Part shown: positions 1 to 37,231 of the stretch, in pieces
Layout: every line of letters begins with the position of its first letter
How positions within the stretch are numbered: the stretch's first letter is position 1
Source: Orenia metallireducens
GTDB lineage: Bacteria > Bacillota > Halanaerobiia > Halobacteroidales > Halobacteroidaceae
Length of the DNA stretch: 37,231 bases
NCBI RefSeq assembly: GCF_003001995.1
Contig: NZ_PVNB01000036.1
Span: 1 to 37,231, forward strand
Reading direction: 5' to 3'
Notes under the pieces: generated by a model
Seen by the model: only the letters and a program-made list of their open reading frames with translations
The model's database searches: none
Told to the model about the DNA's origin: nothing
Translations under genes and position numbers: made by a program

Positions 1-95
1 ATGGGGACAATTTTAGTGGCGGCTGCTACTTCATTACCTGAGGTTGTTGCATCTATTTCAGCAATTAGAATCAATGCTTATGATATGGCTGTAGG
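1..95. repeat. Direct terminal repeat, left copy
   Basis: These 95 bases are identical to the last 95 bases of the window. The repeat lies inside a coding sequence and is in frame at both ends, so it is best read as the overlap left when a circular molecule was linearised by assembly rather than as a real biological duplication. An att-like or target-site duplication is the alternative. Confidence 0.9.
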
Positions 96-360
96 TAATG
101 TCTTTGGCAGTAATATCTTTAATATGGTAATTATTATTGTCAGTGATATTGCTTATCGAGGAGGAAGTGTTTTAAAGGCTGTTTCTTTGACTCATACTTT
201 AACGGCTATACTTGGTCTAATCTTGAGTGCCATTGCTGTCATTGGTCTCTTTTATCGTTCTAAAAAGACCTTCTTAACTATTGGTTGGGATTCTATCACT
301 ATTACTGCTATCTACTTATTTGGAGCTTATTTATTGTTTCAGCTAGGAATTAATGTTTAG
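1..360 (+). CDS. Na+/Ca2+ exchanger-type transporter, C-terminal part
   Basis: This is the C-terminal 119 residues of a membrane cation/Ca2+ antiporter whose N-terminal part lies at 36486-37231. Joined across the repeat, the protein has 336 residues and two inverted-topology alpha repeats. The second repeat, seen here, carries the ATSLPEVV motif followed by a GNVFGSNIFN motif, the acidic and asparagine residues that bind cations in this family. Two to three hydrophobic segments follow. The ATG at position 1 is only an internal methionine, not the real start. The stop is 13 bases before the YbhN-like gene, so the two are probably cotranscribed. The family assignment is firm; the substrate (Ca2+/Na+ or another cation) is not shown by the sequence. 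Confidence 0.9.
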   Translation: MGTILVAAATSLPEVVASISAIRINAYDMAVGNVFGSNIFNMVIIIVSDIAYRGGSVLKAVSLTHTLTAILGLILSAIAVIGLFYRSKKTFLTIGWDSITITAIYLFGAYLLFQLGINV

Positions 361-373
361 GGAGGATTAATTT

Positions 374-1414
374 ATGAATGAAGGCTTTAATAAATCAAAA
401 GTTAAAACAGGCTTGAAATTTTCATTAGGAGTCAGTATTCTAGCTTCAATTTTATTAATTATATTAACAATGGATGAAAATACAATAGATAAGTTAATGG
501 CTGTTAACATTTATTACTTAGTTTTAGCAGTAATTATTTGTTTTTTGATGTGGTTTGTAGGAGGATTACGAACTAAATTAATAGCTAATGCTTTAGAGGA
601 GAAGCTATCTTTAAAAGCAGGTTTTGATATTTTTTTAGTAGGAGCTTTTGTTTCTAATGTAACTCCTTTTGCTTCAGGAGGAGGTCCTGTTCAAGTTTTA
701 TTATTGCATCGTAAGGGTATTTCATTAGGTAAATCGTCAACTATAATTATTATTCAGTTTGTGTTAAGACTTCTTTTCTTTGGAATTTTAGCACCAATCT
801 TATTTTTAAGATTCAAAAGTTTAATTAAGCCTGGAATAATTTCAATTGAGATTTTAAATTTAGCTATTTTATTGGTACTGTTAATTTCAGTTATTATTAT
901 CTATTTTATTTGGCAACCAGATAATATTAAATATCTTACTAAAAAAATGACAAAAATTAGAGTTTTGAATTCGTTATTGAAAAATGATAAGACTAAAGGT
1001 TTAGTAGATAAATTCTATCAGGAAATGGAAGAATTTCATAATAGCTTGTGGCAATTAACTAAGTATAAACGGAGTAGTTTAATTTGGGCAGGTTTGTGTA
1101 CTATTATTTTCTGGGGATTATTCTTTACAATAGCTCCAGTAATATTATTGGGATTAGGAGCTAAACCTTTCTTTTTAAGATCTTTTGTAATGCAGACAAT
1201 ATTTTATTTAATCTTACCTTATATTCCAACACCAGGGGGAAGTGGAGTAGCTGAATTAGGTTTTGCTTCTTTCTTTGCTAGTTTTGTTCCTAAGAGTTTA
1301 CTCGGTCTATTAGCTATTGTGTGGAGAAGTCTTACCTTTTATTTACCTATTATTTTAGGAGGATTAATATTATTAAGAATATTAGGACTTAAGGGCTTAA
1401 AGGCTAATAATTGA
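374..1414 (+). CDS. YbhN/UPF0104-family membrane protein (lysylphosphatidylglycerol synthase TM-region-like)
   Basis: This is a 346-residue integral membrane protein with about eight hydrophobic segments. It shows hallmarks of the flippase-like UPF0104/YbhN family: an NVTPFASGGGPVQ motif near residue 95 and a PTPGGSGVAELG motif near residue 285. The soluble aminoacyl-transferase domain of true MprF lysyl-lipid synthases is absent, so a lipid-handling role is possible but aminoacylation is not expected. The start is supported by GGAGG about nine bases upstream. It follows the exchanger by 13 bases and probably shares its transcript. The likely role is in the cell envelope. Confidence 0.85.
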   Translation: MNEGFNKSKVKTGLKFSLGVSILASILLIILTMDENTIDKLMAVNIYYLVLAVIICFLMWFVGGLRTKLIANALEEKLSLKAGFDIFLVGAFVSNVTPFASGGGPVQVLLLHRKGISLGKSSTIIIIQFVLRLLFFGILAPILFLRFKSLIKPGIISIEILNLAILLVLLISVIIIYFIWQPDNIKYLTKKMTKIRVLNSLLKNDKTKGLVDKFYQEMEEFHNSLWQLTKYKRSSLIWAGLCTIIFWGLFFTIAPVILLGLGAKPFFLRSFVMQTIFYLILPYIPTPGGSGVAELGFASFFASFVPKSLLGLLAIVWRSLTFYLPIILGGLILLRILGLKGLKANN

Positions 1415-1451
1415 ATAAGTTCTACAATAAAAACAGCATAGGTTAATTTAA

Positions 1452-1713
1452 CATCTTTGAGTTTTTAGATATAATACTACTTTTACCTAATTACTTAGAA
1501 TTAAGTTTTAGAGATGATATCAAAGAAACTATTGGAGGTGATGAGGTTATGACTAAAGAGTTGACTAATCTTTATCAAGTTGGTAAATCAGAAGCTATAT
1601 TAGAAACAGCTAAAAAGTTATTAAAAAAGAAGATGAATATAGATGATATAGTAGAGGTTACTGAGTTATCAAAAGAGGAGATAAAAAGAATTAAGGAGCA
1701 AGCTCAGCATTAA
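1452..1713 (+). pseudogene. Decayed 3' end of an Rpn-type nuclease gene
   Basis: The sequence reads in frame as the last ~85 residues of the Rpn-family protein encoded complete at 31096-32001. It includes the stretch around FRDDIKETIGGDE, the KELTNLYQVGKSE segment and the C-terminal helix that ends in QAQH. There is no catalytic PD-(D/E)XK domain and no start codon with a good ribosome site. The only ATG (1549) would give a 54-residue tail. It is closer to the short tail copy at 32027-32203 (shared VEVTELS, EEIKRIKEQAQH) than to the complete gene. It is therefore a remnant of a past insertion or recombination. Confidence 0.8.
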
Positions 1714-1724
1714 TTTTAAATAAC

Positions 1725-1762
1725 TAAACCTCAGGTTAATTTAACTTGGGGGTTATTTTATT
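1725..1762 (+). terminator. Probable rho-independent terminator
   Basis: An imperfect hairpin (1725-1739 with 1741-1755) is followed by a T-rich run. It would end the exchanger/YbhN transcript and insulate the GerAB-like gene downstream. Confidence 0.6.
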
Positions 1763-1828
1763 ATAAAACTATAATATATATCCTTGTCTTTGTAGATAAT
1801 ATGGATAAAAGATAATAGGTGAACTTAA

Positions 1829-2932
1829 ATGAATTATGTAGGAAAATGGGAGCTGTTTTCTTTAACATTTATCTTTATAATAGGTAATGCAGGGCTGTAT
1901 TCTTTAGGAGTAGATCGAGCTAAGGAGGATGCTTGGTTAGCAATTTTGTTAGCGATGTTCTTTAGTTATTTATTGGTTTTTATCTATGCTAAGTTACAGT
2001 CATTATTTCCTGAGAGCAGCTTATCTGATATTATTATAAGTTTATTAGGCAAAAAACTAGGGATTATTTTAATAATTTTATATGTAATGTACTTCATATA
2101 TATTATAATTTTAAATTTTAACCTCCATATTGAATTTATTCAAATATACCTTTTACAAAGGTCTTCGATGGTAGTATTGTTTATATTACTTATGTTTAAT
2201 ATGGTTTATATGATCTTAAAAGGTTTTGAGGTAATGGCTAGGGTTTCCGAAATTGTGACAGTATTATTTATAATCTTTTTAATAGTTATATATATAATGC
2301 TATTTTTTTCTGGTGCAGTAGATTTTAAAAGATTAGAACCAGTACTAGCAGGAGGGTTTAAACCTTTATGGGAGGTGGCTGTTCCTGAATTGATGATCTT
2401 TCCCTTTGGTGATATGGTTATATTTTTAGGGTTATGGAGAATGGTAAAATCTAAAAAGAGTATATTGAAGTTTTCTTTACTTGGTATGACTTTAGCAGGT
2501 TTAGTTTTAAGCTTTTCAATTGCTGTAATGGTAGCAGTTTTAGGGGCTAAATTGGCGGCAAGTATAAATATTGCTAATATGGCTTTAAGTCAAATGATTG
2601 ATGTTGGTTTTATCAAGAATACTGATGCAGTGGTTATAATATTCTTGTTATCTAGTGGCTTTTATAAGATGGTACTCTTCTTATATGCCAGTATATCTTT
2701 AGTAACGGATACCTTTAAAGTTAGAAAATCGTTAATAACTATCTTATTTGCTTTATTATTATTGATTTTATTATATGCCCCCTTTACAGGGGTGCCTTTC
2801 CATCATTGGATAGCAAGGCTTGATAATCAAACTTTAAGGAAAATAAAGTATATGCACGTAATTTTTCAAATGGTAATTCCTATTATTTTATTGCTAATAG
2901 CGTGGTTTGAAAATTTAATAAAAGTAAAGTAA
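1829..2932 (+). CDS. GerAB/spore-germination permease family protein
   Basis: This is a 367-residue protein with about ten hydrophobic helices and the typical organisation of the GerAB/YndE B-subunits of nutrient germinant receptors (APC-superfamily permeases). It has an N-terminal EL-F-L-I--IG segment, an EFIQIYLL segment in TM3-TM4 and a PELMIFPFGDMV segment near residue 190, where GerAB proteins have a conserved -P--GD/E- region. In spores, GerAB subunits sit in the inner membrane with GerAA and GerAC. Neither partner is present here, so this is an orphan B subunit. It could act with chromosomal partners or be non-functional cargo. The upstream ribosome site (AGGTG) is modest. Confidence 0.8.
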   Translation: MNYVGKWELFSLTFIFIIGNAGLYSLGVDRAKEDAWLAILLAMFFSYLLVFIYAKLQSLFPESSLSDIIISLLGKKLGIILIILYVMYFIYIIILNFNLHIEFIQIYLLQRSSMVVLFILLMFNMVYMILKGFEVMARVSEIVTVLFIIFLIVIYIMLFFSGAVDFKRLEPVLAGGFKPLWEVAVPELMIFPFGDMVIFLGLWRMVKSKKSILKFSLLGMTLAGLVLSFSIAVMVAVLGAKLAASINIANMALSQMIDVGFIKNTDAVVIIFLLSSGFYKMVLFLYASISLVTDTFKVRKSLITILFALLLLILLYAPFTGVPFHHWIARLDNQTLRKIKYMHVIFQMVIPIILLLIAWFENLIKVK

Positions 2933-2987
2933 GAATAAAGAGATTTACGACTAAGGTAGTTTCCTTATTCTTAAGACTTATAACTAC

Positions 2988-3026
2988 AAAAACCCCAGAT
3001 AAGTAAAGTTATCTGTGGTTTTTCTA
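2988..3026 (+). terminator. Rho-independent terminator
   Basis: A 15-base arm at 2988-3002 pairs with 3009-3023 (one mismatch) around a six-base loop, and the stem ends in five T. The A-run on the left arm could make it work on both strands. It separates the GerAB-like gene from the recombinase. Confidence 0.85.
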
Positions 3027-3127
3027 TTTATTTTAGGGTAAAATTGAGGTTAATAGGCAGGAAACAAGGACATAATCACAGAATAAATATAAAGGATAAG
3101 TAAAGAATAGCTGGAAAGGAGGTAGCT

Positions 3128-4030
3128 ATGGAGGTTCTTAATTTTAAAAATCAGGCTAATTTAGATATTAAAGAGATATCTCAGATATTTAAGGAATATT
3201 TAAAGTTACAGGAAAAGTCTAAAAATACAATTAAGAGCTATCTTCAAGATTTAAAGACTTTTTATCAATGGTGGACTGAAATAAATAAATTTGACCATTT
3301 TAGACCTGCTATGATTCATAAGCAGGATATTATAGATTATAAGGAGTATTTACAGGAAGAATTGAATTATTCTCCGAGTACCATTAATCGAAAAGTGGCT
3401 TCTTTAAAGGTCTTCTTTAGAATGTGTGTGGGTAAAGACTATATTAAGAATAATCCTGCTAAAGATATTAATTTTCTAGATCAACAGGAGAATAGTCCAA
3501 AATCCTTAACTGAAGAACAGAAAAGATCCTTGTTAGAAGTAATCAATCGAGAATGTAATTCTAGAGATAGAGCAATTATGGCTATTTTAATGACTGGTGG
3601 GTTAAGAGTTGGGGAGTTAATTAGTTTAAATTGCTTAGACTTTAAGGAGAAGTCTGGAATACTCTTAGTTAAGGGTAAGGGTAATAAATATAGAAGAGTA
3701 CCAATTCCACAAGGAACAGTCAATGCTCTTAGAAATTATCTAGCTACTAGACTTGATAATCAAGAAGCTATGTTTTTAAGTAATAGAAATCAAAGGATTG
3801 CTTATGATACTTTACGAAGTAACATAGATAAACTATTTAAAGAAGCCAAAATTGAAGATGCTACTATACATACTCTCAGACATACAGCAGCTAGAGATAT
3901 GATTGAGAAACATAATATCAATGATGTAGCAAAGATATTAGGACATTCAGCAGTTACGACTACTCAAATCTATTTAGAACCAAGAGATGAGGATTTGAAG
4001 AAAGTTACTGATAGTTTAGATTATTTTTAA
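3128..4030 (+). CDS. XerC/XerD-like tyrosine recombinase
   Basis: This is a 300-residue site-specific recombinase. The N-terminal SAM-like core-binding domain spans about residues 15-110 and the catalytic domain about 125-295. The catalytic set is visible: R160 in GGLRVGEL, a lysine in the VKGKGNK beta-hairpin, H248 and R251 in HTLRHTAA, H273 in GHSAV, and nucleophile Y282 in TQIYLEP. Length and motifs match XerC/D rather than longer phage integrases. On a circular plasmid the likely role is resolving multimers, though integration at a chromosomal dif-like site is possible. The start has a strong GGAGG seven bases upstream. No clear dif-like target was located in the window. Confidence 0.93.
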   Translation: MEVLNFKNQANLDIKEISQIFKEYLKLQEKSKNTIKSYLQDLKTFYQWWTEINKFDHFRPAMIHKQDIIDYKEYLQEELNYSPSTINRKVASLKVFFRMCVGKDYIKNNPAKDINFLDQQENSPKSLTEEQKRSLLEVINRECNSRDRAIMAILMTGGLRVGELISLNCLDFKEKSGILLVKGKGNKYRRVPIPQGTVNALRNYLATRLDNQEAMFLSNRNQRIAYDTLRSNIDKLFKEAKIEDATIHTLRHTAARDMIEKHNINDVAKILGHSAVTTTQIYLEPRDEDLKKVTDSLDYF

Positions 4031-4088
4031 GAAGTAATTATGTAAGTGATTTTTATTAAAAGGTGAATTAAGAGGAGGATAAAAAATA

Positions 4089-5999
4089 ATGGTGAATGAA
4101 AAAGTGACTGATTTGTTTATTGCCAAATTGCTTGATAATACGAAAATTAATTATACTCCTAATGGGAGTGATATTAAAGAGGTTAAAGATGCTTTGAAGA
4201 CGGCATCTAAAAAAGGAACTGGTAATGTGGGTTTTCCTGAATTTGTAGGTAAATCAAATGAATTTATAATCGTAATTGAAGACAAAGCTGATTTAGATAA
4301 ACAAGCTTTATATGAAGATGAAGAATCTGATAAATTAATTATGGAAACAGAAGCCATAATTAATTATGCTGAAAATGGAGCTTTACATTATGCACAGCAG
4401 ATAGTAGAAAAAACTGAATTTAAAAAGGTATTTGCTTTTGGTTGCTCTGGTGATGAAAAACATCATAAAATCAGACCTATTTTTGTTGATGAAGAAGACT
4501 ATAAATTATTAAAAGAAGTTGAAAACTTTGAGAATTTTTCAGAAGAGAATATAGTTAAATATTATAAAGAACAAGTTTGTGGTCAAACTCCTGTTGAAAC
4601 TTTAGAATTAGAAGATATATTAAAAAAATCTGGAATACTTCATGAACACCTTCGTAATTATGGGCAATTAGGAGATTCTGAAAAGCCACTTGTTGTTTCA
4701 GCCATTTTATTGGCATTGAGTGAGAAATCTTTTTCTACTAATGATTTAACGGGAGATGAGATTGAAACTGATGGCGAAAAGATCTTTAATGCTCTTTCTA
4801 CTCATATGAAGAGGGTAAAAGTTCAACCAGAAACTAAAAAAGAGAGGATTCTTAACCAATTTAATATTATTAAAGATAGACCTATTCTTAATCAAATTGA
4901 TAATCGGTTAGCTAAGACACCATTGAAATTTTTTGCAGAATTCTTAGAAAAAAATATTCTTTCTTCTATTACTAATAATACTGTTGAAGACGTATTAGGT
5001 AGATTTTATGGAGAATTTATTCGTTATAGTGGTGGAGATGGACAATCATTAGGAGTTGTTTTAACTCCAAGTCATATAACAGAATTGTTCTGTGATTTAG
5101 TAGAAATAAAACCAAATGATATTGTTTTTGACCCATGTTGTGGTACTGGAGCTTTCTTAATTGCAGCAATGCATAAGATGTTAAAACAAGCCAATCCTGA
5201 AGATGAGGATAAAATAAAGAAAGATCAGATATTTGGTATAGAAGTTAGAGAAGATATGTTCTCTATCGCTACTACTAATATGATTTTAAGAGGTGATGGA
5301 AAGAGTAATTTAATTTGTGATGACTTTTTAAAACGTTCTATTAAAGATTTACAAAAAGATAATTATACTATAGGCTTTATGAATCCACCATATTCTCAAG
5401 CCAAAGGAAAGGATACTGCTCATCTATCAGAGATTCACTTTATAAAGCATTTATTAGATGGAATGGCTGAAGAGGGAAGATGTGTTGTGATTGTTCCCCA
5501 ATCAACGATGATTGGAAAGAGAAAAGAGGATAGACAAGCTAAAAAACAAATTTTGAAAGAGCATACTTTAGAAGGGGTGATTACCCTGAATAAAGAGACT
5601 TTTTATGGGGTAGGAACAAACCCTTGTATTGCTGTGTTTACTGCACATAAATCTCATTCTAAGAAGAAATATTGTAAATTCATTAATTTTGAGGATGATG
5701 GATTTGAAATTAATAAGCATATAGGTCTAGTGGAAACGGAAAGAGCTAAAGAAAGAAAAGCTCACCTTTTAGATTGCTGGTTACATGATGCTCCTGCTGA
5801 AAGTAAATTTATGGTTAAAACTCAAATTAAAGATACCGATGAATGGTTACACTCTTTTTATTATTTTAATGATGAAATTCCAAAAGAAGAAGATTTTGAA
5901 AAGGTTATGGCAGATTATCTTTCTTTTGAATTTGATATGATTACCCATAGTAGAGGCTATTTATTTGTAGAGGATGATGAAGATGAAAACGGAGCTTAA
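4089..5999 (+). CDS. BcgI-like restriction-modification subunit: nuclease fused to N6-adenine methyltransferase
   Basis: This is a 636-residue fusion protein. The N-terminal ~150 residues carry a PD-(D/E)XK-like nuclease signature (a PEF segment, then IVIEDKAD with E64 and K66). A helical region follows, then an HsdM-type gamma-class methyltransferase with the AdoMet motif DPCCGTGAFL (D348) and the catalytic NPPY motif (N432-Y435). Size and domain order match the A subunit of BcgI, a Type IIB enzyme that cuts on both sides of its site and needs a separate specificity subunit. That subunit is the next gene, overlapping by 26 bases. It should methylate adenine and cleave unmodified DNA. The Type IIB versus Type IIG label is inference from architecture. 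Confidence 0.88.
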   Translation: MVNEKVTDLFIAKLLDNTKINYTPNGSDIKEVKDALKTASKKGTGNVGFPEFVGKSNEFIIVIEDKADLDKQALYEDEESDKLIMETEAIINYAENGALHYAQQIVEKTEFKKVFAFGCSGDEKHHKIRPIFVDEEDYKLLKEVENFENFSEENIVKYYKEQVCGQTPVETLELEDILKKSGILHEHLRNYGQLGDSEKPLVVSAILLALSEKSFSTNDLTGDEIETDGEKIFNALSTHMKRVKVQPETKKERILNQFNIIKDRPILNQIDNRLAKTPLKFFAEFLEKNILSSITNNTVEDVLGRFYGEFIRYSGGDGQSLGVVLTPSHITELFCDLVEIKPNDIVFDPCCGTGAFLIAAMHKMLKQANPEDEDKIKKDQIFGIEVREDMFSIATTNMILRGDGKSNLICDDFLKRSIKDLQKDNYTIGFMNPPYSQAKGKDTAHLSEIHFIKHLLDGMAEEGRCVVIVPQSTMIGKRKEDRQAKKQILKEHTLEGVITLNKETFYGVGTNPCIAVFTAHKSHSKKKYCKFINFEDDGFEINKHIGLVETERAKERKAHLLDCWLHDAPAESKFMVKTQIKDTDEWLHSFYYFNDEIPKEEDFEKVMADYLSFEFDMITHSRGYLFVEDDEDENGA

Positions 6000-7050
6000 T
6001 GATAGAAATTGGGAAGAGTTTTTTCTTACAGATGTTTTTAGTATTAATTCAACAAGTAGTGGTATAGATAAAAATAAATTAATTAGGAAAAACGGAACTA
6101 TACCATATATAACTCGAACTGAACTTAATAATGGTTGTGATTTATTTATTGGTGAGCAAGAGGAAAAATATAAGAAAGATAAAAGTAATGTAATTACAAT
6201 AGGTTTAGATACTCAGACAGTATTCTATCAAAATAAATCGTTTTATACAGGACAAAATATTCAAATACTAAGTAATCCTAATTTAAATAAATATAATGCT
6301 CAATTTATTATTAAACTTTTGAAAATACAAATGAAAAAATTTAATTGGGGAGGAAATGGTGCAACTTTAACAAGGCTTAAACGTAGTAAGATCCTTCTTC
6401 CTATTTCTGATAATAGACAACCAGACTATGAATTTATGGAAAACTATATGAAAGCAAAAGAACAAGTCTTAATTAAAAGGTATAAGAATTATATTTCAAA
6501 AAGACTTGATAAACTTAAAAGTTATTTAGGAGTAAAATCTCTATCAGAAAAAGAATGGAAAGAATTTGATGTACCTGATATATTTCCAAAACTACAAAGG
6601 GGTAAGAGACTTAAAAAAGCTGACCATATCCCAGGCAAGATGCCTTATATATCATCAACTGCTGAAAATAATGGAATTGATGATTATGTAAGTAATGATG
6701 AGGATGTAAGAATCTTTTCTAATTGCTTAACGCTTGCCAATAGTGGTAGTGTTGGCTCTTGTTTTTATCAACCCTTTGAGGTAGTTGCAAGTGATCATGT
6801 TACTCATTTAAAGAATAATGATTTAAATAAATATTCATATCTGTTTATTTCTCAGATATTATCTCGATTAGGTGAAAAGTATAGTTTTAATAGAGAGATT
6901 AGTGATAAAAGATTGAAAAGAGAAAAGATTCTTCTACCCACTAATGAAGCAGGAGAACCAGATTATAAATACATGGAAAACTATATGAAGAAAATTGAGT
7001 ACAAAAAAATAAAAGAATATCTGCAATATTTAGAAAAGAAATTTGAATAA
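5974..7050 (+). CDS. Specificity (S) subunit of the BcgI-like R-M system
   Basis: This 358-residue protein has two target-recognition domains, residues ~10-150 and ~185-330, each followed by a helical spacer. Internal duplication is visible: the first half ends in KILLP..., then PDYEFMENYMK, and the second in KILLP..., then PDYKYMENYMK. This is the pseudo-symmetry of HsdS/BcgIB subunits reading a bipartite sequence. The start overlaps the end of the nuclease-methyltransferase gene by 26 bases, implying translational coupling. Several ATG codons lie at the N terminus (5974, 5977, 5983), so the exact start is uncertain. The DNA site it reads cannot be deduced. Confidence 0.9.
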   Translation: MMKMKTELNDRNWEEFFLTDVFSINSTSSGIDKNKLIRKNGTIPYITRTELNNGCDLFIGEQEEKYKKDKSNVITIGLDTQTVFYQNKSFYTGQNIQILSNPNLNKYNAQFIIKLLKIQMKKFNWGGNGATLTRLKRSKILLPISDNRQPDYEFMENYMKAKEQVLIKRYKNYISKRLDKLKSYLGVKSLSEKEWKEFDVPDIFPKLQRGKRLKKADHIPGKMPYISSTAENNGIDDYVSNDEDVRIFSNCLTLANSGSVGSCFYQPFEVVASDHVTHLKNNDLNKYSYLFISQILSRLGEKYSFNREISDKRLKREKILLPTNEAGEPDYKYMENYMKKIEYKKIKEYLQYLEKKFE

Positions 7051-7118
7051 TTGCTAATTAACAAAGAAATATTAAATACCTAATATTGTAATAAGTTAAT
7101 GGAGGTTGGTTAGTAAAT

Positions 7119-8036
7119 ATGGGTTTATCAAGGCTAAAGAAAATTGATTTAAGAGAATATTGGACTCATGAAGCATATGACTTTACAACATGGTTGTCAA
7201 AATCTAATAATCTTGAATTATTAAGTGATGAAGTTGGGGTAGAAATTTCTTTGTTAGAAACTGAAGCAAGTGTAGGTAGATTTAAAGTTGATATGTTAGC
7301 AGAAGAAGCTAATACAGGTAGAAAAATAATTATTGAAAACCAACTAGAAAAGACTGACCATGACCATCTTGGAAAGTTGATAACCTATGCTTCAGGGTTA
7401 GAAGCTAATATTGTTATATGGATCGTAAAAGAAGCTTTAGAAGAACATCAACAGGCTATTTCATGGCTTAATGAACATACCGATGGAGAATTAAGTTTCT
7501 TTTTAATTCAAATTGAATTATGGCAGATTGATGATTCTAATTATGCTCCTAAGATTAATGTGATAGCTAAACCAAATGATTGGTATAAAGAGGTTAAGAA
7601 TACTATTGAAACTACTAAATTGACAGAGACTAAAAAGTTACAATTAGAGTTTTGGACCAGTCTAAAAGAATATTCTAAAGATATCAATTCTACTATAAAC
7701 TTTAGGAATCCATATCCTCAGCATTGGTATGATGTAAGTTTTGGTTCTTCAGATGCTCATATTTCATTAACAGTTAATACTCAAAGAGATGAGATTGCAT
7801 GTGAGATTTATATTTCTGATTCTAAAGAGACCTTCTTTCGTTATCTAGAGCATAAAGAAAGCATTGAAAATAATATTGGTTCTAAGCTAGAATGGTATGA
7901 GCTTCCAGAGAAAAAAGCAAGTAGAATAAAGCTAACTAAAGAATTTATACTTGATAATAAGGAAAAATGGGAAGAAGCATTTATTTGGTTTATAGAAAAA
8001 GTGAGATTATTTCAAGATGAATTTAGTAAATATTAA
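7119..8036 (+). CDS. DUF4268-type protein with degenerate PD-(D/E)XK-like N-terminal domain
   Basis: This is a 305-residue cytoplasmic protein. Residues ~40-110 have the look of a restriction-like fold: GRFKVDMLAEE, then KIIIENQLEKTDHDHLGKL, with the usual E-x-K replaced by E-N-Q. The C-terminal half (~165-300) resembles the DUF4268 domain, often found near R-M genes, with FWTSLKEY and later FRYLEHKESIE segments. It starts 68 bases after the S subunit behind GGAGG. Its place suggests an accessory of the R-M module or a separate defence nuclease. Function is not established, and the E-N-Q variant may mean altered metal chemistry or loss of activity. Confidence 0.65.
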   Translation: MGLSRLKKIDLREYWTHEAYDFTTWLSKSNNLELLSDEVGVEISLLETEASVGRFKVDMLAEEANTGRKIIIENQLEKTDHDHLGKLITYASGLEANIVIWIVKEALEEHQQAISWLNEHTDGELSFFLIQIELWQIDDSNYAPKINVIAKPNDWYKEVKNTIETTKLTETKKLQLEFWTSLKEYSKDINSTINFRNPYPQHWYDVSFGSSDAHISLTVNTQRDEIACEIYISDSKETFFRYLEHKESIENNIGSKLEWYELPEKKASRIKLTKEFILDNKEKWEEAFIWFIEKVRLFQDEFSKY

Positions 8037-8066
8037 AAAAGATATTAAGATAGATATTATTAGTGA

Positions 8067-8267
8067 TATTTAAATAGCCATCAAGGATATACATACTCTT
8101 ATGAAGATAAAGAGATTAAAGTAAACTTATATTACTATAATGAAGATTCACCACCTTCTGGAATTAAGGAATCTTATAAGAAATATTGGGAATTTGATTT
8201 AAATAAAATATTTCAAATTATAAATTGTTTTAAAACAGAGCTGTCTTATAAGATGGCTTTGTTTTAA
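8067..8267 (+). pseudogene. Possible gene remnant after the DUF4268-like gene
   Basis: An open stretch without a usable start codon encodes about 65 residues with protein-like composition, including YEDKEIKVNLYYYNED and an ESYKKYWEFDLNKIF segment. The final part resembles in style the C-terminal helix of the preceding gene. It may be the stump of a duplicated or inserted gene. The evidence is only coding-like composition in one frame. Confidence 0.3.
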
Positions 8268-8270
8268 TTT
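8232..8270 (+). terminator. Rho-independent terminator
   Basis: A ten-base arm at 8232-8241 pairs with 8256-8265 (one G-U pair), with a short inner stem and a T-rich tail. It closes the R-M/DUF4268 transcription unit. Confidence 0.75.
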
Positions 8271-8886
8271 TGTTTGATTTTTGATATTATATTAATTGAA
8301 TTGTGTAACATTTAATATGTTTTTATTTATTCTATTTCTATAAAAAATACTGCTGATTTAAATTATATTAGTTAGAGATGTTTTCATTATTTAAAGAGTA
8401 ATAAAAATCAATTTTTCAACATTGAGATATATTTATTTATTCGATTATTGAAATATTGCTAAATATACTTGGGGTAAATAGATGATATTATTTTTTATAA
8501 ATTAAATGTTGTGTATTTGTAGAGTATTTACTTTAAATTTGTAACAGTTAGCTATTTGGTATTTATTGTAATGTGCGTCTTTAGGAATGTTTAGCTCTCA
8601 AAAATGGATTAATTTTAAGAATAAATAACTTGATTATAATTAAAAACTAATATATTGAAGAAAACAATGAATAATTATTTAGTTTATTAAAAGAATAAAG
8701 TTTTAGTTATAAAACAAACAACTATTATATTACAGAACAAAACAAAAACACAGGTGCGACGAATGAAAAGTAAATAAACCAACCAAACAGAAAAATATTT
8801 TACAGATAACTTGAAAAAGGGTACGTTTTATGTTAACATTATTATAGATAAAATAATATCAAAAAAAGGAGAGGGGTGAATAGAAT
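8268..8886. other. 620-base AT-rich gene-free stretch
   Basis: I see no credible coding region on either strand. The sequence is extremely AT-rich. A candidate promoter near the right end (TTGAAA about 8811, then TAACAT after 17 bases) would drive the gene at 8887, which has a strong GGAGAGGGG ribosome site. No iterons or tRNA were recognised. Confidence 0.5.
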
Positions 8887-9255
8887 ATGCAATTCCAATG
8901 GTATGACCCAGATACAGGAGCACCTGTGATTTCTATAGCCAATTATGGTATTAATTTTTCGAGTGGAGCTATAGATGTTCTTGGAAAACCAATATATATA
9001 AAAATAGGAATTGACTCTGAGAATAATATTTTAGGAATTAAACCTCTGCAAGAAGAAGAAGATGGAGTTATAAAGTTTATAAGTAGAGAACGTCAGGGGA
9101 ATGTCAGAATTACAAGCAAAGATTTTATTAGGTTTATTAAGAGCAAATTATTAGATGAAGACATTATTGAGGATAGTGCTAAAAAATATATAGCTAAGTG
9201 GGATAAAGATAACGAAATATTAATTATTAACTTAAATGATCCTATTCAAAAATAA
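8887..9255 (+). CDS. Hypothetical protein, 122 aa
   Basis: I do not recognise the family. The protein is soluble and acidic with no signal peptide or membrane segment. The N-terminal ~60 residues look beta-rich (VISIANYGINFSSGAIDVLG, then PIYIKIGIDSE), followed by a charged helical part (SKDFIRFIKSKLL) and a short C-terminal strand. The N-terminal half could be a small beta-barrel or DNA-binding swapped-hairpin domain, but no diagnostic motif is present. It has its own AT-rich upstream region with a candidate promoter and a strong ribosome site, and a hairpin just after its stop. Confidence 0.6.
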   Translation: MQFQWYDPDTGAPVISIANYGINFSSGAIDVLGKPIYIKIGIDSENNILGIKPLQEEEDGVIKFISRERQGNVRITSKDFIRFIKSKLLDEDIIEDSAKKYIAKWDKDNEILIINLNDPIQK

Positions 9256-9258
9256 AAT

Positions 9259-9290
9259 AACCAAGGGATAGGTGGCACTATCTCTTGGTT
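9259..9290. terminator. Hairpin after the 122-aa gene
   Basis: A 13-base stem (9259-9271 with 9278-9290, one G-U pair) and six-base loop begin right after the stop codon. The plus strand lacks a T-run. The minus strand has a T-rich run after the stem, so it may terminate leftward transcription or stabilise the mRNA end. Confidence 0.5.
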
Positions 9291-9300
9291 CACATAGATA

Positions 9301-9392
9301 AGGAACACTAGCAGGTTCCTAAAACTATAAAATTTTTGTAAGCATTCAATTTATTTTAACATAAATTTTATAGTTTAGCAATCCCCTGCTAG
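9301..9392 (+). ncRNA. Structured RNA-like element with possible pseudoknot
   Basis: Three pairings nest or interlock. A hairpin is formed by AGGAAC (9301-9306) with GTTCCT (9315-9320). A 14-base perfect pairing joins 9322-9335 to 9363-9376. CTAGCAGG (9308-9315), mostly the loop of the first hairpin, is complementary to CCTGCTAG (9385-9392). The last pairing would form a pseudoknot with the first hairpin. The segment ends six bases before the ribosome site of the 42-aa gene, so it may be a cis-regulatory leader or an independent small RNA. It matches no RNA class I know. Confidence 0.5.
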
Positions 9393-9409
9393 AGACTGGA
9401 GGATGAAAT

Positions 9410-9538
9410 ATGCCTTCTAATAAGAAAGATAAGGATAATAAGAAACAGTATATTTATAGAGCTTCAATGACTATTAATGGTACTACTTATTATGCTAAGA
9501 ATTATGGTAAGAAGGCTTTTAAGATTCCTATTAACTAA
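9410..9538 (+). CDS. Small basic protein, 42 aa
   Basis: This is a short frame with a good ribosome site (GGAGG eight bases upstream). The first 14 residues are very lysine- and aspartate-rich (SNKKDKDNKKQ); a YRASMTINGTTYYAKNYG segment follows that looks like a small beta-hairpin, and it ends in a lysine-rich tail. It has no membrane segment. Its function is unknown. It sits directly behind the structured RNA-like element, which may control its translation. The frame is short, but start, ribosome site and composition make it a plausible gene. Confidence 0.55.
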   Translation: MPSNKKDKDNKKQYIYRASMTINGTTYYAKNYGKKAFKIPIN

Positions 9539-9582
9539 TTATAATAGGATAAAATTAATAAAATCTCTAGGAGGTACAAATA

Positions 9583-10773
9583 ATGAGGAATTTAAATATT
9601 GCTGAACATATGAATAGTAAAAAACTAGATAGGAGTAATTCTGATACTCCTATAAAACTTAAAGAATTAAAAAATTTGATTGGAGAAAGAGAGTTAGATA
9701 AAAAGGTATATGAATGTTATGATATTAGTAAATTTGGACATGAAGAAGATAATATAAGGATAAAAGGAATAAGTGAATTATTATCTGCTTTTTATGAGAT
9801 TAATAATAAAGTAAATAAATATGATATTATAGAGAAGTTAGAAAATGTTGAGTATATAGGACTTGAAGAGAATAAAGAAATAAGGCTTTATTTTCCTGAA
9901 CATGATATATCAGCTTCAGGTGTTTATGGTTTTAGTTATGATCTGCTGAATGAGTTATTTAAAATGGGTGGCTTATATAATTACTGTAAGCAAAATGATT
10001 ATCGTGATATATTGAAAGATGTTATAGATGGTTTGTTTAGTAGGTCGACTGATATTGAAAAAAGATACAGATTGATAGAATATAATGATGATGTGCTTTT
10101 AAGAGCTAATACTTCGATGAAGTATAAAAGATATGATAATAATATTGTTATGTATATATACTTATTAGCATTGCATAAGTATGCAACAGATAGTGATTTG
10201 TTCTTCATTCTTGATAAAGCTCATATAAGTGATTCTGCTATGATATTATTTCTTGAACAAGAAAACCCTATACAGGTTGATGGTTTAGGGGATGTATATT
10301 TTAGTGCAGTAGTTTCAAATAGTGAGATAAAAAAAGGTAAGGTAGAATTTGCCTTAAGGTATAGAATAGTGGATGATGGAGCTGAGTTTAAAGTATTACC
10401 AGATATTAAAGATTCATTATTCTCAGTAATGCATAATTTGAAAGTGGAGAATTTAGAATCTAAAATAGAGGATATTTTTGAGCTAGAGGGATATAAAAAT
10501 TCTATGTTAGATTATATTTCCAATATAAAAAGTATGAGATTAACGGAGGATACACTACAGTTTCTAATGGGACAAATTACAACAAGGAGAACCAAACTTA
10601 GCTCTGAAACAAAGAAAAAATTTGAAGAACTATATGACCAAGAACTAATTCCTAATTCAATGAATTTAATTAAAGCTTTTGATAAAGTTAGTGAAATTAC
10701 AGCAGACTTTGATGAAAAAATTTATTTAGAACGTCTTTATTACAAAGTTATAAAGAAAGTAATTGGTGATTAA
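9583..10773 (+). CDS. Hypothetical protein, 396 aa (weak DUF932-like features)
   Basis: The protein is soluble, mixed alpha/beta and rich in acidic residues and isoleucine, with no signal or membrane helix. A segment near residue 175 (LLRANTSMKYKRYDNN) followed at ~245 by VVSNSEIKKGKVEFALRYRI, and a helical C-terminal half, recall the order of elements in plasmid/phage DUF932 proteins. That is only a visual resemblance. The start has GGAGG nine bases upstream. It is followed by a perfect 46-bp palindromic terminator, so it is a separate unit from the next gene. Its position between the R-M and partition genes suggests plasmid accessory or defence functions. Confidence 0.6.
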   Translation: MRNLNIAEHMNSKKLDRSNSDTPIKLKELKNLIGERELDKKVYECYDISKFGHEEDNIRIKGISELLSAFYEINNKVNKYDIIEKLENVEYIGLEENKEIRLYFPEHDISASGVYGFSYDLLNELFKMGGLYNYCKQNDYRDILKDVIDGLFSRSTDIEKRYRLIEYNDDVLLRANTSMKYKRYDNNIVMYIYLLALHKYATDSDLFFILDKAHISDSAMILFLEQENPIQVDGLGDVYFSAVVSNSEIKKGKVEFALRYRIVDDGAEFKVLPDIKDSLFSVMHNLKVENLESKIEDIFELEGYKNSMLDYISNIKSMRLTEDTLQFLMGQITTRRTKLSSETKKKFEELYDQELIPNSMNLIKAFDKVSEITADFDEKIYLERLYYKVIKKVIGD

Positions 10774-10805
10774 TAGTTGTGATATAGTTAGATATTAGAT
10801 TAATT

Positions 10806-10851
10806 AACTAAGCTTCTAACTGTTTGAATTCAAACAGTTAGAAGCTTAGTT
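10806..10851. terminator. Perfect 46-bp palindrome, bidirectional terminator
   Basis: The 23-base arms 10806-10828 and 10829-10851 are exactly complementary with no spacer. The position between two unknown genes supports a transcription terminator. The T-run is short on the plus strand, and cruciform formation is possible because there is no spacer. Confidence 0.7.
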
Positions 10852-10873
10852 ATCATTTTAAGGAGTGATAGAT

Positions 10874-11800
10874 GTGTTAATAAAGCAAACAAGAATAATC
10901 AATTTGTCAAAGTTGAGCTATATTGACGAAGGTGAAGTTATTAGAATTGCTATAGATAATTTAGAACGGTTCAAAGATAGAGTAGTAGAAATCGGATTTA
11001 AAACTCCAATAAAGGCAGGAGATACAATTTTACCTAAAACTGTAGGAGCTGTCTCTAATAGAAATGCTAATGGTGATTATGAAATTCATAGGGATCAAGA
11101 AAAGGAAACTTGTTATAGAATGATAGAATGGACATATAAGCAGTGGGCTGGGCGAGGTAAAACTGTTGAAGTTACTGATTCTACTGATAAAGCATATGAA
11201 AGATATCCCCGAACATTTATACCTCCTCAATCTGTGGAATTAACAGTAATAGAAAAAGATAAAAAATTAATAATTATTTCACCAGAAATTACTTTTAATC
11301 AAGAGAACAAGGATATAATAGTACACGTAGTTAATTTATTTCTGGAAATTTTCGGAGAGTGTAGGGTGTTAAATAATAAAAATCAAGTTATAAAGATTCC
11401 TGAGGTAATTAAGCTCAATTGGGAAGTACTTCCTAAGGGGAAAATGCCATGGAAAAAAAGGAAAATCCAAATAAAGAATTTTATAAATCGTGCGAAAGGA
11501 ACAAATAAAGATGTAGTAAAGAAGCGTTTAGAGGAGATAAATAAGTTTGAGCCAGATTTCACAGCTATTGGAAATGGTGGATTTAATGGTTATATTATTC
11601 ATGGTTTTATTGATAAGAGTCTTTATGTGCTTGAAAGCATATATACAAATAATGCAACTTATGTTCTTGAAAATGATTGGGAGTTTATTTCTAAGCTTAC
11701 TAAGGGGCAAATACTTAATAATGACCTTCACAAAGAAAGAATTATTCATACGAAAAGTTGGTATAAGAAGATAAATAAACTATTAAATGACATTAACTGA
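10874..11800 (+). CDS. Hypothetical protein, 308 aa
   Basis: I chose the GTG at 10874 because the ribosome site AAGGAG lies eight bases upstream; the GTG at 10865 overlaps that site. Residues ~45-130 contain a compact, conserved-looking block: TILPKTVGAVSNRNANGDYE, a HRDQEKE segment, then EWTYKQWAGRGKTVE, then YPRTFIPPQSVELTV. This may be a binding or catalytic surface. A lysine-rich region follows at ~195-225, and the tail (~230-300) has a GNGGFNGYIIHGFI segment. It is soluble, with no recognised fold. It is bounded on both sides by strong terminators, so it is transcribed alone. It may be a defence or regulatory gene, but that is inference from position only. Confidence 0.6.
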   Translation: MLIKQTRIINLSKLSYIDEGEVIRIAIDNLERFKDRVVEIGFKTPIKAGDTILPKTVGAVSNRNANGDYEIHRDQEKETCYRMIEWTYKQWAGRGKTVEVTDSTDKAYERYPRTFIPPQSVELTVIEKDKKLIIISPEITFNQENKDIIVHVVNLFLEIFGECRVLNNKNQVIKIPEVIKLNWEVLPKGKMPWKKRKIQIKNFINRAKGTNKDVVKKRLEEINKFEPDFTAIGNGGFNGYIIHGFIDKSLYVLESIYTNNATYVLENDWEFISKLTKGQILNNDLHKERIIHTKSWYKKINKLLNDIN

Positions 11801-11874
11801 TTTATTTAAGGGGTGGAACAAAGGTTTATAAATATAAGATAGTAATATATTATTAGTCTTAGAAAATCAATTAG

Positions 11875-11909
11875 AAGGTGGTTAGGAATATTCCTAACCA
11901 CCTTTTTGT
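11875..11909. terminator. Palindromic rho-independent terminator
   Basis: Perfect 15-base arms (11875-11889 and 11890-11904) are followed by a T-run. It ends the 308-aa gene and insulates the partition locus. Confidence 0.9.
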
Positions 11910-11948
11910 AATATTATTTTATTTAATAAGCTACTTAAAATTATCAAT

Positions 11949-12003
11949 CCGATACCGCCCGATAATCTACCAAATCGATTTCGTTTTTATCGGACAATAT
12001 CGG
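11949..12003. promoter_or_regulatory. parC: Candidate parC centromere / ParR operator
   Basis: Two CCGATA units at 11949 and 11959 are mirrored by two TATCGG units at 11988 and 11998. Both pairs are spaced ten bases apart, and a central palindrome ATCGAT lies at 11974-11979, at the exact middle of the array. One-turn spacing puts the sites on one face of the helix. It lies just upstream of the parM promoter, the usual place of parC in Type II partition loci, where ParR binds both to segregate the plasmid and to repress the operon. Confidence 0.75.
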
Positions 12004-12012
12004 ATATTTTTG

Positions 12013-12041
12013 TTTACAACTCAATCTTACCATGATATACT
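12013..12041 (+). promoter_or_regulatory. Promoter of parM-parR
   Basis: TTTACA (12013-12018) and TATACT (12036-12041) are separated by 17 bases. The promoter lies just after the candidate parC repeats, so ParR bound there could repress it. Confidence 0.8.
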
Positions 12042-12079
12042 AAGGTTGTAATACATAAATCATAGGAGGTAATGAGAGT

Positions 12080-13141
12080 ATGAAATCAATCAATATTAAG
12101 TATGCTGGTTATGATTCTGGTTACGATTCATGCAAATTAATCACTAATATAATGCAGGAAAATAATCAGGAACCGTTAATTTATCCCTCATTGGCTAAAG
12201 AATCAGTAGGGGGCTTAGCTAACGATAAATCTATTGGAATGAATGAACCAATCTCTAAAGAAGCTATGCTGATTAAAGTAAAGGATCAAGATGATAATTA
12301 CTATAACTTTATGATTGGTGAGTATGTAATTACTCAATTAGAAACTGGTGGGACAAACTATGACGTTGATAAATATAATGAGCCTAGTGAATTAGCTAAA
12401 TTATTGGCTGGACTATCAGTATTACATCCTAATACTGACCAAATAGTTATTGATACCTTAGTAATTGGCTTACCTATCCAACATTATCAAGAACATAAAG
12501 AAGCTATGACTAAGAGGTTTACTGATTCTTTTGAAGGTCAAATTACCAATCAAGAAGGTAATATTGTTACTATCAGATATGAATTTAAAAATGTAATTGT
12601 AATGCCACAAGGTTTAGGGGCTTTAATGTACTATATGAATACTGAGGAAGGTCAGGAGAGTTTAAAAGGCAGATTAGGTATTTTAGATATTGGAGGAAGA
12701 ACAACAGATATCTTTGCTTATAATAATAATAGAATTATTGAAGGTTCTCCTTATAGTATCAATATAGGAATGTCTAATGTATTTAGATCAGTTAGTAATA
12801 AACTTAATCTTGAAGAGAATTTAGTTAGAGAAGCAGTAATTAAAGGTCAAGATTCTGTCAGATATAATCAAAAAGAAATTGGAATTACATCATTAGTAGA
12901 AGAGTATTCAGAGAATACAGCTAATAATATAGCCTTTGAAACTCGTAATAAATGGAGAGATTTTATAGGATTAGTAGATAAGATTTTAATCATTGGTGGG
13001 GCAAGTGAAAAGCTTAAACCTTATATTAATCCTGCTTTTAATGATATTAATGTAGAGTTACTGTCTAATACTCAAACTGCTAATGTATTAGGATATCTAT
13101 TAAGAGGACAAGATATTTATAATAGAAAAAATAATGAGTAG
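12080..13141 (+). CDS. parM: ParM/Alp-like plasmid segregation actin
   Basis: This is a 353-residue actin-fold ATPase that should polymerise to push plasmid copies apart, acting through ParR bound at parC. The N-terminal phosphate-1 loop is visible as AGYDSGYDSCK, phosphate 2 as GILDIGGRTTDIF (D203), and the adenosine-binding region as ILIIGGASEKL near residue 307. Length fits ParM/Alp7A/archaeal Ta0583-type proteins. The ribosome site AGGAGG precedes the ATG. The next gene, a small DNA-binding protein, starts within nine bases of its end, as in parMR operons. A closely bound phage actin (PhuZ-type) is less likely because those are tubulins. Confidence 0.9.
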   Translation: MKSINIKYAGYDSGYDSCKLITNIMQENNQEPLIYPSLAKESVGGLANDKSIGMNEPISKEAMLIKVKDQDDNYYNFMIGEYVITQLETGGTNYDVDKYNEPSELAKLLAGLSVLHPNTDQIVIDTLVIGLPIQHYQEHKEAMTKRFTDSFEGQITNQEGNIVTIRYEFKNVIVMPQGLGALMYYMNTEEGQESLKGRLGILDIGGRTTDIFAYNNNRIIEGSPYSINIGMSNVFRSVSNKLNLEENLVREAVIKGQDSVRYNQKEIGITSLVEEYSENTANNIAFETRNKWRDFIGLVDKILIIGGASEKLKPYINPAFNDINVELLSNTQTANVLGYLLRGQDIYNRKNNE

Positions 13142-13149
13142 GTGTGAGT

Positions 13150-13458
13150 ATGAGTGATTTTAAATTAAGAGTTGATGTTAAGTTATCTAATCGGACTTTA
13201 GGTGAGGAACAGCTAAAGTGGGTAGAGGAAGAATGGAATAATTATGAAGGAAATAAATCAGATTTTATTCGTGATTTGATAGAAATAGCCTATCAACATC
13301 AGAATGAAATTAAAGATGAAAAAGAGGATATCTTAAGTAAGATTAAGCAATTAGTTAACAGTACTCCACAAGATAAGAAGGAGACTATTCCAGAAGAGAC
13401 ATCACAACAAGCTGCACAGACAATGGATTCTTTATTAAGTCAGCTTGATAATATGTAA
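13150..13458 (+). CDS. parR: ParR-like adaptor protein
   Basis: This is a 102-residue protein directly after parM. The first ~55 residues (FKLRVDVKLSNRTLGEEQLK, a WVEEEW segment, then KSDFIRDLIEIAY) look like a ribbon-helix-helix DNA-binding domain: one beta strand then two helices. The rest is acidic and glutamine-rich, as in ParR tails that cap ParM filaments. ATG 13150 is preferred over GTG 13144 because of spacing from AGGTG. Identification rests on position, size and domain pattern. Confidence 0.8.
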   Translation: MSDFKLRVDVKLSNRTLGEEQLKWVEEEWNNYEGNKSDFIRDLIEIAYQHQNEIKDEKEDILSKIKQLVNSTPQDKKETIPEETSQQAAQTMDSLLSQLDNM

Positions 13459-13520
13459 ATAAGGACATTTGTCCCCCCTTATAGCTACTAGCTTTGATGA
13501 GGGTGGACAGATGTCCTTAT
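13459..13520. repeat. Long imperfect inverted repeat after parR
   Basis: A 16-base arm (13459-13474) pairs with 13505-13520 with one G-U. The pairing continues inward through CCC/GGG, and the apex has a small AGCT/AGCT stem. The left arm starts on the last base of the parR stop codon. There is no T-run on either strand, so it is not a standard terminator. It could be a transcription-processing hairpin or part of the replication origin region. Confidence 0.6.
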
Positions 13521-13584
13521 AAATAAAAATATAAAATAAAAAAGGATTAAATAATTATTTGTTGAATTAGTAGGTTAAGACAAA

Positions 13585-13709
13585 AAATAAAAAAATGCCC
13601 TGTAGGGCATATATAATAAATCGACGGGTAATCGATGCTGGAACCACCGATTAACCTTCAGATAGAGTGCTGGAACCACTTTATCTCGCCGATATATTAC
13701 GTTTTTTAT
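13585..13709 (-). ncRNA. Probable antisense RNA controlling rep
   Basis: On the minus strand a consensus promoter (13716-13745) is followed by a ~120-base transcript ending in a terminator (stem 13595-13600/13605-13610, then a long T-rich run to ~13582). The body folds into an outer stem (13614-13628 with 13685-13699, two mismatches) enclosing two hairpins. Both have the same seven-base loop, CTGGAAC in plus-strand sense (GTTCCAG in the RNA). The 12-mer TGCTGGAACCAC occurs at 13636 and 13668. The rep leader made from the plus strand would carry complementary loops, ideal for kissing interactions, as in antisense control of pIP501/pAMbeta1-type plasmids. No homology to a known family is claimed. 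Confidence 0.75.
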
Positions 13710-13715
13710 GACAAT

Positions 13716-13745
13716 ATTATACTCTAAAAAGCATAAGCTTGTCAA
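13716..13745 (-). promoter_or_regulatory. Consensus promoter of the antisense RNA
   Basis: On the minus strand, TTGACA (13745-13740) and TATAAT (13721-13716) are separated by 18 bases. Both hexamers match the sigma-A consensus exactly. No coding region lies downstream, which supports a non-coding transcript. Confidence 0.85.
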
Positions 13746-13760
13746 ATGTAATTATTGGAA

Positions 13761-13823
13761 TACAAGAGGACTTGTAAGAGGTAGAGTAAGTTAATGACTC
13801 TATCTGTTATGAGTCCTTTTTTT
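13761..13823 (+). promoter_or_regulatory. Transcription attenuator in the rep leader
   Basis: A hairpin TACAAG/CTTGTA (13761-13766 with 13771-13776) precedes two mutually exclusive stems. TAGAGT (13782-13787) can pair with ACTCTA (13797-13802). Alternatively GACTC (13796-13800) pairs with GAGTC (13811-13815), and a T7-8 run follows at once, making a terminator. The layout is antiterminator/terminator. Binding of the antisense RNA to the upstream leader could tip the choice and stop rep transcription. Confidence 0.65.
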
Positions 13824-13919
13824 ATTTTCAAGCTCTAATATATATATTCTAGATTAAAACAATTATTCCTTGTCCAAAACAAAAAATAATCAATTTCAGA
13901 AGGGAGGAAAGTAATTATC

Positions 13920-15464
13920 ATGTCATTATCTGATAAAGTTAGAGAATTTATAAAATTATTTATTCCTAAGCAGAAAAAGTTCCATAAAGATAAGAAAAGT
14001 AGAGAAGCATTTAATGTTCAAGGCTTTTCAATGGTTTTTGGACATAACTATAAAAATCATCCTGATTTTGCTGCTCTTGATTTTTCTGAAATGCCAAGAG
14101 ATTTAAGTGATTTAGACAAGATTTATATTGCTGAAGAGACTGATAATTACTTTACTCCTAATATCTTCTTAGGAAATAACTATGACCGTAGTGGTGGTAG
14201 TAGAAAACATGCTCATAAATGTACTTGGATTCAAGATTTATTCATTGATATTGATGGTACAAATGGAATTACAGATCCAGATCAAGCTAAAGAAGTATTA
14301 TATCAAGCACTACAAGACTTAGGAATACCCAAACCTACAGCTTTAATACATACTTCAACCAATCCAGATGTCCATTTACAAGTCCATTGGTTAATTGATC
14401 CTTTATGGGTTTATGATAATCGGAAGGAAACAGTTAATAATGGAGAGTTACTAAGTTGGCATTATAACGTAATGAGTGCCTTAGTAGAGTTGTTACAGGA
14501 ACAACTGCCTGATTGGGAGTTAGATACAACTAAAAGTACCGATATTAGCACCTATGCTCGTTTACCTTACTCTTATAATCAAAAGACTGGACAGTTAGTA
14601 GAAGTATTGGATGTACAGGACAGAAGGTGGACATTAGAGGACAGTTGGGTAGCTAATATTCTAAAGAGAAGCTATGAGAATAATAACCAAAAAGAGTATA
14701 TTAAAATTAATACGGATATCAAATTACTAGAACATCCTCAAATTCAGGTCTTATTACAAGGGGTATCAGAAGGTTATCGTAACTATGCCCAGTATGCTAT
14801 TGCTTTAGCTTGTAAGTATGATGGTTTAAGCCAAGAAGAAGCTATTAAAGTACTGTTAAAGCAAAATAAGAAGTGTTGCCCTAAAGAGAGAAAGAGTAAG
14901 GTTATAGGAGTTCTGAAATCGGCTTATCGTGGTGATAAAGGCTTAAGCAGTAAAATAGTAGCTCAATTAGTCAGCGACATTACAGGGCAAGAGGTGAAGC
15001 CAGATTATAGTCTTTTTGCAGTCTGTAAAGAAGGGATTAAAATTAATCCTAAAGCTAAAAAAGGGATTTATACACCTAAGCAAGTGATGATTCAGCGAGT
15101 AGTTAAGGAAGCTCTAGAGTTGATTAGAAAGGGGGTGCAAGTCCTTCCTTCTTCCAAAGAGATGGCTCAGTTAGTTGGAGTTAGTCCTAGTAGCTTAAAG
15201 AAGATCTGGTCGGAGATTATTAAAATTTTAAAGAATCTTGGTTTACAGTTAGATAATTCTGCTCATTATCATCATAAGTACATAATCCTTGATAGAGCTA
15301 AAGAGTTACTTAAAAAGGCTAAACCTCACATGATCAATTTAGAGGTCTTAGAATCCATTGTGAAGGCTTTGAGAAGTAAGTATTCTATAATAGAATTATT
15401 GGAACTTAAAACTCAAGAGGAGATAGCCAATTTTGCAAATTCAGTAGCTAATTCACCACCCTAA
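13920..15464 (+). CDS. rep: Primase-type replication initiation protein
   Basis: This 514-residue protein has an archaeo-eukaryotic-primase-like core. The metal motif FIDIDG (D110, D112) and the sxH-type motif LQVHW (H156) are visible, with a further acidic residue in the DTTKSTDISTYARLP region near 200. A PriCT-like helical segment follows (~280-340, EGYRNYAQYAIALACKYDG), and then a helix-turn-helix (~398-425, PSSKEMAQLVGVSPSSLKKI) that could bind the origin. This is typical of plasmid initiator-primases in Firmicutes. The leader has an attenuator and lies beside an antisense RNA gene, so copy number is likely RNA-controlled. A strong GGGAGGAAAG ribosome site precedes the ATG. The phased repeats downstream may be its binding sites. 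Confidence 0.82.
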   Translation: MSLSDKVREFIKLFIPKQKKFHKDKKSREAFNVQGFSMVFGHNYKNHPDFAALDFSEMPRDLSDLDKIYIAEETDNYFTPNIFLGNNYDRSGGSRKHAHKCTWIQDLFIDIDGTNGITDPDQAKEVLYQALQDLGIPKPTALIHTSTNPDVHLQVHWLIDPLWVYDNRKETVNNGELLSWHYNVMSALVELLQEQLPDWELDTTKSTDISTYARLPYSYNQKTGQLVEVLDVQDRRWTLEDSWVANILKRSYENNNQKEYIKINTDIKLLEHPQIQVLLQGVSEGYRNYAQYAIALACKYDGLSQEEAIKVLLKQNKKCCPKERKSKVIGVLKSAYRGDKGLSSKIVAQLVSDITGQEVKPDYSLFAVCKEGIKINPKAKKGIYTPKQVMIQRVVKEALELIRKGVQVLPSSKEMAQLVGVSPSSLKKIWSEIIKILKNLGLQLDNSAHYHHKYIILDRAKELLKKAKPHMINLEVLESIVKALRSKYSIIELLELKTQEEIANFANSVANSPP

Positions 15465-15891
15465 AAAATAATAAAATGGGGGGGGTGCAAAATCCCTATA
15501 TAGACTTTATGCTATCTTTATTCTTTTTTAGATGGGTTACAAGGTTTTGTTTTTGAGGAGAAGAGTTGTTCATAATTGACTATGTCTTATATGTCTATGG
15601 TAATTATTATTGTTAGGAGAGGAATGAGTTAGTTTTAGTTTAAGATAATGGTGGAGGAAATCATATATATTCTTTATAAGAGAGGGGTAGGGTTGTTTTT
15701 AGGTTATATTTGAATAGAAGATGGTAATTCTCTTTCTAAAAGGATAATTAATTGGTTTATATGTTCTTAATGTATTATAGATTATGTTTTATTTGAATAA
15801 CGTATAATATGACGTATATTTTAACGTATAATTATCGTATTTAAGAACGTATAGCTAACGTATAGTTATCGTATTAAGGGAGGGAAGTTAT
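15465..15891. other. Gene-free region downstream of rep, candidate origin
   Basis: I see no coding region. The stretch begins with a G-rich run just after the rep stop, is AT-rich through the middle, and ends in the phased CGTAT repeat array described separately. AT-rich DNA beside iteron-like repeats next to rep is the usual composition of a plasmid origin. No DnaA box was recognised. Confidence 0.5.
15797..15876 (+). repeat. Seven helically phased CGTAT repeats (iterons or operator)
   Basis: CGTAT occurs at 15801, 15813, 15825, 15836, 15848, 15859 and 15870. The spacings are 12, 12, 11, 12, 11 and 11 bases, close to one helical turn. Most copies read AACGTATA; the others read ATCGTATT or GACGTATA. 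All lie in the same orientation. They sit between rep and the first gene of the structural module and end about 18 bases before its start codon. They may be Rep iterons, a cooperative operator for the module, or both. Confidence 0.85.
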
Positions 15892-16422
15892 TTGTCAGAA
15901 GCTAAGATTAAGTTTTTATGTATATGTGGAGTAGAGGGTGATTGGTTAGATTGGTTTAAGCATATAAGAACCGATGGTGAGCATGGTATAGCTAAGATAA
16001 TCAATAATGATATTGGAGAATCGGTAGATACTCAAAAAGCAGCACAGGATAAAGGATGGTTAGAAGCTGGAAGAACTAAAGGAAAAAGAAAAAGTAGGAA
16101 CAAAGTCAATCAAAAGGGTGAAAGTGAGAAGGTTAAAAAAGAAGAGTTTAGTAAAGAAGAACCTAAACGATATGCTGAAACTATTACTGGTGAGGTTTTA
16201 CAGACCAATGTAAAGATTCATCCTTATGTTTATGAGTCTTTTGTTCAAGTAATGGGGATGATGCCTAAAAAGTATCCTAAAGATGATAAAGAGACTTTTA
16301 GTAAATATATTCTGCATTTATCAATCTTCTTTAGATTAGTAACTAATTCAATGTTGCCTTGGGGTGACCAATTAGCTAAGTCTATTATGCAACAATCAGC
16401 TAATCAAGAGGAGGTTGAATGA
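15892..16422 (+). CDS. Hypothetical protein, 176 aa, possible DNA-binding protein
   Basis: The TTG start is chosen for the AGGGAGG site ten bases upstream. The N-terminal half (~5-65) contains a CICG motif, a WLDWFKHI helix and a HGIAKIINNDIG segment, followed by a strongly basic stretch (KGKRKSRNKVNQ, then lysine/glutamate-rich) likely to bind nucleic acid. The C-terminal helical part (~110-170) ends in WGDQLAKSIMQQSANQ. It is the first gene after the phased repeats and overlaps the next gene by four bases (ATGA), so it may be an early or regulatory member of the module. I do not recognise the family. Confidence 0.65.
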   Translation: MSEAKIKFLCICGVEGDWLDWFKHIRTDGEHGIAKIINNDIGESVDTQKAAQDKGWLEAGRTKGKRKSRNKVNQKGESEKVKKEEFSKEEPKRYAETITGEVLQTNVKIHPYVYESFVQVMGMMPKKYPKDDKETFSKYILHLSIFFRLVTNSMLPWGDQLAKSIMQQSANQEEVE

Positions 16423-17483
16423 TGGCTAAAAGTGATAGAGATAAAATCTTTGATCGGGATATTGCAGATATGGGAGCTGCTATTAGTGCTATGATGGAAG
16501 GAAAGCGAGATGTAAGCCAGGATAATAATTTTTCCTCTAAGCTGGACAAAGTGCTAGAAGAGATAACTGAATCTACTAAGGTTAAAAATCAAATAGAAGC
16601 CTTAGTTAAGCTACAGGGGAACGATAATCAAGGTGATGTATTTAAGCAATTAAGTGAAGCTGGTCTGCCCTTATCTGAGCTAATAGGAGTGAATCAAGAG
16701 CAAACTAAGACTATGCAACAACTTTTAGATAAAGAGCGGCAAAGAAGGTTAGAAAGTGAGGAAAAAGCCCTTAAAGTCAATCAACAAAATAAATCTCAAG
16801 AAATGAATATGATGATGAAGATGTTTGAAATGCAAATGGAGAATCAAAAACAGCAGATGGACTCTTTTAAAGATTTAGTCGTTGAATTAAAGAATGAAAT
16901 TAAGGAAGTTAAAAATGGTTCTAATTCTAATACTAAATCAAAGAATGACCCAATTAAAACTGCTACTCAGAAGTTACTTAATGAAGCCATTGATGAAAAA
17001 TTAAATACTCAATATCCAGACCCTTTTGAGCAGATAATGTATAATAAGGAACGGTTAAATGCTTTACAAGAGATTTTTGGTGGTAATAATATAGATAAGA
17101 ATAAATTAGATTTAAAACACCAAATTGAATTAAAGAAGATTGAACTTGAAGATAATTGGAGAAGGGAAGAAGCACAAAGAGAAAGGGAATTAGAAGAGAA
17201 GAAGTTGCAGAAGTGGGATGTATTTATAGGCAGCTTACAACAGGTCTTACCTGCTGTAGCACAGGCAGTAGCAAGTAATAATAGTCAAGAGAGTAATCAA
17301 TCTTCTAAGCAAGAAGAGTCTTTTAATAAGCAGAATATGAGTGGTTCAAGTGGTGTTGTTAATAATAACTTAATATGTCGCCAATGTGGCAGGTCATATA
17401 CTTTTGATAATGCCCCTAATGTCTGTGAGTGTGGAGTAGTTTTATTTGAAGAGACAGAAGAAGAGGTAGCTCAACATGAGTAA
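16419..17483 (+). CDS. Long coiled-coil protein with C-terminal zinc ribbon, 354 aa
   Basis: Residues ~40-285 are nearly all predicted helix with heptad-like glutamine-, lysine- and glutamate-rich stretches (QMENQKQQMD, then QRERELEEKK). A serine/asparagine-rich linker follows, and then a zinc ribbon at ~320-345 with CRQC and CEC cysteine pairs. It overlaps the preceding gene by four bases and the next by eight (ATGAGTAA). It could be a scaffolding or DNA-tethering protein of the structural module. No family was recognised, and the scaffold idea is inference from coiled-coil content and position. Confidence 0.7.
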   Translation: MMAKSDRDKIFDRDIADMGAAISAMMEGKRDVSQDNNFSSKLDKVLEEITESTKVKNQIEALVKLQGNDNQGDVFKQLSEAGLPLSELIGVNQEQTKTMQQLLDKERQRRLESEEKALKVNQQNKSQEMNMMMKMFEMQMENQKQQMDSFKDLVVELKNEIKEVKNGSNSNTKSKNDPIKTATQKLLNEAIDEKLNTQYPDPFEQIMYNKERLNALQEIFGGNNIDKNKLDLKHQIELKKIELEDNWRREEAQRERELEEKKLQKWDVFIGSLQQVLPAVAQAVASNNSQESNQSSKQEESFNKQNMSGSSGVVNNNLICRQCGRSYTFDNAPNVCECGVVLFEETEEEVAQHE

Positions 17484-17853
17484 GCAAACAGGTATTTTAG
17501 AAGAAACAGTTTATAATATTTCAATTAATTATGTTAGCAATTCAATCATAACTTGGTTAGAGCAGCAAGATATAGAAAAGCTTAAATCTATTATTAGGAC
17601 CAGAAAAGATATAGTACCTGAAATCAATCAGCAAGTCTCTGCTAATCAAATTAGAAAGATACCAGAGCAGTATAAACAGATGATAGTCAACTATTTGCCT
17701 GTTGTTCAAAATAGAGCAGTTAAGGATATTATTTTAAAGCTTAAACAATATCCTAAATATAAAAGAATTATTGACTTAGATAAAGAGTTTGTTCAGGAAT
17801 TATTAACCAGAGGGAGTAATATACTAATAGTAAGAGTTGGGGATTTATTTTAA
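17476..17853 (+). CDS. Hypothetical protein, 125 aa
   Basis: This is a soluble, mainly helical protein with a basic middle (IRTRKDIVPEINQQVSANQI, then RKIPEQYKQMIVNY) and no cysteines or membrane segment. It overlaps the end of the coiled-coil gene by eight bases (ATGAGTAA), implying translational coupling, and is followed by a terminator. It therefore closes the first subunit of the module (three genes), which may act in DNA handling or assembly. Its family is unknown. Confidence 0.6.
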   Translation: MSKQTGILEETVYNISINYVSNSIITWLEQQDIEKLKSIIRTRKDIVPEINQQVSANQIRKIPEQYKQMIVNYLPVVQNRAVKDIILKLKQYPKYKRIIDLDKEFVQELLTRGSNILIVRVGDLF

Positions 17854-17920
17854 TTCATCATAATAATACAGGTACTAAATCAAATAACATATAATTTCAA
17901 ATTTCATATATAAATCAACT

Positions 17921-17962
17921 AAGAAACCACTAGAATCTAATATTCAGGTGGTTTCTTTTATT
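17921..17962 (+). terminator. Rho-independent terminator
   Basis: A perfect ten-base stem (17921-17930 with 17948-17957), an inner GAAT/ATTC extension and a T-rich tail separate the first three genes of the module from the membrane/structural genes. Confidence 0.85.
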
Positions 17963-17981
17963 AATAGAAAGGTGGTGAACT

Positions 17982-18617
17982 ATGGCTGTCTTTGATAATA
18001 GACAACTTGTTATTAGTGGGATAACCATTGAGCAAATTTCTGAAATTATTGTAAACAGATTTGAAAGAGGAGAGCCAGTAGAATTACAGTTAATTAATTT
18101 AGTCCCTACCTATTATGGAGCTATTAATTATCCTCGGCTTCCTGCTGAGCAGAAATATATAGCTTTATTATTTGGTTCAGTAGCTAATAAGTTAAATGAT
18201 AAGATTGAAAGAATTTATTCTAATCTTCAGCGATGGGAGCAAAATATTCCTTATGTTTCTTTTGAAGAAAATTCATTGATTATTAGATGGCGGGCTAAGA
18301 CTTCTGTTGAAGATTTTGGAGCAGGTCTTGAAAAGTTATTAGCTTCTAAAGATGTTCATTCTTTGGGGATAATTGAACTAAATAATCCTATTGCTGACTG
18401 GTTAGTAGATGACATACAAGTCTATAAATATAATGAGTCTGGTGTGGGAGAAGTTAGAGAGATAGAAGAAGAGAAACAATCTTTTTTTAATAACCTGCTA
18501 ACAGGAATAACTGAGAATAGTACTTTAGGAGTCCCTAATGCCCTCTGGATTATAGCAGGGGTGATAGTAATTCCTCAAATTTTATTGACAATTAGGGAAT
18601 TTAATCCTAATGACTAA
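17982..18617 (+). CDS. Single-pass membrane protein, 211 aa
   Basis: The first ~180 residues form a soluble alpha/beta domain without recognised motif. Near the C terminus (~185-205) a hydrophobic segment, GVPNALWIIAGVIVIPQILL, should cross the membrane once, leaving a short hydrophilic tail. There is no N-terminal signal peptide, so the large domain is probably cytoplasmic or inside a particle. The ribosome site AAGGTGG is good. It is followed by the glycine-rich membrane gene. It may anchor the assembly to the membrane. Confidence 0.65.
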   Translation: MAVFDNRQLVISGITIEQISEIIVNRFERGEPVELQLINLVPTYYGAINYPRLPAEQKYIALLFGSVANKLNDKIERIYSNLQRWEQNIPYVSFEENSLIIRWRAKTSVEDFGAGLEKLLASKDVHSLGIIELNNPIADWLVDDIQVYKYNESGVGEVREIEEEKQSFFNNLLTGITENSTLGVPNALWIIAGVIVIPQILLTIREFNPND

Positions 18618-18692
18618 TAATATAGATATATTAAAGGGGCGGGTATTTACTAAACCCTGAGTAAGAATAAAAACTTTAAGGAGGTTTGATTT

Positions 18693-19124
18693 ATGCCTAG
18701 AACACCTACTGAAAATGCAGTTTTCTTAGGTACATCTGCTGGTTCTGGTTTATTATTAGAGGTTATGGAGAATAGATTAGGAGGGCAACAAGCTCTAGGA
18801 GGTACTATGCCAATCTTACTTGGTGCTGGTGTAGCAGCAGCTGGGATAGCTACTTCAATGTTTAGTCAAGGAAGAATGATGGAGAGTTTTGGTGATGGTT
18901 TAGCTGGTGGTTCTTTAGGTTGGACAGGTGGTAAGTTGGTTGAAATGGGATTATTAGGAGGATTAATAGGAAATAATCCTGCTGGTGGACAGACCCAAAG
19001 TGGTGGAGCAGCAAATGTTGTGAGAGTTAATAATCCTGTTAGAGTAAAAAGAACACCAAATAGAACAGTATCTAATCAAAGTAGAAGAAGGTCTTCTAGT
19101 TCTAATAATATAGTTGAATTATAA
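18693..19124 (+). CDS. Glycine-rich hydrophobic protein, 143 aa (candidate membrane-embedded particle protein)
   Basis: Residues 5-100 are rich in glycine, alanine and leucine. At least one clear membrane span (~45-65, PILLGAGVAAAGIATSMF) is present, and further amphipathic glycine-rich stretches (GLAGGSLGWTGGKLVEMGLL). The C-terminal 30 residues are very basic and serine/arginine-rich (RVKRTPNRTVSNQSRRRSSS), suited to binding nucleic acid or acidic lipid. This composition recalls small membrane proteins of membrane-containing phages, but there is no family match. AGGAGG precedes the ATG. It is 29 bases upstream of the best coat-protein candidate. Confidence 0.65.
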   Translation: MPRTPTENAVFLGTSAGSGLLLEVMENRLGGQQALGGTMPILLGAGVAAAGIATSMFSQGRMMESFGDGLAGGSLGWTGGKLVEMGLLGGLIGNNPAGGQTQSGGAANVVRVNNPVRVKRTPNRTVSNQSRRRSSSSNNIVEL

Positions 19125-19153
19125 ATTTAGAAAATAGAAAAGGGGTGAAATAT

Positions 19154-20239
19154 ATGGCTTTAGCTGAATTAAGCATACTTGCTGATTTTCTTCATACAGG
19201 CACACAAAATGCAGGTACATTATATCAACCTGCGGCTGCTACTGGAAATGGTGAGCTTGATGCTGATGAAGTAGCAGAGATAGCTTACGTGGAAATTGTA
19301 AGCCCTGTATCTGGTGGAACAACAGAAGATTTAGATAGTGTTTATTTAGTCATTGATGGTAAAAGCACACAAAATTTAGTCAATATGTCGGGAAGAGATG
19401 ATAGAGCTACTAATCCAGTTCGTCGACATACTTTGATGAATGATAGTAATACAGAGTTTATATTCTTTGGGAAGAATATAGTTGATTCTTTACGTGATCC
19501 TGTACCTGCTTTGAGTAATACAACCTTTAAAGCTGGTAATAAGATAACAATTATCACTAAGGCAGGAAGCTCTAATGTAACAGCAGATTATCGGGTTAGA
19601 GTTTGGGGTTATAAGTATGACTCGGCTATGTTACAGAGGTTTCCTTCTCGAACTATGCCAGGTAATTTTACAATTAGGGATACTAGAACAGGAAGAGATA
19701 TTAGTGTACCCTTTCCTGAAACTGAAATTAGTATTAATAATTGGAGCTTATTACCTGGTGGAGTTGACCAAGATAAGCCTTCAATCAATCCATTTTTAAG
19801 ATTTGCAACTAACTCTAGTGCAACTACTGCTAATACTCCTTATGAATTTAGATTTGATTTACAGAATGTAGAGGATAACAATAAAGATTTAAGGTTTGGT
19901 TATGATGTAGAGAATAAATTATTTGTAGCAAGGGGTCTTGGAGCAAGATCACATACTAACCTAAGATATATTTGGTTTGATTTAGATGGGGAAGAAAGAC
20001 CAGCCGATAGATTTACTGTAACTGAAAATTTAAATCCTATTCTGTTTGGTAAAGGTACTCCTGAATTTCCTGCTGACTTACCTTTGTATTTACCAATTCC
20101 TCAATTCTCTATTAATGATTTGATTGTTTATAGAGAAAAAGGTGTGGTTAAGATGCAGGATAATGGGACATCAATTCCTACTGATGGTGTAACTGTAGCT
20201 TTATTAGGTACTGAGATTGATTTAGGAGGAAAGATTTAA
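19154..20239 (+). CDS. Beta-rich structural protein, 361 aa (major coat/shell candidate)
   Basis: ATG 19154 is chosen because AGGGGTG lies just upstream; the GTG at 19145 is part of that site. The protein is soluble, cysteine-free and dominated by alternating beta-strand patterns (EIAYVEIVSP, then DLDSVYLVIDG; KITIITKAG, then YRVRVWGYKYD; a later INPFLRFATN, YEFRFDLQN). This suggests two successive beta-sandwich domains, about 25-165 and 195-355. The VYLVIDG strand pattern recurs in two other proteins of the module. The size and position after the membrane protein, and a stable hairpin downstream, fit an abundant structural protein. No known coat-protein signature is visible, so that role is inference. 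Confidence 0.6.
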   Translation: MALAELSILADFLHTGTQNAGTLYQPAAATGNGELDADEVAEIAYVEIVSPVSGGTTEDLDSVYLVIDGKSTQNLVNMSGRDDRATNPVRRHTLMNDSNTEFIFFGKNIVDSLRDPVPALSNTTFKAGNKITIITKAGSSNVTADYRVRVWGYKYDSAMLQRFPSRTMPGNFTIRDTRTGRDISVPFPETEISINNWSLLPGGVDQDKPSINPFLRFATNSSATTANTPYEFRFDLQNVEDNNKDLRFGYDVENKLFVARGLGARSHTNLRYIWFDLDGEERPADRFTVTENLNPILFGKGTPEFPADLPLYLPIPQFSINDLIVYREKGVVKMQDNGTSIPTDGVTVALLGTEIDLGGKI

Positions 20240-20260
20240 TTAATTTGGGGGTGAAGATTA

Positions 20261-20545
20261 ATGGTTGAATATACACTATATCCAACTGCTACTGCTGCTA
20301 CAACTGATATTGATCTACCAGTTAATTTTATTGAACTTGATAGTGTGATTGTAGTAGATGTAGGGTCTTACTCAGGTGGTACTGATGTTACACCTGTAAG
20401 TAAGACTATTGTAGATTCTGCTCCTAGTGCTGGTGAAGCATGGCTAAATTCTGAGACTACCTTTCAATTAGGAGATGCTATTACAGACCAAAACTTAATT
20501 ATTGTCAGAGGTGTCTTAGAGGGTGGCAAATTACTTCCAGAATAA
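20261..20545 (+). CDS. Small beta-rich protein, 94 aa
   Basis: This is a small, acidic, cysteine-free protein with strand-rich sequence (EYTLYPTATAATTDIDLPVN, later IIVRGVLEGGKLL). It has no signal or membrane segment. It starts 21 bases after the beta-rich 361-aa gene behind GGGGGTGAAG and is followed by a long hairpin. It could be a minor structural or decoration protein. Its family is unknown. Confidence 0.6.
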   Translation: MVEYTLYPTATAATTDIDLPVNFIELDSVIVVDVGSYSGGTDVTPVSKTIVDSAPSAGEAWLNSETTFQLGDAITDQNLIIVRGVLEGGKLLPE

Positions 20546-20552
20546 GAGAATA

Positions 20553-20593
20553 GATAATTATCTAGCTAGATTCTTTCTAGCTAGGTGATTATT
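20553..20593 (+). promoter_or_regulatory. Seventeen-bp hairpin without T-run (mRNA stabiliser or partial terminator)
   Basis: Arms 20553-20569 and 20577-20593 pair along their length (two G-T pairs, one G/T end pair) around a seven-base loop. No T-run follows. The hairpin sits between gene units, so it probably protects the 3' end of the upstream mRNA or marks a processing point and raises expression of the 361- and 94-aa proteins. Confidence 0.6.
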
Positions 20594-20611
20594 AAGAAAG
20601 GAGCATAGATT

Positions 20612-21538
20612 ATGACAATTAGTGTGGCTGATATTAGAACAGTTAGATACTTTCCAGAGATATTACCTGCAACTGAAATTAGAGATATATCTCCGAGTAG
20701 TGAAGCAAGTCCAATTCCCTTAGATTTAAGAAGATTTGGTAAGGACAGATTATTACAATTAAGGGATTTATATTTAGATAGAGATTCAGATATTAGATAT
20801 ACAGTAACTGGTGATGATTTTTCATTAGAAAGAAGAGCTGGTGCTGTTGATAATGAGACTATGGACTTTAGTATCTCTGCTACAGATAATCTTACTTATC
20901 GCCTTTATAATACCGCTACAGGGACTACTAAAGCCGATTTTAGGACTTATTTTAGTGTATTGGTAGATAAGTTAACTGTAGCTGATAAACTTAAATATGG
21001 TATAAATCTAAGCTCAGAAGAGGAAAGAATCAATGAAGAGTTAGAGATTAGAGATAGATTAGAGATGGGTAATATTCCTCTACCTTATGATTATAAGTTT
21101 GAAAGAGAGTATAGTATTATAGATTCCTATACTGTCAGCTCACGTATTAGCTCAGTACCAACAACAGGTAATGGTGCTGTATTTGAAGATATTACAGTTA
21201 GAAGTAATGAAGCCTTAATTTTAACCTCAGTAGGAGCTACTCCCTTTACTATAGCCGATAATTTTAGAATTATAATAGATCGTGATGATGATAATGGTTA
21301 TATTACATTATTGCCTAGTGTTATCAATGATTTAAATAAAGAGATTAAGATGTGGATTCCAGCAACAAGAGAGTTAAGGCTTAGAGCAATTGCTAATAAT
21401 TCTTTATCAAATGCTGATATCAGAGTTAATTTACTTAGAATAAGGCTCAATGATATTCTTAAAGTAAGATGGAATTTAGTTGATAGGTCAGAATTTAGTC
21501 AAGAGTTTGTAAATCAGGTCTTAGGTGGTGTTTTCTAA
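20612..21538 (+). CDS. Beta-rich structural protein, 308 aa
   Basis: The protein is soluble, cysteine-free and rich in arginine, aspartate and isoleucine. The first ~165 residues (DLRRFGKDRLLQLRDLYL, then ISATDNLTYRLYN) are mixed. The second half (~180-295) is a beta-sandwich-like domain (VRSNEALILTSVGATP, then NFRIIIDRDDDNGYITL and LRAIANNSLSNADIRVNLLR). Its strand order resembles most of the next protein, hinting at a duplicated domain. The stop overlaps the next ATG by one base (TAATG), a sign of tight coupling and perhaps fixed stoichiometry. No family match was recognised. Confidence 0.6.
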   Translation: MTISVADIRTVRYFPEILPATEIRDISPSSEASPIPLDLRRFGKDRLLQLRDLYLDRDSDIRYTVTGDDFSLERRAGAVDNETMDFSISATDNLTYRLYNTATGTTKADFRTYFSVLVDKLTVADKLKYGINLSSEEERINEELEIRDRLEMGNIPLPYDYKFEREYSIIDSYTVSSRISSVPTTGNGAVFEDITVRSNEALILTSVGATPFTIADNFRIIIDRDDDNGYITLLPSVINDLNKEIKMWIPATRELRLRAIANNSLSNADIRVNLLRIRLNDILKVRWNLVDRSEFSQEFVNQVLGGVF

Positions 21539-22056
21539 TGCCTAATGGAACTTTAGAGGATATAAGAAATTTAGGTATTTTTAATCTGCCTATTGATGAA
21601 GATTTACTCTTAAAAGCTGTTATCTCAGCCCAAAATAGAGGTTATATTAGAACCAGTTTTAAGCGAATTGTAGTTTCAGCTCCACTAGGTACAACCACAA
21701 CTCAAATAATAACCCCACCAGAAGGCAGAGTCCTTAAATATATAGCTACTGACCGAATCTATACGGACATTCATGATAAGGATTTAAAAGTATCCTTAAC
21801 AATAGATGGAGTCCATACAGTCTATAATCAAGTACCACTAACAAGGGATATTTCAGTAGATTCTATCTACTTTCCTTATGTTCAAAATGAAATCAAACAT
21901 ACAATCATTAATAACGGTGCTTATGCTGCTGAATTTACAGAGGATGCAGAGTTATTAAGTATAGATAAATCATTTTTTGACCAGGTATTAAATCCACTCT
22001 TTACAGGTCAATTTGATGCTATTAGAGATTTTGCAACTAGGGTTGGTGGTTTATAA
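21538..22056 (+). CDS. Beta-rich structural protein, 172 aa, related in pattern to the 308-aa protein
   Basis: A short helical start (residues 1-35) leads into a beta-rich domain: RIVVSAPLGTTTTQIITPP, GRVLKYIATDRIY, LKVSLTIDGVHTVYNQ, NEIKHTIINNGAYAAEF, and a closing helix. This is the same order (helical cap, strand, IDG/IDRD turn, late NNG or ANN strand) as the second half of the preceding protein. The gene is coupled at both ends: TAATG with the upstream gene and TAATG with the 58-aa gene. A pair of coupled beta-sandwich proteins is what a two-coat-protein shell would need, but other roles are possible. Confidence 0.6.
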   Translation: MPNGTLEDIRNLGIFNLPIDEDLLLKAVISAQNRGYIRTSFKRIVVSAPLGTTTTQIITPPEGRVLKYIATDRIYTDIHDKDLKVSLTIDGVHTVYNQVPLTRDISVDSIYFPYVQNEIKHTIINNGAYAAEFTEDAELLSIDKSFFDQVLNPLFTGQFDAIRDFATRVGGL

Positions 22057-22232
22057 TGAAACGATATAAATGCCAAGCTCATGGAACTATCTTAGAAGTT
22101 GATAATGAAGGAAATAGAAATCTTAAAGTAAATTTTAATAACATTGGTTGTATTTTACCTATGATTAGTAGCTATGATAAAAATGCTGATTATGGAGCTT
22201 GCAAGATAGTAGAGGTGGATTCCAATGAGTAA
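22056..22232 (+). CDS. Small cysteine-containing protein, 58 aa
   Basis: The short frame starts on the last base of the preceding stop and ends inside the next start (ATGAGTAA), so it is coupled on both sides. It has three cysteines and a histidine (YKCQAHG near residue 6, GCILP near 33, YGACKIVEV near 48), which could form a zinc site. It has no membrane segment. The close packing, rather than any match, supports it as a real gene. Confidence 0.65.
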   Translation: MKRYKCQAHGTILEVDNEGNRNLKVNFNNIGCILPMISSYDKNADYGACKIVEVDSNE

Positions 22233-22926
22233 TGGAATGGCTTTTAATGATTTTGCTAAGGTCTTATCAGGTTGGACTAGAAATGTAATAGATACTGCTA
22301 CTACTGGTAGTGGTTCTACAACAACTAGATTTAGGCTGAAAGATAGATATTTTCAACCAGACCAATTTAATGGTTACTTACTACAATTTATAACTGGTGA
22401 AAGGGCAGGGGCTGTTTATGAAATAGCAGGTAACGGAAATACCTATATTGATGTAACTGCTCCCATAGCTGCTTACACTCCACCTGAGGATGTTAAACTA
22501 GCAATTCTTAATGCTAATGCAGGTGCTTCCTTTGTAGATATAGTTAAGTGGGGGAATCAATATCTGACTGGTGCTGATATAACTCAAAACATTCTTAATC
22601 TAGATGTAGCTTTAACAGAGATTTTAGGTGCTAGTCCTAACTACACTTTAGCAGATAATGAGGATATTTCAGCAGGAAAAGCCTTTACTGCTAGTGAGGA
22701 ATATCAATGGAGAAATACAAGTTTATATCTGCGGACTACTGGTGCTATTGATATTAGTCTAGAATTTGCACCAGAGGGAAGTGATTTTTATGAGCCTGAA
22801 GAGAGTCCTTTAGTCTTTTCTACTGCTGGTACTAATATCTATGAGATTAATTTTGCTTGGAAAGCAATCAGAATTACTGGTTCAAATTCTAGTAATGTAA
22901 CAGCAAAATTAAAAGGTCTTACTTAG
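22225..22926 (+). CDS. Beta-rich structural protein, 233 aa
   Basis: The N-terminal ~85 residues contain GSTTTRFRLKDRYFQPDQ, then FNGYLLQFITGERAGAVYEI and DVTAPIAAY, a pattern common in small phage virion proteins with a compact beta-barrel. The second half (~130-230) is another beta domain: SLYLRTTGAIDISLEFAP, and then YEINFAWKAIRITGSNSSNV. There are no cysteines and no membrane segment. It is coupled to the preceding 58-aa gene (eight-base overlap). It precedes the C1q-like gene, and may link shell and spike. Function is inferred from context. Confidence 0.6.
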   Translation: MSNGMAFNDFAKVLSGWTRNVIDTATTGSGSTTTRFRLKDRYFQPDQFNGYLLQFITGERAGAVYEIAGNGNTYIDVTAPIAAYTPPEDVKLAILNANAGASFVDIVKWGNQYLTGADITQNILNLDVALTEILGASPNYTLADNEDISAGKAFTASEEYQWRNTSLYLRTTGAIDISLEFAPEGSDFYEPEESPLVFSTAGTNIYEINFAWKAIRITGSNSSNVTAKLKGLT

Positions 22927-22941
22927 TAGGAGGAAATTATC

Positions 22942-23424
22942 ATGCCTGTAATTCCAAGTTTAAGGGGAGCTACAGAAGAAGTACATTATCTTGAAGTGGT
23001 TTCTACAGTTAGTGTTGATAATATAGGAGGTACTACCCATACCATAGCTTATGACACAGAAGTTTATGATACTTCTGATATGTGGAATCCAGCAAATCCA
23101 AGTTTAATAACTATTCCTGCTAATGGGATTTATCAAGTTGTTTTAAGTGTTGATTTTTATGCACAGTTAGATAACGGAAGTACAGAGGGTTTAAGATTAA
23201 ATATAAATCCTAGCTTTGGTGCTACAATGACAACTGAGGAATGGTTAAGTAATTATTCTGGTGGAATTGATGTAAATAGTATGAAAGTCAGTTTCTCTAC
23301 TGCAATTTATTTAAGGCAAGGAGATACTATATCAACTAATATACAGAGTTATGGATTTCGGACAGGTTCAGATTTTGATGGGGCAAGGCTTAAAGTAGTT
23401 AATATTGGTGCGATTACACTTTAA
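22942..23424 (+). CDS. C1q/TNF-like jelly-roll protein, 160 aa (spike or adhesin)
   Basis: Almost the whole protein looks like one C1q/TNF-like beta jelly roll. Typical marks are YDTSDMWNPANPSLITIPAN followed by GIYQVVLSVDFYAQ, then TAIYLRQGDTISTNIQSYG and a last KVVNIGAITL strand. This family often forms trimers and serves as receptor-binding heads in phages and spore-surface proteins. It starts 16 bases after the previous gene behind AGGAGG, and lies before the beta-helix gene, the place expected of a host-contact pair. Trimer formation and target are not shown by the sequence. Confidence 0.8.
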   Translation: MPVIPSLRGATEEVHYLEVVSTVSVDNIGGTTHTIAYDTEVYDTSDMWNPANPSLITIPANGIYQVVLSVDFYAQLDNGSTEGLRLNINPSFGATMTTEEWLSNYSGGIDVNSMKVSFSTAIYLRQGDTISTNIQSYGFRTGSDFDGARLKVVNIGAITL

Positions 23425-23437
23425 GGGGGGATAATTA

Positions 23438-24712
23438 ATGGCAAGAATACCTAGTCTCTTAAGAAATGTTAGCTTTAGTGTGCCAGTTACTTTTGTAGTT
23501 TCTGCTCCAGACTCTAAAAATGCAGATAGAGCAGACTTTAAAGTCCCTCAAGGAAGTGTAAATGCAGAAGTGGTAATTAATCAAGCTATCAATCAATTAT
23601 CTCCTAATGGTGGTGAAATAAAATTACTTGAAGGGACTTATATTATTTCGGGTCCAATCAAGCTCAAAGACAATGTTAAATTAGAAGGAAGCTCTAATTC
23701 TACTTTAATTACTATAGCTGATAACTTTAATGTTGATATAAATGCTTTACAGAATGGTGACTTATCAGCAGTTAATACTAATATAACTATTAGAGAATTA
23801 AATATAGATATGAATAGGGCTAATCAAAGTTCAGGTGTAATGAATGGCATGAAATTTTATAATATAGATGGTTTAACCTGTAGGGATTGTAAAGTTATCA
23901 ATGCTAATAATAGAGGGATAGATGTTGATGGTGGAAATAATATAACTATTAATGATTGTCGGTGTACTGACAATGGTGATAATGGAGTTAGTATAGTTAA
24001 TTCAGATGGTTGTACTGTTAATTCTACTGCCTGTTTTAATAATGGTGGCGGCGGTATTTACATTGAAAGTTTGACTGCACCTTATTTTGTCCGTAGTTCT
24101 TTATGTATAAATAATGCTCAGACTGGTATTGCAATCCTGTTTTCTGATAATGGAAATTTAACAGATAATATTTCTAGAAATAATGGAGATAATGGTCTAT
24201 TGCTATTAGATTGTGATAAGACTGTTATATCAGATAGTACCTTAATTAATAATGTTAGTAATGGTATGGCTTTAAGTAATGTCAATTTTTCGACTGTAAC
24301 AGCTAATTTAATGGAAGGTAATAGTTTAAGTGGAATGAATGTTACAGGGGCTTCAAGTTCAGATATAACTTCTAATCAAGTATTAGATAATGGTCAGCAT
24401 GGCTTTAGTTTTACTAACATAGATCACTGTAATATTATATCTAATCATGCAAGGCACAATTCAGTATCAGCAGCTACAACTTATAACAACTTCAACTTTG
24501 TAGGTAGTACAGGTTCTATAACTGAATTTTGTAATGTTCAAACTAATAAAGCAGTATCAGCAGGAACAGTACAATATGGAATCTTTTTAAGTGTTAATAC
24601 TGCTAATAATTTTGTAACTAATAATGATTTAATAGAAGGTGGAGAGACAGCTAACTTTCAAGATAATGGTACTAATAATCGTAAGAATCCTGGAAATAGA
24701 ACAACTGTTTAA
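23438..24712 (+). CDS. Right-handed parallel beta-helix protein, 424 aa (spike-like or glycan-active)
   Basis: After a ~40-residue head, the segment VNAEVVINQAINQLSPNGGE is followed by IKLLEGTYIISGPIKLKDNV, the usual opening of pectate-lyase-3/NosD-type beta helices in phage tail-spikes. Then come at least nine coils of ~22-24 residues (residues ~105-400), with repeated patterns such as ITINDCRCTDNGDNGVSIVN, CTVNSTACFNNGGGGIYIES and SDITSNQVLDNGQHGFSF. It should be a long, rigid, probably trimeric fibre able to bind or cut surface sugars. No catalytic residues can be assigned. It follows the C1q-like gene by 13 bases and precedes the amidase. Confidence 0.85.
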   Translation: MARIPSLLRNVSFSVPVTFVVSAPDSKNADRADFKVPQGSVNAEVVINQAINQLSPNGGEIKLLEGTYIISGPIKLKDNVKLEGSSNSTLITIADNFNVDINALQNGDLSAVNTNITIRELNIDMNRANQSSGVMNGMKFYNIDGLTCRDCKVINANNRGIDVDGGNNITINDCRCTDNGDNGVSIVNSDGCTVNSTACFNNGGGGIYIESLTAPYFVRSSLCINNAQTGIAILFSDNGNLTDNISRNNGDNGLLLLDCDKTVISDSTLINNVSNGMALSNVNFSTVTANLMEGNSLSGMNVTGASSSDITSNQVLDNGQHGFSFTNIDHCNIISNHARHNSVSAATTYNNFNFVGSTGSITEFCNVQTNKAVSAGTVQYGIFLSVNTANNFVTNNDLIEGGETANFQDNGTNNRKNPGNRTTV

Positions 24713-24726
24713 GGTGGTTTGATAGT

Positions 24727-25335
24727 ATGGCTTTTTATATTAGTCCAAGGGTCTTTGGGCGGTTAGATGGTTATAAAATCTTTGTTGATGCAGGTCATGG
24801 TGGAGATAATTTAGGGACTACAGGTTATCATGGTATCTTTGCTCCTGAGGATAATGTTTTTGAGAAGGAGATAAATATTGAGATTGCTTGGGAATTGTAT
24901 TATTTATTAGTTCAGGCTGGGGCAATAGTTAAAATGAGTAGAAGTTCTAATGATCAATTTGTAGCTAATGTGGAAAGAGGACTAGAAGCTAATAGATTTA
25001 ATGCAGATATTTTCGTTTCAATTCATAACAATGCAACAGATGAACCTGCTGTAGTTGGTACAGAGGTTTTATATCCACCTAATAGAGCTGGATCAGAAAG
25101 GTTAGCTATTATAATGAGTGAGTATCTAGCAATTAAATTGCAGACTGAAAATAGAGGGGCTAAATTAAGAGATAATCTAGCAGTTTTAAATAGTACTGAT
25201 ATGGTTTCTGTTTTATGTGAATGTAACTTTTTAACTAATCCTAGATGGGAAGAGAAGATGATGAGTTTTAATTATCAAAAGTATGCTGCCGAAGGTATAT
25301 TTTTAGCAATAAGAAGATTTTTAAGAGGTGGTTAA
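24727..25335 (+). CDS. N-acetylmuramoyl-L-alanine amidase (Amidase_3 family)
   Basis: This is a 202-residue zinc hydrolase that should cut the amide bond between muramic acid and the peptide stem of peptidoglycan. The ligands and catalytic residue are visible: H24 in VDAGHGGDN, E46 in FEKEIN, H100 in SIHNNA and E165 in CECNFLTNP. There is no signal peptide, so export is through the module's own structure or lysis. The family occurs in spore-cortex, cell-separation and phage lytic enzymes. Its position between the beta-helix and the peptidoglycan-binding gene suggests local wall penetration by the structure. Confidence 0.92.
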   Translation: MAFYISPRVFGRLDGYKIFVDAGHGGDNLGTTGYHGIFAPEDNVFEKEINIEIAWELYYLLVQAGAIVKMSRSSNDQFVANVERGLEANRFNADIFVSIHNNATDEPAVVGTEVLYPPNRAGSERLAIIMSEYLAIKLQTENRGAKLRDNLAVLNSTDMVSVLCECNFLTNPRWEEKMMSFNYQKYAAEGIFLAIRRFLRGG

Positions 25336-25818
25336 ATGGCTATTTGTCCTGCACTTCCTGTAAGAATACCACCTAATCTAATAGCTTATGAAGGAGAGTT
25401 TATAGAGAGCTTACAAGAAGCATTAAATCAGAGAGTAGCCCAAGATGATATAGAAGCAATAACTGTAGATGGTGAATATGGAGAACAGACAGCCCAATTA
25501 TTATTAAATGCAATGCTTCAATTTAGAAATGATTTTGGCAGGCTACCTGATTATGAATTATTCCAGATAACTGGTGAGAGTATTGCAGGTTGTGAAACCT
25601 ATACTTATTTAGGACTTGATTGTGATGAAGTTGTTCCTGTTAGAATTAATTATCAGGAATATGAGGATATTTTTCAGTTACTTGTCGGTTTGAAGAATAC
25701 TAGAGCTGATTTATTTATCTGTCAAGAACTAAGAATGAGAAGAAGAGGAAATGCAATAGTAGTTGGAACTATAGCTTTAGTAGGTATTGGTTTCTTGCTT
25801 ACTATGGGAGGTGAATAG
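25336..25818 (+). CDS. Peptidoglycan-binding-like protein with C-terminal membrane anchor, 160 aa
   Basis: The ATG follows the amidase stop with no spacer. Residues ~15-75 resemble a PG_binding_1 helix bundle: FIESLQEALNQRV, then ITVDGEYGEQTAQLLLNAML, including the usual DG-(Y/F)G--T turn. After a linker, a hydrophobic segment at ~138-155 (AIVVGTIALVGIGFLLT) is preceded by basic RMRRRGN, so the N-terminal domain and the anchor lie in one protein. It probably tethers the amidase region or the structure between wall and membrane. The PG-binding call rests on one turn motif and is moderate. Confidence 0.65.
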   Translation: MAICPALPVRIPPNLIAYEGEFIESLQEALNQRVAQDDIEAITVDGEYGEQTAQLLLNAMLQFRNDFGRLPDYELFQITGESIAGCETYTYLGLDCDEVVPVRINYQEYEDIFQLLVGLKNTRADLFICQELRMRRRGNAIVVGTIALVGIGFLLTMGGE

Positions 25819-25819
25819 A

Positions 25820-26443
25820 TTGGCAAGGTTGAGTCAGTTGTTATTATTACAAGGAATAAATCTGATTGGTAAATCAATTCTAACAAGAAATAGAGCAACT
25901 AAACATAGGGATATAATAAGGGAAGCTATAAAAAAGCTTGATGAGATTAAAGAAGCGATTGATCATGAAGCAGAAGAAATTTCAAAACTAACTACTACTA
26001 ACAATATAACTTTAGATAATCTTAATGATAAAGTAATCGAAGATACAGAAGAGGTGGAAGAACCTTACTCAAATTATGCCCCTGAGATGTCAGTAGATAC
26101 TAGCTGTATTGCTTGTGCTAGAGCACATCTTCTAGCAGTCAAAGGAATGTTAAATGAAGCCTTAAGGTTTGCTAGAGAAGATGGAGTAGCCCATCCAGAG
26201 GTAATTACTAGATTGGATTCTTCAGGAGAAGAATTAGTAATGTTGGAAAGGTTTGATTGGACACCAGAAAAGATTCAAAATTCACCTGTAGATGAGCAAG
26301 AAATAGTTAGAGAAGCCTTACCTAAAGTAAGAAGGTTGAGGCAACAGGTCTTAAATGGGATTAACTCTTCTTCTGACCTTGAAACAGCTGCTAGTTTATC
26401 AGCAGATATCTATTCAAGGATTAGGCAAAAAGGGGGTGAATAG
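25820..26443 (+). CDS. Helical protein with a CxxC motif, 207 aa
   Basis: TTG 25820 is chosen because GGGAGGTGAA lies eight bases upstream; an ATG at 25787 is inside the previous gene and has no ribosome site. The protein is predominantly helical. Near residue 95 a CIACARAHLLAVKGMLNEAL segment is followed by FAREDG and a PEVITRLD segment; CxxC-A-xH suggests a metal-binding or redox site. The N terminus (LSQLLLLQGINLIGKSIL) is amphipathic rather than a clear membrane span. I do not recognise the family. It is tightly packed in the module. Confidence 0.65.
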   Translation: MARLSQLLLLQGINLIGKSILTRNRATKHRDIIREAIKKLDEIKEAIDHEAEEISKLTTTNNITLDNLNDKVIEDTEEVEEPYSNYAPEMSVDTSCIACARAHLLAVKGMLNEALRFAREDGVAHPEVITRLDSSGEELVMLERFDWTPEKIQNSPVDEQEIVREALPKVRRLRQQVLNGINSSSDLETAASLSADIYSRIRQKGGE

Positions 26444-26445
26444 AT

Positions 26446-27264
26446 ATGCCTTCAGCAATGTTTAATCAGGTCTCAAGTGTCCCATTAGAAGCTATATATT
26501 CAGAAGGTCAAGAAGATATAGCAGTAGGTAGTGGAATCACATCAACAGCACAGCAGCAACAAAGTAGTATAGCTCAGGATATTTTAGGGTTTATATACGA
26601 TATTGGAAGGCAACAGGCTTATTATCCAGACCAAGCTACTAATGATATGGAAGAGATATTAAATAATATTCGCCAACAATTAATAGATAGAGAAGCATTA
26701 TCGCCAGTTTTAACAGGCACAATAACTGAGCCAACAGAAACAGAATTGACTAGCCAAACTATGCAGTTAGTTGGCTTTAATCAAGGAGTTAGATTCTTTC
26801 ATTTACTTTATCCCCAAGAGGTTACTTATAGAGTAAGTGGTACTGTTGGAGCATATAAGAGTTATACTCCTTTGTATGTGATTACTGATGTGATTGGGAC
26901 TGAGCTAATTGGTAATTTTAATGGTGTTTATAGAGGGGTTGAAGATTCAGAGGTAATTAGAACAGGTACAGATGTATCTTATTTACATCAGCCAGATTAT
27001 AACTTCTTTGAAGTAGAAAGAAGCTTTCAATTAAATGCTGGTACTTATGCTATAGTAGGGGCAATAAATGGTTCTGGATTCTCACCTCAAGATAGTGAAT
27101 TAGCGATTCAAGTTATCTTTGAAAAGCCAGTTGTTCAAGGCTTAGATGATGTAGCTCCTCAAACTCCATTGCCAGCACCAAATCAAGGGCAAAGAAGAGT
27201 TGGTTTAGGTAGTTTATTACCTTTGCTTGGGACTATTAGTTTACCATTTATAATAGGAAGATAA
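26446..27264 (+). CDS. Structural-type protein with hydrophobic C terminus, 272 aa
   Basis: A glutamine-rich helical start (~30-85) is followed by a beta-rich domain (~105-225: YRVSGTVGAYKSYTPLYVIT, then SFQLNAGTYAIVGAINGSG, and LAIQVIFEKPVV). A proline/glutamine linker then leads to a hydrophobic tail (LGSLLPLLGTISLPFIIGR) that could insert in a membrane. There is no signal peptide. The gene starts three bases after the previous stop behind AGGGGGTGAA. It may be another membrane-anchored part of the structure; no family match. Confidence 0.6.
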   Translation: MPSAMFNQVSSVPLEAIYSEGQEDIAVGSGITSTAQQQQSSIAQDILGFIYDIGRQQAYYPDQATNDMEEILNNIRQQLIDREALSPVLTGTITEPTETELTSQTMQLVGFNQGVRFFHLLYPQEVTYRVSGTVGAYKSYTPLYVITDVIGTELIGNFNGVYRGVEDSEVIRTGTDVSYLHQPDYNFFEVERSFQLNAGTYAIVGAINGSGFSPQDSELAIQVIFEKPVVQGLDDVAPQTPLPAPNQGQRRVGLGSLLPLLGTISLPFIIGR

Positions 27265-27320
27265 TTAACCATTGTTTGATAATGGTTTAATTATAAATAA
27301 AATTTAAGGAGATGATAATT

Positions 27321-27605
27321 GTGGCTGGGATTCCTTTAAATGAGTTGAATAATGCTATTGCTTATAAGTCAGTTCCTTGGGCTAAAGACCAGATTTCAAT
27401 TAAGAGGGCAAGTTTTCCTAAGGGGAAAGTTCCAGAACATCTTAGAGGTTATACTGATGATTTAGCTAGAGCTGCCAGAGCTTGTGCTAGAGAGACAGAA
27501 GGTCTTAGAGGCTCTGATAGAGTTAGAGCAATGAATGCTTGTGTATCTAATCGACTAGGTGGTAGAGGTAGAGGGCAACGACAATTACCACGTGTAGCAG
27601 AATAA
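27321..27605 (+). CDS. Small basic protein, 94 aa, tandem paralogue of the next gene
   Basis: GTG 27321 is chosen because AAGGAG lies nine bases upstream, while ATG 27312 directly abuts that site. The core (~30-80) reads FPKGKVPEHLRGYTDD, LARAARACARETEGL, then RVRAMNACVSNRL, and the end is arginine/glycine-rich. The same core occurs in the next protein with about half the residues identical. Two conserved cysteines (in the RACAR and MNACVS segments) may be structural. It is likely helical and nucleic-acid-binding. The family is unknown. Confidence 0.65.
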   Translation: MAGIPLNELNNAIAYKSVPWAKDQISIKRASFPKGKVPEHLRGYTDDLARAARACARETEGLRGSDRVRAMNACVSNRLGGRGRGQRQLPRVAE

Positions 27606-27624
27606 TAGAATATTAGGTGATAAG

Positions 27625-27834
27625 ATGGGTAAAGAAAAGCAGATTATCATTAGAAATACACCATATAAAAAAGGTGAAATACCTAAACATTTAAAGCAAT
27701 ATACTGATAAACTAGCACAGGCAAGTAGAGAGTGTGCTTTGAGTACAGAAGAATTAGAAGGTATGGAAAGGGTTCAGGCTATGAATGCTTGTGTTAGTCA
27801 AAAAATGAAAGAAGAAGGTCTTAAAAATGAGTAA
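27625..27834 (+). CDS. Small basic protein, 69 aa, tandem paralogue of the previous gene
   Basis: The core YKKGEIPKHLKQYTDK, LAQASRECALSTEEL, then RVQAMNACVSQKM aligns with the 94-aa protein along its length without gaps, sharing KG-x-x-P-x-HL, YTD-x-LA and AMNACVS. It lacks the arginine-glycine tail. The stop overlaps the next start by eight bases (ATGAGTAA). The pair arose by tandem duplication and may form hetero-oligomers. Confidence 0.7.
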   Translation: MGKEKQIIIRNTPYKKGEIPKHLKQYTDKLAQASRECALSTEELEGMERVQAMNACVSQKMKEEGLKNE

Positions 27835-28048
27835 ATGCCCTATATGTCAAGTTATTCTTCGTGAGCTATGTATTAATGAAAGAAAGCAAACACTCTGTAA
27901 AGTCTATGAAGACTATGAATTAGGTAATGTTAAAGGAGTAGAAGCTTTAGACTTTGCCTTAGCAGAAGCAGGTTATGATGGCTATATGAGAGCAAAAAAT
28001 AGTATAAAAAAGAAAGGTTTATTACCTAAAGAGCTATTAGGAGATTGA
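27827..28048 (+). CDS. Small cysteine-rich protein, 73 aa
   Basis: The N terminus has CPIC, then further cysteines in RELCINE and TLCKVYE, which suggests a zinc knuckle. The rest is helical (KGVEALDFALAEAGYDGYMR). The gene is translationally coupled to the preceding one by the ATGAGTAA overlap. A hairpin follows its stop. Its function is unknown. Confidence 0.6.
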   Translation: MSKCPICQVILRELCINERKQTLCKVYEDYELGNVKGVEALDFALAEAGYDGYMRAKNSIKKKGLLPKELLGD

Positions 28049-28054
28049 TAGATG

Positions 28055-28078
28055 GGGGCAGCTATATATAGTTGCCCC
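28055..28078 (+). promoter_or_regulatory. GC-rich hairpin after the 73-aa gene
   Basis: Ten-base arms (28055-28064 and 28069-28078, one G-T pair) enclose a four-base TATA loop. GC content is unusually high for this DNA. Only a weak T-run follows, so it is a partial terminator or mRNA-stability element. Confidence 0.6.
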
Positions 28079-28101
28079 TAATTTAATAGGGAGGTGCTAA
28101 G

Positions 28102-28257
28102 ATGGCTAAAAGTAATTCTAAGGGTGCTTTTATCCCTTTGATTCTATTAGGGGTTGGAGTAGGAGCATTATTCTTATTTCAAGGAAGTGCAGTAGCTCAG
28201 CCTAGTAATGGTGCTAGAGCAATTATTGGTGATGCGATAGTCCATAGACCAGAATAA
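28102..28257 (+). CDS. Small membrane protein, 51 aa
   Basis: GGGAGGTG lies just upstream of the ATG. A basic N terminus (MAKSNSKG) precedes one hydrophobic span (residues ~10-30, FIPLILLGVGVGALFLF) that ends in a SAVAQP sequence resembling a signal-peptidase site. The mature part would be short. It may be a lipid-embedded small protein of the structure or a lysis/accessory peptide. Confidence 0.65.
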   Translation: MAKSNSKGAFIPLILLGVGVGALFLFQGSAVAQPSNGARAIIGDAIVHRPE

Positions 28258-28278
28258 TAAAGTGAAGGAGGTTTTAGA

Positions 28279-28749
28279 ATGCCTATTTCAGAGCTTAGTG
28301 TGTTTGACCCACCAATCCCTAATGCAATCAGGATTCAAATTACTTTGACCAATACAGGTGATAGGGTAGGAACTTTTTATGTGCAAGGGGTTACTGGGAT
28401 TGTTGAAGGGGCTGTTAGCTCAATAACAGATATTGATATTGCTGATGTTTCTTATCCGTTATTGGCTTTAGCGGCTGATTTTGATTCCATAGTAAATGCA
28501 GGATTTAGTAATGGTGGTCTTGCTGGAATAATTAATGTAGAGGCGGGACAGTCGGTTACAATTCGCTTTGATACTGAGGTGATTAATCAAGTTGGATTTT
28601 TTGACCTTGGTTTTCAAACTGGGATTTATAATGCAGAGACGGGAGCTTTTGAAAATTTACAGGATACTTTGATTGTAGAAGATATATTTGAGATGTATGT
28701 ACCTCCAACTGGTGAACTTAGTAATCTTGAATTTATCGGAACTGTATAA
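28279..28749 (+). CDS. Immunoglobulin-like beta protein, 156 aa (paralogue of the next gene)
   Basis: The protein is soluble and beta-rich: IRIQITLTNTGDRVGTFYVQ, then GFFDLGFQTGIYNAETG. TNTGDRVGTFYV and the later GQSVTIRFDTE are typical of an Ig-like beta sandwich. The same order (TxxNx--x-GxFY, ...DIA..., FDS, TIRF) occurs in the next protein, so the two are tandem paralogues. AGGAGG lies eight bases upstream. It may decorate the structure. Confidence 0.65.
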   Translation: MPISELSVFDPPIPNAIRIQITLTNTGDRVGTFYVQGVTGIVEGAVSSITDIDIADVSYPLLALAADFDSIVNAGFSNGGLAGIINVEAGQSVTIRFDTEVINQVGFFDLGFQTGIYNAETGAFENLQDTLIVEDIFEMYVPPTGELSNLEFIGTV

Positions 28750-28773
28750 TCAAAGAATAGGAGGATTTATAAT

Positions 28774-29220
28774 GTGAGTGTTGGATATAACCTTAGATTT
28801 GATTCAAGTCCTCAATTCATCTTAGAACTAACGATTGTGAACAATAGTGAGCATAGTGGAAGCTTTTATTGTTATGGTGCTACCAGTAGGGTAAATCATA
28901 GAGTCTATTCTTTTTTTGATATAGCCCAATTTGGCTTAGGATATACAGAGTTTGAACCAGTGGTAGGATATTTTGATTCTGTTAGCTCTGTACCTACTAA
29001 TACAGCACAGGGTGAGATTAGAGCAGGGATAATAACTTTAAGCCCCCAAGAGAGTTATACAGTTAGATTTAGAACAGCTAAGCCTTTAATAACACAAGGG
29101 TATTGGGATATAGTCTTTGTAGTTGGTGGTTATGATTTAAAAAATGATAGAGTAGTTTCTTTTGGTGGTACTCTAATAGAGGATAACTATATTAATGTTT
29201 ATTATTATAGTTACTTTTAG
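28774..29220 (+). CDS. Immunoglobulin-like beta protein, 148 aa (paralogue of the previous gene)
   Basis: The GTG start at 28774 has AGGAGG nine bases upstream; GTG 28780 is an alternative. It repeats the fold pattern of the previous protein: ELTIVNNSEHSGSFYCYGAT, a FDIAQFG segment, GYFDSVSS, then ESYTVRFRTAKPLIT and GYWDIVFVVGGYD. It has no signal peptide or membrane span. It is the last gene of the module before a strong terminator. Confidence 0.65.
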   Translation: MSVGYNLRFDSSPQFILELTIVNNSEHSGSFYCYGATSRVNHRVYSFFDIAQFGLGYTEFEPVVGYFDSVSSVPTNTAQGEIRAGIITLSPQESYTVRFRTAKPLITQGYWDIVFVVGGYDLKNDRVVSFGGTLIEDNYINVYYYSYF

Positions 29221-29250
29221 GAGGGGATAAGGTGTTTTCTGATTAAAGAT

Positions 29251-29282
29251 AAAAGTCTGGATTTAAATCCAGACTTTTATTA
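29251..29282. terminator. Palindromic terminator ending the structural module
   Basis: Perfect 14-base arms (29251-29264 and 29265-29278) with A- and T-runs at the ends make a bidirectional terminator. Confidence 0.9.
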
Positions 29283-29333
29283 GTTAATTATATATCTATA
29301 CATTCTCAAAAAATCTATAAGAAATATTTTCTA

Positions 29334-29362
29334 TTGACGTCAAGAAGTCAAAAAGATATAAT
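29334..29362 (+). promoter_or_regulatory. Strong promoter upstream of ardA-like gene, with TTGACGTCAA palindrome
   Basis: TTGACG (29334-29339) and TATAAT (29357-29362) are 17 bases apart. The -35 box is part of a ten-base palindrome TTGACGTCAA, and the same palindrome recurs at 29403-29412 between this promoter and the gene. The two copies may be an operator for a repressor. A near-identical promoter sits at 30696-30724. Confidence 0.85.
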
Positions 29363-29402
29363 ATGGATATAAGATTTAAAAATTATTTTTTTACTTTATT
29401 TA

Positions 29403-29412
29403 TTGACGTCAA
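29403..29412. promoter_or_regulatory. Second TTGACGTCAA palindrome, operator candidate
   Basis: This is the ten-base palindrome found at the upstream -35 box, 69 bases further on, again preceded by TAT or CTAT and followed by GA. Spacing to a -10-like box is poor here, so repressor binding is likelier than promoter function. Confidence 0.5.
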
Positions 29413-29450
29413 GACTTCAAACAAAAAATAATCTAGGAGGAATCAAACTA

Positions 29451-29990
29451 ATGGAAAACGCTATCGCAATACAGAATCTAGGAGCTTATAACAGGGGAGA
29501 GTTACGTTTTAAGTGGGTGGAGCTACCAACTACTACCGAAAGGATTAAAGAAGCCATTAAGGAAGTGCTAAACACTCCTTATAATGATGAAGAGTATCAC
29601 ATAGCAGATTATAATGATTGTTGTGGCTTATTATATGAGTATTTTGGGGAGTGGGCTAGCCCTTATGAAGTCAATGAATTTATGGAGTTAGTAGAAGAGA
29701 GTGGACTTGATAAAGAGGTAATATCCTTATTGGCTGATTGTGTCAGCACTAAAGAAGAGTTTAAGGAAGTAATTTTGGAAGATGAAGACTATTTTATTTT
29801 GTATGAGGTCAGTAATGAAAGGGAATTAGGCTTGGAATTAGTGTACGAATTTAACTGGCTAGGATTAAGTAAAGAAGAATTAGACAAGGTAGAAAATTAC
29901 TTAGATTATGAGTATATAGGCAGAGAAGCAGGGCATGACGGTTGGGTAATAGATAGAGTAAATAGGGTAGCTGTAAAGGTTAATAGATAG
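29451..29990 (+). CDS. ardA: ArdA-family anti-restriction protein
   Basis: This is a 179-residue, very acidic protein. ArdA dimers mimic bent B-form DNA and block Type I restriction enzymes during plasmid entry. The N-terminal AIQNLGAYNRGELRFKWVEL matches the ArdA pattern (I--LG-YN-GEL-G-W), followed by an EEYHIADYND segment like the AxHDYE region of Tn916 Orf18. The late ENYLDYEYIGREAGHD matches the YIDYxxxGRD area. ATG 29451 is chosen for AGGAGG ten bases upstream; an upstream ATG at 29403 overlaps the operator palindrome. It belongs to the early-transfer type of genes with the RadC-like protein. Confidence 0.85.
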   Translation: MENAIAIQNLGAYNRGELRFKWVELPTTTERIKEAIKEVLNTPYNDEEYHIADYNDCCGLLYEYFGEWASPYEVNEFMELVEESGLDKEVISLLADCVSTKEEFKEVILEDEDYFILYEVSNERELGLELVYEFNWLGLSKEELDKVENYLDYEYIGREAGHDGWVIDRVNRVAVKVNR

Positions 29991-30052
29991 TAAAGAGGTT
30001 TGCAGGTTCTCCTAAAACCTGCACTAAAAATATTCTAGGAGGAATTAAAGCA

Positions 30053-30658
30053 ATGGATCAACTAAACTTATTTAATAATCTTAATAATAAAGAATCTAAA
30101 GAGGTCAAGGAAGTAGCCAAGGTGATTAAGTTTCCAATAGAGAAGCAGGAAGTCAAGAAGGAAGAGCCACAGGAGCAAGAAGAGAATACATCTTCAATTA
30201 ATATGATAGAATTAAAAGCAGTTAGAAAGGCTATTAAAATTAATCAGAGTACCAAAATCAGAAATCCACAACACGCAAGGGATATTATTAATGAGTTATA
30301 CGATTTAGAGAATATAGCAGAAGAACAATTTATAATGCTAGCTTTAGATAGTAAAAATTATGTAATAGGTAGCCATCTTGTATCACATGGAAATTTAAAC
30401 AGTTCTATAGTTCACCCAAGAGAAGTATTTAAAAGAGCAATTATAAATAATGCAGCAGCTATTATAGTAGCCCATAACCACCCAAGTGGAAATATTAAGC
30501 CATCTAAAGATGATATCAAAACAACTCAAAGGTTAGCAGAAGTAGGGGAGATAATAGGAATAGAGTTATTAGACCATCTAATTATAGGCTATAATGATAG
30601 AATGTTAAGTTTAAAAAATGGAGGATATTTTGAGAGCAAGGCACAGGATTTATTATAA
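30053..30658 (+). CDS. RadC-like JAB/MPN-domain protein
   Basis: A 50-residue charged, glutamate-rich leader precedes a JAB-type domain (~75-200). HNHPSGN (H141, H143), preceded by PREVFKRAIINNAAAIIVA and followed by PSKDDIKTTQRL and LLDHLIIG, are standard RadC/DUF2466 marks. The metal set (H-x-H and D) is intact. The true role of RadC proteins is unsettled; plasmid and phage forms commonly lie with anti-restriction genes, as here. The N-terminal helix-hairpin-helix of chromosomal RadC is absent. AGGAGG precedes the ATG. Confidence 0.88.
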   Translation: MDQLNLFNNLNNKESKEVKEVAKVIKFPIEKQEVKKEEPQEQEENTSSINMIELKAVRKAIKINQSTKIRNPQHARDIINELYDLENIAEEQFIMLALDSKNYVIGSHLVSHGNLNSSIVHPREVFKRAIINNAAAIIVAHNHPSGNIKPSKDDIKTTQRLAEVGEIIGIELLDHLIIGYNDRMLSLKNGGYFESKAQDLL

Positions 30659-30672
30659 TCCTGTGCTTTTTT
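30641..30672 (+). terminator. Rho-independent terminator overlapping the RadC-like stop
   Basis: Ten-base perfect arms (30641-30650 and 30657-30666), a six-base loop and six T end the ardA-radC transcript. The left arm lies within the last codons of the gene. Confidence 0.92.
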
Positions 30673-30695
30673 GCTAAAAGTATCAGATGAATCTA

Positions 30696-30724
30696 TTGAC
30701 GTTATGAAGTGTAGAAGTTATAAT
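30696..30724 (+). promoter_or_regulatory. Strong promoter of the RHH gene, near-copy of the ardA promoter
   Basis: TTGACG (30696-30701) and TATAAT (30719-30724) are 17 bases apart. The flanks match the ardA promoter closely: CTATTGACGT, then GAAGT in the spacer, and TATAATAT-GATATAA at the -10 region. This suggests that the two promoters share a regulator or a common origin. Confidence 0.88.
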
Positions 30725-30768
30725 ATTGATATAAATATTATAATTATAATACTAGGGAGTGTTTAAGG

Positions 30769-30954
30769 ATGGCTAAGGAATATGATTATTCAGTAAAGGG
30801 AAATGATGACCCTTTAAGCTTAGTTAAGACAACAGCTTATTTATATAAGAAAGACCATAAAGAGATAAAACAGATAGCACTAGATGAAAATAAGAAGATG
30901 GCAGAAGTAATTAGGGATGCAGTAAGTGAGTATTTGGATAAACATTATGATTAA
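30769..30954 (+). CDS. Ribbon-helix-helix protein, 61 aa
   Basis: The short protein has a strand (VKTTAYLYKKDH) followed by two helices (KEIKQIALDENKK, then MAEVIRDAVSEYLDKHY), the pattern of CopG/Arc-type repressors. The strand would insert in the major groove of a palindromic operator. It lies directly behind one of the two near-identical promoters, so autorepression and co-repression of ardA are plausible. An antitoxin role is possible, but no toxin partner follows. Confidence 0.8.
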   Translation: MAKEYDYSVKGNDDPLSLVKTTAYLYKKDHKEIKQIALDENKKMAEVIRDAVSEYLDKHYD

Positions 30955-30965
30955 ATTCAATTAGA

Positions 30966-30995
30966 AGCTATCAGCTTGAAGCTGGTGGCTTTTAG
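30966..30995 (+). terminator. Rho-independent terminator
   Basis: Arms 30966-30977 and 30979-30990 pair with two G-U pairs around a very short loop and are followed by a T-run. It ends the RHH transcript. Confidence 0.75.
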
Positions 30996-31095
30996 CTATA
31001 TGAGCATATTATTGGTGTTATTTTTATTTTCTTTATCTATAGTCTTTATATGATATAATAGGATTATAGTTAATGATGTTGGAGGGGAATTGTAA

Positions 31096-32001
31096 ATGGT
31101 ACGAGAGACGCCCGACTTATTATGGAAAGAGATTATTGAAGAGTTATTTGAGGACTTTTTAGAGTTTTTTATGCCTAAGCTATATCAGGAGATTGATTTT
31201 AGTCAAGGTTATGAGTTTTTAGATAATGAGTTAGCCAAGATAATGGATAAGACTTTAAAGGGCAAGAAGATGGCTGATAGATTGGTTAAGGTTTACTTAA
31301 AAGATGGTAGAGAGAATTGGATTTTAGTTCATTTAGAGGTACAAGGATATTATGAAGCTGATTTTAGTGATAGAATGTTTAAATATTTTTATCGGATTTA
31401 TGATAAGTATGATAGAAAGATTGTGGCTTTAGCTATCTTTACTGAGGATACAGCAGATTATAAGCCAAGTAGTTTTGATTATGAATTTCATGGAACAAAG
31501 TTAAATTATGAATATAATAGTTATAAGATTTTGGAACAAGAGGAAGCAGAATTATTAAAGTTAGATAATCCTTTTGCAATGGTAATTTTAGCGGGATTAT
31601 ATACGTTAAAGAGTAAAAGAAAAGATGATTTAAGGTATGAGTTTAAGAAGAAGTTATTTAAATTATTATTAGATCGAGGTTATAGTAAGAAAAAGATTAA
31701 AAATATTTTTGAGTTCCTAGATGGAATCTTGTTTTTACCTAATGACTTAGAATTAAGATTTAGAGATGATATTAAAGAAACTATCGGAGGCGATGAGATT
31801 ATGACTAAAGAGTTGACTAATCTTTATCAAGTGGGTAAGTCAGAAGGCAAATTAGAGGGAAAAATAGAAGGTAAGATGGAAGGAAAATTAGAAGTAGCTA
31901 AAAAGCTATTAGAAAAGAAAATGGATATAGATGATATAATGGAAGTTACTGAATTATCAGAAGAACAGATAAAATTAATTAAAGAAAGAACTCAACATTA
32001 A
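31096..32001 (+). CDS. Rpn-family recombination-promoting nuclease / PD-(D/E)XK transposase-like protein
   Basis: This is a 301-residue protein. The nuclease domain (~10-150) has NELAKIMDKTLKGKKMADRL, an ILVHLEVQGY core (E-x-Q) and FSDRMFKYFYRIYDKYDRK, typical of the Rpn/PDDEXK-transposase group. A helical middle and a lysine/glutamate-rich tail follow, with three consecutive short (K/L)EGK repeats near residue 250 and a helix pair (MDIDDIMEVTELSEEQIKLI) at the end. RpnA-type proteins nick DNA and promote RecA-independent recombination. Two partial copies of its tail exist in the circle (1452-1713 and 32027-32203), so the gene is a hot spot for duplication. Confidence 0.85.
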   Translation: MVRETPDLLWKEIIEELFEDFLEFFMPKLYQEIDFSQGYEFLDNELAKIMDKTLKGKKMADRLVKVYLKDGRENWILVHLEVQGYYEADFSDRMFKYFYRIYDKYDRKIVALAIFTEDTADYKPSSFDYEFHGTKLNYEYNSYKILEQEEAELLKLDNPFAMVILAGLYTLKSKRKDDLRYEFKKKLFKLLLDRGYSKKKIKNIFEFLDGILFLPNDLELRFRDDIKETIGGDEIMTKELTNLYQVGKSEGKLEGKIEGKMEGKLEVAKKLLEKKMDIDDIMEVTELSEEQIKLIKERTQH

Positions 32002-32026
32002 TATTATATTGCTGGAGGATTAGCTG

Positions 32027-32203
32027 ATGGCTAAAGAGCTGACTAATCTTTATCAAGTAGGTAAGTCAGAAGGAATTTCTGAAGGTATGGTGAAAGTTGC
32101 TAAGAAGTTATTAAAAAAGAATATGGATATAGATGATATAGTAGAGGTTACTGAGTTGTCAAGAGAGGAGATAAAAAGGATTAAGGAACAAGCTCAACAT
32201 TGA
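32027..32203 (+). pseudogene. Detached duplicate of the Rpn C-terminal tail, 58 aa
   Basis: Starting 25 bases after the complete gene, behind GGAGG, this open frame encodes KELTNLYQVGKSEG, a short variable region and then a DIDDIVEVTELSREEIKRIK helix pair ending in QAQH. It lacks any nuclease domain. It has a start and ribosome site, so it could be translated as a small regulatory protein, as internal C-terminal products of some rpn genes are. A simple remnant is the default. It is closer to the 1452-1713 remnant than to the adjacent complete gene. Confidence 0.7.
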
Positions 32204-32249
32204 TTTTTTAGATAATGAATTTAGCAATTACATGTTAAGTTTGATAATC

Positions 32250-32279
32250 AAAACTACCTAAGTTAACTTAGGTAGTTTT
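32250..32279. terminator. Bidirectional terminator between convergent genes
   Basis: Perfect 15-base arms (32250-32264 and 32265-32279) with flanking A- and T-runs lie between the plus-strand Rpn fragments and minus-strand fliE, serving both. Confidence 0.92.
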
Positions 32280-32323
32280 TGTTTTTATATATTGATATTT
32301 CTTGTTTTTAAGAATCTTAGTAC

Positions 32324-32611
32324 TTAAATTTGCATGCTCATAATCTCTTGATAAGCATCTATACATCTAGTGGTAATTGCTGTTGTTAACTCTAAAGATA
32401 TTTTAGCTTTTGCAGCAGCAATCATCACATTATGAATATTTTCTGCCCTACCTAAGGCTAAATCAATATCTGCCTGATTAGACTGGTGTTGTAAGTGATT
32501 TACTTTAGCTAAGGAGTTCTTTAAGCTTTGACTAAACGTAGGATAATTCTTAGTCTGAGAGGTAGGACTAACTTCTAATTTGCTGCTTAAATTAAGGATA
32601 TCAACTTTCAT
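32324..32611 (-). CDS. fliE: FliE, flagellar hook-basal body protein
   Basis: This is a 95-residue protein matching FliE: FSQSLKNSLAKVNHLQHQS, an ENIHNVMIAAAKAKISLELT segment and DAYQEIMSMQI at the C terminus, the standard FliE ending. FliE joins the MS ring and the rod in the basal body. Normally it lies in a flgB-flgC-fliE-fliF operon; none of these are here. It is the only clear minus-strand protein gene of the circle. GGAGGG lies seven bases upstream. It may be a recruited second copy of the chromosomal gene. Odd but clear. Confidence 0.88.
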   Translation of the reverse strand: MKVDILNLSSKLEVSPTSQTKNYPTFSQSLKNSLAKVNHLQHQSNQADIDLALGRAENIHNVMIAAAKAKISLELTTAITTRCIDAYQEIMSMQI

Positions 32612-32939
32612 TAGAATCCCTCCTTATAAATCCTTTAACTGATAAGTATTATTTGCCTTGACCTGTTTGATAAGATAAGTCAGAAATAGCCTTTTTACTC
32701 TTTCATTATCTGTATCTGAGTTGCTAGAATCTCTTGCACAAATAAGTTGCCTCTCCTTTTCTATAGTATCAAGTATTAATATTAAGCTAATCTCTTATTT
32801 ATAGATTATAAGGGGAAATTGTGACAGAAATATGATAAAAATTCAAATTAGATAATCATTTGGAGTGGACGATGATATTATTTAACTTTTTAGAACAAAC
32901 TAAGGCTATATTACTAAAATTTTTAGAGGAGAATACTAA
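32612..32939. other. Intergenic region between fliE and the DUF421 gene
   Basis: About 330 bases separate the divergent genes. On the minus strand, directly before fliE's ribosome site, a short open stretch ends in a stop 18 bases upstream of fliE. Its codons read FLTYLIKQVKANNTYQLKDL without a start nearby, and might be the decayed end of a former upstream gene. The plus half is AT-rich and ends in the ribosome site of the DUF421 gene. No clear promoter was identified. Confidence 0.4.
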
Positions 32940-33599
32940 ATGGAGATAATTCTAAAGGTTTTTATAATGTTTATCCTAAGTATTGCTTTAACCCGTTTTA
33001 TGGGCAAGTCTAGTATTGTACAGTTAACTCCTTATGACTTAATAGCAATTATTACTTTAGGAACTATTGCTGCTGAGCCTTTGATTAGTACAAAAGTGAT
33101 GCCAAGTATTATTAGTTTAATAGCTTTAGTATTCTTTTATGTTATCTTTGCCAAGCTAACTTTAAATCAGAAGATGAATAAACTGTTATTAGGTGAGCCT
33201 ACTATTTTAATCAAAGCAGGTAAGATTGTTGAAGATAATCTGGAAAAAGAGCATATCTCTTTGATTCAATTATTAGCTATCTTAAGAAACAATGGTTACT
33301 CTAAGCTTAGTGAGGTTAATTATGCTATTTTAGAGCCTACTGGAAATATCAGTATAATACCAGTCAGCTCAGCCCGCCCTGTTACTTTGGCAGATCTAAA
33401 TATTAAAGCAGAGGATGAAGGAATACCAATAGCTTTAATTATTGATGGAATTGTACAAAAGAAGAATCTAAGGTTAGTTAATAAAAATCAGAAATGGTTA
33501 AAAGACAAATTAGAAGAAGAAGGAATAAAGGATATTAGAAAAGTAATTTATGCTTTTGTGGAGAGTATGGATGATCAGCTATATTTAAGTTTAAGATAA
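32940..33599 (+). CDS. DUF421/YetF-family membrane protein
   Basis: This is a 219-residue protein with three N-terminal membrane helices (residues 1-75, including the RFMGKSSIVQLTPYDLIAII motif) and a cytoplasmic two-part domain with an EPTILIKAGKIVEDNLEKE segment and a LLAILRNNGYSKLSEVNYAI segment. These are standard YetF features; C-terminal IIDGIVQKKNL fits as well. YetF-type proteins occur in spore-formers, some of them in spore germination and membrane roles. It is separate from neighbours, with its own terminator. Confidence 0.88.
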   Translation: MEIILKVFIMFILSIALTRFMGKSSIVQLTPYDLIAIITLGTIAAEPLISTKVMPSIISLIALVFFYVIFAKLTLNQKMNKLLLGEPTILIKAGKIVEDNLEKEHISLIQLLAILRNNGYSKLSEVNYAILEPTGNISIIPVSSARPVTLADLNIKAEDEGIPIALIIDGIVQKKNLRLVNKNQKWLKDKLEEEGIKDIRKVIYAFVESMDDQLYLSLR

Positions 33600-33659
33600 C
33601 CTAATAAACCTTCAGTATCTTTAAAGCTAATGAATTCAAAGAAAGATACTAGCAAAGGA

Positions 33660-33690
33660 AAAGAGAATCCAGATCTGGATTCTCTTTGTT
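33660..33690. terminator. Palindromic terminator; gene-free stretch to 33940 follows
   Basis: Perfect 14-base arms (33660-33673 and 33674-33687) are followed by GTT, with A-rich DNA on the left. The rest of the gene-free 33600-33940 stretch is AT-rich, with no coding region except a nine-codon frame at 33781 that looks accidental; the YjcZ-like gene's promoter must lie in it. Confidence 0.85.
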
Positions 33691-33940
33691 AAAATAATTA
33701 TGGATTATTAAATTATCGTATTCTTATCCTCTTATGTTAATAATCACCTGACTAATAAGGTGCTAATATATAAATAATTAATGGAGGTTAAAAAATTTAA
33801 AGATAAGTAAAGCCCCTCTTCAATATTTACTATAACATCCTTTTTTGTCGAAATTGTGATGAAAGCAGAAAAAATTAAATTAACACAATCTGGAATAGTT
33901 ACATAATATATAGTGATTATATCAGAAAGGAGGGATTTTA

Positions 33941-34033
33941 GTGGGTGATTATGGTAATAGAGCTGAAGGTGGAAGCTATGTCTTTGTAATCTTCTTGATT
34001 TTAATCTTATTACTTTTAGGTGGAGAATACTAA
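33941..34033 (+). CDS. YjcZ-like sporulation miniprotein, 30 aa
   Basis: A GTG start has AGGAGGG eight bases upstream. A 12-residue glycine-rich hydrophilic start (MGDYGNRAEGGS) precedes one hydrophobic span (YVFVIFLILILLLLGG) that reaches almost to the end. This composition, with a short GG-x-F(A/V)-(L/I) entry into the span, is like the YjcZ/sporulation-associated micro-proteins of Firmicutes. It suggests a role in the forespore or spore membrane. The call is based on size and pattern only. Confidence 0.7.
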   Translation: MGDYGNRAEGGSYVFVIFLILILLLLGGEY

Positions 34034-34046
34034 TTTAAAATAAATT

Positions 34047-34094
34047 TTAAATAAGAGAGAGGGCTGACATATGTCAGCCCTCTCTCTTATTTAA
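34047..34094. terminator. Perfect 48-bp palindrome, terminator
   Basis: Arms 34047-34070 and 34071-34094 are perfectly complementary with no spacer, with AT ends and a GC core at the centre. It acts as a terminator after the YjcZ-like gene and could extrude a cruciform. Confidence 0.85.
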
Positions 34095-34168
34095 TTATAG
34101 CATCCGTCATATTTTTGTCAAAGATATCTGCTATAATCTTTAATGAAATACAAAGGAGGGAGCTTTTA

Positions 34169-35284
34169 ATGATAATGAGAAGAAGAGGAAAAGTATTAAC
34201 CTATGCTTTAATATTAATTCTAGGCTTTTTAATAGGAAATTCTCTATTATCTCAATCATCGGTAGAAGCTACTTGGAACTCTAAAGAGACTCAAAAAGAG
34301 GTAATAGAAGAGTTAGTTATACCTAAAGAAGAGGCAATTAAGAGAGTGGTCAAAGAGGTAGGTCCTAGTGTAGTAAGTATAGTAACCAAAGAGATTACAG
34401 AGGTCGAAGAACATAGATACTATCCTTTTCCAAAAGAGCGAAAAGGTCTTGGTTCTGGGTTTATATTTGATAAAAAAGGGTATATTTTAACTAATAATCA
34501 TGTAATTGATAATGCTGATGAGATTAAGGTCTTATTATCAGATGGTAGAAAGGTAGAGGCTAGACTGATAGGTAGAGATCCTAGAAATGATTTAGCAGTA
34601 ATCAAGGTTGATGCTAAAGACCTTCCAGTGGCTAAACTAGGAGATTCTAATCAACTGAAAGCAGGACAACTTGCCATTGCTATTGGTAGTCCCTTTGACG
34701 TAGAGTTTAGTAATACTGTTACGACAGGGGTAGTCAGTGCTTTAAATAGAACTATAAATCTTGGTAATAATAGTGGATTATTAGAGGGGTTAATCCAGAC
34801 TGATGCTTCTATTAACCCTGGTAATAGTGGAGGACCTTTATTGAACAGTCAAGGTGAGGTTATAGGAATTAATACTGCTATTATCAATGATGCTCAAGGG
34901 ATTGGATTTTCTATTCCAATCAACAAAGCTAAAGAGATCACTGAGGATTTAATTAAATATGGTAAGGTAAAGAGACCATGGCTTGGTATTTATGGAACTG
35001 AACTTAATAAGGAGTTAGTTAACTATTATAATTTACCAGTAGAGAATGGAGTTATTATTGCTAGAGTAATCATAGATAGTCCAGCTGAGAAGGCAGGATT
35101 GAGTAATAATGATATTATTATCGAGGCTAATCACCAAAAGATAAAGGAAATGAGTGATTTAAGTAGAATCATTAAAAAAGTGGGGATTGGAAACGAACTA
35201 AAATTATTAGTAATGAAGGGTAATAGTGGCGAATTAAAACCAATTACTATTATTTTAAAGGAGTTACCTACTAATTTTAAATAG
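34169..35284 (+). CDS. HtrA/DegP-type membrane-anchored serine protease
   Basis: This is a 371-residue protein. ATG 34169 is chosen for AAGGAGGG eight bases upstream; an ATG at 34115 has no ribosome site. An N-terminal signal anchor (residues ~10-27, LTYALILILGFLIGNSLL) is followed by the trypsin-like domain with the triad H111 (TNNHVID), D141 (RNDLAVIKV) and S220 (GNSGGPLL). One PDZ domain (~275-365) ends the protein. It should degrade or refold damaged proteins outside the membrane. It is typical of Firmicutes HtrA/YycK families, so a chromosomal-style gene on the circle. Confidence 0.93.
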   Translation: MIMRRRGKVLTYALILILGFLIGNSLLSQSSVEATWNSKETQKEVIEELVIPKEEAIKRVVKEVGPSVVSIVTKEITEVEEHRYYPFPKERKGLGSGFIFDKKGYILTNNHVIDNADEIKVLLSDGRKVEARLIGRDPRNDLAVIKVDAKDLPVAKLGDSNQLKAGQLAIAIGSPFDVEFSNTVTTGVVSALNRTINLGNNSGLLEGLIQTDASINPGNSGGPLLNSQGEVIGINTAIINDAQGIGFSIPINKAKEITEDLIKYGKVKRPWLGIYGTELNKELVNYYNLPVENGVIIARVIIDSPAEKAGLSNNDIIIEANHQKIKEMSDLSRIIKKVGIGNELKLLVMKGNSGELKPITIILKELPTNFK

Positions 35285-35291
35285 AAACTAG

Positions 35292-35321
35292 TATCCTCCT
35301 AGTTAACTAGGAGGATATTTT
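35292..35321. terminator. Palindromic terminator
   Basis: A perfect 26-base palindrome (35292-35317) is followed by TTTTAT. It ends the HtrA gene. Confidence 0.9.
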
Positions 35322-35341
35322 ATGTGAATAGGGGGGCAATA

Positions 35342-36007
35342 ATGAAAATTGGATTAGTAATTCCAGCTTATAATGAGGAAAAAACGATCAAAGGAGTAAT
35401 TCATATAGCAAAAAAATCGAATATATTTGAAGAGATAGTTGTAGTGAGTGATGGTTCAACAGATAATACTGTAGAGTATGCTTTAGAGTGTGAGGTTAAA
35501 ACCATTGCCCTACCTAGAAATTATGGTAAAGGTGCTGCTATGGAGATAGGAGTTAATAATGTTAAAGGTGATGTTATAGTATTTTTAGATGGAGATTTGA
35601 TTAACTTACAAGTAGATCACATCAAAAGATTAGTTGAACCTGTTTTTAAAGAAGGAGTAGATATGAGCTGTGGTCTTTTTGATAATGGCAGGGGGCATAC
35701 TGATTTTGCCCAAAGGTTGACGCCCTATTTGACTGGACAAAGAGCTTTAAAAAAGGAATTAATTAAAGAGTGTGATGATTTAAGTGATGCTAAATTTGGA
35801 GCTGAAATGGCATTAACTAAAGTTGCTCTTGAGCAAGGTTGGAAGATTAAAAAGGTAATCTTACCAGAGTTAAGTCATCGTATTAAAGAGGACAAGATGG
35901 GATTGATTAAAGGTTTTTATGCTAGAATAAAGATGTATTGGCAAGTTTTTAGATACTTTAAAAGAAATAAATTAAGTTATAGCAGTGTTAGTTCTATGAT
36001 GAAATAA
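35342..36007 (+). CDS. Family 2 glycosyltransferase
   Basis: This is a 221-residue soluble GT-A enzyme. ATG 35342 is used (GGGGGG just upstream); GTG 35324 is less likely. The nucleotide-sugar site is seen as VIPAYNEEKTI (residue 6 on) and VVSDGSTDNT; the D-x-D motif is FLDGDLI near residue 83, and PRNYGKGAAMEIGVN is the typical loop. It has no membrane segment. The donor and acceptor are unknown; the group includes glucosyl-3-phosphoglycerate-synthase-like and dolichyl-phosphate-mannose-type enzymes. Confidence 0.85.
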   Translation: MKIGLVIPAYNEEKTIKGVIHIAKKSNIFEEIVVVSDGSTDNTVEYALECEVKTIALPRNYGKGAAMEIGVNNVKGDVIVFLDGDLINLQVDHIKRLVEPVFKEGVDMSCGLFDNGRGHTDFAQRLTPYLTGQRALKKELIKECDDLSDAKFGAEMALTKVALEQGWKIKKVILPELSHRIKEDKMGLIKGFYARIKMYWQVFRYFKRNKLSYSSVSSMMK

Positions 36008-36101
36008 AAAGGTAATTAAAAGTTAAATTATGCTGTTAACTAATATTATTTTAGTTCTTAGATTATTGTTAAGAAATTTAATTTAGCTAAGGGGTGGTAG
36101 G

Positions 36102-36341
36102 ATGTACTGTCCTAAGTGTGGTTCAACTGGGATTATAATTACTAGTATTTTTAAAGGTGTTAGATATATAGTTTGTGAAAAGTGTGAAGAAGAGTTTTCA
36201 ATTAAATACCATGCTAAAGTAGGACAAGAGATGTTAAATAAGCTAAGGTTTAACCTACAAAGGGCTTATGAAAATAAAGCTAAAGGTTCTCTTTTAGAAG
36301 ATTCAAAGATATTTTTTGAAAAATTAAATCAAAAAGTATAG
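36102..36341 (+). CDS. Small zinc-ribbon protein, 79 aa
   Basis: Two cysteine pairs (CPKCG at residue 3 and CEKCEEEF near 26) form a zinc ribbon. A basic helical half follows (MLNKLRFNLQRAYENKAKG). It may bind nucleic acid or a protein. AAGGGGTGG lies upstream of the ATG. The stop is inside the left arm of the terminator. The family is not recognised. Confidence 0.7.
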   Translation: MYCPKCGSTGIIITSIFKGVRYIVCEKCEEEFSIKYHAKVGQEMLNKLRFNLQRAYENKAKGSLLEDSKIFFEKLNQKV

Positions 36342-36386
36342 AATCATCTCAGACCAATAAGTATTGGTCTGAGATGATTCTATTTA
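36339..36386. terminator. Twenty-bp stem terminator
   Basis: Perfect 20-base arms (36339-36358 and 36363-36382) enclose an AAGT loop and a T-run follows. It starts at the stop codon of the zinc-ribbon gene and insulates the exchanger operon. Confidence 0.92.
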
Positions 36387-36485
36387 AGTTTTAATTTGGG
36401 GACAATTAATAATCTATTTAATAATGTGTCCAAAGTCTATTAATCTCATTAGTTAAATAGTTTAATTAAAAATGGAGGGATTTAT

Positions 36486-37231
36486 TTGTTACAATTATGG
36501 AGTATATTTTTAATTTCAGCAGTTGCAATTATTTTAGCAGGAACTAAATTATCAGATTATGGTGATGTGATAGCTATTAAAACAGGGTTAGGGCAAGCCT
36601 TGGTTGGGAGTATCTTAGTAGCTGGTGCTACTTCTTTACCAGAGGTTGTTACAAGCTCTACAGCTTCAATTATTGGTGCTCCTGATATTGCTATTGGTAA
36701 TGTCTTTGGTAGTAATACCTTTAATTTAATGATTTTAGCTTTAGTAGACTTGCTTCATGGGGCAGGACCTTTTATGTTAAAGGTTCATTCTAAACATATT
36801 TTATCGGCTTTATTGGGAATTTTATTATCAGGTTTAGCTACTTTATTTATTTTGGCAAATTATTTAACTGATTTAAACCTTGAATTTTTGGGAGTTGGAT
36901 TAGGTAGTTTGGCTATCTTAGCTACATATTTAGTGGGTACTAGATTGATCTTTAGATATGAAAAGAAACACCAACTTGAAGAGGAGGAAGAAGAGGGCTT
37001 AGTTGATTTAGAGACTTCATTAAAAGAAGCAATTATAGGTTTTAGTATCTCAGCTATAATAATTGTAATTGCAGGTATCTTTTTATCTTATTCAGGTGAT
37101 AAGATTGCCACTTTAAGTGGTCTAGATAAGACCTTTATGGGGACAATTTTAGTGGCGGCTGCTACTTCATTACCTGAGGTTGTTGCATCTATTTCAGCAA
37201 TTAGAATCAATGCTTATGATATGGCTGTAGG
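36486..37231 (+). CDS. Na+/Ca2+ exchanger-type transporter, N-terminal part
   Basis: This is the first 217 codons before the repeat (the window then continues for 31 codons of repeat). TTG is the start, with GGAGGG six bases upstream. The first alpha repeat reads ATSLPEVVTSSTASII, followed by DIAIGNVFGSNTFNLMI. A charged cytoplasmic loop (EEEEEEGLVDLE-type acid cluster) separates the two halves, the normal CaCA layout. The frame passes into the 37137-37231 repeat at FMGTILVAAATSLPEVV and continues at 96-360 if the molecule is circular. Total 336 residues. Confidence 0.9.
   Translation, partial: MLQLWSIFLISAVAIILAGTKLSDYGDVIAIKTGLGQALVGSILVAGATSLPEVVTSSTASIIGAPDIAIGNVFGSNTFNLMILALVDLLHGAGPFMLKVHSKHILSALLGILLSGLATLFILANYLTDLNLEFLGVGLGSLAILATYLVGTRLIFRYEKKHQLEEEEEEGLVDLETSLKEAIIGFSISAIIIVIAGIFLSYSGDKIATLSGLDKTFMGTILVAAATSLPEVVASISAIRINAYDMAV
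37137..37231. repeat. Direct terminal repeat, right copy
   Basis: These bases are identical to 1-95. They lie in the same frame of the same gene, so they are read here as an overlap of a circular sequence. Confidence 0.9.

Follow-up and report, generated by a model that had tools for sequence, protein, structure and literature searches.

Tailless viruses that have no packaging ATPase exist, namely FLiP, the Odin group and SPV1; the SPV1 genome is about 20 kb, and those of the Odin group are the smallest in the DJR supergroup (PMC7654751, PMC8812541, PMC5894146). The locus described here lies on a 37-kb circle from a spore-forming bacterium, Orenia metallireducens, and resembles them in part. 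As in Finnlakeviridae (FLiP), the Odin group and Portogloboviridae (SPV1), an operon of structural-type genes occurs without a packaging ATPase; as in FLiP, there is a plasmid-like replication gene; and like FLiP and SPV1, both lipid-containing, the circle is indeed circular, although lipid is here only proposed. The genomes of these viruses are about 20 kb or less, however, and their proteins have no detectable relationship to those of the operon in libraries that may lack these viruses.

Tectiviridae, Corticoviridae and Sphaerolipoviridae, tailless viruses with an internal membrane, are likewise rich in small orphan structural proteins, and they have single-pass membrane proteins, a wall-lytic enzyme and spike genes. 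Some viruses of these types persist as plasmids. Their proteins do not match those of the operon in sequence, and they encode an FtsK/HerA-type packaging ATPase—a trait of Varidnaviria and Singelaviria, absent only in FLiP, Odin and SPV1—whereas none was found on the circle. The replication protein is homologous (~26% identity) to those of PriCT-Rep conjugative plasmids of Bacillus, Priestia, Exiguobacterium, Paenibacillus and Carboxydocella, several of which also have RadC/JAB or ParM genes; these plasmids bear TcpE/TraG/VirD4-type transfer genes or a Tad pilus cluster, and the circle a particle-like operon instead. Finally, a sister species of the same genus carries a tailed phage-plasmid contig of 108 kb (G002:C8) with ParM-type genes, an Amidase_3 endolysin and a YetF-HtrA-GT2-Na/Ca exchanger cargo, all as on the circle. 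Unlike the circle, this contig also has the full set of contractile-tail genes (TerL, portal, capsid, sheath, tape measure, baseplate), its structural genes are unrelated to the operon's, and it has no Rep of the circle's type.

We consider it slightly better than an even bet (about 0.55) that the circle is a virus in the plasmid state, a phage-plasmid, with a late operon for a tailless and probably lipid-containing particle into which DNA is packaged without an ATPase of its own or by way of host FtsK/SpoIIIE.

A circular plasmid and its backbone

The window, the whole contig of 37,231 nucleotides, has the same exact 95 bp at both ends when these are compared, and is therefore a circle of 37,136 bp. 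Another contig of the assembly, C56, closes through an identical 95-bp overlap into a circle of 6,327 bp. A reading of the window as chromosomal DNA with an inserted element was dropped because of this self-overlap, and because its HtrA is closer to the copy on the sister phage-plasmid contig (73%) than to a second copy in the host itself (64%). The features outside the operon are these:

12080..13141, + strand: ParM/actin-like partition protein (Pfam ALP_N 1.1e-16, MreB-like_C 5.7e-16; NCBIfam PRTRC_D 1.2e-24, under its cutoff)
13144..13458, + strand: probable ParR-like partner, from its place after ParM in the gene order; no family above cutoff
13920..15464, + strand: PriCT-type Rep, ~26% identical to 'primase C-terminal domain' Reps of 23 Bacillota plasmids
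15799..15875, + strand: seven CGTAT repeats spaced 11-12 bp, probable Rep iterons/origin
29403..30658, + strand: ArdA antirestriction and RadC-like JAB, plasmid backbone genes (Pfam ArdA 5.5e-19, RadC 2.2e-42)
32940..37231, + strand: cargo cassette YetF-HtrA-GT2-(36102)-Na/Ca exchanger, in the same order on G002:C8 at 73-95% protein identity

Circularity, Rep, iterons that recur on a second plasmid, and ParM together indicate autonomous plasmid replication and partition. That second plasmid is C56, whose Rep is 60-61% identical to the circle's and which has the same seven-fold CGTAT array without the operon. The array lies upstream of the operon and was considered as its operator; since it is present on C56, where there is no module, this idea was rejected and the array is more likely the Rep origin. 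The relatives of the Rep belong to conjugative plasmids, with transfer genes after rep or nearby, and in several of these plasmids the position of the conjugation genes is the one that the operon occupies here. P-loop and Pfam scans of the circle found no VirB4/VirD4-type ATPase and no relaxase, the marks of a conjugative plasmid. A spore-permease family gene (Pfam) is also present.

The operon

Between 15892 and 29220 lie 23 co-directional ORFs on the + strand, a single operon that is 96% coding, with several start/stop overlaps and Shine-Dalgarno sites before most genes. All of the ORFs look intact, their codon usage is like that of the remaining plasmid in frame 0 only, and the longest protein has 424 aa at most.

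15892..16422, + strand: orphan, 176 aa, opens the operon; no family matched
16419..17483, + strand: coiled-coil-like protein, 354 aa, with a C-terminal Cys4 zinc-ribbon motif (CRQCG...CECG; weak DUF1451 zinc-ribbon match, 0.0046)
17476..17853, + strand: orphan, 125 aa; no family matched
17982..18617, + strand: orphan, 211 aa, with a C-terminal membrane anchor (hydrophobic segment 179-208)
18693..19124, + strand: Gly-rich hydrophobic protein with an Arg-rich C-tail (segment 34-58), from its sequence a candidate internal membrane/DNA-contact protein
19145..20239, + strand: candidate coat protein 1, 364 aa, without Cys (position, composition; no homologue; AF2 pLDDT 35)
20261..20545, + strand: small orphan, 94 aa; no homologue
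20612..21538, + strand: candidate coat protein 2, 308 aa, without Cys; no homologue
21538..22056, + strand: candidate minor coat protein, 172 aa, without Cys; no homologue; AF2 pLDDT 31
22056..22232, + strand: small ORF, 58 aa, overlapping both neighbours (ORF list)
22225..22926, + strand: candidate spike/decoration protein, 233 aa; no homologue
22942..23424, + strand: possible C1q/TNF-like receptor-binding head (phrog_2826 2.2e-5; phrog_746, minor tail protein, 1.4e-4; Pfam TNF 0.16)
23438..24712, + strand: right-handed beta-helix spike (Pfam Beta_helix 9.3e-26; phrog_2234 tail spike 1.1e-5)
24727..25335, + strand: N-acetylmuramoyl-L-alanine amidase, endolysin type (Pfam Amidase_3 9e-38; phrog_435 endolysin 2.6e-32)
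25336..25818, + strand: C-tail-anchored membrane protein (TM 137-160)
25787..26443, + strand: orphan, probably helical, start uncertain; no family in Pfam scan
26446..27264, + strand: C-tail-anchored membrane protein, 272 aa (TM 252-271)
27312..27834, + strand: two small paralogues, 97 and 69 aa (52% identity, 1.5e-21), the first with a basic tail (net charge +0.09 per residue)
27827..28048, + strand: small Cys-containing ORF, 73 aa (ORF list)
28102..28257, + strand: small membrane protein of holin-like size (TM 6-33)
28279..29220, + strand: two paralogous beta-rich proteins, 156 and 148 aa (30% identity, 2.7e-8; shuffle z 12.6)
29248..29281, + strand: intrinsic terminator closing the operon (15-bp stem, 4-nt loop; perfect 16-nt inverted repeat)

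Much of what the first-pass annotation had claimed stands: a circular plasmid; a packed, co-directional gene block; single-pass membrane proteins (17982, 25336, 26446, 28102) with the Gly-rich hydrophobic 18693; a beta-helix; and an amidase. Other claims survive in part. Its C1q-like head is weakly supported, by the PHROGs matches and a marginal Pfam TNF match. The protein at 25336, which it had called a wall-binding-like anchor, is membrane-anchored; wall binding, judged by eye and without a Pfam match, is possible. The beta-rich character that it ascribed to the module's proteins is a trend in composition and nothing beyond. The protein at 22225 may resemble phage surface domains. To judge from sequence, the recognisable members of the operon—spike, C1q-like head and endolysin—are all phage-type.

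Three proteins (17982, 25336, 26446) have C-terminal single-pass membrane segments, and an N-terminal hydrophobic segment occurs only on 28102, as one would expect if assembly took place on a membrane from the cytoplasmic side. The six named coat/spike candidates contain no Cys, against 8.4 expected. Single-sequence AlphaFold models of 19145 and 21538 (pLDDT 35 and 31) are too poor for fold calls, among them that of the jelly-roll major capsid protein which marks tailless Varidnaviria and Singelaviria and which the first-pass annotation proposed to look for. Foldseek on BFVD with the low-confidence 19145 model gave no match at E <= 0.001; its list includes several RNA-virus capsids, to which no weight is given, the TM-scores being about 0.1-0.2. 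Homology among 19145N, 20612N/C and 21538, a pattern seen by eye, was rejected as evidence after shuffles and leave-one-out HMMs failed to support it.

Missing genes and missing relatives

The tailed-phage core and packaging ATPase are absent, as the first-pass annotation had it. PHROGs, on the module proteins scanned, and Pfam gave no terminase, portal, HK97 capsid or tape measure, the marks of Caudoviricetes, and no tail protein. This is meaningful, since the same library recognised the core of G002:C8 (13 of 14 scanned proteins, among them TerL, portal, capsid, sheath and tape measure). A Walker A scan of all six frames of the circle found no plausible P-loop NTPase; its two matches are chance-like, since GINLIGKS at 25853 falls in an N-terminus that is itself doubtful and the other match is antisense. 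Models PF03354 and phrog_2 found no terminase in the host assembly, a weak negative because phrog_2 also missed the G002:C8 terminase, which phrog_30251/phrog_38 detect. Neither Pfam nor NCBIfam matched any secretion or pilus family in the module.

Beta-helix, C1q-like head and Amidase_3 apart, the module's proteins have no match in PHROGs, Pfam, NCBIfam or the phage, plasmid and viral collections, where not every protein was run against every collection. For the proteins tested, a search of 59 class genomes yielded no relative, and one of 398 phylum genomes no supported one; a weak match in phylum genome G324 (E 0.0018) was rejected, as it overlaps a gene for an integrase and its surroundings contain no module. 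Queried by tblastn against 50,697 phage records, module proteins gave no match, and ten of them against PHROGs at E <= 10 gave chance-level matches only. Nothing was found for 19145, 20612, 17982, 22225, 21538, 26446, 25336 and 20261 in IMG/VR, or for 19145 and 21538 in 85,000 GTDB species; these scans require an exact peptide of ~8 residues and so detect close relatives only, the class and phylum searches being more sensitive. Among the matches listed for 247 CRISPR spacers, taken from 20-kb cas1 neighbourhoods in 12 related genomes, there is no convincing module protospacer.

A proposed plasmid-state virus and its rivals

If the operon is a late particle operon, it would take the place of conjugation genes on a plasmid that is replicated and inherited through a conjugative-plasmid-type Rep with iterons and ParM. 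Coat proteins 19145, 20612 and 21538 would assemble in the cytoplasm on a patch of host membrane held by tail-anchored 17982, 25336 and 26446 and by Gly-rich, Arg-tailed 18693; 22225, the C1q-like 22942 and the beta-helix 23438 would decorate the shell as spike or receptor proteins; and the amidase would breach the wall during entry or release. DNA might enter without a virus-encoded ATPase, either condensing as the particle assembles, a route proposed for ATPase-less viruses, or driven by host FtsK/SpoIIIE as motor. Of the options in the first-pass annotation, the one that fits best is a non-tailed, perhaps membrane-containing particle. The tight operon with its terminator, the phage-type recognisable members and the cargo in common with G002:C8 speak for the virus; against it stand models of two coat candidates that are too poor to show a capsid fold, coat candidates whose mutual homology has no statistical support, a size of 37 kb that exceeds ATPase-less precedents, and 247 spacers with no convincing module match among those listed. 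Since no relative was found, the virus reading has no comparative support.

The circle could also be a satellite or relic, its operon making a particle whose packaging is done by a helper phage or phage-plasmid of the same host population, or has been lost. The missing ATPase favours this, and so does the existence, in a sister species, of a tailed phage-plasmid contig that shares the cargo cassette. We nevertheless judge it rather unlikely: every ORF looks intact, the coat-candidate genes are not of the tailed-phage types known to be terminase-served, and PF03354 and phrog_2, the latter insensitive to the phrog_38-type terminase of G002:C8, find no terminase in the host assembly. A highly diverged tailed-phage remnant that has lost most head and tail genes was already disfavoured and is very improbable; spike, C1q-like head and endolysin do match tailed-phage families, yet portal, terminase, tape measure, tube and baseplate are missing, where the same search detects such genes in G002:C8, and no protein exceeds 424 aa.

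Two further readings, both improbable, dispense with a virus. Mother-cell proteins, for which signal peptides are unnecessary, might build a plasmid-borne spore-surface, exosporium or appendage assembly, a fibre or coat that bears C1q-like heads, and the amidase would serve the cortex. C1q-like heads are found on exosporium fibres, the circle has its spore-permease family gene, and the spore CwlD model detects the amidase, far under cutoff (99 vs 221 bits). The amidase fits phage endolysin families better, however; spore appendages are disulfide-rich, whereas the coat/spike candidates are Cys-free; and the 59 class genomes hold no relative of the tested proteins. Alternatively, an extracellular machine through the cell wall—adhesin, secretion or DNA-transfer device—might stand in place of the conjugation genes, whose position in related plasmids the operon occupies, using the amidase and the tail-anchored membrane proteins. 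This option of the first-pass annotation is weakened, because only 28102 has an N-terminal hydrophobic segment, hence one possible signal peptide, and ATPases for secretion or coupling, VirB4/VirD4 included, are absent; secretion and pilus families also went unmatched.

The circle may represent a plasmid-virus of a new kind, with core proteins that have no detectable relative in anything searched. It is possible, if doubtful, that it represents an unseen Bacillota virus lineage: a 37-kb circular plasmid-virus with a conjugative-plasmid backbone, sequence-novel tailless virion proteins and packaging, with no motor gene of its own, of a genome about twice the size of those of known ATPase-less tailless viruses. 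Should the operon make particles, a virion would have replaced the transfer apparatus on a conjugative-plasmid backbone, and the circle would directly exemplify the passage from plasmid to virus. The size range of ATPase-independent DNA packaging would then be wider, and tailed phage-plasmids and tailless plasmid-viruses would have cargo genes in common within one bacterial genus.

The circle and its gene block

The host assembly comprises 4.1 Mb in 95 contigs, one of which, C36, is the window. Its ends overlap exactly by 95 bp; a second contig, C56 (1-6422), has a self-overlap of the same length and closes to 6,327 bp. We take the 95 bp to be assembly overlap, and both contigs to be complete circles. 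The first-pass annotation described one packed, co-directional block at 15892-29220, and this stands: the block contains 23 co-directional ORFs, is 96% coding, and its codon usage is frame-specific and resembles that of the remainder of the plasmid. Shine-Dalgarno sites precede most starts, and a strong terminator follows the last gene. The observation is therefore real, and the borders of the module are natural.

Features of the window plasmid
15799-15875: seven CGTAT repeats, spaced 11-12 bp, between Rep and module
29248-29281: strong intrinsic terminator, ending the module
32940-37231: cargo (YetF, HtrA, GT2, small gene, Na/Ca exchanger)

The window Rep shares ~26% identity with the PriCT-type Reps found on 23 Bacillota plasmids. 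In the related plasmids examined, conjugation genes lie directly 3' of Rep or elsewhere on the plasmid; one of them, from Carboxydocella, bears a Tad pilus cluster. The module fills the post-Rep slot in the window; ArdA and RadC, both common plasmid backbone genes, come next. C56 carries a Rep 60% identical to the window's and an identical seven-fold CGTAT array, together with a Dam-like DNA methylase, one further protein and a Xer-type integrase; the module is absent from it. Because array and Rep occur together on this module-free circle, the array is most likely the Rep origin, and its use as a module operator is disfavored. C56 and the window plasmid may be competitors for replication.

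Other parts of the circle also have notable features. Paired CCGATA/TATCGG motifs, ~10-11 bp apart, lie just upstream of parM (11940-12010) and resemble a parC centromere. A 25-nt repeat with TTGACGTCAA (29327-29351 and 29396-29420; 84% alike) flanks a strong sigma-70-like promoter before ArdA, which suggests a regulated promoter. A Type I-like N6 methylase and specificity subunit (4089-7050), with no obvious restriction subunit, precede a DUF4268 protein (7119-8036); these probably form a restriction-modification set, incomplete or divergent.

The cargo recurs in identical order on G002:C8, a contig of a sister species, its four main genes at 73-95% protein identity; the window HtrA is 73% identical to the G002:C8 copy versus 64% to the host's other copy. 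The cargo is shared by unrelated elements, and has moved between the window plasmid and G002:C8. An Rpn/YhgA-like transposase_31 gene and two further copies of its C-terminal part (1450-1716, 31096-32001, 32027-32206) flank the cargo part of the circle, and may be recombination points for cargo exchange.

Proteins of the module and the search for relatives

Three module proteins have recognizable kin: an endolysin-type amidase (Amidase_3; Pfam 9e-38, phrog_435 2.6e-32), a right-handed beta-helix protein (Pfam 9.3e-26) with tail-spike matches (PHROGs, 1.1e-5), and a C1q/TNF-like head protein matching phage families (PHROGs). The rest are orphans. Three module proteins carry a membrane anchor at the C-terminus and one a short anchor at the N-terminus; a further protein, hydrophobic and rich in glycine, has an Arg-rich tail. 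Apart from 28102, the module proteins lack an N-terminal hydrophobic segment, which would argue against surface export and for cytoplasmic assembly. There are two true paralogue pairs (27312/27625 and 28279/28774, ORFs named by start coordinate). Cysteines number 0 versus 8.4 expected in the six named coat or spike candidates (19145, 20261, 20612, 21538, 22225 and 22942), a set picked after the counts were seen.

Relatives were sought with a protein set that differed from collection to collection. Only the window itself was found in phage and plasmid records (by tblastn), in IMG/VR (eight proteins), in GTDB contigs (two), in class genomes (two coat candidates, then five further proteins), and in 398 phylum genomes, a weak, rejected match in genome G324 aside; PDB sequences yielded nothing for three. 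The IMG/VR and GTDB scans depend on short peptides that match exactly, so distant relatives would escape them. Among the matches listed for 247 CRISPR spacers, from 20-kb cas1 neighborhoods of 12 related genomes, there was no convincing protospacer in the module. With no relatives to align, AlphaFold models of coat candidates 19145 and 21538 reached pLDDT of only 35 and 31, and Foldseek matches are not taken as evidence on the fold.

Candidate virion or other assembly

PHROGs and Pfam scans of module proteins found no terminase, portal, capsid, tape measure, sheath, tube or baseplate. G002:C8 (107,775 bp), chosen for its shared cargo, served as control for library sensitivity in this little-studied group: 13 of its 14 scanned proteins were recognized, including TerL (4.4e-139), portal (2.8e-84), head maturation protease, major head protein, sheath, tape measure, baseplate and endolysin. 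It is a contractile-tailed phage genome and, by content, which includes a ParM homologue (28% identity), a putative phage-plasmid. The missing tailed-phage core, as proposed at the outset, is hence not mere library blindness, and a remnant of a tailed phage is very unlikely. The negative carries far less weight for tailless viruses, since their proteins diverge quickly and few of them are known.

The lack of a Walker-A ATPase noted at first pass was also confirmed: no Walker A motif occurs in any plausible ORF of the whole circle. A satellite that depends on a helper is one reading of such a gene set, though an unlikely one. The module might instead build a machine that crosses the cell wall, or an assembly on the spore surface; both readings seem improbable.

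We favor, at somewhat better than even odds (about 0.55), a plasmid backbone that carries a tailless, probably membrane-containing candidate virion, known here from its genes. Three precedents exist in the literature for a tailless virus that lacks a packaging ATPase: FLiP, the Odin group and SPV1 (PMC7654751, PMC8812541, PMC5894146). They provide the nearest functional parallel to packaging without an ATPase. In size the window is unlike them, and it shows no sequence kinship with them, so we do not class it as a member of these groups. Speculatively, the host's single-copy FtsK could act as a borrowed packaging motor. There is a smaller but real chance that the window represents a new lineage, which would be very surprising.
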